A stretch of 64,000 nucleotides of DNA from Prostheceraeus crozeri (lineage: Eukaryota > Platyhelminthes > Polycladida > Euryleptidae), in the NCBI GenBank assembly GCA_907163375.1, contig CAJQUW010001436.1, forward strand, positions 69,501-133,500, in the 5' to 3' direction. Below, one piece after another: positions 1 through 64,000 of this stretch. A model generated the notes under the pieces. That model saw nothing but the letters and a program-made list of their open reading frames with translations, had not been told where the DNA came from and ran no database searches. Positions within the stretch are counted from its first letter, which is position 1. Each line of letters begins with the position of its first letter. Both the position numbers and the translations under genes were made by a program.

Positions 1-1747
1 GGCCGCTCTTTGAGTTTGAATCCGGAGTTGCGCGTTCCAATGTCCAGACATTCTCAGGAGTACAAGCACATTCCACTTTCAGTCCCAGTAGCGCAGTCGC
101 AAGACCATGGTCCCTTCTGTCGTCAGCTCAGTTCCGGAATCGTTCGGGTTTACATATACATGGCAAGTCGTCTCTCATGCGCCCCACATGCGCTACACAA
201 ACGAAAAGAAACTCAACTGCTCAATTCAAATCATTACGGCTATCGACAATAACAATGGATGGCCTTATTCAAAGTAAGCATCGGTCCCAGGACCCTTTTG
301 TTCTCGGCCGTTTTTTAATACCTAAGGCAGATGGAGGTGTCCGCTTCCTGGTAAAACTATAAACACTTCTTAACTCATTGGTTCTACAGGTAAGACACCT
401 CAATCTGCCTCCTTTCCACGCGAAAACGGCTGCTTTTGTTTGGCGTCCAGGCTTCTTTCACTATGTGGGTATCGCGTGGGACCTCCGTACGCCTTTCATA
501 AGCCTTTCTCTTATAATCGAAAATATCGTTTTTTAAAGCCACTTTTGGCTATTTGACGGGAAGTTTTACGAGTTCACGGCACGGGTGATTATTTGCCCAT
601 ATAGCCTGGCGCACTGTCAACCCTTCTTTTCCGACAATTGTGTGCTTAATGAAGTCCTCGGGCACCGCTTCGTCGTCACAACGCAATTGTTTGGTGTCAC
701 CTGGATGACATTGTGATTTTTTGCACAAGCCGGAAACATATTGGATCTCCGAGCCCTCAACTTCTACACAGATTACAAAGCTATTGGACTCAAGGGTGAA
801 ATCGTAAGAAATCTCAATTAACGTCCTTTCTAAAGTCATTGATTATCTTGGCCAGACCTACGATCGTTCGGGACCCGGACGAGGCCCTTGCACAGAAACA
901 TGTCGAAATTTCTCCCGAGCCTTTCTTTAGACAACTGATCAAGAACCCGGACGACAAACTCTCAAAGGTTATTTGGCTTTTCTACTTTATGGCTGTAGCG
1001 CCGGACTTACGCCATGTACGCTGGTCGGCATACCGCAGCTCCTCCTTCAGCATCGCATCTACTGGACAAAGCTTGTCGGCAACCGGTTATACTCCCTTGG
1101 AGGGTGTCCCAGACTTGGTTCGTCGGATGCTGCACACCAACAAAACTTGCGCCATTTTTGCAGGGCCTCCGATGCATGGGTTTGGCAGCATCCGGAACGC
1201 ATCAGGGTTTCACTCCGACAAACATGGCGTTTTGCTAGGCTGCTCGTGTGCAGCAAACATCGGAGACATTAATTATGGCCTATCTGATGTCCTAGGACTT
1301 TTATCGTGAGACAAAAGCGATCATCCTTCCTGCTCCCGGCAAAGCTGTCCTACTAAAGAAAGGCCCTCCGTTTAGGTTTTACGTTCCATTCAACACATCT
1401 GAATTCGGCGGATGGGCCATCTCGTGGACAGGCAGCAACACTTCAAAATACTTACACTCTACCTCGAGCTTTTACGGGACGGTTTTATTAACCAACACAA
1501 GACCAACGCTTCGCTCAGCCTAAAACGACATACTCTTGTTTTTTCTTCATTCTAGTGACGTCACTTTTGCTAAAAACATCGAGTGATAAGTATAACTTTT
1601 ATGAAAGTCTCTTCGGGTGCGATAGGGTTAAAATTGTAGTGGAGGTCATTGTCGTATTCTTGTAATCGCAACCGTACCCACACACTTTCTCTGTGGCTCG
1701 TCCTGATGCCGTGTTTATTGTAAATCTTTGTTTGAGAAATAAAGGGA
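1..1747 (+). mobile_element. Copy A of compact hepadna-like retroelement, 5' truncated by window edge
   Basis: This stretch aligns along its whole length with 2830-4488, including the shared 3' end (an AATAAA at 1738-1743 followed by GGGA). It carries the RT and RNase H region of the element and runs directly into the start of copy B, so the two are head to tail with no LTR, poly(A) tract or spacer seen between them. Compared with copy B it has many one- to four-base differences, mostly extra bases in copy A, and every reading frame is broken. A block around 1490-1560 is identical in both copies. Confidence 0.7.
290..1450 (+). pseudogene. RT/RNase H remnant, copy A
   Basis: Short open segments in changing frames match the polymerase of copy B. 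A segment with IPKADGGVRFL at about 320-352 corresponds to the RT fingers. The aspartate pair of the catalytic box lies near 703-708, and the RNase H region with its C-terminal ADGPSR-type motif ends near 1437. The frame changes every 50-150 bases because of small insertions, so no product can be made as written. Whether the breaks are biological or assembly errors cannot be decided here, but the insertion bias looks technical. Confidence 0.6.
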
Positions 1748-2051
1748 AGGCCCTTAATTCCGCGTCCTGGAGCGCTTTCCTTCTCCGTTTCATTTTCTCC
1801 AACCAATCGGCACTCCAAGACCTTCGGTGTGCGGCAACGGGCTTTTTCGGAAAAACATAGGTTTTATTTTCTGATACCTGCATCCTTTCCGCAAGTCTCT
1901 CTCCAAGCCGCTCAGCCACAGACTACCACGGTTGCGCAGAGAAGCCATTTCCTACTGCAAAGGACACAAGCCATCTCACGGCTTATTCATCCGCCTCGGA
2001 TGCCGAATCGCCACGTCGACAAACTGGTTTCAGCTATACTCCCCTCAAACG

Positions 2052-2600
2052 ATGGATCCAGACAGTCTGTCATCGCCGCCGTCGAAGGCGACTCTACCAC
2101 AAAGGTTGGACAGACTCTTCATTGGGAATGGCAACCGGGGGACCAAGTACGCCTTCTCCAATCTGATTCGATCTGGAATCCTTATGGACGGCCCGAAAAC
2201 CGGACACGAGGCCGCCACACTCAAGAGAATCATGGATCTAGCAGAACAAGGACCTTTAACGCAGCTCAGGCAGAGGGCACAGCAGCGGCTCGAACTCCTC
2301 CATAATCGCGCAGGCAAGTTCCGGTTGGGCCTACGCCGCTTCCTTGGACGCTGGTTGCGGAACGCGCGGAGATCATTGGGACTCCCAGGTACAACCACCT
2401 GGAATTACAGTCCTGGTCCGATCTGGTCGCAACCTTCCAGCCAGGAGGGTTCCAGTCAAACAGACGTGGTCATCCGTTGGTGGTCGATCCCGAGGACGCA
2501 GAGTCGAGGAAGAGGCTTCAACAAAGATCGGGTAAGGACCAGGAAATATACAAGTAATGTTCCGGTATGTGGTACTGCGAATTTCGACCTCGACTTATGA
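2052..2600 (+). pseudogene. Capsid/Gag-like protein of the retroelement, frame-shifted
   Basis: The open frame runs from 1932 to 2600; the methionine at 2052 is the better start because the upstream residues look like non-coding translation. The first 110 residues contain alternating charged helices (for example TLKRIMDLAEQ and QLRQRAQQRLELL) and an arginine-rich stretch, GLRRFLGRWLRNARRS. Around 2370 the plausible protein continues in another frame (SWSDLVATFQPGGFQ), suggesting a small indel. There is no zinc knuckle. Its place upstream of the polymerase and its basic character suggest a nucleic-acid-binding capsid protein, but it is not recognised as a specific family. Confidence 0.4.
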
Positions 2601-3135
2601 GTTAGGATGAGCGTTACAGTTTATTGTAGACTCAAGACCGCAGACGCTACTACTGATCAGTCATTACCGAACTACTCCGATCCCGGTTCCTGACTCGGAT
2701 CCAATTTGTTCCCTAGCGTCTACTCCAACTATGGGGACTACGCCCGCCTGAACCAGACGTAAAACCCAGAGGGCGATTCAGCCACAGCAACATGACGCAG
2801 TTCCGGACGACACTTCTGACCAAGCCGTCCCGCTCCCTTTGAGTTTGATACTCCGGTTGCGCGTATCACAATGTCCACGACTTTCTCAAGTTACAAGACC
2901 ACATTCCACTTTCAGAGTCCCAGTAGCGCAGATCGAGCAAGGACTATGGTTCCCATTCTGTCGTCTCAGTAAGCATTTCCGGCGTTCGGTTTACATACAT
3001 TGGCAAGTCGTCTTCTCAATGCGCCCCACATGAGCGCTACAACAAACGAAGAAACTCAACTGCTCAATCAAATCATTACGGATCTACAAAAAGGATCGGC
3101 CTTATTGCACAAGTAAGCAATCGGCCAGGACACCT

Positions 3136-4197
3136 TTGGTTTCTCGGCCGTTTGTAATACCTAAGGCAGATGGAGGCGTCCGCTTCCTTGGTAAACTATA
3201 CACACATAACTACTTTTCTACAGGTAAGACACCTCAATACTGCCTCCTTCCACGCGAACACGGCTGCTTTTGTTTGGCGTTCCTGGCTAGTGGGTTAGCC
3301 GCGATGGACATCCGTAAACGACCTTCATAGCCTTTCTCTTTAATCCGAATTCTCGTTTTTTTAAGCACTTTTGGCTATGAACGGAAAGTTTTACGAGTTC
3401 ACGCGGATGCCCATGGGCCTGGCGTCTTCACCTTCTTTTCTACAATGTGTGCTTAATGAAGTCCTCGCACCGCTTCGTCCGTCACAACGCAATTGTTTGG
3501 TGTCACCTGATGACATTGTGATTTTTGCAAAGCGGAAACATATTGATCCCTCCGAGCTCAACTTCTACACAGATTACAAGCTATTGACTCAAGGTGAATC
3601 GTAAGACACATCTCAATTACGTCCTTCTAAAGTCATTGATTATCTTGGCCAGACCTACGAATCTTCGGCACCCGGACGAGGCGCCCTTGCACAGAAACAT
3701 GTCGAAATTCTCCGAGCTTCTTTAGACAACTGATCAAGAACCCGGACGACAAACACCTCAAAGGTTATTTGGCTTTTCTACTTTATGCTGTAGCGCCGGC
3801 TTACGCCATGTTACGCTGGTCGGCTCGGCTCCTCCTTCAGCATCTGCATCTACTGGACAAAGCTTGTCGGCAACCGGTTATACTCCCTGGACGGGTGTCC
3901 CAGACTTGGTTCGTGGATGCCACACCAACAACTTGCGCCATTTTGCAGGGCTCCGATGCATGGGTTTGGCAGCATCCCGAAACGCATCGGTTTCACTCCG
4001 AAACCATGGCGCTTTTGCTGGCTGCTCGTGCAGCCAAACCTGGGGACATTATTGCTACGGATGTCCTTGGACTTTTATCGTGAGCAAAGCGATCATCCTT
4101 CCTGCTCCCGGCAAAGCTGTCCCTACTAAAGAAAGGCCTCCGTTTAGTTTACGTTCCAACACATCTGAATTCGGCGGATGGGCCATCTCGTGGACAG
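3136..4197 (+). pseudogene. Reverse transcriptase - RNase H polymerase of the retroelement, copy B
   Basis: Domains in order: the RT fingers motif IPKADGGVRFLGKL (about 3145-3190); a palm aspartate segment near 3300 (MDIRK); the FTRMPMGLASSPSFL block (about 3398-3445), typical of RT motif B; the catalytic DD at 3509-3514; and RNase H with FVDATPT (3910-3930, Asp at 3916), a second acidic residue in SETMALLLAARA, and a TD pair near 4057. The last RNase H motif, ending ADGPSRG, is read in another frame at 4141-4197. At least two frameshifts separate the open parts. The box usually reads YxDD, but here reads SPDD (or HLDD with copy A's extra base), so tyrosine is not visible in either copy. Confidence 0.6.
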
Positions 4198-4488
4198 ATC
4201 AACACTTCAAAATACTTACACTTACCTCGAGCTTTACGACGGTTTTATTAACCAACACAAGACCAACGCTTCGCTCAGCCTAAAACGACATACTCTTGTT
4301 TTTTCTTCATTCTAGTGACGTCACTTTTTGCTAAAATCGAGTGATAAGTATAACTTTTATGAAGTCTTTCGTTGCGATAGGGTTAAAATTGTAGTGGAGG
4401 TCATTGTCTATTCTTGTAATCGCAACCGTTTTCTGTGGCTCGTCCTGATGCCGTGTTTATTGTAAACTCTGTTTGAGAAATAAAGGGA

Positions 4489-5416
4489 ATAATAATTCAT
4501 ATTCCATGTATCAGAATTCTGTGAGCACACACAAAGAGGACTCGGCCAAGTGAGCAATGCATTGAGTCCCTACATCACAGTTTTGCAGACACATGGAAAA
4601 ACTTTGAATTTTTGAAAGTCATCCCCAGTGTTCTGATCGATTGTTGCAATCTGTTTGTGTTTATAATTCCAGACATATTTGATGAATTAATTTTTATGAT
4701 GCTTGTCCTGTTCGTGTTTTCTGAATGAATACATGTTTATTTCAATCAAATTTGCGACTTTTTGCTTTGTCTTTTCGAGATAAATTCACCTTCAAACGAA
4801 AGTAGCAAATAAAACATATTTTAATCGACATTATATTCCGAAATTAAGAAATACTATTCAAGACACAACATACTACTTATAAACAGTAGTTTAACTGCAT
4901 GGTATCCTTCTAGGATTTTAATTATTGCATGAATTACTCTTCTGTGATCAGAAAATGCTAATTCATGTGACGTAGCATGCCCTAAGACCTAATAAGTGCA
5001 TCAGATATACGATTTTTACGACAAAAATGGCTGCCATTTTGAAAATAGGCCGTACATAAAAATCTGTACTTTAAAAGATTTCCTTTTTGCTCATTTCTCA
5101 TTCCTAGAGGGTTACTAAGCTCAAAAAATTGGTTTCGGCCATGATATATTTTTTTAATCCAAAACCTCATTCAGACGCACCGTGTAGGGGCTATCGCCTT
5201 TCCATAAAAATCACAGTCCTACTCAAATACTTGTAGGATGCGTTTCCTACGACAGTTTAATACGTACTACTTTTGTGCTGGGGCCATTTTGACTAGGAAG
5301 CCTGCAATGCATTGTTCAGAACTCGAGTGTTGATATCATGTATTAATCGGGCAATGAAACATATTGCTTAGCTGACATTTGGAGAAAATAATAAGATTAA
5401 ATGAAAATACCTGATA
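4489..5416. other. Unique sequence, no gene seen
   Basis: This AT-rich spacer lies between the retroelement tandem and the left end of the Tigger element. No reading frame with recognisable protein similarity, no RNA gene and no terminal inverted repeat was found. It is probably the oldest flanking DNA in the left part of the window. Confidence 0.5.
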
Positions 5417-5499
5417 CAGTAGAACCCACTTATAACGGACTCGGTTATAACGAACTCTCGGATATAACGTACTCCTCTTGCAGGCACGGTCAAAAATTC
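5417..5499 (+). mobile_element. Left terminal region of interrupted Tigger/pogo element
   Basis: The stretch begins CAGTAGAACCCACTTATAAC after a TA dinucleotide at 5415-5416. It contains repeated TTATAACG/GATATAACG words, the terminal style of Tigger/pogo elements with TA target duplication. It is cut at 5499 by E1 and resumes at 27535 with the same style of words (GCTGTAACG, GGATATAGCGAACTC). The matching right terminus was not found in the window. Confidence 0.6.
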
Positions 5500-6001
5500 A
5501 CGTGTGTGAAGTTAGCGGAACCACTCAGCGGAACCATTTTTTATTAGCCTATAGCTTAATTCTATTCGAAACAGCTGCTAGTTTGTCAATTTCAGTCTCC
5601 TGATTACGAATCTGAACTCAGATTTCACAAATTCACAGTCGTTTTTGAGAAATTCAAGTTTAAAGATAAAAGTGGTTCCGCTGTGAAGTTAGCGGAACCA
5701 ATTGCTGAGTCTCACTGATTGACGCAGTAAATCAATTTCTTTTGGTCACTACCCGATCAGTTTTGTTGTGCTGATCACGAATATGTGCCTCATCTTTCAA
5801 AACAATGCAGATTTCACCCGGAAATCTGAATTTCACTTTTTCTGCAAGCTGATTGTGAAGTTAGCGGAACCATTTTTTAATACAAAGAATTTCTCAGCAA
5901 AATCCATCCTCTCCTACTAATTTGTAGCTCCTAATCACAAATATGTAATCAGATTTGCAAAACTCGCCCGCATTGCAAAGATATTCCTCTATCTGGGTCC
6001 G
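5500..6001 (+). repeat. E1 left inverted arm with three tag modules
   Basis: The arm pairs with 27534-27089 and, beyond the pogo insertion, 23237-23182. It holds the terminal module (5500-5537), a full stem-loop (5673-5700) and a half module (5854-5872), spaced about 172-182 bp. Each contains TGTGAAGTTAGC followed by GGAACC. Confidence 0.85.
5673..5700 (+). promoter_or_regulatory. E1 tag stem-loop
   Basis: Perfect 9-bp stem TGGTTCCGC / GCGGAACCA around a ten-base loop TGTGAAGTTA. The same loop core in E2 is enclosed by a different stem (TGGCGGTG / CACCGCCA). It is likely a protein-binding site of the element's transposase; this is inferred from repetition and position, not from a known motif. 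Confidence 0.6.
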
Positions 6002-6034
6002 ATATTTAGCATCAATTCATCTATTTCTCCAACA

Positions 6035-6217
6035 ATGAGCACCGTCAACCAGCTACAACCTCAGAGTTCAAAGGAAACTGAGGAAAGAAACCGGAAGTTC
6101 GAGATAAAATTATTCAGACATCTAAGTCAGTTATCGATGGCTCTTTTCCTTCGTCGCCAACAGGTTGAATGGCTTTCGGATCTGTTCGATCGGTGTTGCG
6201 ATTTACCCTGGGACTAG
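6035..6217 (+). CDS. Short hypothetical reading frame of E1
   Basis: A 60-residue frame begins just inside the E1 left arm with MSTVNQLQPQSS and has a charged middle (KETEERNRKFEIKLFRHLSQ) of helical character, ending CCDLPWD. It could be a first exon of the E1 gene because it lies at the right place, but no splice donor fits clearly and no family is recognised. Confidence 0.2.
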   Translation: MSTVNQLQPQSSKETEERNRKFEIKLFRHLSQLSMALFLRRQQVEWLSDLFDRCCDLPWD

Positions 6218-7183
6218 GCCGGCCTTACGCTCTCAGCCATGTGTAGAAGGAACGCGTTTCATGGGACAGCACAGGTCACTAGCACACTGCTCTTGAGGAC
6301 CACAGCTAGAAAACAGCTGCCACCATTATGAGAAGGCATGATTGGAGGATCGTTACCGCTTCTGTTGGCCTCATCTTCCTGCTGGAAAAAAATTGAAATT
6401 TTCTACCAATTCAGATAAAATAACTAAAGTGAAGAGAAACTTTTTAATTTACTCAATGTCAATGGCGCCCCCTCCGAATTTTTCCGGCCACGCCCCCCTG
6501 CTAGCAATCACATCCCTGTATACAAATAACGAGGTTTAGGCCTAAAATGGTATTTAAAAGTTGTAGGTAAGACCATCGTTCCCTGCACAGTTGACACACG
6601 GAACTCACAAGCAATCTGAAACTCCGACGTTTGGTATTTTGAATTTCAGGAAATCATGTTGAGAAATGTGATGATTTCCTCACATTTCTGATGGGGAATA
6701 AGAAGGGGGAGAGCATGTTTTTAACATATAATCAACATTGCATCACCCACTATCACACTCACTGGCCACTCACACGCCCGCCAGAATCATTCCGCGGTTT
6801 GTGCTGTACAATCTACGAGTAGCTACTATTGTTATGCGTATCAACAAGTGAATCTATGTGCTATGCTGTACAAACATATCTTCCATACCTGCTTCCACAC
6901 CGTGTCAGTAAAGACAAACTCTCATTCCTTTTAGCATTAACTACATTATTTGACTTATACGTTTTTATATACTTTCGGCTCGAATGGACGCGGTGAAAAA
7001 TGTTGAGGAGACAGAAGATACCACAGATTTTGCGAACGCATAGTACCGGGTAGTCAAAAAGTCCTTGGACTCTTGGCAATGCTACACAAATATTTTATTT
7101 GAATTGAAAAACAAATAACTATGTCTATGCAAGAGGAGGCATACACGATAATAGTTAATAGATAATAGATAATATACACAAAT

Positions 7184-8248
7184 TTATTCAAAATGAAGTC
7201 CATTGGCCTGTATACATCGGTCTATTCTGTTGGCCCAATCACGAAATGCAGTAGTGAAATGATGATGATCGATATTTTCAATTTCTTGGGTGATCTTATT
7301 TCTTAAATTGTTGAGATTAGCAAATCGTTCTCCAGGAGTAAACACTTTGTCTTTCAAATAGGACAAAGAAATGAATCCACACACAGTCAAATCCGGTGAA
7401 CGTGCTGGCCATTCGACTGGCTGTCTTCGGCCGATCTATCGTCCTTGCAAATGCTGATCTAGCAAGTTTCTCACATCTGCTGCATTATGGCATGAAGCCC
7501 CATCTTGCTGAAAGATCATATCTCTTCCAGTACGACGAGTAAAATATGGTATTACAAGTGAAACAACAACATTGTCTATGTATCTTTCCGCGTTCATAGT
7601 CTCCTCTTGAATAATGTAAGAAACAAGACCTCTGCATGAAAACCAGAGCCCAAACTGTTAAAGATCTTGTAGTGCAACTTTTTTTGCAATGCGAACGTGG
7701 GATTTTCAATTGACCAGTATTGTAAATTGTGTTTGTTTCACATTCCCATTTAAATGAAACGAACACTCATTCACTGAATGTAATTTTTCTCAAGTAAGCA
7801 GGGTTATTTTGCAAATTGTTTTTCATAATTTGACAGAACTGCAATCTTCTGTCATCGTCGCCATCGTGCAATTCTTGCGAATAAGTAGGCTTGTAAGGAT
7901 GGGCATGTAGTTTTTTATGTAAAATGTTAAAAGCATTTCCATGTGATACGTCCACCAGTTCATCTGCAATGTCATCAATTGACAATGTAGGATCATTTGT
8001 AATCGGTTCCTGGTTTCTTCAACCTTGTCGTCTCTACTTGCATTGACGGTCTTCCTGATCTTGGACGATGTTTTTATGACTGATCCAGTTTCCAAAAGTA
8101 AATCTCCTAAAAAGTACAACGTACTCTTTGCTGGGCAGTCCTTATTAAACATGTCTCTATATTTTTGTGCTACTTGTGCAGGACTTTTAAATGAAATCAT
8201 CCAAGACGTCAAATATACTTTTTCTTCAATCGGTAAATCACCCATCAC
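7184..8248 (-). pseudogene. Mariner-like transposase, decayed
   Basis: Minus-strand pieces in order: 8248-7986 with a helix-turn-helix-like start (MMGDLPIEEKVYLTSWMISF, then KSPAQVAQKYRDMF and a TGSV linker); 7985-7767 (ADELVDVSHGNAFNILHKKL...RRLQFCQIM), ending where the first catalytic D would be; then IFQQDGASCHN (second catalytic Asp) near 7520; and WPARSPDLT followed by VCGFISLSYLKDKVF. In the last block the catalytic Asp is replaced by Gly; the inverted duplicate on the right keeps Asp there (VCDSFLWSYLKDKVF). Frameshifts lie near 7990, 7770 and 7640, and a TGA interrupts QGR-IGRRQP. It is of the Tc1/mariner DDE class and not functional as written. Confidence 0.7.
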
Positions 8249-8319
8249 GCACAGCAGCTAATGTTGCAGTCACAAATGCTACAGACGCGCGCCGTACGAT
8301 TTCTCAGGTTTCTCTCGGT

Positions 8320-8776
8320 TTCATGCAGAGGTCTTGTTTCTTACATTATTCAAGAGGAGACTATGAACGCGGAAAGATACATAGACAATGTTGTTGCTTC
8401 ACTTGTAATACCATATTTTACTCGTCGCACTGGAAGAGATATGATCTTTCAGCAAGATGGGGCTTCATGCCATAATGCAGCAGATGTGAGAAACTTGCTA
8501 GATCAGCATTTGCAAGGACGATAGATCGGCCGAAGACAGCCAGTCGAATGGCCAGCACGTTCTCCGGATTTGACTGTGTGTGATTCATTTCTTTGGTCCT
8601 ATTTGAAAGACAAAGTGTTTACTCCTGGAGAACGATTTGCTAATCTCAACAATTTAAGAAATAAGATCACCCAAGAAATTGAAAATATCGATCATCATCA
8701 TTTCACTACTGCATTTCGTGATTGGGCCAACAGAATAGACCGATGTATACAGGCCAATGGACTTCATTTTGAATAA
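8320..8776 (+). pseudogene. Inverted duplicate of mariner transposase 3' half
   Basis: Plus-strand copy of the catalytic C-terminal half: GLVSYIIQEETMNAERYIDN, RDMIFQQDGASCHNAADVRN, a TAG at 8522-8524, then SPDLTVCDSFLWSYLKDKVF and the end IQANGLHFE with a stop at about 8776. It keeps the third catalytic aspartate that the left copy has lost. Confidence 0.7.
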
Positions 8777-9178
8777 ATTTGTGTATATTATCTATTATCT
8801 ATTAACTATTATCGTGTATACCTCCTCTTGTATAGACATAGTTATTTGTTTTTCAATTCAAATAAAATGTTTGTGTAGCATTGCCAAGAGTCCAAGGACT
8901 TTTTGACTACCCGCTATTCCCCAAAATTCGCCAATAAACTTCTATTGCGGTACATCGGCCTCTTACCCCTTTGGAGCTCGTTAGCGTTGCCGACTGGACA
9001 ATCGCGGCTATCCAACGCATGCGTGGAGGCATGGTTTAACATCACTAAGACTCATGTGTTGAATCACAATGCAGCAAACACAGTGGGAGACTTCGAGAGG
9101 AAGATCCGGCCATCCGTGCTCGGGCGACTGAAGCACAATTTGGATCGTCTTGTGAATACAGTGGATGTGATGGAGCAG

Positions 9179-10618
9179 GTACTGGTAATAGCTTTTTTTC
9201 CATGAAATCGGCACATAATTTATGTATCAGGTCTTCCTTTACACTTTCCTTACCTTGGCAAATTGAGCTGCTATGTTTTCATCACTGATGGCCGCATGGA
9301 AGCAAAGTTGTTTAAGCACTGTATTTGTACATCCATGTATTTCTTTAGGACTTTCTCTGCAGAAACTCATTCTGGCTGCCGGACTATTACTACATGCAAT
9401 CAAATTTTTCCAGGCTATGGATTTATCATTATCATACGTATCCAATATCAAGCTCGTTTCTGAAATCGTTGTACAACCCAGAAATAGCATTTGTCATTTG
9501 TAACTGATCAAATATCTAGTAGGAAGTAATAACTACATGTACTAATTATTTGATTCATTCTATTCACTTGGTCAGCCGAGACACTTGATTTAGGTGTGGT
9601 TTGGCTAATTGAGTGAAGTAATTAGTGTTTGGAAATTAGTTACTTATTTAACTAATCATGTCATATCGGCCCTTTTTTGTCATGTCATCACTGATGACTT
9701 GCTAGAAATCGATCCATTTTTCAGACGCAAGCGGCAGCAACCACGTCGTGAAGAAATTACTATTGTTTGTTTAATAGGCGCAGACAGGCCCTCGTCTACA
9801 GACCTGGAGACTGCGATCCCGGGGACTTTTCCAAATCCCGGTGTTTCGGTATTTCGAAACAAATCACTCCATAGCATATTTAGACGAAGAAAATTGCTTT
9901 CTGATGTCTGTATGAAAAATTTACTACTTTCCATAAACTGTGATCGCTACTGCGTGGCCATTGAATGCCGTCGGAAATATGGATTTCGTGAGTAGATATC
10001 TGGGGATAATACCATATAGTAATAACTCTGGTGTCACATAATACCCATTTGTTTGATTATAAGCTTTATTATTTGAACAGTTGTTTTAATTGCGATGTCA
10101 TTATAATTTTATTCGAATCGAGAACGATGATTTAACTGATGGATAATACAGTGTGTTATCGGGATTTAAGGTACATAATTTGGGATTGGCATAAATTTGG
10201 CCGAGCATCGGTCCCTTACATTGGGATGGCATCATATTACAATGGCCCAATGAAAATGTTAAACCCCCCCCCAAATAAATGCCGATGTAAGGACAATGTT
10301 TGGGGGAAATAAGGTTCCCATATATTGGGAGATGACATTGGCTTTTTGCTATTTTTCACATAGCCTATAGGCTATGTGAGGAAAATATAATCAGAGAAAG
10401 ATCTAGGAAAGCCCTAGTAGTCAAGACTACAGCTGAACCACTCGTAAAAAGATATGTTTTATATAGTGCATCGCTTAAAGAAATGTGAACGACGACTTCA
10501 ACACGAAAATTACATTTGTAAATGTGTTGATTTTTGTGAAACTTTTTTTAAAATGGTCTACATCTATTTCATGTGTCCTTCATGTCTTTCTATCTCGAAA
10601 TCTTGCATTTTTTACCAG
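9179..10618. other. E1 intron-like sequence with one possible exon
   Basis: Mostly AT-rich and without supported genes. A frame at about 9725-9985 begins after TTTTTCAG, reads RKRQQPRREEITIVCLIGAD, and ends at a GTGAGT donor, so it may be an exon of the E1 gene. Its phase does not fit the preceding exon and it is not recognised. 10260-10270 is a run of C. Confidence 0.3.
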
Positions 10619-11168
10619 ACGACCACTCGATGGATAGTGAGGACGAGATGTTGCAGAAGATAAGTGGATACGAAAGACCGCCAACTCTGCCGAATCCCAC
10701 ACGTTACCTTCCCGAAGGCAAATTTTCAGATTCCCCTTTTACCGAATTCCAGTCACCGACTCAGTTGAAGGCAGGACTGTGAATGTCCGACATGCCTGTC
10801 AAATTGATGGATTCCTAACCGCATTACAACTTGAATCTATGAGGACTGCAATTTGCGTCATCGTTTCCTTCCCGGACTATCACACAACTAATTCGGGGTC
10901 TCAGTAGCTCAAATGATCAAGCCATGCTATGTCATGAAAGAGCCAAGTTTTTTGGTGAAATCCGAGCCTAAAATCCCAGAGCTATTATCGTCTGATGATG
11001 ACAGAACAACCCATCAACCTATTTGGCAAACGACACGGAGATACTAGGAGGGCTTTGTTTTTAGGATCCTCGATGGCGGTAAACTACTCAAACAACATGC
11101 AACAACAAAAACTGCGACAGCGACGTGACTGGGAGCTCCGAATTGTCGCTGTCTGTCATTGGAATGAA
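10619..11168 (+). pseudogene. E1 exon with USP-like Cys box
   Basis: The exon is bounded by TTTACCAG (ending 10618) and GTAAGA (11169). It starts in the frame DDHSMDSEDEMLQKISGYERPP and shifts near 10735 to one reading RIPVTDSVEGRTVNVRHACQ, then IDGFLTALQLESMR. The A-C-Q-I-D-x-F-L-T-A-L block (Cys codon 10797-10799) resembles the catalytic Cys box of USP-type peptidases in degenerate form. Further frames follow (SEPKIPELLSSDDDRTTHQ; ELRIVAVCHWNE), interrupted by stops. Together with the exons at 13447 and 15097 it suggests a transposon-encoded papain-fold domain. It is frame-shifted at least twice. Confidence 0.4.
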
Positions 11169-11765
11169 GTAAGAACGACATTGGATTATTGCATTTGATT
11201 GTTTTAGGAATAATTTTTAATCCCTTGAGGTCGTTCAAGAAAAACTAGTCGTTTTTTCTCGATTTTTGAGCCACTTCCAATCCATAATCGATCCCGCAAT
11301 CGCTGTTGAACACCCTTAAATGACAATGATTACGGTACGAAATCGCTTTATGAGACTTTGAACCCTAACAAAATCGTTCTGACAAATAATGGAGCACTAA
11401 AAAAATAAAATGTGGAATTCTAGATAACATAGTTGGCCTAATCTCAGTAGCCTATCAACTGTTGTGTGTTTTTATTGGTATATGAAATCAATTCATAAGG
11501 AGTGAATGCACTTGATGTAAGTTGAGCTGTACTTCTGGCAGATAAAATGAAATCAAATTTCCCTTTCGGCATTGATATCCTTTTGTCCTGGCTCCTAAAC
11601 TCACGCGAGTGTACTAGCAATACCGCACTCGTGCACTTTTAGAAAGCTCTAAAACGAAACTTCTGCATGACAACGAAAGGAAAGCACACCGAATGAAATT
11701 CGATACATGTAGACCGACCGAAGAGATGCTGAATCATAAGAAAACAAATGTAGGTCGGTGATATA

Positions 11766-12911
11766 TTAGGGATTGCAATCTCGAGATCTCGAGATCTCGC
11801 CCGATTTTTCAAATTTCGAATCTCAAGATTGAACACCTCGAGATTTCGAGACTAGAAGGATTTATTATGAGTTCGATAGCTCTCAAGTATTCAATAAGCT
11901 AATACTCCTATCAACCTTGATGTTTAGACTGAAAGTACAAGCATAAGCACACTTAGAACATCACATTATCCTAATAAACGTGTAATTGTCCACATTACCT
12001 TATTCTGACAAGCAACATATTTTTACGACGCGTAGAACTGTCAAATCATGATACAACAACCCATAGAGCAAGCGAGGTCCGGTCGTGCCTACCGTATAGC
12101 TCAATGTCAATATTCATGTCTTTTGAGGTTTTATTTTTCTAAATAAACGAAGTGAACTAATATGTCATGATTGAGTCTGCATAGCTTAATGATGCTCTAT
12201 GGCATGATAAGACATATTTTGATTCAACGGTTTTTTCATTTATTTCACTTTTCATTTTACATATGTTGCAGATAGGTCTATGTATGATTATTATGTAGGC
12301 CAACAAAAACACTATGAGAATTCATAAATAGCCCAGCTGGCTACCAAACCAAATTTGTGACCCTTATGCAACGAGGACATGGATTTCATCTAATAAGAAT
12401 TGCATGATCAGGTTATTTTAGATTTTTTAAGAATGTGCTTATCATCATGAGAAACAAAAATCAATTTGGTTATTGATTTGTATCAAAACTATTCAATCAT
12501 TGTCAATTATTAACACTCGACAGAGAATAGGCCTAAATCAATCTAAACCAAACACTTTGATCTAAACACTCTTCCGTATCATATTCTTGGAATTAATATT
12601 TGCCAAGTCGGAACAAGCATTGATTTAGGAAACACTTCAACAAAAATTGGTGTAGGCCTATTCCTTCACAACAGAACAGCTTGACACAAATTTGAGTGCG
12701 AATTAGCAGCTTGGTGTATAACGGTACCTATACCGCTATTATAGACCCTATAGCTTGCATTATCTAAAATGATAATGATCTTTCGACTCTCTATGGTCAC
12801 TAAAAGTCAATTCCGCATCAAAAATAAAAATCTCGACGAGATCTCGAGATTAGGATTTCTGAAATCTCGAATCTCGAGATTGAAGAAATGACCTCGAGAT
12901 TCCAATGCCTA
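11766..12911. mobile_element. hAT-like non-autonomous element rich in CTCGAGAT
   Basis: The left end TTAGGGATTGCAATCTCGAG and the right end (reverse complement TAGGCATTGGAATCTCGAG) pair imperfectly. Flanks GTGATATA (11758-11765) and GTGATATT (12912-12919) match in 7 of 8 positions, the duplication length of hAT. Clusters of CTCGAGAT lie just inside both ends (11770-11850, 12825-12900). There is no transposase-like frame in the 1.1-kb interior. Confidence 0.65.
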
Positions 12912-13446
12912 GTGATATTTAGTTTCTGTGCATTAGAAATTTGCAGCTCAGGGTTCTGTTATTATGTCTACTTGACAGCTTATTATGACGCTGACAACTC
13001 ATTCAATAGTTTGAACATTTCAAAAAATCGTTCTAAAATAATTGCATCCAAAAGCAAACAAAAACAACGAAAACAAAGCAAAAAATCACGTTTTCTATGT
13101 TTCAAAACACTTTTTAAAAGCATGTATCTTGAAACCTAGTATAAACCACGCGCTAGTACGACTAGGCCTACTTGTAATTTCAATTATTCAAATTTAGGAT
13201 TAGGAATGATGGATGCGTCATCTGCCAATTTCAGTCCGTTATTAGTGATATCGAGGAAAACGCTGAATGCCTCGATGGACACCGTCTCCACATGCGATAA
13301 ATGTGAAAGGTTAGTCCAATCTCTTCGTTTCATGTTCGAACCTGTTGCCGTTATCCTGACAACAGTTATCAAGTTAAGAGCATATAGAGTCAGATAAGCA
13401 TATGTACCTCTATTATTTGACTTATAAAGTTCATTTTCCTTTGCAG

Positions 13447-13563
13447 TGGAATGCGACAGATATCAATATGCAATGCGCCAAGGATTTTGGTCTTGGATTT
13501 CGGCATACAGCATCTTCCCGGATGGAATCGAACACCCATAACAATTCGGATGTTTGGAAGAAG
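13447..13563 (+). pseudogene. E1 exon, USP-like core strand
   Basis: A clean exon between TTTGCAG (ends 13446) and GTAATT (13564). In the second frame it reads RQISICNAPRILVLDFGIQH followed by LPGWNRTPITIRMFGRR. A 'P-x-I-L-x-L-D-hydrophobic' strand followed by 'LP...I.I' is what precedes the His box in USP-like peptidases. The assignment is a pattern judgement; its support is that it lies between a Cys-box exon and a His-box exon on the same strand within E1. Confidence 0.35.
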
Positions 13564-14649
13564 GTAATTTCCCTATTCCACTTTAGAAACATGCACATGC
13601 AGTGGAAGCAAGCAGCCACCCGAAAGTGTGTAGTGGGTGTCCTGAGTAGAAACAAATTTGCCAAATCAACCCAGCACCACCATTGGAGGCCCTGATATGC
13701 TACTATTGATGCTGGCATTGAAGATGTGAGTCAGATCAGCGAATTATCCGAATGGCATAATGGAAAATCCGATCCCACCCGTTTCGAGATCTATTGATTT
13801 ATTTGCATACATAATCTTTGAATTGAAAGCATTGGATCTTAGTGTATAGCTGCAGGTTGTGTAGGCCTGTCTTCATTTTGAATATAGGCATACAGTTGGG
13901 CGTATAGGCTACATTATGCGGGTTCGCAGCCTAATTATGGCAACCGGTAAAAATATCGTCTGGTCTTCAATGTAGACATAGTACTAATATCTTGTTGCTG
14001 AATTACGTATCTCAATAGCCATTCGGATTGGTTCATATTATGTATTATATATGTGGTTATGTATTTATATACATAGGCTCGACTGATAAGACAAGCGGTT
14101 CAACACTTTCGTATGGACTGACTAGCCTAATGATTTTATGATTTAGACTTAGAAATCATAACTGAATTAAATATGAATAATAATGAAGCCTTTCAACACA
14201 CAAAGTAATGATACTAAAATATACTTGGCCGGTCCGGCCTATTCACTTAGTACGAAAACATTGAAACAAATCATACTATCTATATACAGAAATCAGCTGC
14301 TAAATCATGTTGAAAAACTTGATTTTTTTAATGCATATTTTATTCATTTATGATTTCTAAGTATTTCTTTACCAATTGTGATGAAATAACAAAAAATTGA
14401 AAGATAAATTGGGCCGCAATGTAACAGCCAGTGTGAATGTAGGCTACCTGCATAATGTAGATGAATAACAAATGTAATAATGTCAGACACCGGCAAATAT
14501 TAACTCCATTCAAATATCCATAATTTCGTTCGAATAGAAGCATAATGTGAAAGGTCCTTTACAGCTTGCATCGAGATATCATAGCGTTGGGAATGAGACA
14601 AGATTATTTAGTAATAGAATATTTCTAAGATAATCATTCTATTACAAGA

Positions 14650-14715
14650 TAGCTAAGCAGCTAGAGCGATGGCCCAGACTACCATACGTCGGTGGTTCAA
14701 ATCCAGCAAGACTGG
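14650..14715 (+). repeat. tRNA-derived promoter pair (SINE or tRNA relic)
   Basis: An A-box-like TAGCTAAGCAGC (14650-14661) and a perfect B box GGTTCAAATCC (14694-14704), correctly spaced for RNA polymerase III. No full cloverleaf with paired acceptor stem could be drawn, so it is more likely a SINE head or tRNA pseudogene than a working tRNA. Confidence 0.35.
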
Positions 14716-15096
14716 CAGTAATTTTTCGTCTGTGATATTGTCTGCAATTCCTGCAATTGTCCGCAAAATTCCTATCTGACTACCAAAACAATATACGCGG
14801 ATCTTACTCTGTTTAAGATTGTTGCTACATTTGGATTGAAAAAGACTTTTGTCGAACGCTTTCCAATATGTTACTAAATAGAAAGGAAATGGATAACTCT
14901 TTAGAAATGGCATTCTCTTTATGTCACTGCAAATCCATCGATGAAATAAAATATTTTTATTATACATGTACATTTACTTCATAGGCCTACCTAAAAAAGG
15001 ACACTGTAGGCCAAATGCATGCATATTCATAGACATGTACTATGCACGTTCTCTAGATATCAAAAAACTTTGCGTGAGAGATTCTTCCGTTTTCAG

Positions 15097-15225
15097 ATAC
15101 TGTTTTCATGGAATGACAACATACAATGAGATGAGCCGCCACTATCGCACTGTTCTTCTTTCGGGTGGAAAATTTGTTTAATTTTTGACGATCTGGTCCA
15201 GGACCGACTGCAAACACGGATATTA
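15097..15225 (+). pseudogene. E1 exon with USP-like His/Asp box
   Basis: After TTTTCAG (ends 15096) the exon reads YCFHGMTTYNEMSRHYRTVL then LSGGKFV and a TAA. A one-base shift continues IFDDLVQDRLQTR (Asp codons 15187-15192). H-Y-R-x-V-L...G-K-F-x-x-F-D-D is the His-box signature of USP-type (papain-fold) peptidases, His at 15140-15142. The frameshift near 15176 makes it non-functional as written. It is the strongest single piece of the proposed peptidase domain of E1. Confidence 0.45.
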
Positions 15226-15230
15226 TAATG

Positions 15231-15530
15231 TAGTGTGGATGGTAGTAGAGGTAAGGGGGCGGAGTGGGGAAGTTGATTTGTAAGGGGGTTGCTGGGGTAG
15301 GCGAGAGATTGTTTAGGTCTTGATGTAAATTTAAGAGGTTAGAAAGTATGTGTTTTGGTGGGGAGGGTGTAGAGGATATAATAGGCGATGTTGGTGAATT
15401 AATTTCTCGTGTGGTGGGCGGGCTGGTGGATTGCTAGAGAATTGGTGGTCGAATTCGGGGGGAGGTGAGGGGGGATAAGATGTGCCTGTGGTGCATATGG
15501 TTATGGTCGGTGTGGGGCGGCTGTGATATT
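15231..15530 (+). other. G-rich, C-poor strand-skewed tract
   Basis: About 300 bases are strongly enriched in G (runs such as GTAAGGGGGCGGAGTGGGG and TTCGGGGGGAGGTGAGGGG) with hardly any C, in sharp contrast to the AT-rich surroundings. It codes for nothing. It may form G-quadruplexes, be a decayed G-rich satellite, or reflect a local base-calling problem. Confidence 0.5.
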
Positions 15531-16364
15531 ATTAAATACGAATTTGCATTGACTACGTGTCATTTTCTTCTAATTTTCGATATTTGTTTTGCGTATCACA
15601 ACGTTTCATAGCACACTGATGAGCATCGACTAAATAAAAATTGATAGTATGAAATACGAATTATCAAATAAATTTGTAATTCTGTTTGACTGTAGCAATA
15701 TTCTTACAAGCATACCCATACATATTATGACTTAGGTAAAAAAGCGTAAACGGTGCAACCTATCATATCATGGACTGAAAGGAAAGATTAAGTGTAATTC
15801 GGCCTATGTAAGTGCGAAGTATAGTAGAGAACAGAGAAAAGTATGTTGGTAGAAGCTTCAACACTGGATAATTTCACCAAAACTGATTGATTTTTCATTA
15901 ATGCAAGAATCGCACTTATTAGCAAGTTTCTTATCTTTTGTCACCTCAGAATATTATGTAACTAATGAATTACCAATCCGCTGCAGAGATTTGACAGCAT
16001 GGAACCGAAAAATGTTATCCTACTAAGACTTTATGTTTTTTGATACGAAATGAATTAATATGCACAATAGCTACAAAGCATTGCAATCTTTTAACAATGA
16101 AGCGATTCTGAATCCTTTTTAGGACAACATGAAAGTTTTTCTTCAACTAACCTCGTAATTACAAACAACAAACATGGAGAAATTAGCGATACCACGTGTG
16201 TGAAGTTAGCACCGCCACTCAGCACCGCCATCTTGAAAATGGAATGTGCCAGTCAAACCAACGGTCAAAATCGATCTAGATGGAGTGTGCCAGCATGTGC
16301 CACCCATTATTTTGAAAGAATTCCCCCTAGTTTAGGAAAAATCGCTGCTCGAAAGTTCGACATG

Positions 16365-16390
16365 GCGGTGATGTGAAGTTAGCACCGCCA
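16365..16390 (+). promoter_or_regulatory. E2 tag stem-loop (first internal)
   Basis: TGGCGGTG, ATGTGAAGTTAG, CACCGCCA: an 8-bp stem around the same core as E1. Further copies in the left arm have cores near 16541, 16713 and 16872, and about 25 lie in the right-arm array. Some array copies carry a changed 5' half (GGTGGTGATAAC), which weakens the stem. Confidence 0.6.
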
Positions 16391-18574
16391 CTAAAACTTT
16401 TTTTCCAAAATACACAGTCAAAACATACAAAACACGCACAACAGATAGAAGACCATGAAAAACATTGTGCCAGCAAGTTTCAGCACCTAAATCCCCGTAC
16501 TTGCTGAGAAATTAGTCCCCGAAGCCACAAAATGGCGGTGATGTGAAGTTAGCACCGCCATTGAAGTCTTTTTTTAAAATACGCAAATAAAACGTACGAA
16601 GCAAGAACAGCAGATAGGAGACCATCAAAAACATTGTGCCAGCAAGTGTCTTCTCCTAAGACGCCGTACTTGCGGAGAAATTAGCCCCCGAAAGCTCAAT
16701 GCGCTGGCGGTGATGTGAAGTTGGCACCGCCATCTTGAAAAATGCATGTGCCAGTCAAACCAACGGTCAGAATCGATATAGATGGAGTGTGCCAGCATGT
16801 GCCACGCGTTTATTTCAAGAAAACCCCACCACAGTCGGTGGAAAACCAACCCGAATGCTCAATGGCGGTGATGTGAAGTTGGCACCGCCAGTGAATGTTT
16901 TTTCCAAAATTGGGACCACTCAATGGAGGTATTGTAAAATTTTCCACTTCAACATTAAGCCGTTTACTTACTGGCTATACAGATATCAATGCAAATGCGA
17001 ATATCTCGACAGGTGAATACCGTCATGTGCCTGAACTGTTAACAGAAAGCTGAAGCTATTACTTCGTTCAAAACTCTGTAAGACAGTGAAGGCATTTGAC
17101 GAGTATATGCAATGGCATAACTAGGAAGACTTACTTTCTTATTAAAGGCTATTGATGAATAGCATTCGATTCGTTTATGCTTCCCCGCATGAAGGAGGAG
17201 CGTTCGCGACTTACAACGTCAAAACTATTGGTAATAGTTTGAATTTTTCATTTGACCAACGACGTCCCATGATTGGTCAGTTTTCGGTTACCATATGATC
17301 AATATATCGATAAACATTTTCATCTGTTTGCCGTGGAAAATATATTCACGGCATGCGATTAATTACAGCCTGTACAACTTAAAACAAGAATGATTAAATA
17401 GATGTGTTTATGAAATAATGGAAATACTCTACGAATAGATTAGATATTGTGACTTCTAGCTAGATCATATGAAGTAGATGAGTCTCAATATCCCTTCAAT
17501 TTTGATTATGCTTGCACATCCAGTGAATCAGAAATTCTTGAAGTCAATTGAAACATTGATAGAAAACAATGTTGGCAATATCTACAACATTATTAGTGTC
17601 ATGATGTGCGTACATCTTTATCACATTTGATGATCTTGATGAACAATTGAAGCAATAACATTAGGAGATCGAAGGGCATATTTCCAGTGTTGTCAGACTG
17701 CTTCATCGAAGAAGCATGATGCTCAATTGAGTTTGTGGTGCTTTCAAACATAGAGTAGGGATATATGGGATATCCTAATATACTTACTCTATGCTTTCCA
17801 ATGTGCGCAATCTTTTTTGGAAAGGAATTATCAAACTACATCGTTCAAACCATAGAGTAGGTTCTAACCTACAGTGGAAACAGATTCTCATTAAATTGAG
17901 GATGACCCAGCCTTCTTGATGATGGTTACCCATCGAGGTTTTGAAAAACATTCGAAGGGCTGGTTTGTATAACCCAATTAATTGTCTGGAAAATTTTTAT
18001 CTCTTCTCTCGATCCGCACAAAATTGCGGGAATTTTTAGAATTCCACAGGTGTGTGTTAAACACATCTATTTAATCATTCTTGTTTTAAGTTGTACAGGC
18101 TGTAATTAATCGCATGCCGTGAATATATTTTCCACGGCAAAGAGATGAAAATGTTTATCGATATATTGATCATATGGTAACCGAAAACTGACCAATCATG
18201 GGACGTCGTTGGTCAAATGAAAAATTCAAACTATTACCAATAGTTTTGCCGTTGTAAGTCGCGAACGCTCCTCCTTCATGCGGGGAAGCATAAACGAATC
18301 GAATGCTATTCATCAATGGCCTTTAATAAGAAAGTAAGTCTTCCTAGTTATGCCATTTCATATACTCGTCAAATGCCTTCACTGTCTTACAGAGTTCTGA
18401 ACGAAGTAATAGCTTCAGCTTTCTGTTAACAGTTCAGGCACATGACGGTATTCACCTGTCGAGATATTCGCATTTGCATTGATATCTGTATAGCCAGTAA
18501 GTAAACGGCTTAATGTTGAAGTGGAAAATTTTACAATACCTCCATTGAGTGGTCCCAATTTTGGAAAAAACATT

Positions 18575-21500
18575 CACTGGCGGTGCCAACTTCACATCAC
18601 CGCCATTGAGCATTCGGGTTGGTTTTCCACCGACTGTGGTGGGTTTTTCTTGAAATAAACGCGTGGCACATGCTGGCACACTCCATCTATATCGATTCTG
18701 ACCGTTGGTTTGACTGGCACATGCATTTTTCAAGATGGCGGTGCCAACTTCACATCACCGCCAGCGCATTGAGCTTTCGGGGGCTAATTTCTCCGCAAGT
18801 ACGGCGTCTTAGGAGAAGAAACTTGCTGGCACAATGTTTTTGATGGTCTCCTATCTGCTGTTCTTGCTTCGTACGTTTTATTTGCGTATTTTAAAAAAAG
18901 ACTTCAGTGGCGGTGCTAACTTCACATCACCGCCATTTTGTGGCTTCGGGGACTAATTTCTCAGCAAGTACGGGGATTTAGGTGCTGAAACTTGCTGGCA
19001 CAATGTTTTTCATGGTCTTCTATCTGTTGTGCGTGTTTTGTATGTTTTGACTGTGTATTTTGGAAAAAAAGTTTTAGTGGTGGTGATAACTTCACATCAC
19101 CGCCATGTCGAACTTTCGAGCAGCGATTTTTCCTAAACTAGGGGAATTCTTTCAAAATAATGGGTGGCACATGCTGGCACACTCCATCTAGATCGATTCT
19201 GACCGTTGGTTTGACTGGCACATTCCATTTTTCAAGATGGCGGTGCCAACTTCACATCACCGCCAGCGCATTGAGCTTTCGGGGGCTAATTTCTCCGCAA
19301 GTACGGCGTCTTAGGAGAAGAAACTTGCTGGCACAATGTTTTTGATGGTCTCCTATCTGCTGTTCTTGCTTCGTACGTTTTATTTGCGTATTTTAAAAAA
19401 AGACTTCAGTGGCGGTGCTAACTTCACATCACCGCCATTTTGTGGCTTCGGGGACTAATTTCTCAGCAAGTACGGGGATTTAGGTGCTGAAACTTGCTGG
19501 CACAATGTTTTTCATGGTCTTCTATCTGTTGTGCGTGTTTTGTATGTTTTGACTGTGTATTTTGGAAAAAAAGTTTTAGTGGTGGTGATAACTTCACATC
19601 ACCGCCATGTCGAACTTTCGAGCAGCGATTTTTCCTAAACTAGGGGGAATTCTTTCAAAATAATGGGTGGCACATGCTGGCACACTCCATCTAGATCGAT
19701 TCTGACCGTTGGTTTGACTGGCACATTCCATTTTTCAAGATGGCGGTGCCAACTTCACATCACCGCCAGCGCATTGAGCTTTCGGGGGCTAATTTCTCCG
19801 CAAGTACGGCGTCTTAGGAGAAGAAACTTGCTGGCACAATGTTTTTGATGGTCTCCTATCTGCTGTTCTTGCTTCGTACGTTTTATTTGCGTATTTTAAA
19901 AAAAGACTTCAGTGGCGGTGCTAACTTCACATCACCGCCATTTTGTGGCTTCGGGGACTAATTTCTCAGCAAGTACGGGGATTTAGGTGCTGAAACTTGC
20001 TGGCACAATGTTTTTCATGGTCTTCTATCTGTTGTGCGTGTTTTGTATGTTTTGACTGTGTATTTTGGAAAAAAAGTTTTAGTGGCGGTGGTAACTTCAC
20101 ATCACCGCCATGTCGAACTTTCGAGCAGCGATTTTTCCTAAACTAGGGGGAATTCTTTCAAAATAATGGGTGGCACATGCTGGCACACTCCATCTAGATC
20201 GATTCTGACCGTTGGTTTGACTGGCACATTCCATTTTTCAAGATGGCGGTGCCAACTTCACATCACCGCCAGCGCATTGAGCTTTCGGGGGCTAATTTCT
20301 CCGCAAGTACGGCGTCTTAGGAGAAGAAACTTGCTGGCACAATGTTTTTGATGGTCTCCTATCTGCTGTTCTTGCTTCGTACGTTTTATTTGCGTATTTT
20401 AAAAAAAGACTTCAGTGGCGGTGCTAACTTCACATCACCGCCATTTTGTGGCTTCGGGGACTAATTTCTCAGCAAGTACGGGGATTTAGGTGCTGAAACT
20501 TGCTGGCACAATGTTTTTCATGGTCTTCTATCTGTTGTGCGTGTTTTTGTATGTTTTGATTGTGTATTTTGGAAAAAAAGTTTTAGTGGCGGTGCTAACT
20601 TCACATCACCGCCATGTCGAACTTTCGAGCAGCGATTTTTCCTAAACTAGGGGGAATTCTTTCAAAATAATGGGTGGCACATGCTGGCACACTCCATCTA
20701 GATCGATTCTGACCGTTGGTTTGACTGGCACATTCCATTTTTCAAGATGGCGGTGCCAACTTCACATCACCGCCAGCGCATTGAGCTTTCGGGGGCTAAT
20801 TTCTCCGCAAGTACGGCGTCTTAGGAGAAGAAACTTGCTGGCACAATGTTTTTGATGGTCTCCTATCTGCTGTTCTTGCTTCGTACGTTTTATTTGCGTA
20901 TTTTAAAAAAAGACTTCAGTGGCGGTGCTAACTTCACATCACCGCCATTTTGTGGCTTCGGGGACTAATTTCTCAGCAAGTACGGGGATTTAGGTGCTGA
21001 AACTTGCTGGCACAATGTTTTTCATGGTCTTCTATCTGTTGTGCGTGTTTTGTATGTTTTGACTGTGTATTTTGGAAAAAAAGTTTTAGTGGTGGTGATA
21101 ACTTCACATCACCGCCATGTCGAACTTTCGAGCAGCGATTTTTCCTAAACTAGGGGGAATTCTTTCAAAATAATGGGTGGCACATGCTGGCACACTCCAT
21201 CTAGATCGATTCTGACCGTTGGTTTGACTGGCACATTCCATTTTTCAAGATGGCGGTGCCAACTTCACATCACCGCCAGCGCATTGAGCTTTCGGGGGCT
21301 AATTTCTCCGCAAGTACGGCGTCTTAGGAGAAGAAACTTGCTGGCACAATGTTTTTGATGGTCTCCTATCTGCTGTTCTTGCTTCGTACGTTTTATTTGC
21401 GTATTTTAAAAAAAGACTTCAGTGGCGGTGCTAACTTCACATCACCGCCATTTTGTGGCTTCGGGGACTAATTTCTCAGCAAGTACGGGGATTTAGGTGC

Positions 21501-22790
21501 TGAAACTTGCTGGCACAATGTTTTTCATGGTCTTCTATCTGTTGTGCGTGTTTTGTATGTTTTGATTGTGTATTTTGGAAAAAAAGTTTTAGTGGCGGTG
21601 GTAACTTCACATCACCGCCATGTCGAACTTTCGAGCAGCGATTTTTCCTAAACTAGGGGGAATTCTTTCAAAATAATGGGTGGCACATGCTGGCACACTC
21701 CATCTAGATCGATTCTGACCGTTGGTTTGACTGGCACATTCCATTTTTCAAGATGGCGGTGCCAACTTCACATCACCGCCAGCGCATTGAGCTTTCGGGG
21801 GATAATTTCTCCGCAAGTACGGCGTCTTAGGAGAAGAAACTTGCTGGCACAATGTTTTTGATGGTCTCCTATCTGCTGTTCTTGCTTCGTACGTTTTATT
21901 TGCGTATTTTAAAAAAAGACTTCAGTGGCGGTGCTAACTTCACATCACCGCCATTTTGTGGCTTCGGGGACTAATTTCTCAGCAAGTACGGGGATTTAGG
22001 TGCTGAAACTTGCTGGCACAATGTTTTTCATGGTCTTCTATCTGTTGTGCGTGTTTTGTATGTTTTGACTGTGTATTTTGGAAAAAAGTTTTAGTGGCGG
22101 TGCTAACTTCACATCACCGCCATGTCGAACTTTCGAGCAGCGATTTTTCCTAAACTAGGGGGAATTCTTTCAAAATAATGGGTGGCACATGCTGGCACAC
22201 TCCATCTAGATCGATTCTGACCGTTGGTTTGACTGGCACATTCCATTTTTCAAGATGGCGGTGCCAACTTCACATCACCGCCAGCGCATTGAGCTTTCGG
22301 GGGATAATTTCTCCGCAAGTACGGCGTCTTAGGAGAAGAAACTTGCTGGCACAATGTTTTTGATGGTCTCCTATCTGCTGTTCTTGCTTCGTACGTTTTA
22401 TTTGCGTATTTTAAAAAAAGACTTCAATGGCGGTGCTAACTTCACATCACCGCCATTTTGTGGCTTCGGGGACTAATTTCTCAGCAAGTACGGGGATTTA
22501 GGTGCTGAAACTTGCTGGCACAATGTTTTTCATGGTCTTCTATCTGTTGTGCGTGTTTTGTATGTTTTGACTGTGTATTTTGGAAAAGTTTTAGTGGCGG
22601 TGCTAACTTCACATCACCGCCATGTCGAACTTTCGAGCAGCGATTTTTCCTAAACTAGGGGGAATTCTTTCAAAATGATGGGTGGCACATGCTGGCACAC
22701 TCCATCTAGATCGATTCTGACCGTTGGTTTGACTGGCACATTCCATTTTCAAGATGGCGGTGCTGAGTGGCGGTGCTAACTTCACACACG
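18575..22790 (-). repeat. 503-bp tandem array of E2 right arm, about eight units
   Basis: Equivalent points fall at 19160, 19663, 20166, 20670, 21173, 21676 and 22178, a 502-504 bp period. Each unit consists of three sub-repeats of about 168 bp, and each sub-repeat carries one stem-loop with TGGCGGTG and CACCGCCA enclosing the reverse complement of TGTGAAGTTAG. Units are nearly identical. The left arm contains little more than one unit, so the array grew on one side only. Confidence 0.9.
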
Positions 22791-23237
22791 TAGCGATACC
22801 AGCGTTCCGATGGACGAACACTTGTAAACCGTCTTCTTCAAACATCTATTGACTTCAGAGGCACAGCAGCATGCACCGAGAAGGGAAGCGCACAAGAGGT
22901 AATTCTACATTGTGATGCAATAATGCATTCTAGAATTGTGCTGCAATAAATGATGGTTCGGCTGATCTGGAGGAGGTTGGATTTTACTGAGATTCCGATG
23001 AAATCCTTGAAAACCGTAAAATCAATTTTTCTCGGCAAGTACTTATTCTCCCGTGAAATCGGACGGCAAACCGTGATCAGTGAAGCGATTCCATTCTCTT
23101 GGTATGTCTATTGCAGTGATTCTGTGCAAAAATTAGAATTTGAAATTTTAATGCCAGTAGATGGTTCCGGGAGCTTCACAGCGGACCCAGATAGAGGAAT
23201 ATCTTTGCAATGCAGGCGAGTTTTGCAAATCTGATTA

Positions 23238-26200
23238 GGGTAAAATGGGGTGGTATGGACACGGGGGGATATGGACACTTTTTGATCTAATTTTCGCTGA
23301 TAATTCCATGCTAACATATTCATGAAATTCTATTCGATTTGGTTTATATTGTTAAGAAATGATCTGGTGCTTCTTAATATCAGTGATTTGTAGCCAATAT
23401 ATTGGTGTTCTGGCATCCAGTGGGCTATTTACACAAAGGGATTTTTTTGCATATAATCACTTTAATCTTCAGACTCAAATTTTGGGGAATAAAAGTATCC
23501 TTGCATAATGCCACATGTTTTTTTATGATTCACAATGCTTCTAAATATTCCACCGCAAAGCTGAACCTGTATGAAGTTACAGTAAATAATATAAGAAGAG
23601 AATCGAAACTGTTTTTGAAGCAGGGGTGATATGGACATCTTCGATATCCATATTTTGAATACCTAAAGTCATAGAAATTAACAATACCATAGAAAGTCCT
23701 AGAATGGAAATTGCATGAAAATTATGGCACACGCCGGGGGAACTTAGTTGGGGCAAAAAGCAAATTTTGCGGACTGACTTTCTTGTTTTCTGTTTGGCAT
23801 TTTCAATTATCAAGTCAATTTGTGATCTAGATTGTTGCCCCTTGTCCAAAGATCATGTACACAAAAGCAATAGTGAATTTACAAAAAAGTGCAGCGACAG
23901 GATGACAGAGAAGGAAATCTTTTATAACGTTCTGTACGTTCATCATTTTGAAATATCAGTCCTATAATCAATCAAGAGTATAATCAGACACATATGCAAC
24001 TTGTAATGTCGATTTACAGAGCATGCATTGGTCCAGCTTAAAATCAGAGGCCAAGAAATCTTACAGTATTCATTTTACTTTGAAGGGTTCCCCTGTTCAT
24101 AATATTTGAACAATTTTCAAAACCTTTGCATGCTTTCGAATATGAGCCTTCAAAATATCATCACACTATGTCAATAATTCATTTAGTGATTAATTGAAAA
24201 GTTCCAACGACATTTCATTTATCTGATAAATGACTGTCGCTTACTTTCGATGTGCTTATTCTAGAGGAGCGCTAGGTTTCTTGACCGTTAGAAGGAAAAA
24301 TTATCCAATAATTAGAATTTTTATCTTTGAATTCTTGAAATATTCTTACAACCAATACAGCGACTACTTTCGATTATGACTCTGTGAACCAAATTTCAAT
24401 TCGTATTCCAGTGTTGAAAAATTGCAGAATAGTTGTTGATGACTGGTACAAATAGACACACTATATTAATCCATGTAATAGTAGGCTATTTCACATAAAA
24501 CAATGCCACTATCTCACTTAAAATTCTCTTCATGAAAATCCTGTAATTTGGTGTCAACAACTTCCACAACCAACTTGGCAAATAGTTTGACTATGATATA
24601 ATGTTTTAGATCGAATCTGATCTGCAGACCATAGATTTTTCCATGTGCCATCATTGCACATAGGCAAGATATCAAACTTCCATTCTAGTGTATTATTATC
24701 TACTTCTATGCCTAAAGTAGATAGTTGAAGCACAGTTAGTAACCAATTTTCTTTTACATGATTGACAATGAGTTCACAAAGATAATCGAACACTTTAGAT
24801 AGCCGTACAAGGAATTTTGAATATTTCAATGTAATAATAACTTGATTTAGCGCTGCAAATATTGATTTTGTGAAATATGATCGACGCTATCTATGGAGTA
24901 TACAATCTGAAATATTTGCAAAACTCAAATCATAATATAGAGGAATATCTATGCAAGTCGAGAGCGCGTCACCGAAGTTGACTGCATAGCTTACTGATTT
25001 ATCATAGAATGCTAGGCGCACGTGTCCATATCACCCCGATACGATTGGCTGATAACGTGATGAAACTTTTGCTGCCTATGCGATAATAAAATTGAATTCT
25101 ATGATTCTATCATTGTCATCGCTTCTACTCAAATTCATATTAGTTCATTCATAGTTACTGTGACTAATTGCTGCATCAAATTTGCAATGCCTAGAACCCA
25201 TAAATAAAAAAACGCTCGTCTTAACTACAGTAACAATAGCATGTTAAATGCGATCTGTCTCCTAAAACAGGATACACCTCTTTCAACGGCTGCTCATCGT
25301 TTCAGCGTTCCTCGAAATACTCTCCGTCGACATGTGAAAAACGAAACTATACGCCCAGGTGGGAAGACTATTTTCACTTATCAACAAGAAAAGATTTTGT
25401 GTAAACGCATTCTATATGCAGCTGAGCGTGATTTCCTATGACTATTTCTAACATTCGATTCGCGGCTTATGAATACGCACATACTCTTGATCGTCGCAGA
25501 AAATTGAATTCCAGTGTTCCAAATAATTGGCAGAAGAACAAGCGGGCATCACTTGACTGGTGGGAGTCGTTCGCAAACGAAATAAAGATCTTTCGTTACG
25601 AAAACCTGAAGGACTCTCTGCTGCGCGTGTGCAGGCCTTTAACAAGGAAAGAGTTGATAGTTATTTCAATGATTTAAGAGAACTGTTTGATCTTCTCAAT
25701 TTGAGAGTTTCCTCAGCTTGTCTACAACACAGATGAGACAGGGATATCCACAGTGCCTAATAATCCCAGCAAAGTGCTTGCACAGAAAGGAGCTCGAAGT
25801 GTGCAGGCTGTTCGCACAGGTGAGTGAGGAACATTAGCAACAATCATATCGACTGTTTCTGCATCGGGAGACATTCTGCCACCTTTCGTCATTTGCAAAG
25901 GGGCAATGTGAAGATGACTGTACGAAACATCTACGAAACTTATAATATCGCGTCGCCTCCACGAAGTCTGGTTATAATGATTCAGAAACTTTTGTTCGAT
26001 ATCTGAATCATTTTGATAGACACAGGACGAAAATTCCAGGCAAGAAGTGTGTTTTACTTCTGGACGGACATGCTTCACATGTTTCCATCGAAGCTATTGA
26101 TTTCTGTATTAGTCATGACATTTGAGTTAGTTTGCATACCACCTCATTCAAGCCATAGATTACAACCGCTTGACACGCATTTTAATGCAGTCCTCAAACG

Positions 26201-27086
26201 CGCGTGGTGCAAGGCCCTTGAAAATTTTCTAAACGAGAGCGGAGTCTCCGCGATTACGACCGAAAATTTCGCTTCGCTCTTTGTGCTGTTTCAAAGAAAT
26301 TGAGAAGAAAAGAGGTCTTGTTGTTGACCATTTGCACATTGCGGAATATATCCATTGCAAAATACAATCAGTGATCATGAGCTCTCCGTTTCAAAGTCAT
26401 TCCTTTCAGAAGTTGAAAGTAAGATGGAAATTGATTCAGTCAAGCCTTGTGATGTTCAAGATTCTGAAGGTATCTTAATCAGATCTATAATTTGCAGCCC
26501 TAAGAAAACTTTGAATCCTACACATACTAAAGTCCATAAGATTCACATCACGTCTCCAGTAATTAGGGAGAAAAAACTTATAGTTCGAATGCGATTTGAT
26601 CAAAAGAAGAAACCATCGTGCCGTTTGATAAACGATGGACAACAATCGCCATGCACATCCAGAGATATCGAAGACAGTATCAGAAAATTGGATGAAATGC
26701 GAATCTTGCAACAAGTGGTGTTGTGAATCCTGTTTCGGCACTTTCTATTGCTATAAATGCGCTGTAAAGTTTATGTGAGCCTTCTAGGTAGACTGGTTTT
26801 GTCTCACCTTTGATAGACTACTTTGTTCTTTTAGATTGTTATGTTGAATAAAGAATTACTCGTTGGTGTCCATATCACCCCGACTCCTTTTTTCCCTTGA
26901 AATTTGTATCCCTTACGCGATGCTATATATAAATATCATAATGGATTTTCATTCCCTTGAGACACAATGTTATAGAAAGGCAGTGCCCTAAGCTACAATT
27001 TAGCGTATTAAATGTATACATTCTTTCGCTTATTACTCAGAATTTAGACCCTAAGCAAAAAGTGTCCATATCACCCCATTTTACCC
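23238..27086 (+). mobile_element. pogo-like DNA transposon 1
   Basis: Left end GGGTAAAATGGGGTGGTATG and right end ...CATATCACCCCATTTTACCC, flanked by TA (23236-23237, 27087-27088). The insertion splits the right arm of E1, and the intact left arm supplies the empty site, so the boundaries and the TA duplication are directly supported. The transposase remnant is on the plus strand; several introns or breaks separate its parts. Confidence 0.85.
25241..26303 (+). pseudogene. pogo-family transposase, decayed
   Basis: In order: a helix-turn-helix of Psq/pogo type (LSTAAHRFSVPRNTLRRHVK, 25271-25345); a CENP-B-like second DNA-binding part (RFAAYEYAHTLDRRRKL ... KRASLDWWESF, 25450-25575); the first catalytic aspartate in YNTDETGISTVPNNPSKVLA (about 25722-25775); a DILPPFVICKG block (about 25870-25905); the second aspartate in LLLDGHASHVS (26055-26090); and the third in HSSHRLQPLDTHFNAVLKRA (26145-26205). 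The DDD triad is that of the pogo/Tigger group. A premature TGA follows RTGE at 25827, and at least five frame changes or stops are present. Confidence 0.75.
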
Positions 27087-27534
27087 TACAGATTTGTGAT
27101 TAGGAGCTTCAAATTAGTAGGAGAGGATGGATTTTGATGAGAAATTCTTTATATTGAAAAATGGTTCCGCTAACTTCACAATCAGCTTGCAGAAAAAGTG
27201 AAATTCAGATTTCCGGGTGAAATCTGCATTGTTTTGAAAGATGAGGCACATATTCGTGATCAGCACAACAAAATTGATCGGGTAGCGACCAAAAGAAATT
27301 GATTTACTGCGTCAATCAGAGAGACTCAGCAATTGGTTCCGCTAACTTCACAGCGGAACCACTTTTATCTTTAAACTTGAATTTCTCAAAAACGACTGTG
27401 AATTTGTGAAATCTGAGTTCAGATTCGTAATCAGGAGACTGAAATTGACAAACTAGCAGCTGTTTCGAATAGAATTAAGCTATAGGCTAATAAAAAATGG
27501 TTCCTCTGAGTGGTTCCGCTAACTTCACACACGT

Positions 27535-27813
27535 CAAAAAAATACCATTGTGTCTATATAAAATGCCTCGGCTGTAACGTACTACTTGGATATAGCGAAC
27601 TCTTTTCAAGGGTCCACAGAGCAAATTTTGATTTTTTACAACGTACTTAGGGATGAAAGTATTTAAGTATTCTGAATCATCGAAACGAAGCTGACACGAT
27701 TCTAAAATAACTTGCTGCGTTTGATTATGGCAGCAAAAACTCTTGTCATTGGCTCGGAGGAGGACAACTTTTGGGTGTTGAATTGAGACATTGTCTGTCA
27801 TGGTGTCTTCTTA
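27535..27813 (+). mobile_element. Continuation of interrupted Tigger 5' region
   Basis: Continues the Tigger sequence cut by E1. It contains CTATATAAAATGC (27556-27568, a possible TATA box) and GTAACG/ATAGCG words like the left terminus, and is ended by the Harbinger insertion at the TTA 27811-27813. The transposase frame resumes after the Harbinger at 47652. Confidence 0.5.
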
Positions 27814-28043
27814 AGGTGGATTCATACTTCTGTTGTACAGCAAGCCGTATGCTGCAAATGTCGGATGCGGCCGGACAGCATGTCGTATTGCTGTGACAGC
27901 AAATTTGCTGTGCGGCATTCAAAATGCTGTACAACAGTTTACGTATCATGCAGTGCGTCATAATTATCGATTGCTGTTGCTGTGACACTGTTCATACATA
28001 TATATTGCCGTGCGACATCTCGGGACGATGATTTGGTTGTTAA

Positions 28044-29162
28044 ATGCATCAGAAAATGGATCCTGTCGTTTTGATGTACTGGTTACAGCGAAGAAGAAGA
28101 AATAGGCGATGGTATGTCAGACCACTAAACATACCCCGTAATATAAGGGGCGAAGGTTGTTTAGTGGATGAGATGCGATGTATGGATCCAGAAGTACATT
28201 TCAGTTATTTCCGAATGTCAAAAATGAGATTCGACGACCTTCTTCGGAGAATTGATCCATATATTCAACATCAAACAACGCACCGATATCCTATCAGCAA
28301 TCGTATACGACTGGCTGTCACTTTACGTCTGCTTAACACGGGAAATTCTCAACAAAGTGTGGCTCATAGCTTTCGTTTGGGAAAGTCAACCGTGTGTGTA
28401 ATTTTTCGCGAAACTTTGTCAGCAATCCGAAGTGCTCTAAATGCCCAGTATCTCTGCCCACCATCTACGAAAGAATTCGAAGACATGGCAAAAGAATTTT
28501 GGGCGTTTTGGAATTTTCCTTCTTGTCTTGGCGCAGTGGATGGCAAACACGTCGTAATTTCAGCACCACACAACTCAGGTAGTCGTTTCTTCAACTACAA
28601 ACGCACTCATTCCGTTGTCTTGATGGCGATTGTTGACGCCAAATACATGTTCCGATTTGTTGACATTGGTCGATGTGGCAGAGATAGTGATGCTGGAATT
28701 TGGCAGGACTGGGACGTGAAGAAAGCCATTGAAAAAGATAATTTATGTGTCCCTTCCCCGGAAGCTCTCCCCGGCACCGAAGAAAAAGTGCCCTATATGT
28801 TTGTGGCCGATGACGCGTTTCCCATTCGTCCCTATCTAATGAAGCCCTTCTCTGGACACAATTTATCGGAAGGCAAAGAAATATTCAATTATCGTCTCAG
28901 TAGAGCACGTCGTGTTGTGGAAAATGCGTTTGGCATTATGTCTGCTCGATGGCGTATATTCAGACGGCCAATCCCATGTCAACCAGAACAAGTGGACTCA
29001 ATTATTTGGGCATCTGTGTTGCTTCACAATTACCTGAAATCAACAGATGAACACTCTATACCTAGTGCCACTCAGTACAGTCCACCAAGCTTTGTTGACT
29101 TTGAAGATCAAAATGGCGTAGTACATCTTGGAGGATGGCGACAAATAGCAAGTGCAGATACG
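28044..29162 (+). CDS. Harbinger transposase (DDE, HARBI1-like), main exon
   Basis: An open frame of about 373 codons to a strong donor GTAAGT at 29163, with no stop. An N-terminal basic region precedes a helix-turn-helix-like segment (residues 102-120, SQQSVAHSFRLGKSTVCVI). The DDE_Tnp_4 nuclease follows: Asp166 in LGAVDGKHV, Asp256/257 in VADDAFPIRPYL, Glu293 in RRVVENAFGIMSARWRIFRR. These catalytic residues are all present. The 3' exon after the intron was not found; the CACTA-like element inserted 80 bases into the intron may have displaced it. Possibly still competent up to that point. Confidence 0.85.
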
Positions 29163-30338
29163 GTAAGTATACTTATATCTCATATCACAAAAATCAATGA
29201 TAATTTAATACTTAAATTTACTTTAATTATTTGATTACTTTAACCCAGTGTGAAAGCCGAAGTCGGCCAGAAGTCGGTGCGATTTCCACAGGTTGGCATA
29301 AGTTGGCGTGATTTTTTATTCTGAAATCTAGGACTTTTAAGGAAAGATTTCATGGCAAAACAACACAGATCATGTTCACAATTGAATTAAGTCGAGTCTG
29401 ATTGATATTTTGTCAATTTATATAGACTTTTAAAATGTTGGCAAAAGTTGGCATGCCAAACTGGCACGTGAGTTGGCAGCCGACATCGGTCCCACTTACC
29501 CCAGAGGTTGGCAACACAACTGTGCAGTTCCGCTCATTTCTAAGATGTCGTTCGCTCGGCATCATTTATTTTCAACTTTCTACATGAATTTTTGATATTC
29601 CATTGATTGTAAAGTAAACTAGCAAGGAGGAGAAGCTTTTTCTAAACCTTAAACAGAATATTCAATTGCGATTATCAAATAGATTTCTTCTTCATCTAAT
29701 GAAACCAACTGATAAAACACTTGCTATATTTTTTACACATTTTACATGTATAAAACATGTGGCGTTTCACTCGTTGCATGATTAATCCATTGGGGCACTG
29801 CTACGATGAACTTTTAATATGTCGATGAACTCATGTATGAACGAAGTTTTAGACGCTTGACAGAATAGGCTAATCATCGAGAATTTTCGATTCTTTTGGA
29901 CAAGATACCGTTTTTAATTTGTGAAGCATGTCATTCAATGCATCACAGTCCGACCAATCTCCTTCAGCAAACTACATCATGTGCATCGAATTCAGACTCC
30001 CTCTGTGTAGGAAATTTAATGATATCATGAAATGAAAATTACAACACAAGAAACCGTCAGGGAGTGCTTGTTCGCAAATCAAAGGTTGCTATCTATATTC
30101 CTGATCACTTTCAGCACTGATCGTACTGACTGACTTACAGATGAATTCCCCATCTCACCTAGGTAGACGCACACTTCAACGATAATATTACATAACCGAC
30201 CGCTAAAGGCAAATGATGTACGTGTATAAACAGGCAGAGGGGACAAGATCGCACATTAAGGGGAAGAGATTATTTGCTCCATGTATTAACTACACATATT
30301 TGTGTATGCATTTGCGTGCCTGCCTTTTTTCCATCTTT

Positions 30339-31118
30339 TTATCGAATTGTCGAAGGATTTGGCAATTGTAGAAACTTCCGTATGAAAAAATATGCACTCG
30401 GAGATCTGAAGAAAATATTACAAGCAAATTCTCGAACTTCGTCAGAATACGTGCACCTTCTACTGCTAAGAAGCTGAGACATTAAATTTGCGTCGTCGTT
30501 AGAAAATCGTCTTCTCAAATCAATGACCATCTCGTTGTCAATCAGATTTCGCTTTCGTAGTTCCGTCGTGAGATCTTTGAGAGAGCGTACTTTTATCATC
30601 AAACGGCGTTTTTGATTTTGTTTCACTTTGCAACGCTTCTTTGCGTTAGTGAGTTTGGTTTTCAAATTTGCAACAGTATTTCTAAGCTCTTGAATCTCTC
30701 GCTGTAGGCCTAAATCACTGACTGAGGGCACACAAGATGATGAGGATTCCGTTATCGATGCGCTCGGGGCTTCAGACACATTTTGCTCGGATAGTATCGC
30801 CGATACGATTCGCTTTTCAGAGATATCACGCTTCTTTTTTGGTTGCATATAAGTCGGCATGTTTGGAAAAACAGTGGGAATCGCGTTAGGATATAGCTTT
30901 TTCACTGTCACATTTGGTATAAAATTGTCTTTCACAAAATGATCACTGCATAAATAAGTGAATCTACCCGGTTCAAAGGCTTTCCGTTTGATAGCCTGTA
31001 TCCACTTATTCCGAATTGCAGGATCGGTTGGGAACAGATGGAAGGAAACATAGCGTTCTTTGCAGTCATGTTTATTTGCTGAGTTAGAACATCCAAACGC
31101 CGAGCAAGCCTTCGGCAT
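30339..31118 (-). CDS. THAP-domain protein, P-element/THAP9-like N-terminal part
   Basis: About 259 residues from the methionine at 31118 (an upstream in-frame Met gives six more). THAP zinc finger: MPKACSAFGCSNSANKHDCK with the Cys-x4-Cys pair, W in RNKWIQAIKRK, and the closing Cys-x2-His in YLCSDHFVKDNF, then the AVPT-like NAIPTVF. A leucine-rich coiled coil follows (REIQELRNTVANLKTKLTNA, about residues 125-145 of this start). The end RSPSAYFFIRKFLQLPNPST is typical of the region before the catalytic part of P-element/THAP9 transposases, so this is a short version ending there. It diverges from the transposase gene at 31442 across about 320 bp, suggesting a shared promoter. Confidence 0.8.
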   Translation of the reverse strand: MPKACSAFGCSNSANKHDCKERYVSFHLFPTDPAIRNKWIQAIKRKAFEPGRFTYLCSDHFVKDNFIPNVTVKKLYPNAIPTVFPNMPTYMQPKKKRDISEKRIVSAILSEQNVSEAPSASITESSSSCVPSVSDLGLQREIQELRNTVANLKTKLTNAKKRCKVKQNQKRRLMIKVRSLKDLTTELRKRNLIDNEMVIDLRRRFSNDDANLMSQLLSSRRCTYSDEVREFACNIFFRSPSAYFFIRKFLQLPNPSTIR

Positions 31119-31441
31119 GATGCAGCCGCAAAGCAATGGTTTGTGATAGATCCTCGAAGTTCAGGTTGAACAATTGTCATTGAATAAGTGCTATTGTATG
31201 TATGTATCATTTGACTGCAAGCATGTTGCTTCGGTGCGCTCATCCTACGTTCCCCGACCCTTCATCGATTAAAAGCCGTGCGCGCGCCTGGCATCATAAC
31301 TCGTATTGTGAGACGGCGTGACTAGCAGTCTATCTCTCTCTTGTCTCTGCACCACATTGAATTGTGAGCTCTATCCTCCGTGCCATTTTGTCATTGCTGT
31401 GATTCGCATTTCTTTTCGAGACAACTACCAGCATTTTTTTA

Positions 31442-31505
31442 ATGACATCGTCAATTTATCGCAAGAGAAAGCATGAAATACAGGAAATTGTCCAGAACGT
31501 CTTGG
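31442..31505 (+). CDS. CACTA-like transposase, exon 1
   Basis: ATG at 31442, reading MTSSIYRKRKHEIQEIVQNV, ending in phase 1 at a GTAAGT donor (31506). It joins the acceptor ATTTTCAG before 36286 exactly in frame. The basic start suggests DNA binding. The 4.8-kb intron between them contains a mariner in a TA microsatellite and a 219-bp MITE. Confidence 0.65.
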
Positions 31506-31619
31506 GTAAGTTAATCAGTTGACTGATTTATAATCTATTTCGAACGAAACAGTTAGAGTAATTTCTCAATGAAATCGAGTTTCTGAAAGACCAAAAGGTT
31601 TTCCAGGAACCATGATGTG

Positions 31620-31634
31620 CTTTGATATATATAC

Positions 31635-31715
<81 letters not shown>
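31620..31715. repeat. (TA)n microsatellite, left part
   Basis: About 85 bases of TA, continued as about 30 bases at 33172-33202 on the other side of the mariner; originally one tract of at least 110 bases. Confidence 0.95.
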
Positions 31716-31717
<2 letters not shown>

Positions 31718-33169
31718 AGGTGTTTCAAAAGTAGGCTAACAGTTGATTTTGCCCTAGGAAATCTATGTTGACCGTTCTATTGGCGATTTACACCTGAATC
31801 AGTCGATGGATATCCATGATCAGTCCAACATGAGCCATAGACTTCGAAGTAATTGCTACTATCATTTAGAAGTCTATGCAGTAGCATTCCATTGGCAAAG
31901 GAATTTTGAAATCTATCATGGACAAGATATAGCACCAATCTGACATTACGTACATGGATATGTTCAATTAATTTGATTTGAATCAAACACTGTTAGTTTG
32001 ACTTGAAGTGAATTAAACAAGCTTGAAGCTTTTTTGAATTTGCTGCTTCTGTCATGTCAGGTCATCTAAAAGATGATCAGAGAAAATGGATTTTTGAAAT
32101 CCTTTTGGAAAAACAAGAATGCTGAAAAGGTGCGAATGGAATGGAGAGATGCCTTTCACAGCAATCCTCCATCAAGATTTGCTATTTATCGCATTCGAGA
32201 TAAATTTGAAAAGACCGGTTCGGTAGAGAATGCACCGAAGTCAGGACGCCCTCGATCAGTTTCAATAACATCAAACGAGGAGCTAGTGGCCCAAACATTT
32301 GTTCAAAGTCCGAAGAAGTCAACAAGAAGAGCCTCATTGGAGTTGGACATTTCTCTAAGCTCTACTTGGAGACTGATGAGGAAAGTTGAGTTGAAACCAT
32401 ACCGACCCAGACTGTTGCATCACTTTCTACCGGATGATGCTGAACGACGCTTGCAGTTTGCTGTGCTCATGTTGTCGGAAATTCGGGAGAACCCAGATTT
32501 GCTTGACAAGATAGTTTGGTCTGACGAAGCCAGTTTCAAACTATCATGTCACGTAAATAGACATAACTGTGTCTACTGGTTCCCTGAAAATCCGCACATG
32601 GTATCAACAAATGAGCTGAACCAGCCTGGTTTAACCGTCTGGGCCGGTATGTCAAGCAACGGTGTGATTGGGCCAGTATTTTTTGAAAGAACTGTGACGG
32701 CTGAGGTGTACCTTCAAATGCTCCAATCCTTTGCGATTCCTGAGATGCAGTCATTGAACAACTTCAATGAGCTGTACTTTCAGCAGGATGGTGCACCAGC
32801 GCATTTTGCAGTGAGTGTCAGAAGCTATCTGAATGACACTTTTCCAGGAAAGTTTTTTGTTTACATGGTTTCCTAATAATTTTTTTTTGATAGATGTTGG
32901 ATAGTTATTCGACTTCTCATGATCGGTATAGATTCAAATTGGGTTGTAGTGAAATATGTAGGCATGAAAACACTGGAGATCATGAGATATTTTAATATGA
33001 TTTACGCGATGTCAAAGAGTATTGAATTTTTGCCCCTTACGAATACAAGGCATATTAGCTATCTGTGGCATCGTGAAAAAGATTATTATGACATAGCTTA
33101 TTAATCTATAGCATTAAGACATAGCTTTTCAAGGCCAATTTCTACTGTTAGCCTACTTTTGAAACACCT

Positions 33170-33171
<2 letters not shown>
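31716..33171 (+). mobile_element. mariner-like element in a TA microsatellite
   Basis: Perfect 28-bp terminal repeats starting CAAGGTGTTTCAAAAGTAGG and ending ...CACCTTG, set inside a (TA)n tract (31627-31715 and 33172-33202). The TA duplication cannot be told from the repeat. It lies in the intron of the CACTA-like transposase. The transposase has lost its 3' part to AT-rich unrelated sequence. Confidence 0.85.
32055..32876 (+). pseudogene. mariner-like transposase, C-terminally truncated
   Basis: The likely original start MSGHLKDDQRKWIFEILLEK at 32055 is out of frame; a frameshift near 32125 joins it to the open part (RMEWRDAFHSNPPSRFAIYR). Present are the helix-turn-helix and linker KSGRPRSVS, RRLQFAVLM, the first catalytic Asp in VWSDEASFKL (residue 151 of the frame from 32073) and the second in YFQQDGAPAHFAV (residue 239). 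The frame then leaves the family at FPGKFFVYMVS, so the third catalytic residue and the usual WPPRSPD region are absent. Confidence 0.75.
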
Positions 33172-33202
<31 letters not shown>

Positions 33203-33205
<3 letters not shown>

Positions 33206-36200
33206 TCATACATAATCTCCCAATAGTTTTCCGCCAAATATTTCAACAAATTTCGAATTCAAAATATTAAAATTTCGCGAATTTCGCATTTTTTGTTAAT
33301 TTTGACGAATTTGTGATACATGAAGTTCTCGATATTGGACAATCTATTGGTTAAATTTATTAGATTGCATAATAGGAAGTGTTTCAAGAAGAATGATCCC
33401 AATTCGTTGGACTAGGTCCTTCTATTGAATTAACAGAGTCTCTAAATATGTTTTCGAATTGTAGCGATAGAGACATTCAAAAGTGGTTGCATGTACACGA
33501 GTAGTCTATTTAGAGGCATTCAAATAATCTATAAGCAGTTGTAGCGTGCATCGAAATTTTTTCAAAAAAAATTCAAATTTCTCGAATTTCGTATTCGCGA
33601 GAAACTATTGGCCAAGCACGGTAGATGATGACATATTACGATGAATGTATGAAATCAACATGTGAGCTGTATAGGGAGAGGAGACAAGCAATTATACGTC
33701 ATTCATGTGTATAATTGAAATTGAAAGTAATAGGTCAAGCGTGTACTGTATAAAATATAACCAAGTTCTACAGCACTCCAGTCCAACACACTAGTAAGTT
33801 TAGAGACCAGTCAAAGAAAAATGTTGCGTATATAAATGCGAAAAATGTTACGAACTGTGTAATCTAAGCATCTTAAATATCTGTGAACAATACGATAATT
33901 CTCTCTCACCTGTAATGCAAATTTGAGAATTCAGTAAATGAAATTCTTGTTTTGTGCTAATTAATTGTTCATTGTCTGCGTCCCGTTAAATTTATAACAT
34001 TTTTCTCTTGTTACCGCAGTTACCGGTGCGCGCGCAATGCTCAATACATCACTATTCATATTCATCGGTTGCTCTAAACGACACGCCAGATCTTCATTTG
34101 TTATTGAACCGCAGTTACCGGTGCGCGCGCAATACTCAATACATCGCTATTCAAATTGTTTTTAAATTGTAATTAAATTGCAATTAAAATTAAAATTATT
34201 ACTGACGAATTTGACTCTACAAAAATGTCACCTTTTCATCTCGTCTTATAGGTGGGCCTATGGAAATATACCAGTATTTGGGCGGCAAAGTCAGGGGGTC
34301 GACTTATAATCGGATCGACCTATAAGCGAGTATATACGGTACATGTAGGCATATGATTATTATTGATGTTCTGTGAAGTTCAACTTCGATATTCACCAGA
34401 TTACAATGACTTTAGGCATCAATTAAATATGAAATTGACAACAGATTGCAGAAACAGAATCCATATCGATATGATTGCGACGCCTCAAATAACTTTCGGC
34501 AAAATCTACAATTGCTGATCAAATCAGCGAATTTAAATTAGATTTAGGATCTAAGAATCGCTAAAATGATGTTGATTATAAAAGTATTGTTCAGGTGGTT
34601 AGAAAGTTAAGTATATTGTTAGTATACATAGGTAGGTCCACTATTTGTTATCTGACCTACCTAAAGGCTGTTTTGATTTGATTCTCTTTCTTCTTTTAGG
34701 TCTGCAATAAATAAATGAAAAGTTGGCCTAAATTCAAACTATGGCGGAAACAAAGACACGCTACATTGATAGTCTATCTGACTAAACCAATTTAGACAGT
34801 ATGTCGGTGCGATCGCAATTACAATTCAAAAGATGTTTGGTGATGGCTGTTTGACATTTCCTTCTACGGCCATCAATCAACCATTGTGGGACATGATCCA
34901 TTGATCTATCAGTCAGCGACTTCGATGTTCTCTCGAGGTGGCCGTAGAGGGAAATTGTCAAACAACCATCACCGTACATCTTTTAAATTGTAATTGCGAT
35001 CGCACCGACATGCTGTTTAGATTGAAAGTAGTAAGTCGCTGTCGCAATGAACGAATGATGCGTATTTTATAGAAGCTCTGTCTATCAGGCGGGATTGTCC
35101 ATCTCTATGTAAGCAGAAGACGCACGTGACTGACCTGGCTCTGCCATGGTAGGTTGAAAGGTCGCACGTGTGACGCAACCTGCGCTTGTCTCTCCTTTCA
35201 TGAATGTAATTTACGCTGATGCACAAGTCATTTCCAAATCACTTGCTGGGTTAGTCTCGTAAAGAACAGCCGAAACATGTCGAGGTTATAATTAATTTGT
35301 CTTACTTCAATTTTCTTTAATAAATTTCGCCTGATGTTCTCAACGCTATTCTTATTCAAAATTATCAATCGGCACAACTGCTTCAAATAATGATTTAAAA
35401 TAAATTATATGATTTCCTTACAACTGTTTGAAAAAGATTGCGTATTAAACACGTGAAATGCTAATTGCTTATGAAGAAATCCATAATTACCTTGTATAAT
35501 TCAAACATTGAACACAGATCATGACAACTCTATTTCACATTTCAAAATTCATCAAAATGAAAGAAATGTTGTTCTGATAAAATTTCGATAGACAGATTTT
35601 TCATTTACTTTCGAAACACTTGTCCAATCTAATTTCCTGCACATGTTTTCAGACACTCCAAAAGTTCTCAGAGTATATCCGAAGCATCTGAAAGTTGCCC
35701 GATTTCAGCAACACTATTTAAAGTCCTTTTCATTCGTGGATATGACAAAGGCGAGGGCAAGAATGGTGCCATAAGAATCGAATTGGTCTTATCTTTTTTT
35801 GATGACGCCTAAGGCTATGGCTCCCACGTTGACCTAAAAAAATTTCGGTCGAAATTTGCTTTTAAGGGAGCATTTGCAGAAAATGGTTAATTGTTGTCCC
35901 CCCCCCCCTATTGCTATCAAGCTCAAGTCCAACACTCCATGTCATAACACATTTCATATTATCTCGTTATTGTAAACTGACTAAATGAGCTTTGATTTCT
36001 TACACCGGAAGCATATAATAACCAGCAGACATTAAGAATTTATGTGTAATCAGCAACCGAAAACAATACGAATAAGAGCGCCAAAATAGGTGACCACGCT
36101 CAATTAAATCAAATTTTCCATATGGCGTGCAACAAATATCGATGATGGCTAACAAGCAGTAGTCACTCATTTCTCAGTTATCTTCTGTGCTCTTCTAACT

Positions 36201-36285
36201 TCTATTGAGTAATCTGACATCAGTTAATCTACAATATGAATGTCACGCTTCGAACATACGTTAAAAGATCTCTTATAATTTTCAG
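33203..36285. other. Intron of the CACTA-like transposase, no gene
   Basis: AT-rich intronic sequence with a 219-bp MITE (34797-35015) and a short duplication of GCAGTTACCGGTGCGCGCGC (34016 and 34111). A C run occurs at 35900. No other supported feature. Confidence 0.5.
34797..35015. mobile_element. 219-bp foldback MITE
   Basis: Inverted ends CAGTATGTCGGTGCGATCGC and ...GCACCGACATGCTG, with arms of about 80 bp forming a near-perfect hairpin around a short centre. TTTAGA occurs on both sides (34791-34796, 35016-35021), consistent with a 6-bp target duplication. Confidence 0.75.
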
Positions 36286-38114
36286 AAATTGAAGAAGACA
36301 GTATAATTTCACAGACTTTCCAAGAATCTGAAGAAAAAAGCGATGACTTCGATGCCAACGATCAGCCACAGGACGTTATGGATGATAGCTGCAGTGAAGT
36401 TGATGACCTTGATGATAACAGCATGTTTTTGTACGATGAAGAAGAGGAAGTTGAAGAGAAAAGTTTAAGCCTTGCAGAAGAATTGCTCCTATTTTTTGTT
36501 GTGTTCAACATTACAACGAGAGCTATGGACTATTTATTAAAAGTCTTGAATAGACACAAGGTACATGTACCATCATCATTATACCTCTTAAGGAAATTTG
36601 CATCGACCGGGCCGTGCACCGAAACAGTGTCAACTACCCTCATCAATAATGGCAAGTTCGTATATTTTTCTATTTTAGACAATATTAAGTATTGTATCGA
36701 TAAGGGTTTCCTGTGCGGCAGCAACGTTCAACTGACACTGCACTTCAATATTGACGGCCTACCAATATTCAAAAGTTCAAATCTTTCAGCCTGGCCAATA
36801 TTGATGAAAATAAGTCATCTCAATTTGAATTATCCATTACCGGTGGCGCTGTTTTGTGGTGATAAGAAACCTGAATTGTCTCAGTTTCTCGATTGTTTTG
36901 TGACTGAATTGCGTGACTTCATTGCAAATGGTTTTGCCTTCAACGGCGTTTCTGTATGTATTAAATCAGTTTGCTTTTTATGCGATAGTCCAGCTAGGTC
37001 TTTCTTACAATGTGTAGCCTATCACTCCGGAATTTTAGGTTGTTGCTACTGTCGAGTGAGTGGTGAATATGTAGACGGTAGAGTGACGTTTCCTGTAAAA
37101 CCAGGAACCCCAAGAGACGATGCATCCTACAAATTTTTTTGTGAAAATAACCAACAATCAGTGTCCCCTTTATGTGACATTCCCGGTATAGGTTTGTATT
37201 CTTCTTTTCCCCCTGAATATCAACATTTAATTTGTCTAGGCATCGTCCGGAGACTGTGTTCTTTTTATTTCACTCGAGTGAAAGACTTCAAGTTGCCATG
37301 TAGACTCTCGCATTCCCATATAAATGAAATCAACAATATGATCACATACATTGTTCATTTTTTCCCTAATGAATTTAATCGCAAAATTAGAAAAATTAGT
37401 GAATTGCCACACTACAAGGCATCTGAATTCAGAAATTTTGTTTTGTATTTTGGTCCTCTTGTTCTACAGAAATTTTTGCCAAAGAGATATTACACGCATT
37501 TCATAATGCTACATTTCTCAGTGTATGTCTTCTCATCTGAAACTCACAGACAGTTGTGGCCTTGTGCTAAATTTCCTATAGAGAAGTTTTTTGAAATGTC
37601 TCCTGAGCTCTACACTCAAAAGGTCCTAGTACATAATTTTCATGTTCTGCTACATCTGCCCACTTTTGTTACCAAATACGGACCGATAGGAAATTGGTCA
37701 ACATTTTTTTTTGAAAATTACTTGGGTGTTCTTAAAAGGCGCACGTCATGCACACCTCATGTCTTTGAACACTTAAGGAACAATATGTTGAAAATACGTG
37801 ATCTCATGAGTCTTACCGAAAGAAATGTTCATTATTCTACTGAATCTCCAAATAATTGTTGCATATGTGATACTTCTCCTGTTATAATTGACTCGGTATC
37901 TGCTTCTTCTCGCCATGTTGTATCTGGGCGCAAGCTCAAATTCATCAAAAATTTGTATGATGAGCCACATGCATCACTTGTGTTGGGGATTGGATATTAC
38001 AAACTGACAAAAAATACTGTAACAAATGTGACAGCAAAGAATAAATGTGTTTGCATTCCTTTTAATGACACATATTTTGTTATTCCTTTCGCATGTAAGG
38101 AATATGCTTCATAA
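36286..38114 (+). CDS. CACTA-like (tnp2-type) transposase, main exon
   Basis: With exon 1 it gives 630 codons without a stop. Residues 22-85 are very acidic (EESDDFDANDQ, DDLDDNSMFLYDEEEEVEE). The core starts with LTLHFNIDGLPIFKSSN (Asp178), WPILMKI, then PVALFCGDKKPE and a helix FLDCFVTELRDFI. CFLCDSPARSFLQC (Asp255), a His and CCYCR zinc-like cluster follow. Downstream comes EYQHLICLGIVRRL, then the C-terminal GNWSTFFFENYLGVLKRR. The DGxPxFKSSxxxxWPI and C-D-x-P-A-R blocks match transposase tnp2 of CACTA elements. Two AATAAA signals follow (38484, 38505). It is the best-preserved gene of the window and may be active. Confidence 0.8.
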
Positions 38115-39506
38115 TTGTAATACTTATTGATAAGCCTTATTTCTGAGATGATTCTAGATCACTCATACCAGCTATGAAAAATATTTCAGTTTCTGATCCA
38201 CCGTCGTGTCTTTGTCGACATCATCAAAAAATGCCGATTTCGTTTTTTTTGTAGCTCATAGCTTTTGTAGCGATAAACTTGTAGCTTGGCTCATAGCCAA
38301 AGTTCTATTGTCAATGTTAGCGCTTCAAATACATTATGCAAAATATGGAACGTCATTTTATATTGCAATCATGTACATGTGCACATTTTTGTCACTTGTT
38401 GTAATGGACATATTCAATTATTTTTCTTTTATTATCGTGCATCATCAGTTGTACCCAAATCGTTGACTTATTTTTCACCACATAATAAAATGTGTGTATT
38501 TCATAATAAAGAAATTATATTCAACCATAAATTATGAAATTAAAAATAGAAGATTAAGTAAAGAAAACATTTTAATAATCATTGTAATTCTTTCTGTATC
38601 AAAAAAGGGAAGACGAATTTTCGACGAGACCTTGAAATCGTGCGAGTGACAGTGACACCAAATGTGCGGCAACCGGGTTCGAGACACAAGTCTAACTTTT
38701 AAAAGTACCTTGTAAAATTTCTCGATCTGATAATCCTCTTTTTCATTGCACATAAACGTAAAGGCAAATATGCCCTTATCGCACGTTCATCATGCAAAAG
38801 TTTTCTGTGAAACGTAGACCTACTCACTCCTGTTCGAACTACCTAGGTTTGAATTTTAAGCTATTATAAAGAAGTGAAGATATCTTTTCGACTCTTGTCG
38901 TGTTTATTATTATTTTCATTTCCTGTGAAATCGAATTCAAATTATCGAACTAAGCTTACATTCAAATGAGTTAACTTATTAGCTTATTTGCTCGTGCTAA
39001 TCATAATTTGTTGCAGGTGGGGATTTAGAAACCCTGTGAAGCGACATGAAATTGTTCAAATGCCTTTTATCCATACAGCAAAATCCCTTTGCCTTGAATT
39101 GAAGTAGCTTCGGATAATACGTGTCATAGGCCCATCTCAAAAGAATCAAATGAAAGGCTGTTGAGATGCAATGAAATAAGCTATTGCATGAAGTTGGAGC
39201 AAGCCTACATTGATTTTTGTTAATTTACTTACTATTTTCCCAGTTATCGCATCTGTATGCTAAACTCTTAGTGCAGACATTAAAGCTGTGGAGATGCATG
39301 CAATCATATAGAGTACACAATTGAAGTGTGACCCTATTTATCCTCGCAGTAAATAGTAAATATTGTAAATATTGAATTCCACGATCGATCGTTTCAATTG
39401 AAGGTGCCATATCGCAGTATGTGTTTTTCGGTATACAGTAGTGAGAAAATTTTCATGTGCTTTTCTTTCTTAGCACTATTTTTGGCATATCAGTTTTTCA
39501 TTGCAG

Positions 39507-39698
39507 CCCTCAGCAAAGAAATGCAGATTCTGTGCTACTTCCCGGCGGATCGAAGTGTGGCGTTGCTGCCGGAGGCCGATGTATTTCTCGGAGTCTACGA
39601 AGCTTGGGACATCATGAAGTGGAGGGAAACTCCGGGGTCAGAGGACATATCAGTTCGAGCTGATTATCAAAGGAATATATCAAGCCTACGTCCTGCAG
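39507..39698 (+). CDS. DUF4806-type accessory gene, first visible exon
   Basis: Between TTGCAG (ends 39506) and GTATGA (39699), reading ALSKEMQILCYFPADRSVAL, LPEADVFLGVYEAWDIMKWR and SEDISVRADYQRNISSLRPA. The hydrophobic strand followed by 'x-V-A-L-L-P' matches the N-terminal region of DUF4806 proteins, which probably bind DNA or chromatin. It lies on the same strand downstream of the transposase, inside the CACTA-like ends. Confidence 0.5.
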
Positions 39699-39788
39699 GT
39701 ATGATCTACGTTGTACATACAGATACGTAGGATATCATGTTAGTTTTGAATATACTAGCTTTTGTAAAGACGTTCTTAATTCTGACAG

Positions 39789-39935
39789 GTGATTGAAGAC
39801 GACAAAGAAGACTGCAATGCGATGCTAAAGAAGCTCACTAGCATAATTGAAGAAAAGCGTTATGCACACTCAAGGTTGGGTGGTCTCTTCAACACTAAAT
39901 GCATAGGCGGAAGACTTCGAACGAAGACCATGGGG
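39789..39935 (+). CDS. DUF4806-type accessory gene, second exon
   Basis: TCTGACAG precedes, GTAAGA follows. Reads VIEDDKEDCNAMLKKLTSII then EEKRYAHSRLGGLFNTKCIG, a charged helical segment continuing exon one. Confidence 0.45.
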
Positions 39936-40167
39936 GTAAGACCAATTTATCGGGTTAATTCCCTAAAGTATATCTGTCATCTTCAATGGATTAAAGTTCA
40001 TTTTCTCACCCCAAAAAAGCTTTTGTTTCGATTTCATTTATGCGCAAATTTTGATAATGAAAAGGAAATTATTCTCATGTAATGTCTTTCAAAGTCTGTC
40101 AGTCAAATATACTTGTAACTCAGAAAAAATTAGTCTCCTATCTTCTTATACAACTTCTCCATTGCAG

Positions 40168-40579
40168 GCAATGACAACGGATTCTGAAGTGTAATACCCA
40201 GTGCTTCTTCAGAGCTACAATGACTTAAACGAGTTTGCTCGACATGTACCACGAAACGTGCCTCTAAGAAAAAGGTCGCCATTGGAGCCCATCGATAATG
40301 CTCCACAGATCAACGATCACATGGATGACTTTGTGATGCAGACCAACTCTCCCCGCGAGTTAAAGAGAGCAAGATTTGATTCTCCGCCTCCACCTCCTCC
40401 CCCTCCTGTAGCGGCCTCCTCACCTACACCTCTCCTTGATTCTTCTTTAGCCTCCGTCATCCAATCGTCACCAGCACGCTTCCCGTTCAATGCCAGGCGA
40501 ATTTCATCAGCTGATGCCACATTTGACTCCATGATTGATCGCCTTAAGGAAAAGCGAATTGAACCTATTTCAATCAAAG
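40168..40579 (+). pseudogene. DUF4806-type accessory gene, linker exon with a stop
   Basis: Between ATTGCAG and GTTAGT. Starts AMTTDSEV, then TAA, then YPVLLQSYNDLNEFARHVPR and a low-complexity linker with eight prolines (DSPPPPPPPPVAASSP) before IDRLKEKRIEPISIKG. One nonsense codon (about 40192) breaks an otherwise open exon; the first part could also be a mis-set exon border. Confidence 0.45.
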
Positions 40580-41983
40580 GTTAGTTCATTTCAATTTTTC
40601 AGAACATGTTCTAAACCGTGCATGCATAATTTATTCTTTGCATTCCTACAATTTATTGTTTGATGGGTAATTGAGGGAATTTATGTTGCATTTGAAATCG
40701 ACGATGAATGCAAATACGATTAAACTATAACTTAATCCTTTTTGTCGCAAGCTTTTTCTTGTCAGTGAGGCATTAAGGGGACGGCAGTTTGGAAACGCTC
40801 CCTTCGGATTGCGACCTTTATTGAAAAAAAAATAGCTTTAAGGCAACGACGGGTTTCGTCCGAGGATTATACTTGTGTAATTTATTTAAGAAACCTCTAT
40901 AATATATTATTAGTTTCACACATTTTTTGCAGATAATTCAAAAGGCTTATTGCCCTTCATAAAATCAGTCACCAGAGCAGTATTGAATCATAATGCTAGT
41001 CAAATTTATCGTGGAATTCGTATGTATACAATGTATCGAGTGCTCTCATTCAACCTAGAAGGATAGCCTATCAGGAATAAACATATGCCTACTTACTATA
41101 CGAGAATAGTCAATGGGACCTAAGCAATGTTTTTCTATAATTGACGAAGCTAGGACAAACATGCCTGAAAATGACATTGCTTAAAAGATTCTTATTTTTC
41201 AGCAATATTGTACTTAAGCTGTGCAAATTAATGAGATGGGTAAAATAAATGCACGATTGGATCGCTTAGAGAAGGGCGGTGCGAAACTTCCCGTCAATAG
41301 AAATCGACTGACGGTACCAGATTTTGCCATCCCTTTCTTTAAAGAGCCAGAGGATCTCTCAAAACCGATCCCTGAATGCATGGCGAGTGATGTGTGTGTG
41401 TCCAAAATTGTTAAATAATTCTCATGTGGCTCAGTTGTCACATGATTCATCATACAATGCAAATTTCATGCCTCCACTTCAAGTGCAGAATGAAATAAAT
41501 CAATATGAATTTCACCGACTGACACAAAAAGTTTGTTATTAACCACATTTTGTTACTTTTTAAATGTTGTAAATTTATCTCAGCTATACCAGTGTATATA
41601 TTTACGTGTTCGAACAAGCATGCGCAAAATACAAAAGATAGAACTTCGCGAGAAAGCGCACCGATGAGTGATGAATCAACAATCGATCATGTATTGATCC
41701 ATGAATGAAATAGCAAGTGTAAATCAACTAGATTACATATGTATTTTGCAATTATCTACACTATGCAGGAAAAATGGAGTGATAAGCATAGCTTCTTAAC
41801 ACAGTCAGAACTTGCAAATTCAACCAATGTAGCATTACCGATTTTTAAACTTTGTATGCAATCCAATTTGAGAATTTTTTAGAAGGAAAAATTGCACTTT
41901 CCTAAAAGATGAATTTGCAAAACAAAGTTTGCTCTCAGAAAATCATGTGCATGATATTGTTTGCGTGATAAAATTGATGGCAG

Positions 41984-42153
41984 GTCCTACTTTCAGTTGG
42001 AATGGTTGGAGAACGAGGGAGGAGCATCGCCCAAGGATCACATTCATTCTGTACTTAAAAAATTATTCGTCCATGACCTGCAGCTGCGATTGAATCGCAG
42101 TGGTGTAAGAGGAAAGCTGCAGTTCCCTAAGGAATTGGAGGAGCTCCTGTTCC
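41984..42153 (+). CDS. DUF4806 core exon
   Basis: Between GGCAG (ends 41983) and GTAAGT (42154), reading SYFQLEWLENEGGASPKDHI then HSVLKKLFVHDLQLRLNRSG and VRGKLQFPKELEELL. The small helix, the 'I..VLKKLF...L...L...G..GK..F' spacing and the length fit the DUF4806 C-terminal domain. A preceding exon around 41221-41395 (KINARLDRLEKGGAKLPVNR ... DFAIPFFKEPEDLSK) provides the expected 'LP...eel' segment, and a final exon starts at 43029 after TTTTTCAG, with AATAAA at 43212. Confidence 0.55.
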
Positions 42154-43674
42154 GTAAGTTTATAACACACACATTTCTATCAAATAATCAGACGATGCTT
42201 GACATTTTGTGGACTGAAGCGATTTAAATATGTCGAAACATGTGAAGATTTTTTCGCCAATGTGACATACCATAGGTAAGCTCGTAATTCAAGTTCAATG
42301 GCGAATTAAAAATTTTTGAGAAGTATTTTTTTATGTAAGATATGTTGATGTCGTGGCAAAAGCTGTAGACAATGGTAATAACTTGATAGTCTTTACATAG
42401 CCAGAAATCTGGACATTGGTGAAATGATTTTTAGGTTACTAAATGTCGACATCAGCATATTTCAACGCAGGCATGTTCCGGTATCAATAATTATCATACT
42501 ATTCGTGTTGTGTGTGACTCAATCTCATGACCTCTAGTTGTGTCACAAACAATAAATTATACCGATATACTGAATGAAAATACTTTTAACATCTTGCCTT
42601 CATGAAATAAGAAATGTGATCTAATATTTGAAACTGGTGTAGTATGATAACTAACTGTGATTATGCAGACCTAATTAGCTCATTTGCATATTTAATTAAC
42701 TTATTATATTTGTCAATTTGTTTAACTTATTGCTGTTTTTGTATTTGTCATAATACCGTATCCATGATGATAATTGCTTTTACACAGCTATGGCATTCTT
42801 TATCAATTATCTGCTACGATTATTTCAAAGATAGCAATTGATTTATAATTTGCATAACACATGTAATTACTTGTCGTGCAAAAAATCTAGTGTTAAAACA
42901 CTTTTTTAAATATAAACTTTGTAAGCATTTATGTCTTTTTTTGCATTTATCAAATTTTACGTCAATTAGGTACCCGTTGACGCTTCTGTCGAATATGTTA
43001 TATTTCAGCATGTTCTTTCCTTTTTCAGGATCGTGTAATTCGATGTGGCCCGGGAAATTTACCCGCCATGATGTTGGACACAGAATCTGTCGCTTCCTGT
43101 GCGGCTCTAAGGACAGAGAGGGGGGCTCCACTGCAAGGAAGAAGAGCCGCCTCTTGCCTGATTTGTCGGACGCTGAATAGCAGGGTTACTTTTTACGTAA
43201 TTATTTGGAAAATAAAATGCTGAAGTCCTGATAAAAGTGTTTTTATATCCGGATATAATAAATTCCAGTCAACATACTACTTGATTAAGCAGAATTAAGT
43301 AGTATAGTAGCCAAATATTTTTTTGGCTGGGATGTCGGCATGCCAACTTTGGCTGGAATTCCGCTCTCTTTCCCACTACCTAAGTTGGCAGGAATTCGGT
43401 GCCAAAGTCTGCCCGACTTCCGATTTTTCACTGGGAAATTCAATTTACTTGTTTCGACGATCATTTAACATGAAAACATACTTATTTTTCCATCATAGTT
43501 AGTATACGCGAACTGATGATGGGATAGCTAATTCTATTTCTGATTTTGAATTTTTATTGATATGAAAATGCTTCATTTATGGCTCGTACTTCAGATTTTA
43601 TTCATTGAATGTACACCATATCCTATTTTAAGGAAATCAATAATTGCAAAACATTTGAATCTAGTTGTAATTTG

Positions 43675-43994
43675 GTAGAGGAAAAGTACCACTAAGTTGC
43701 TCGAAGTCATTTTATTCGAAGTAAGTTAAAAGAAAATGAAAGTTAACACCGAGATCTTTCGCCTGGTCTTATCAAATCTTTTGTGTGCACAAAAGGAATT
43801 TGTTTGGCAGCTTTCTCTGCCATGGTGAGCCTTATTCATGTAGACTTATAGCTTTTCTTAACACCTTCATTCAGTATTTGTCCTGGGTACACCTTGATAA
43901 GACCAGGCGAAAGATCTCGGTGTTAACTTTCATTTTCTTTTAACTTACTTCGAATAAAATGACTTCGAGCAACTTTGTGGTACTTTTCCTCTAC
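43675..43994. mobile_element. 320-bp foldback MITE
   Basis: Arms of about 105 bp, starting GTAGAGGAAAAGTACCAC and ending ...GTGGTACTTTTCCTCTAC, nearly perfect inverted copies (43675-43780, 43888-43994). It lies in the Harbinger interior. The flanks do not show a clear duplication. Confidence 0.75.
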
Positions 43995-44839
43995 AAAATT
44001 AATAATTGTTAACAAAATTTCACGACTAGATACTGTTCGAATGACTTTCCTTTTTAATAAACATAACTCTATTTTTAAGGTTTGGAAAATATTGGAAAAA
44101 TGTCTGTAGAAAGGTCTTCAAAATATGCATACACGGTACGGGAGAAGTTGGTGAAATATTTCAGTTCCAGTGCTGGCGAAGTGCCTTGGCAAAAATCCAT
44201 CATTGAAAGGGGGAAAAAGTGACATCTTCGCAGAATTCATTTTTGCGATAAAAATCTGAACAACTAGACCTATCAATTAAAATATATAGGCCTGGTGCTT
44301 GGGTAAAAGTAAATCATGAAGGTATATGTGGATGTACACAACTGACTATGCTATCAAGTTCTGCTTTTGTATAGAATTTTCCAGGCCTTAATTTTGTAAG
44401 ACGATACATTTTCAATGTATTTACTTGCTACTAGTATAATAATCTTGATGGATTATGGCGTTTTATTTTTTATAATTTTCATAACGATTATCGAGAGTCA
44501 GCTAGATGGATTTGTTCATTTGTAATGCAACTTATACGAAATTGTTCTCTAAATTAGATTTTACTGTATTACATTAATTTGCATAAAAATAGTCGACCGA
44601 AAGCAAAGACCAACATTTTATTCTGAAAGATCTGTTAATAATTATAGTAGGCCTAGGCCGCATACCTATGCGTACATGTCATTCTTTCAGTGTTAACAAG
44701 ATCATTTTTATTTAACTATATGATTATTGTGATCATTTGATTTGTAAAACAATACTATATCCGAGTTTAATTTTGAAATACCAAAATAATCATTGCAATC
44801 AATTAGTACTTCCAAAAGACTCGGGACGAATTTTTATTA

Positions 44840-44875
44840 AAGTTGCGAGCTTCCGAGCGCTTCGCTCGTCTTCAG
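44840..44875 (-). ncRNA. Hammerhead-ribozyme-like core in the Penelope 3' part
   Basis: On the minus strand: CTGAAGA (44875-44869), a 6-bp stem CGAGCG / CGCTCG with loop AAG (44868-44854), then GAA (44853-44851). This is the CUGANGA - stem II - GAA order of hammerhead motifs, known from Penelope elements. Stems I and III were not resolved, so catalytic ability is open. Confidence 0.4.
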
Positions 44876-45106
44876 GCAGGCAGAGGTAAAAGTGAAATCA
44901 GAGGGTAGCGCCATTCAATCACATTGCCAAGAGTAAAATTCACTTCGACTACATGATATAATAGTTGACACAAAGACATTACTCAAGTGCTCTATACAAA
45001 AATTCTATGTTATACATACTACTATCAAACTGAATAGTAGCATTAGAATTAAGTGAGAAATGAGAAAAAGTTACGGAAGCAAGAAAGTTTAATACTGATG
45101 AAGTAG

Positions 45107-45883
45107 TCACTGTAGGATAGACTTCCATCTTTGATCCACCAAATATCCCTTATCACGATTGAATGTTTCATTGGTCATAATGTGCAGGCCTTCTTTGATG
45201 ATTCTCCTCTTCCAGTTTTGCTCGACATCAATAACTCGGAAGCTTTGAAAGTTTGGCCTGTGATTCGCTGTATGACAATGCTCACTGATTGCCGACCTGA
45301 GCCGAATATCCCTGACGTCCACTTCATGCTCCTTCTTTCTATCCTTGGCTCTTCTTCCTGTCTGTCCGATGTACACCTTCTCACAGTCCGCACACTCCTG
45401 CTTATACACCACACCACCTCGATCCAAGCCATCAATCTTGTCCAGCTTCTTCCTGCTGATCATGTCTCCCAAGCTCTTTCTTTTCGAGTATCGCACTCTG
45501 AGATCCAGTCTCCTGCCCAGCGCTTCAATTTTTTCCTGAATTCCTGGAACATATGGTATTCTCAAGATCGGTCGCTTGTCCTCTATCTCGTCACGTTGGC
45601 TTCTGACTGAATACAGCTGCCTCTTGACCTGTCTTCTAGGATATCCATTCTTGACAAAGGTATCACACAGCTTCTCCTTTTCTGTTTGCAAATCCTCTTC
45701 TCGACTACACACCCTTTCCGCTCGCTTCCTGAGGCACGACACCACTCCCCACTTTACTTGCTTGCAATGTGAGGATTCGAAATCCAGATATCGGTCAGTA
45801 GCAGTTGGCTTCCGATATACTTGCGTTCTTAACTGCCTTCCTTCTCGCTGCACTTCTATGTCAAGGAAATTCGTCGAGTAACC
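45107..45883 (-). pseudogene. Penelope polymerase, C-terminal part with GIY-YIG nuclease
   Basis: From GYSTNFLDIEVQREGRQLRT through VYRKPTATDRYLDFESSH (RT thumb region), a linker of basic helices, then the GIY-YIG endonuclease: GGVVYKQECADCEKVYIGQT with R189 in GRRAKDRKKEHE and a SAISEHCHTANH segment. Cys175/Cys178 and the following histidines form the zinc-like cluster usual in this group. The preceding residues, MIELHPCPPLS, come from the antisense of the other half. The 3' half is open to its natural stop. Confidence 0.8.
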
Positions 45884-45884
45884 T

Positions 45885-46506
45885 GACAATGGAGGACAAG
45901 GGTGCAATTCAATCATTGAAGAGTAAAGACAATGACATTGTGGTCCTACAAGCTGATAAAGGGAACAAGGTAGCCGTGATGGATCGCCAGGACTATGCTA
46001 ACAAGTTAGTGAGTGCAGTGAGCGGCGAACACTTCGTGAAGCTGAAGAAGGACCCTACAGATAGTGAACAAAGGAAGTTGGTGAAACTACTGATGGAGAT
46101 CGAGAAGAAAGGCGAACTGAACAGAGATGAGAGATTGAGACTGACAGTAAAAGCGCCTCAGTGTCCTATAGTGTATGGTCTTCCTAAGCTACATAAAGAA
46201 GGAGCACCTTTGAGAACAATTTTTTCATTTGTGGGGAGCCCAACGTATAATGTGTCAAAGGAGTTGGCTCGCATACTCTCCTCCCTTTATGGATTTACCT
46301 CAGCTCATGTCTTGGATACGGGGCACATGGTTGATATGCTCAGAGATCTAAGAATTGAAGAAGATGAGACAATCGTGAGCTACGATGTAGTTAACCTGTT
46401 TGGCTCTGTTCCAGCGAATGAAGCGGCGAAGATGGCGATCAGAAGAATGGAGGGGGTTCCAAATTGGGTTTCCACGGAAGTTTCCGATGAGACATTGCTT
46501 ATATAA
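45885..46506 (+). pseudogene. Penelope polymerase, N-terminal RT part
   Basis: Reads KSKDNDIVVLQADKGNKVAV then MDRQDYANKLVSAV, the fingers APQCPIVYGLPKLHKEGAPL RTIFSFVGSPTYNVSKELA, and the palm segment ETIVSYDVVNLFGSVPANEA with its first catalytic Asp, before running out at the junction near 46490. No aspartate-pair motif is present, so it cannot polymerise. Confidence 0.8.
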
Positions 46507-47288
46507 TCAAGTATAGCTGTTTCGACTTGATCCGCCTGCTTCCTTCTTCTCTTTTGAGGTATTGAAGATACAGATGGTCTGGTAGTACCTTCGCTAACTT
46601 CCACTCCATTTTCCTTCTCACTTTCTCCACTCGACTCTTCAATAATGGCAGCGTTACTCCTGAAAGATAAGAATCAATATAAAAATAGGTAAAGTGAATT
46701 TTGTAATATATTGCGTCAAAATAATGTAGAAAAGCGTAATTAGAATAATTAATTTTAGATGTAAGAACCGGTTTCTACTGTATTATAGAAAATATATCCA
46801 AATCAACAATACGATATCAAATATCGCTAATTGATGATACAAATCTATACTTGTGCATCACAGGGTAAAAATGATATAAGGCCACACAAAAGATTAAAGA
46901 CTAGACTTATGACATAAATCCTCATTTAAATATTCAAAAAATGTCAGACTCACTTGGTATCTTGACTAATTGTAAGACTGGAAACAGAAGTACGACTGTT
47001 TAGAACCTTGTCGAGAAAATTCATTTTTTCCGAAAATTTCCATTTTGATTTCATTTCTCCACCAGCACCACTCTTCTTCATCGTGTTTCTCTTCGCTCTA
47101 ACGAAGCTATCGCGAAGTTGCCTCCACCTGTCCCTTGCTTCTTTTGAGGTGAAACCTCCAAGTTGTTCTCCGATCGAAATCCAGCTTCTATTGCACACAG
47201 ACCGATCTCTGTATTCCTACAATGAATGGTCCCATAGGTGCGGACAATTTCTCACGAACTCGATCAACTTCTCTTCATCCATCGTCAT
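46500..47288 (-). pseudogene. Harbinger MADF/Myb-like DNA-binding protein
   Basis: Minus strand, exon 1 47288-46954: MTMDEEKLIEFVRNCPHLWD, then a TAG (47219-47217), then EYRDRSVCNRSWISIGEQLG, KEARDRWRQLRDSFVRAKR and WKFSEKMNFLDKVL, ending at a GTGAGT donor. This is a MADF domain (about 90 residues, conserved Trp residues). Exon 2 from 46659 after TTATCTTTCAG contains a nuclear-localisation-like KRRRKQ and a BESS-like QVETAILDYIS before the Penelope insertion cuts it near 46500. In Harbinger elements this partner brings the transposase to the nucleus and the ends. The stop and the insertion inactivate it. Confidence 0.75.
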
Positions 47289-47651
47289 TTGAAAATGAAC
47301 TTGACAATACGATACGTGCGCGTTTTTGCTTTTGCTGTATAAAATCTGCTGTGCGGAATGACTGCTTCATTTGTTCCTACACAGCATACTGTATGTCCAA
47401 CAATAGCTACGCACAGCAAATCGATAATAACTGTCGTATGTGCTGTTCATACTCTGACGCAAATGTTGTACGACACAAATGATGTCATTAGTCGTACAAC
47501 ATTGCCGAACTTGCCGTACGGCAAGTTCATCCAGCATGAATTTTGCTGTACAACATAAGTATGAATCCACCATTAACGCGTCACTGCTGTTTCATCGAAT
47601 CTTCATCTGAGACTGTTTCGTGCATTAAGTCTATCCATATCATCGCCAGAC

Positions 47652-48482
47652 ATGGCCACTTCAAGGACTTCCATATCTCTTGAGAAGAAGAAACAAATCA
47701 TTGATTTGATTACATCAAAACAGAAGAAGCAAAGCGACATCGTTCGTGAAATGGGATTATCGAAGTCAACTGTCGGTACCATTTGGACTGACAGAGAAAG
47801 GATAACTAAGTCATTATCATTCTCCAATGAAAGCAAGCGTTTGCGCACTTCAACGTTCGAAGATGTTGAGGAAGCATTGTTCATTTGGCTAAAGCAAGCT
47901 GGGATTCTCGGTGCTCCGGTTACAGGACCTCTTCTAAGGGAAAAAGCGATTAATTTAGCCCGGGAATGGGGACATGTCGACTTCGAATGTTCCAACGGTT
48001 GGATAGATCGCTTTAATAAGAGGAAAGACGTTTCATTCAGAATAATCAGTGGTGAAGCAAACAGTGTGCCTAAAGAAGTAGTTGAAGACTGGTTAAAGAG
48101 CACATTGCAGAACAAACTAAAAGGCTACGAGCCAAGGGACATATTTAATGCGGATGAAACTGGCCTTTTCTATCGAGTCCTGCCAAACAAGACCTTCACG
48201 TATAAAGGAGACATATGTCATGGTGGCAAGCACAGCAAAGAACGAGTTTCTCTTCTCATGGCAGCAAATATGGATGGATCCGAGAAATTACCGCTCCTTG
48301 CCATTGGCAAAGCCGCGAATCCTACATGCTTCAAAGGAATGAGGACATTACCAGTGTCATATAGAAGTAATAAAAAGGCCTGGATGACAGCTGAGATATT
48401 CAACGAATGGATCATGAAACTGGACACGTTTCAAATGTGCGCAAAAGTATATATAAAATGTTTTCATCTGTTCACATGCTAG
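47652..48482 (+). pseudogene. Tigger transposase, truncated
   Basis: Open frame of 276 codons belonging to the Tigger element that starts at 5417. The N-terminal CENP-B-type helix-turn-helix (EKKKQIIDLITSKQKKQSDI ... GLSKSTVGTIW, residues 11-45), a second HTH (Tc5/CENP-B type; LLREKAINLAREWGHVDFEC, SNGWIDRFNKRKDVSFR) and the start of the DDE domain with Asp168 in IFNADETGLFYRVLPNKTF. It keeps family resemblance to NEWIMKLDTF (residue 260), then ends in unrelated residues, so the second and third catalytic residues are absent. GTATATA at 48448 might be a donor, but no downstream exon was found. Confidence 0.75.
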
Positions 48483-48787
48483 CTATTTCCAGAATGACTT
48501 TAATTAAAGCTAAGATTCATGGGATGACTTTGATTTCGAATTTCTCTTCACTGCATGACTTGATTTTTCTCTACGTTTAGTATGATGAACAGAGCAACTA
48601 TACCAATGATTTGAATCAATAAAATTTTCTGTTGCAATTTTTTCCATCTTATACTTAACTTTCCTGGACTATTACGTAAGTAATTTAATCATTATCGTAT
48701 TTTATCATTGCATCTTTTGAGGAGTGATGATCATCATCAACTGATGACGATTCGATTAATTTCATCTTGATGGTGTTTACCTGGTTA

Positions 48788-51700
48788 GGGTAAGGTGGGG
48801 CAGGACGCCCCGCTTAACTTTCACGCTAAATTTGGACTTTATTATCACAAATTACAAAACGCGATTTTTGCTCAATTTGAGAATAAGAGACGTAGAGATT
48901 ATTCAGAACTGTATTGATTCGTCAAAACACTTGCACTGCAATTCTGCCATTTTTTTTTTTGTAAATTTCAAATCAAAAAGTGCCATGCACCCCATCCATG
49001 GGTCGAAACGTCCCCACCATGTAGGGTAAGACCTTTTATGTGGGGGGCTTTTACCCCCTACTATTTTCACATCGTATTCAATAATATCATAATGATTCAG
49101 ATGCTAAGGGCAATAGCAAAAACCGAATGAAAACATATTGGCTTAACATTATGGCAACCCAAAGGTCAACCCAGTAAGCTTAAGCCTATCTTATTAGGCC
49201 TACCTAGCAATACATATGTCTATACTGCTACCTAAACAATAATCGAAACCCAAATAAAATAACACAATATTTCCAATTCCAATATCAAACAGATCATTGA
49301 CAAATACAGACTCATAGGCGCGACAAATACTACACTACATAACAAACGCACAACGCACAACAACACACAAACAAGCAATTCACAAAGCCGACAAATACAT
49401 AATCTATTCGGATCTGGTCTGCACCCTCGACATCTGTGCACGCACACGACGCCCATACGCATGCATTTTGTGCATTGGATCCATTCTGACACATGAACCC
49501 CCCCCACCACTTCATTGAATGATTAAACTAAGTTTAACATAACTTGGTGCTGGTGCTTTTAGAAGGAGTTGCTGATTTTCACTCGGACCTTCCTTTTGCA
49601 CTCGCATTTTTTCATATGTTCGAGGCTGTTTTTTCGATGAGAAGAGGTCAATAGTTCGACTTTATTCGACTTTTCGTCTCTTTCTTTTTGTTGCTGTTGA
49701 AGAGTGCCTGTTGGAAAGGTGTAACGATCGAGGGCTACCAGGTAGCACCGTTTTTGTGGTTGTATCAACTGTCTGGGACGAGGACATCATTCGGCTGTGC
49801 TACCTGAAACCTTCGGGTTGACCAAGGGACATCATTCACTTTCATATCAACAATCATTCAGCAAGTGTTAATATATCTATCATCGGCCTCAGTATCCATC
49901 AATGATGGAGCGATCTCCCTCTTGAGAATTATCATTTCATTCTTGATAAAACAAAGGCACATTCTCGAATCCCAAATCATTTCATTTCTGGAGTTGTTTG
50001 ATTTATCTAGGCGAACCGAACCAGCTCTCCAACATCAAAACAGGCATCCGCTTCCTGGGTTTTGAACGCATGAAGTTATCTACAGCCGTATTGTCACTTG
50101 TCTATTGTATTGTTAAAAACGGTTCCTATTCTATCAAGAGGCTCTATCTTATGTGATGTATGTGGTTGGATGGTCACATGTGAATTGGTCAGCATGTAGC
50201 AGCAAGAGGGACAGCTTCGAGAGTCTTGTGGAAGAATCCATCCAATACAAGCAACCAACAATACAATCTCACTAGGCTGGTGTCCACTTCAGGAAATGTG
50301 GGTCCACAAACAAGGAAATTCTCCATCAGTCCATCCATATCGCATCCTCCTTCCTATCGAGCTGAGCCTGTCCCCTTCTTGAGTTGCTCAGCCATTCTCT
50401 TTCGAGGCCAAATGACAATGGCGAAAATCGTGACCTACTTTACTGCTGAAACAAATGAACAGTCATCAACAGTAGTGAACCTTCTGCGCCTTACGAAACA
50501 ATGAACACTAAACGTTACCCGACTTGGCCGGAATTTAATTTTACATGGACTTGTTTTAGTTCCTAGTTTCGAATTTGTCATGGTTTTTGAACTGTTGTTT
50601 GGTCCTGTTTGTTCCAAAATGTCTTTGTATATATATGATATTCATTTCTTTTTTTTTTGTTGTAAAGGATACAGCTCTATTGATGCTGGACGTGTTGCTT
50701 CCGTCGTGATATATATCAAGATGTCTTTTCCAAAAGCCTTCGTAGCCAATCTTTACCGCCGGCTTTTTTTGAAATGGATGGTTGATTTTCCTTCGGCAAG
50801 ACTTCAAACAAATTGGCACGGCGCACTTCTAAATTTCAGCAGTCCGAAGAGTCGATTCTCCATGATATGTATATGTTTCCCTCCTTCAATCTTCAACGTC
50901 AAGTGGCAAGAGCAGTCCACGTATCTGCCTTCAACAGTCCTTCCAGACGAGAGTCTCGTTTCGTCGTCTTCGTGTTTCTGTTCTGACGAGGACAAACCAT
51001 ACAATCGATACATTTGATCTGAACCATGATCAACTTCATAGCTTTGATATTGTTTTGTAGCGCCTCTGTCCTCTCTTCAGCCGTTTATCCTTTCGCTTGT
51101 ACGCCACCAGAGGCATCTGAAAGAAAAATCACTTAAGACGATTAAATATATTTTACAAACTTTCACAATCTTTACCCTATACGTAAGCTTATACATTAGC
51201 TTTGCTGTTTTTTTAATACGCGTAGCCTTTTTACATTATTTTAACTACATGTATAAAACAGTGTTTACAGTGTACACACAAACTCATCCTCATGCAGCCT
51301 ACAGCATACCCAAACTCATCCTATTATATATTGATATTGTAACTGGTATCACTAAATAGTAAGTCCTATCCTACTAAGTCAACTATATACCGCAGCCGCC
51401 ACCAGTTAATGGCAGTGAATTTGTGTTATATTAGTGGGATATGTTTATATTGATAATATCAATTGGGATTTGTGGATATTGATAATTAAAAATCTACTTA
51501 GGAGAGTCAGTATAAAGGCAGTCAGGAAATTAGCTTATAAAGGCACCAATTCAAAGCAACCACCTTGACGGCATGCGACACTCGTACCGCTGTGGTATGA
51601 GCCAACTATCTAAATATTATCGTGCAGGTATGTCTAACCATTTTAGATGTTAAACCTTTTTTAAAAAGTCACTGTATTAAAAGTTTACTGTAGTTGTTTC

Positions 51701-52288
51701 TCCTAAGAAGTACACTACAGAAAGTATGCACCCTAAAGCTTAGTGTATAAAATTATTTGTAAGAATGGTGTTTGGACAACGACTGATTCAGTACCGTATG
51801 TCAACTAATCAAAGTCAACTAATCAACTTAAGTATTAATAAGAAAAGTTGGGGTAAGACCCCCCTCGACGAAAAATGGGGCCCGCATAGGCCCACGTGGT
51901 AGGTAAGGCGCCCCAGGGCGTTTTACCCCATCCCAAAGTCATCTGATTTTTTCACGGATTTATTAAATAATCGTTTTCAAATCATATAAAATACAAATAC
52001 ATACAATTAATAATAACCACACGTATTCCAAATACATTTTTACCGTCTAAGTAATGGTGTCCCCCATCCCTGCTACACTAGAGGTCTCTCAGTCAAAATC
52101 AAAGGAAACGTATCATTATCATTTACGTAGAGAATTTAGATTGCACATTTCTCGACCCACCCTACAAACCAAATGAATTCAAAAGTTGATGATGAAACTG
52201 ACTTTTAAAAACGATGACTTGTCAGTTGACCGATTCAATGTCACACTTAAAAATTGAAGTGGGGCGGGCGTTTTGACCAAATTGACCC
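48788..52288 (-). mobile_element. pogo-like DNA transposon 2
   Basis: Left end GGGTAAGGTGGGGCAGGACG, right end (reverse complement) GGGTCAATTTGGTCAAAACG, flanked by TA (48786-48787, 52289-52290). Related words (GGGTAAGACC, GCGCCCCAGG) recur near 49024 and 51850-51930, suggesting subterminal repeats or a further nested end. A decayed transposase is on the minus strand. It is inserted downstream of the truncated Tigger transposase. Confidence 0.6.
49559..51013 (-). pseudogene. pogo-family transposase remnant 2
   Basis: Minus-strand pieces in pogo order: HIHIMENRLFGLLKFRSAPC near 50890-50830; INHPFQKKPAVKIGYEGFWK and RHLDIYHDGSNTSSINRAVS (50790-50670), corresponding to the second DNA-binding region; DDCSF near 50450; and a WPRKRMAEQLKKGTGSA segment near 50410-50360, like the pogo 'PRKRM...L..G' block. 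Reading frames shift between all of them. Catalytic aspartates are not clearly visible. Confidence 0.5.
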
Positions 52289-53025
52289 TATTACCTAAAA
52301 TATTAGAACACAATACAACAAAACAAAACCAAATATTTGCATGAGCAACTCAAACATCTTGTACCATAACCCATTAAGTCCCACCGCACCCTTCAAGGGT
52401 GCGGTGATATAAAAGTCTAGTACCAATAAAGAAAAAAATCATTTTGTTTGAATTTCCCACTAGTATATCATGAATACTTCATAGACAATTTCTGGGCATT
52501 TGAATATTTTTTTGTTTAGTTTCGTTTCATAATATCACGTTGAACACGGCACGTTTTGTCAGAATGGAGCGAAATTCCACGAAGAGGAATAAGTGAGTCA
52601 AAATGTCATTGTGTTAAAATTAAATTGAACATTTCCTTGCACATTGATGAGGGACAATGTCATCAATATATAAAAATTCATGGTAGCTCAAAGTCGAAAT
52701 AGATAACCGCTACAGGTACATTTGATGTCGTGCACCCTTGAGGGGTGCGGTGGGATCGGGTGGGTCCGTGTCCCGGTAGTAGAGTATATTCCACCCTACT
52801 TTGTTAGTGAATATAGGAAAATCGAGGGAAAGGTTATTTAAATCTATTAGACTATTGTATCACCCAAATTCGTAGCATTTTTGTTGTTAACCTGTAGAAA
52901 GAAAATGTTATATTATTTCTGAGATAGACATGTAAAGGTCAAGTTCATGATAAAATATAGAAGAGCTGGAAAACAAACAAACAAAATGAATGAAAGTAGA
53001 TTAATTGTCGCATTTGGAAAAGTTC

Positions 53026-53098
53026 AGTAGTGCGGGATTTGAACCCAGCACCCGACACGACAGAAGCAGCAGCTTTACCAACTGTGCTACCGTCTCAC
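53026..53098 (-). repeat. tRNA-derived SINE head or tRNA pseudogene
   Basis: Minus strand: A box TAGCACAGTTGG (53089-53078) and B box GGTTCAAATCC (53045-53035), both matching the RNA polymerase III consensus. The acceptor ends do not pair, which argues against a functional tRNA. It sits in the 5' region of the piggyBac. Confidence 0.55.
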
Positions 53099-53202
53099 AA
53101 GCAAATGCTGCTGTTCAATAGCGTTATCTTTTGATTCTCAACAAATCTAAGTGCAGATTGGCAGTCTGTCATTGTCTAATAAGTGCTTGCTTTTCTTTGC
53201 AG

Positions 53203-54890
53203 GAAACTCTCGGCTCACGAAGTAATGTTGATGTTGGAAGAGGAGGATATCCTTGACGCTGAAATTCATTTGACCCCTCCAGATGATCAAAATTCTGATG
53301 GCGATAGTGGCGACGAACATATCGATACCGAGCGAAACACTTTCGATAACCTAAGTTCGGCAATACTGAATTCGGAGGCTGGTTGCACATTGCATCGTCC
53401 GAATGTATGGAGAGGAGGATGAATCCGATGTACAACAGAAGCAACCGAAGAAAACATTCTACAAAAAGACTGAATGATCGAAAATGGGAAGAAAGATCTG
53501 TCCCGAAATGTCAACATTCACCGACCTTGATCGAGAAGCAGAGTGAGGTTATTCAAAGTGATCCCAGCTATTCAAGCTTTTCTTCGATGAGGAGGTGATA
53601 ATGCATATTGTTACACACTGCAAGACAAGACAAAGGAAACCATTCGTGGTCAATGGATGAAGATGACTGCTACATATTTCTTGCGATTCTCCTTCTTTCT
53701 GGTTACGTTCCACTTCCTCGAAGGCGCATGTTTTGGGAGAAAGATGCAGACTGTCAAAATGCAGCTGTTCATCAGCAGAAATAAGTTTCTACGACATATT
53801 CAGTTTTATTCATCTCTGTGATAACAGCAAAAATAATAAAAATGACCGGGCAGCAAAAATTAGAGAGTTCTATTCTTTGATCAATGAAAGATGCCAAAAA
53901 TTCATGCCTTTGCAAAGGAATATCTGTATCGATGAAACAATGCTTCCTTATTATCGAAGGCATCCATCAAAGCAATTTATTCGTGGAAAGCCGAATAGGT
54001 ATGGTTAGCTATGGACACTTGCAACTAGTAACGGTTACGTGATTCGTTTTGATCCTTACACAGGAGCCTCTTCTTCTAGTACTAATTTGGGTTGTTTTAA
54101 AAATTAATCGAAAGCCTGCCTGATTTACCGTTTCACCTTACATTTGATAATTTCTTCACAAGTCTCCCATTGATTGAAGAACTCAGTCGAAGAGGAATTG
54201 AAGCCTGTGGAACTATTCGTTCAAATCGAATTGAGAATTGTCCACTCATTGACCCCAAAAAAGCTGAAGAAAGATGGACGAGGCTCTCTGGACTTCCGGA
54301 AAGATGAGACAACCTGCCTATTGGTTTTAGAATGGCATGATAACAATATCGTCACTTTGGCTACGAATGCTGACACCATCGAGCCTGTATGTAAAGCACG
54401 TCGATGGTCCAGAGAAGAAAAGAAGTTTATCGATGTTCCCATGCCCAAAGCAATTCAAACATATAATGAAAGCATGGGCGGAGTAGATCGGTCTGATCAG
54501 AATATTTCTTACTACAGAATCAGTATGAGGTCCAAAAAAAAAAATGTGGTGGTGTCTTCAGTTCATGGCAGTTCAAAATTCGTGGATTTTATATAAAAAG
54601 GCCTCAACATATGAGCGCGAGCCGCTGGATCTTTTTCCGCCGGCAAATCGTAAAAAACCTTGTTGATGTCTCACAAGAGAAAGATCTTACCAAGGCCATT
54701 ATCCCGTCAACAGAGAAGTTTGAAAAGGGTTCCCGATGATGCAAGATACGACGGAAAAATCATTTCCAGTGTGACATGACTACTCAAAAGCGATGTGCTT
54801 TGTGCGGAAAAAACAATCGTAGGGGCTGTCAGAAGTGCAACATTGGACTTCACAACCACTGCTTCAATGTTTTCCATGGTGCTTTATAGC
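53203..54890 (+). pseudogene. piggyBac transposase, decayed
   Basis: An acidic N-terminus (LMLEEEDILDAEIHLTPPDD) begins after TTTGCAG at 53202. Then come a YIFLAILLLSGYVPLPRRR block (53670-53730), IDETMLPYYRRHPSKQFIRG with the first Asp at 53931, LTFDNFFTSLPLIEELSRRG with the second at 54146, TLATNADTIEPVCKARRWSR, and MGGVDRSDQNISYYRISMRS with the third at 54486. The closing Cys/His zinc finger RCALCGKNNRRGCQKCNIGL (54795-54855) is the piggyBac C-terminal finger. All three catalytic aspartates survive, but at least six frameshifts or stops do not permit a product. Confidence 0.8.
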
Positions 54891-55678
54891 TTTGACAAAA
54901 AATCTATGTGCATATGGCAGTGTTTTGCATTTAAATCATATATCTAATTTATATATTTTCTACTCATTTTTCGTTTTCCTCCATGAGTCACGACTGGTCT
55001 ATTACTTGTTTGAGTTTCTTACAACCAAGGCAACTTGATTTAAGCCTATACAAAACCGTAACTAGTAAAATAAACCGTTATGAGAGAAAGAAGTGGATTG
55101 GTCGAATCATTGAAAGTAGAACGTGAAAAAGTTGTTCACGTACCCACTCGATCCCACCGCACCCTCCAAGGGTGCAGTCTGAGATCATGACCTTTCGAAC
55201 TTTTTTGGATATATGCACTATAAAATTATCTTAGTTTGATCAACCTGAAGACATATAACCAGTTTTTAACCGAAAAAATTCGAATTAAATACACTTGGGT
55301 CTTAATGGGATAATTTGGAATTGTATAACATTATTGCCAAGTATACATATCATTTTATATGCATGTTGTCATAAAAGCGCATGCTGATTTGCTTTTTATG
55401 AAGAGTCTATACTACGTTAACGAACATATAACATATGTATTTATGCGATTCTATCTTTTTACATTTCACATGAATCTTTGTTTAAATTTTCTCTTGTTTT
55501 AAGTACCTGCTAATTTCCAGTTTTCGTACTGTAACCGTTTTATGCGCATGTTGAGCGGTTTTATTGAATCAGTTTACGAGGTTTTACTGCATTATTTTAT
55601 CATGAACTTTTAATGCGCGCTGATTTTAAAGTTGAGAGTGAGAGTCGTTCAGTCTTTTTGTGATTCGAGTCTGATCGT

Positions 55679-57589
55679 ATGTTTATGCGACCAGGTATTC
55701 TTAAACGACCGACAATTGAGTTGACAAGCGAGTCTTCGTCTGTTACAGTGGATCCTGCGTCGGAGTCCCGCGAGAGCTTGGGAGGCGCTGAGGGAAGGCT
55801 GAGCCTTTCAGGCGACGAGAGTCACCTGTTGTCCGGCAACCCGACGTCCACACTGTCCGAGGCGAAAGCCGAGGAGTTCCTTGAAAACGTTGAGACCGTA
55901 GGGCGAAAGCCCCGAGCGGTGAGTTGGGCCGACGAGGCCGAGGAAGAGGAGCGAGAGCGGCAACAGGAGCAGAGCCAGTCCGAAAGGGTAAGTGCCTATC
56001 CTATACGATATAATGTCCTTGACCGCAGGCCAGTTACAGTACTTCACGCTTTACTCGACGCTTCATTCGCATATAGAAGTTTATCAGCTGTGAACTGCCA
56101 GTTATACATTGTTGAAAGATGTGAAGAACACCGGAAAGATGTGATAGAGGCTCTTGCAGGAAACCGAGCGCCACCCAAACTTTGTAGTGCTGAGATAATT
56201 CATGCTGAAGTAATGAATTTTCTGAAAACCGTGAACATCTCAGCCAAAAACGTACTTGCCATCGACCGCGACGGGCCGCATGTTATGACAGCCTTCATAA
56301 AACTGTTCACATCTTCTAATCCGGATGTTATAGACTTTGGTTCTTGCAAGCTACATACATTGCACAACTGCGTGGAAAAAGCTATGGGCAAACTGAAATT
56401 CAAAGTGCTTCAATTTGCACTCGACATGAAGTATTTCTTCAAAGGGCAAGCTCTCAGATCCGAAGAATTCGCTGCTCTGCGAGACGAGCTGGATTTACCG
56501 AACTTGAAACTAATTGATCATTGTGGGACGAGGTTTTTGACCTTACTTCATTTTGTGAATCGAGTTCTCACGCTCCCTGATGCGCTTCGAACCTATTTCG
56601 TCCACTATTTGCCCAAAAAGGATTGGCAGATTTGGTAAAGAATGATCGGTATGAGTGACTTCGCAGCGCATTTGCATCAAAGAAGACAGACAGACATCTA
56701 CCTCCTTTTTCTATCGGAAGCACTTCCCCTATTTCACGAAATGCAATTATTTTTACAGAGAGACGATCCCATTGGGCCGGAGTATGTGTATAGAATTTGT
56801 GGCATGATGGCTTCTCTAGGCGGACGATTTTTGCTGCCTTCTGTCTGTGAAGACATCGTCGTGTCGAAGATTTCAACATCAAGCACGGCCCCTGAAAATC
56901 ACTCATCAGACGTTGACATTGGCTGCCGAACCGAACGTTTATGTCTGAAAAATTTGCAGTCTGCCGAAATGACCCACTTCAAACTCGAAGCGAGGGCTTC
57001 TTATTTGGAGGCTTTCCAGGCAACCATGAGCAATCTCAAACTTGATCAAAAAGAACACATGCGTTTGTGGCGAAAGTTGACATTGCTGTGTCCACAAAAC
57101 CGCACGTTTCAGTCGGATAAGGACAAGACAACAAAATTGAAAAACTTGACGTTTCTTGCAGGTCTCATTCCCACAATAAAAGTTGATGACATGCAACCAT
57201 TAATCGAGGAATGGAAACAGCTGGCAATCAACAATGATATTCAGCCACTCAAAGAAGAACGGCTAGATGCTTATTGGAGCAAGATATTCGAAAAGCATAA
57301 ATGTCCGCTGATCAAAGTTCTTGTGCAGGCATTGCTTTGTATTCAGCCACACAATGCTGCTGAGGAAAGAGGATTTAGTGTAAATGCAGCTGTAGTCACA
57401 AAGGAGAGAAATCGTCTCCAACCCGAAACTCTGAACGGTATCCGACGAGTGCGATCTCACTTGAAAAATATCGATGGATTACAACATTTTTCAGTAACAC
57501 AGTCCCTCATCGACTTAGCTCGAAGCTCATCCTGGCGATACTTCCAATCATATGAGCACGATAGTGCTAGTGATGATGAAGAATCATGA
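55679..57589 (+). pseudogene. hAT-like transposase with one in-frame stop
   Basis: A frame of 636 codons interrupted only by TAA at 56636-56638. The N-terminus is acidic and serine-rich (TSESSSVTVDPASESRESLG, WADEAEEEERERQQEQSQSE) with a good donor GTAAGT at 55988, so the following 100 bases may be intron. The body has LAIDRDGPHVMTAFIKLF (Asp197 region), SCKLHTLHNCVEKAMGKL (His/Cys as in hAT cores), DHCGTRFLTLLHFVNRVL, and the C-terminal hAT dimerisation-like IQPHNAAEERGFSVNAAVVT with RNRLQPETLNGIRRVR. Base composition is richer in G+C than the surroundings. A right-end-like TTTGGCAACCCTG lies at 58442-58454; no left end was found. Confidence 0.65.
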
Positions 57590-57684
57590 AAGTAAATTTT
57601 TAGACTATTTAAAGAATTGTTTTTGCCAAAGAAGAATTTTTTATCGGATTGTTTTTATGCACAGATTTCAGTGAGCTAGATTGT

Positions 57685-58150
57685 TTATTCTTGACGTGTT
57701 TTTATTTATAGTGATCATTTGTCTATCAGTGATGTATTATTATATAGACTTGTTTTCTGGTAACGCAATCACAAATGCAACGTTTTATTCTTTATAGATT
57801 TGTTGATTCATAACCCAACCATAGGCGCACTGATGTACTTTTATGAAGATTTGTTTTTTCTGGTAGCGCAATCATAGGCGCACTGATGTATTTGTATATA
57901 GATTTGTTTTTCTGGTAGCGCAATCATAGGCCCACTGATGTATTTGTATATAGATTTGTTTTTCTGGTAGCGCAATCATAGGCCCACTGATGTATTTGTA
58001 TATAGATTTGTTTTTCTGGTAGCGCAATCATAGATACACTGCTGTATTCTTTATAGATCTGTTGATTCTTAACACAATCATAGGCGCACTAATGTATATC
58101 TTTATCGATTTGTTGATTCAATCATAGACGCGCTGGTCAATTTTTATATA
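57685..58150. repeat. 52-bp minisatellite, about eight units
   Basis: Units follow AGATTTGTTTTTCTGGTAGC GCAATCATAGGCCCACTGAT plus GTATTTGTATAT. Central units (57850-58020) are almost identical; outer ones are diverged and shorter. Confidence 0.9.
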
Positions 58151-58429
58151 CCTTTGTACTGCCGATATTTGTTAAAAGGATTTGTGAAATATTCTCAAGG
58201 CTTCTGAGATTTATTGATGTATTTGTTAATTGAATACATTGCGGGTTCATAAAAGCTGCGATTTTTCATTCAAAATCACCTGTCATTTATGAATGACGAG
58301 GAAAAGGGATACGCATGATATTGATGACAATCTTACGCATAATGATTATTTTCCATTCACAGTTATGTATAGAAGGCAATTAATGTTTATATTTACTCTG
58401 ATGATATAACATTAGAGCGTCCGGATTTT

Positions 58430-58454
58430 TTTCTGGACGAGTTTGGCAACCCTG
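58430..58454 (-). mobile_element. Solo hAT-type terminus
   Basis: The reverse complement starts CAGGGTTGCCAAACTCGTCC, a typical hAT end. A matching left end is missing; it may be the right end of the element carrying the transposase at 55679. Confidence 0.4.
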
Positions 58455-58494
58455 ACGATTGGAAAACATGGAAATTATAATGTGAGTTTTTTAA

Positions 58495-59341
58495 GGATCT
58501 GTTCACTGGTCAATTGCGTCATACTACAATTACATCTGCGTAATTTTTAAAATCAGACAACTACAATTTATGATATTCACTTTTCATACATGTAACGTGT
58601 AATTCGTGTATTCGCTACAGCTCGCAAATGTGGTAATCGGAAAAAACATTTCTGTCCATCTATACATGCCTATGCATCTATACATACCGGAATTATGTAA
58701 CAGAGTATGTAATTGAATGACTAGAATTTGTGTACAGTATGTTAAGAAATCTCTTAAATAATAAATTTTAGCGATAAATGTAAAAATACTTCGGAAGATA
58801 GGTACAATAGATGGACAGAAATGTTTTTTCCGATTTCTGCATTTGCAAACTATGTCGATAAAATATAGACGTAAAATATAAAAAACTTTTTCGAATGTTG
58901 GATTTGAACGTAAATGTAGTCTTTCAAACTCCAAAAGTCAGTATACTTAAATCTAAAAGATAAAACACCAAAGTTGTTGAAATCATGTCTTTTGTATCAA
59001 TCCACATGTCAGGTTGATCCTGATGCCCAATAGGCAAAAAGACGATTTCACCAACGAATAAATGAATACATAAAAGGTAACACGGCAGTAAGCACTCACT
59101 TAAGTAGATGTACTGCATGTAGCAATAGAATACACAACTGCTTTGAAGTTGAATATCAAGGTAGAATATAGGATATAGCGGAAAATCAGTGTTTCTAAAA
59201 ATCTTTTACTAAAATTACAGTAGAATACACGAATTACACGTTACATGTATGAGAAGTGAATATCATAAATTGCTATTGTTTGATTATTAAAATTATATGC
59301 ATACAATTGTAGTATGACGCAATTGAACAGTGAACAGACCC
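58495..59341. mobile_element. 847-bp MITE with TTAA duplication
   Basis: TTAA on both sides (58491-58494, 59342-59345). Inverted arms of about 120 bp start GGATCTGTTCACTGGTCAAT and the partner GGGTCTGTTCACTGTTCAAT. A second inverted pair (CGGAAAAAACATTTCTGTCC at 58637, inverse at 58815) lies inside. No transposase. TTAA points to piggyBac or Kolobok machinery. Confidence 0.8.
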
Positions 59342-59814
59342 TTAAGTACAGTATTTTTTTAATGAAAGCACTTCACTTTACATGTATAATATGAGTTTCA
59401 TTGATTCTTCATTTTTTAAGTACCGTTCAAAACCTTAAATTCGGTAGCTTTGAATCCTGATGGATGCTTTGATACATCCACCGGACTCAAAATTACACTT
59501 GCTTGAGGTTCGATCGGCATTTCCATTATTTCTCATTGGTTGTAAAGTATCATGAAAATTAGTGCTCGTCTGAGTGCATTGAAAATTCGAGACCATCAAT
59601 CTCTCGTCCTCTGGGGGAATTTAAAAGGACGCCACTTGAATGCATCCGTAATAATTATTATACCTGATGTTACTATTTATATATTATGTATTTATTAACT
59701 ATTATATATAATAAAATACAGTTATTATAACATGGATATTATTGAGTTGTCTCAATGCTGCAAGGGCAGGTTTTCATGCAGGATTTGTCGTTGGCATATT
59801 AATGGGATTTAGGG

Positions 59815-59939
59815 CGACAGTTTGATGGCGCTATGTCGATGCAACGTCATTGGCCCGACATCGACGAATCAGGAACCATAACTGTGTCGACCCAATGTCG
59901 ACGCGACGCTGCTGGCCCGGCAACGCTTTTTTCACAGGG
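59815..59939 (-). mobile_element. Solo CACTA-like terminus
   Basis: The reverse complement begins CCCTGTGAAAAAAGCGTTGC, close to CCCAGTGAAAAA of the 29244-43435 element, followed by subterminal TGTCGA/TCGACA words (at least five copies). The element would extend leftwards; its other end was not found. Confidence 0.45.
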
Positions 59940-60754
59940 ATGGCTCTCCATCATGCAGATGCAAAATTTTAATTCCTCGCTGGTCATTACTTTCTCTCCT
60001 CATCTACTTCAGTATGGACCAGAAACGGAGAAAAATTGCGGTGAAACCGATCTAGGAAACATCGAAAAATGGAGCCACAACTTCAAATGAGGTTAGTTTT
60101 ATAAAGATACGTACTTATCAATAAAGTACATATGCTGCAGTGGTTTACAGGTTTATATCTAAAGCCGGTTAGAGATTGAACTTTTCAAAACGTGCTTAGA
60201 ATATATACTGTTTTCGTGAGACAGATCGCACAGGAATTATTACTAAATCAGTGTTTTGGATTTTTCTCGAATATGCTAATAAGCAGGGCATATTTTAACA
60301 TATACCCAACGTGACATTTGTCACGTAGCCCTTCTAAGTTGTCACGCTGCCCTGCCCTGAGATAAGGTACTACGTGACACGTACAGGAGATGGCTTAATT
60401 CATTAATTGATTAAGTCCAAAGTTCGTTGTTGCATGGCAGGAAGGTGATGGTGATAATTAAGACGAATGCATTGTTCCTCTTACACCAGAAACCGATCGT
60501 TCGCAGCGGGCTTCTCTTCACCTCACAGAAGTTTTGATGTCTATGCTTCTATGATGGCGCGTGTTGCTGTTATGAACCGATCAGAGAACGTCAACGTGCT
60601 TGACAATGCGTTGACTAATATAGACTTCTAGCCCTTGTATCAAGTAGACATTCGACGCGTCTCGATTACAGAATTCTCTGCATTGTACGCACTCTCATGC
60701 AACGGAGCTGTATTGATGGCAGTGCATTATGTGCTCATGCCGGACCATGGAGAT

Positions 60755-61080
60755 AGATGCCGCCCTAGTAGTAGTAGTATAGATGCCGCCTCCCTAACAT
60801 ATGCATGGTGCACTTAGTAGAAGTACAGATGCCGTCTTCCTAGGATACACATGGCGCCCTTAGTAGAAGTACAGATGCCGCCTTCCTAGGAGATACATGG
60901 CGCCCTTAGTAGAAGTACAGATGCCGCCTTCCTAGGAGATACATGGCGCCCTTAGTAGAAGTACAGATGCCGCCTTCCTAGGAGATACATGGCGCCCTAA
61001 GTAGAAGTACAGATGCCGCCTTCCTAGGAGATACAGGGCGCCCTAAGTAGAAATATAGATGACGCCTCCTGTGAATGCCG
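60755..61080. repeat. 46-bp minisatellite
   Basis: About six units of AGATGCCGCCTTCCTAGGAG ATACATGGCGCCCTTAGTAG AAGTAC, nearly identical in the middle, inside the hAT element. Confidence 0.9.
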
Positions 61081-61218
61081 CCACAGATGGAGTAGGCTAC
61101 ATAATTATGTACATGTAGATGCATAATAGATGCCGCCCTAATAGAAGTAAAGATGTCGCCCTAGGAGCATGCCGCTTTGCCAGTAAAATTCCCGATGCCA
61201 CTGATAAATATTTCCTAA

Positions 61219-61345
61219 CCGCCACTAATGCTCCTGCCTCGACCACGTCCTGTGCCCCTCCAACAGCCATTAATGCTCCTGCCTCGACCATGCACGTCCT
61301 GTGCCCCTCCAACAGCCACTGATGCTCCCGCCTCGACCACGTCCT
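61219..61345. repeat. 45-48-bp minisatellite, three units
   Basis: Three units of GCTCCTGCCTCGACCACGTC CTGTGCCCCTCCAACAGCCA with small insertions, just upstream of the hAT zinc-finger region; the open frame through it is probably incidental. Confidence 0.8.
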
Positions 61346-62484
61346 GTGCTAAAGGAAAGTACGATTCGTTAGTTTTATTCGTCAGTAAGAAAGGCAATAG
61401 ATCATTTTGCTACTGCAAAATTTGTCATCAAGAACAGGCTGTTGCAGTAAAGGCCTCCAGGAGCAAGAGAGTACCTTTTTCTGAACCTCCTGGCATAATG
61501 TATCAGGCATCAAGGATTGAAGAACATGCAATTAGTCGCGCTCTTCCTGAATCAATAAAAGCACATGGTAGGAAGGAGAATGCCAAAGTTGAAAAGGATC
61601 CATATCAAGTGATGTGGAAAGTGTGCAACGAGGAGACGAGTACTTTAACTCATCTTGCTGTCGGGATGTACAATGATTCCCCTCCTGATAACACCCAGTG
61701 CAAATTTTTTCCCATCAAGACTGCTCGCATTTCGTCACACAGAAAAGGTCAATTCCTAGGACGACGGAGATCAATTCGAAATATACAAACCATCAGTGCT
61801 ATCACTTCAGTATTTGAATCCTGTCACATATAGGGGAATTCTTGGAGTTGCTGGCCGAATAGAGAGAGAGAAAATCCTCCATGTCCTTAAAGATGCGGAA
61901 GTTTTTTCTATTCAAATTGACGGATCAAGTGAACAATGGGGTCATGTGCATACATTCGTCACACTGCGAGCAAGCATTTAATGATACAAGTATAAACAGT
62001 CATTTTCTCAGTGTTGCTGAACCGGAACAGTCAGGTGCTGATGGACTGCTGGAATCCATCCAAACAGGATTTCGACAGATTGGCTGGTCTCTAGAGGAAG
62101 CGTGCTAAGATTTAATCAATCACAACGGATGGTGCATCAGAAAATATCGGTCTTAAAGAAAGACTCTGAATTCTGCTGAGCAGAACGCTGAATAAAAAGA
62201 ATGTTGGATACTCGCTTTGCACATCGAAGCGATTTGGCTTTCTCGGATATGGAGAAACTAGTGCCCGAATTAAAGAAAGTAATAAAAGATTGGTCCGCCT
62301 TACCAGCCTACTTCCGAAGATCAGGAATGAGAACGAAAGATGCTCGTGCAATCGCAAAGGAGATGAGTCTTCCCTTTCTACAATTTCCAGCGCACTTTGA
62401 AGTACGCTTCGCTCAACACCTATTTCATTTCGTTGAGGTCACACTTACACTGTACCGTAGGCCTACTGTGCAACAACGTCGCTA
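61345..62484 (+). pseudogene. hAT-like transposase, decayed
   Basis: Starts in KGKYDSLVLFVSKKGNRSFC with a BED-like CYCKICHQEQ pair, then continues through QASRIEEHAISRALPESIKA. Another frame holds KILHVLKDAEVFSIQIDGSS (about 61875-61930), the first catalytic Asp region, with EQWGHVHTFVTLRASI. A later frame gives SVAEPEQSGADGLLESIQTG. The end is DTRFAHRSDLAFSDMEKLVP and TKDARAIAKEMSLPFLQFPA, which is laid out like the 'RDELDLPNLKLIDHCGTRF' part of the transposase at 55679. Several frameshifts; the C-terminal dimerisation part is absent. Confidence 0.6.
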
Positions 62485-63400
62485 ATATATTGCTAATGTA
62501 TTGAATGAAATATAAGCTTATATTGTGAAGCTTAAGAGAACATAAAGCTATTTTGTTAAGAAAAAAATGCAGCATAAAAATTAAATGATGGCAATACTGA
62601 TTGAAACAATGACCGTACCCATCTGAATAGGCTATGCTGTACCGACATGATAAATTAACCATTTCTGGCATAGAATTTGGGCCTACATGCAGTTCGTGGC
62701 CTAGTGAAATCATCAAAATGCAGTAACAGTTATCAAATATTTCGCATAGCAACTGTTTCTCTTCTCATTCAAGATTGTTATTTACACTTTCTCTTCGCCT
62801 TTAGAGTCTGATTAGGCCTATTTTAGAGACCTTTTTATCAGGAAAGTAGCTGCTATACTGCATGTTGGCACGTTAAAAAAGCCTTGTTTTGAGGATTTTC
62901 CTATGGTTGTTCTTAGGTATGCCCTTTTTCCAAAGAGCTTGTCACGTAGCCCTAATTCCTTAAAATATCCCCTGCTAATAAGTCATAAATTGAAAAAACG
63001 AATCCTACTGCTATTCATGCGAGTGTCATACTAGATGTTAAGCATTCCGGTTTATTGAATCACAGTCTCATGACTACAGCAACTAATACGCCAACCGTAG
63101 CTGATTGCCATGGCAATCGATTTTTAAACCCGAACATTCTTGATATGCTATAGTCAACTATGCAAATTGCATACCTTACGATAACATAACATCATTCAGG
63201 CGGAAGTGGAATGACAGAAAATCGAAATTGATTGAATTTGCCAATTTAAATAAACAATACAGGCAGAGAGCTCTTTTCTACTGAACTTCAATAGAAAAAT
63301 TCGACTACTCATGTGCCGTATGTAATTTTCAACCAAATTGATCGCACTGTAATTAGTTATATTCATATAAAAAAAGATGGTGATAATCTCATTTTTTCAG

Positions 63401-63528
63401 AGTAATTTCGCTGTGTTTTCTTTTCGATTGGAGAAACCAAATAGTAGACTGACAGTTCCGGACTCATGGATTGTCAAACCAAACGAAAATGAATGTTATT
63501 GGTCTTCAACGGGCAGTGCCGATGCTAA
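63401..63528 (+). CDS. DUF4806-type protein, exon (partial gene)
   Basis: Between ATTTTTTCAG (ends 63400) and GTAAGC (63529). Reads SNFAVFSFRLEKPNSRLTVP then DSWIVKPNENECYWSSTGSA. The strand-turn-strand with 'TVPDSWI' and 'CYW' is the usual N-terminal signature of DUF4806 proteins. Phase fits the next exon exactly (D-A-K|R). Confidence 0.55.
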
Positions 63529-63755
63529 GTAAGCAAAATTTACTACTTAATATTTTCAATTTAGTACAATTATCATGAAATAGATCCCGATCTGAATACA
63601 CGTACATGCAACCCAAAAGGATTACACATGCAAAACGCCTTCATCTTCATTAATTTCATATGCTTGTAGCTGTATGTGATCGTTTCTCATTATTAGGTCT
63701 CATTTGTAAAATTATTATTACATGTTAGATACCTTGATTTCCCTTTTCTGTACAG

Positions 63756-63994
63756 GCGAGTCTGTCATCTTATTCGGCAACATTCCGAGCCGAGTAAGAT
63801 CGGTTGGGTGAAGCTTCCAGGACGCGTAAAGGGATTCTTCAGCTCATATCCCGAAGCAGAAAAGTATATAGACCGAAATGGGACATCAGAATCTGATTCA
63901 GAACGGATTCGAGCGCTGTCAAGTCAAGTGTCAATGCATGCTGAAAAAGCCTTAACGATTCCGGCGCCAAATATGGATGCTATAAGCAATGAAG
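63756..63994 (+). CDS. DUF4806-type protein, next exon (continues beyond window)
   Basis: Between CTGTACAG (ends 63755) and GTAAGT (63995). Reads RRVCHLIRQHSEPSKIGWVK then LPGRVKGFFSSYPEAEKYID and a serine/acidic stretch TSESDSERIRALSSQ. 'P...GW....V.G.F.SY.EAE' is the second conserved block of this family. Open, with good splice sites, so it may be a live gene, either host or part of another CACTA-like element whose body lies beyond 64000. Confidence 0.6.
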
Positions 63995-64000
63995 GTAAGT

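Follow-up and report, generated by a model that had tools for sequence, protein, structure and literature searches.

Coordinated four-letter change at the ends and internal modules of two nested foldback-type transposons

The window, the whole stretch of 64,000 nucleotides of Prostheceraeus crozeri DNA that was analysed, contains two long-armed, foldback-type DNA transposons, E1 and E2, of which the second lies within the first. Their main features are as follows (positions in the window, with strand).

5500..27534: E1, the outer foldback-type transposon, containing E2 and a mariner-like and a pogo-like insertion; arms ~98% identical
5500..6001 (+): E1 left arm, defined by the arm-to-arm match
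27087..27534 (-): E1 right arm, outer part, pairing with the left arm
23182..23237 (-): E1 right arm, inner part, split off by the pogo-like insertion
5500..5536 (+): E1 left end, carrying a direct pair of GGAACC words
27498..27534 (-): E1 right end, carrying a direct pair of GGAACC words
16194..22791: E2, a foldback-type transposon nested in E1
16194..17410 (+): E2 left arm, with the end, modules A, B, C and D, then an inner inverted repeat
18058..22791 (-): E2 right arm, with the end, eight A-B-C units, D and the inner inverted repeat
16185..16193 (+): left copy of the E2 target-site duplication
22792..22800 (+): right copy of the E2 target-site duplication

The E1 arms are ~502 bp long and match at 98.0% (5500-5947 versus 27534-27087) and 98.2% (5946-6001 versus 23237-23182). 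The E2 arms exceed 1.2 kb, contain ~170-bp repeats and match at 94-99% overall (98.9% for 16222-17410 versus 19246-18058). Both elements thus have the long terminal inverted repeats with internal tandem repeats that are a trait of the Mutator superfamily and of foldback elements. A further trait of these groups, a target-site duplication of 8-10 bp (mostly 9 bp), is present in E2, which is flanked on both sides by a perfect 9-bp copy of AGCGATACC, whereas the E1 flanks, CAAAAATTC and CAAAAAAAT, share just 6 of 9 positions and make no convincing duplication. All four ends were found where the sequence-only reading had placed them (four matches at ≤3 mismatches, versus none in 100 shuffles). They have the common layout ACGTGTGTGAAGTTAGC-X-ACTCAGC-X-A, in which the word X is GGAACC in E1 and ACCGCC in E2; the E1 right end has CTCAGA for CTCAGC before the second X.

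Inside the arms, X recurs in modules built around the core TGTGAAGTTAG. With up to one mismatch, this core occurs at 37 sites, all of them inside E1 (6 sites) or E2 (31 sites), where 1.35 would be expected. The internal modules of E1 are the following.

5673..5700 (+): module 2, palindromic, TGGTTCCGC-core-GCGGAACCA
27334..27361 (-): right-arm copy of module 2
5854..5872 (+): module 3, one-sided, with the right X only
27162..27180 (-): right-arm copy of module 3, also one-sided
23162..23189 (-): module 4, degenerate, matching the E1 half module at 16 of 19 positions

The proposal that X and its complement form stems around the core in both elements was confirmed except for E1 module 3, which lacks the left stem arm in both copies, while the loop, which had been described as the same in both, varies within E2 (TTAG at 15 of the 31 sites, TTGG at 11, TTAT at 3 and TTAC at 2). 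The 31 E2 sites fall into five kinds (end, A, B, C and D), of which A and B are identical at 28 of 28 positions, and the right arm repeats an A-B-C unit of ~503 bp eight times; therefore, these sites are not 31 independent agreements. Modules are spaced at ~149-177 bp in E1 and 158-173 bp in E2, with similar successive spacings (177 and 172 bp in E1; 173, 170, 172 and 158 bp in E2). A spacing of ~170 bp is nucleosome-like.

The word change between E1 and E2 is real, but it involves four letters and not a whole six-base tag, since the final CC is common to both words (GGAA-CC versus ACCG-CC). Over 37 bp, the left ends of the two elements differ at eight positions, all of which are in the first four letters of the two X words. 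The chance that all eight would fall within the 12 X positions is 1.3e-5 for evenly spread differences, or 0.0012 if the two words are counted once. The right ends differ at these eight positions and at the single E1 base noted above. Likewise, when the 28-bp module at 5673 in E1 is compared with module A of E2, these four letters, on the two sides of the stem, account for eight of the nine differences. GCGGAACCA occurs nine times, always in E1, and GCACCGCCA 28 times, always in E2; these nine-letter forms are absent from the rest of the window. The claim that every module uses the X of its own element held for nearly all words: GGAACC is exact in 11 of 13 words in E1 (the exceptions are GGGTCC at 5995 and GGACCC at 23183), and the 62 words of E2 comprise 59 ACCGCCA and three ACCACCA. 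Among the eight A modules of the E2 right arm, one X position (ACCACC in three modules) and one core position are variable, indicating that not every copy was held. As in VANDAL/VANC-type systems, the repeated motif is consistent inside each element and distinct in its relative, a pattern seen here in two elements. Ends and internal stems changed their word in step while the remainder of the site stayed as it was; even divergence would have scattered the differences more widely, and the pattern is compatible with an altered specificity of a DNA-binding protein.

Outside the modules, E1 and E2 are unlike. BLAST of the leading 601 bases of E1, which include the arm, against E2 gave a match only at the 30-bp ends, and none of 12 E1-E2 spacer comparisons exceeded the best of 30 shuffles in percent identity, a blunt measure by which the A-B and B-C spacers of E2, related by BLAST, also stay below their best shuffle. 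Words common to both elements outside the modules show no excess over shuffles, and for this reason a candidate second shared motif, AATTTCTCAGCAA, whose orientation is reversed between the two arms, was rejected. Within E2, the left arm differs from the right-arm consensus at 34 of 420 spacer columns and at 0 of 84 module columns. Since the modules are alike between E1 and E2 and the spacers are without similarity, the module is what is kept.

A six-frame Pfam scan of 5500-16193 returned a single match, DDE_3 (E = 0.0022, below the cut-off), located in the mariner-like insertion; the scanned frames gave no THAP or P-type match and no PHD match. The transposase typical of Mutator-superfamily and foldback elements is of the MULE-type DDE kind, with a PHD finger in Rehavkus, and that of Galileo and the P superfamily is a THAP-domain P-type enzyme. 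Outside the insertions, no E1 open reading frame exceeds 128 aa, a count that a broken or spliced gene could escape. E2 shows no sign of coding capacity, the longest stop-free run in 16910-18570 being 78 codons. One candidate coding piece was noted in E1.

8906..9193 (+): candidate E1 coding piece of 96 residues (LSNACVEAWF...)

This piece had no match in Pfam and none at E ≤ 1 among 48 word-sharing proteins, and the two viral stretches that matched its peptide pattern do not encode a relative. A THAP/P-type protein is encoded at 30339-31136, outside E1, with no sign of a link to it.

We consider it somewhat more probable than its negation (roughly 0.58) that the modules of E1 and E2 are sites for a transposase or another element-encoded protein, that each site combines a fixed core with a lineage-specific four-base half-site, and that the sites followed when the preference of the protein changed. 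E1 and E2 would then be two lineages of one long-armed, cut-and-paste family, the second having landed in the first, and each module would be a putative binding site of the transposase or of a partner DNA-binding protein. One part of this protein would contact the fixed core TGTGAAGTTAGC and a second part the half-site C-NNNN-CCA, a complete site comprising one core and two half-sites. Within the arms the half-sites flank the core as inverted copies; at the terminus itself, where any outer half-site would fall in host DNA, they are direct copies 13 bp apart. Repetition of the site every ~170 bp could load several protein units on each arm and thereby pair the ends of the element. The half-site preference would have changed in one lineage, and the sites may have followed largely because single modules or small groups of them were duplicated in tandem to rebuild the arms and were copied from arm to arm, with selection presumably removing mismatched sites.

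Such copying might also have acted alone, with tandem duplication, unequal exchange and arm-to-arm conversion equalising the words and no change in protein specificity being required. The high identity of the arms (98% in E1, 94-99% in E2), the eightfold A-B-C repeat, and the relatedness of some E2 spacers (86% between end-A and C-D, 80% between A-B and B-C) agree with this, and tandem duplication does explain much of the internal agreement of E2, as the sequence-only reading had allowed. We nevertheless regard copying as an unlikely sole cause. First, the end, with direct words, and the palindromic module, with inverted words, differ in layout, so that the word had to change in no fewer than two contexts. 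Second, the modules are alike amid unlike spacers, so that copying tracts would need to be of roughly module length. Third, only four letters changed, and the remainder of the site was kept.

Broader versions of the protein reading fare less well. It is distinctly improbable that the site is a re-writable address, in which a constant core and a lineage-variable four-letter half-site are matched by a variable part of the transposase and sister lineages stop cross-mobilising. The point at which E2 inserted bears on this.

16176..16193 (+): sequence resembling a module where E2 inserted, matching the E1 half module at 14 of 19 positions when the site is read without E2

If the address were re-writable, the landing of E2 on a worn E1-type module would hint that insertion was guided by the older address. 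More doubtful still is a widely swappable code of recognition, with many lineages in the host genome each using a distinct word to which a variable recognition region of the transposase corresponds: an identical frame does surround each of the two words, and the coordinated change at ends and stems that had suggested such a code is real, but a code needs more than two states and only two are known. It is very improbable that the modules act as DNA or RNA hairpins with a near-constant loop, in which X matters only for pairing with its complement. Single strands of the modules do form stable folds (-10.8, -8.9 and -8.6 kcal/mol, with z-scores of -7.0, -5.2 and -3.9), but the end words are direct repeats that cannot form such a hairpin, E1 module 3 has one word only, and pairing alone would let stems differ within an element, as only the three ACCACC copies of E2 and the worn E1 module 4 do.

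These elements bear on the question of how related transposons in one genome lose the ability to mobilise one another. If the modules are protein-binding sites, a fixed frame with a clean four-letter switch, in step at the ends and internal modules, amounts to a natural experiment, from which one can predict where the protein would differ between the lineages.

Exact-pattern scans for other copies gave none in viral contigs and none in prokaryote genome contigs, collections that say little about a eukaryotic family. The string TGTGAAGTTAGC is absent from the open-licence PMC texts searched, and a described family with such ends may exist. Several known systems, compared here from excerpts of the cited papers, are close to E1 and E2. 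Rehavkus shares the 9-bp target duplication and has terminal repeats of 26-400 bp and a minisatellite; its transposase contains a PHD finger, for which the scanned E1 frames gave no match (PMC6446971). The Tm1 Mutator/foldback elements of root-knot nematodes, whose members occur with and without a putative transposase, also have composite arms with tandem repeats and mostly 9-bp target duplications, but their repeat unit is 13-15 bp, their 7-bp terminal motifs are asymmetric, and the excerpt describes no matched internal words (PMC3169594). Tetris of Drosophila virilis is, like E1 and E2, apparently non-autonomous, with long arms containing tandem repeats (~220 bp in Tetris); these repeats expand into satellite-like arrays, a 37-bp stretch is common to the repeats and the outer arm, and target duplications are 8-10 bp. 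Unlike in E1 and E2, neither a switched word nor a palindromic module appears in the excerpt (PMC4079207).

The statement that no described element has this property was too strong, as two systems provide precedents. Galileo, a foldback-like member of the P superfamily in Drosophila, shares long, internally repeated arms and short conserved ends, and is a precedent for several sites of a transposase THAP domain in long arms (PMC3688188). One Galileo subfamily has repeated THAP sites behind ends that are conserved between species, and according to the excerpt other subfamilies yielded none. The Galileo site falls outside the ~40 terminal bp that are conserved, whereas that of E1 and E2 keeps its core and changes four letters, the end included (PMC3688188). 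The THAP domain of one subfamily also bound the arm of another species, so differences in arm sequence need not mean exclusive recognition (PMC3688188). In the VANDAL elements of Arabidopsis, as in E1 and E2, short non-coding motifs, often in tandem, differ between related elements and change together, and the VANC proteins also differ in target (PMC5735166). The VANDAL motifs are upstream and intronic and function in anti-silencing, in a system whose element-encoded protein binds them and lifts silencing, whereas the word of E1 and E2 lies in the ends and in palindromic arm modules, within a fixed frame (PMC5735166).

The short word that distinguishes E1, an outer foldback-type transposon (5500-27534), from E2, a related element nested within it (16194-22791), is a real and well-defined feature. 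The sequence-only reading had taken the whole six-base word X at the ends and in the internal stems to be exchanged (GGAACC in E1, ACCGCC in E2); the switch is confined to the first four letters, GGAA versus ACCG, and the CC is common to both. At the left ends, eight of the 37 terminal bases differ between the elements, all of them in X and all in its first four letters, and the right ends show one extra difference, the E1 base directly before the second X. If differences were evenly spread, all eight would fall in the 12 X positions with P = 1.3e-5, or 0.0012 when the two words count as one event. Inside the arms lie modules, repeated sites with a core (TGTGAAGTTAG) and flanking X; the E1 module at 5673 and E2 module A differ at nine of 28 positions: eight are the four switched letters, once on each side of the stem, and the ninth is a core-adjacent base. 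Each nine-letter form is confined to its own element within the window, GCGGAACCA (nine times) to E1 and GCACCGCCA (28 times) to E2. The statement that every module uses its own element's X holds exactly for 11 of 13 words in E1 and 59 of 62 in E2; the rest deviate.

The proposed end sequence indeed bounds both elements, with four matches in the window and none in 100 shuffles. The window has no N, and its Harbinger-type and THAP/P-type genes together with E1, E2 and inserted elements lead us to infer transposon-rich eukaryotic DNA.

Features in and near E1
5500-6001: left arm of E1, ~98% identical to the right arm
27534-27087 and 23237-23182: right arm of E1 in two pieces, ~98% identical to the left arm
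23162-23189: worn fourth module of E1, right arm, ~149 bp inward of the third
7046-8914: mariner-like element in the E1 interior, TA at both sides
16194-22791: E2, nested in E1, 6598 bp, with a perfect 9-bp duplication (AGCGATACC)
23238-27086: pogo-like (Pogo/Tigger-like) element splitting the E1 right arm, TA at both sides
28044-29234: DDE_Tnp_4 (Harbinger-type) gene near E1
30339-31136: THAP/P-element-type gene near E1

The flanks of E1 agree at only six of nine positions. Similar TATAACGAACT-type sequence lies on both sides of E1 (5440-5474 and 27567-27602; 80.6% over 36 bp, E 0.005), as if E1 lay within the terminal region of an older element. Two CTCGAGATCTCGAGATT-rich stretches within E1 (11782-11845 and 12837-12901; direct orientation, ~1 kb apart, 78% over 69 bp) are possibly the ends of another inserted element. 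The element at 23238-27086, which we take to be pogo/Tigger-like, has transposase-like frames that look interrupted. The one at 7046-8914, presumably mariner-like, is an inverted-duplication mariner with transposase-like frames as two inverted copies (7187-7657 versus 8237-8773); its DDE_3 match (E 0.0022) falls under the Pfam cut-off. Further transposase-like ORFs lie at 32073, 47652, 54174 and 55679. No coding capacity was seen in E2, where stop-free runs in 16910-18570 extend to at most 78 codons and no ORF of at least 100 aa is listed.

With at most one mismatch, the core occurs 37 times in the window against 1.35 expected, always in E1 (6) or E2 (31). Each E1 arm has three clear module positions, the end followed by steps of 177 and 172 bp; the third module lacks the left stem arm, and of the fourth the left-arm repeat includes only the first word (5995-6000). 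The E2 left arm carries the end and modules A, B, C and D at steps of 173, 170, 172 and 158 bp, and the right arm carries the end, eight A-B-C series and D, so that the arm lengths are very unequal. The right-arm series form a satellite-like array (18597-22622) of eight ~503-bp units, of which the left arm has one. The 'some 30 positions' of the sequence-only reading are thus present as 31 sites but of five kinds only, which overstated the independent evidence, and its constant loop core is one base off TTAG in 16 of the 31 E2 sites (11 TTGG, 3 TTAT, 2 TTAC).

Copying is clearly active in E2, and several comparisons address whether the sites are held by selection as well. First, BLAST of the first 601 bases of E1 against E2 (E<=1e-3) gave matches restricted to the 30-bp ends. 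Second, we aligned the seven spacers between neighbouring modules in 21 pairs and set each identity against the highest of 30 shuffles. None of the 12 E1-E2 comparisons, nor any among the three E1 spacers, reached it. The sole pair above it was E2 end-A with C-D (86%); at 80%, A-B with B-C stayed short of its best shuffle (84%), yet in BLAST the same units align at 81-83% over ~200 bp, so the measure is blunt. Outside the modules, words common to the E1 left arm and the E2 left arm with adjoining sequence did not exceed shuffles. Third, modules in unlike surroundings are identical except for the X word and loop variants. Set against a consensus of its eight right-arm counterparts, the left-arm A-B-C of E2 differs in 34 of 420 spacer columns, which are not independent since part of the last left-arm spacer resembles a different unit, and in none of 84 module columns; among the eight copies, 32 of 420 spacer and two of 84 module columns vary. 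The picture is one of sites kept while the arms turn over.

The E2 target read without E2 (16176-16193 and 22792-22801) is GGAGAAATTAGCGATACCA, of which 14 of 19 letters match the E1 half module, the 19-letter form of the site, and the duplicated nine bases coincide with its AGC-X. Leaving aside E2 and the recognised modules, no other place in the window matches the half module as well; six reach 13. A score of 14 was reached by one of 3000 shuffled patterns and none of 4000 random places, and at least 13 by eight of 4000 places, figures that are optimistic because the match was looked for after being seen. E2 may have landed on a worn internal module of E1; the alternative is coincidence.

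From their sequence, the modules are most plausibly protein-binding sites whose half-site is specific to each lineage. A complete site would comprise one core and two half-sites, C-NNNN-CCA. Within the arms these half-sites are inverted around the core, and the ends carry them as direct copies 13 bp apart. At an end, the outer one would fall in host DNA, and so, judging from the layout, the second inner half-site may stand in for it. This apparent architecture argues against a primary role as hairpins, even though the modules fold well when single-stranded. A general code cannot be established from two elements.

Apart from the mariner-like DDE_3, no transposase was recognised in E1 in a six-frame Pfam scan of 5500-16193, including the candidate piece 8906-9193, and membership in a known superfamily is therefore not established. 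The repeat-bearing arms and E2's 9-bp duplication have parallels in the Tm1 Mutator/foldback family (PMC3169594), and the duplication length also in the Rehavkus group (PMC6446971). In Galileo (PMC3688188), the transposase THAP domain can bind repeated arm sites, such sites can be missing from other subfamilies, and the domain of one subfamily also bound another species' arm. In VANDAL elements (PMC5735166), repeated motifs change together and protein targets differ. What sets E1 and E2 apart from Galileo and VANDAL is a four-letter switch in a constant frame, at the ends and in the palindromic modules alike; we found no such case among the open-licence papers searched.
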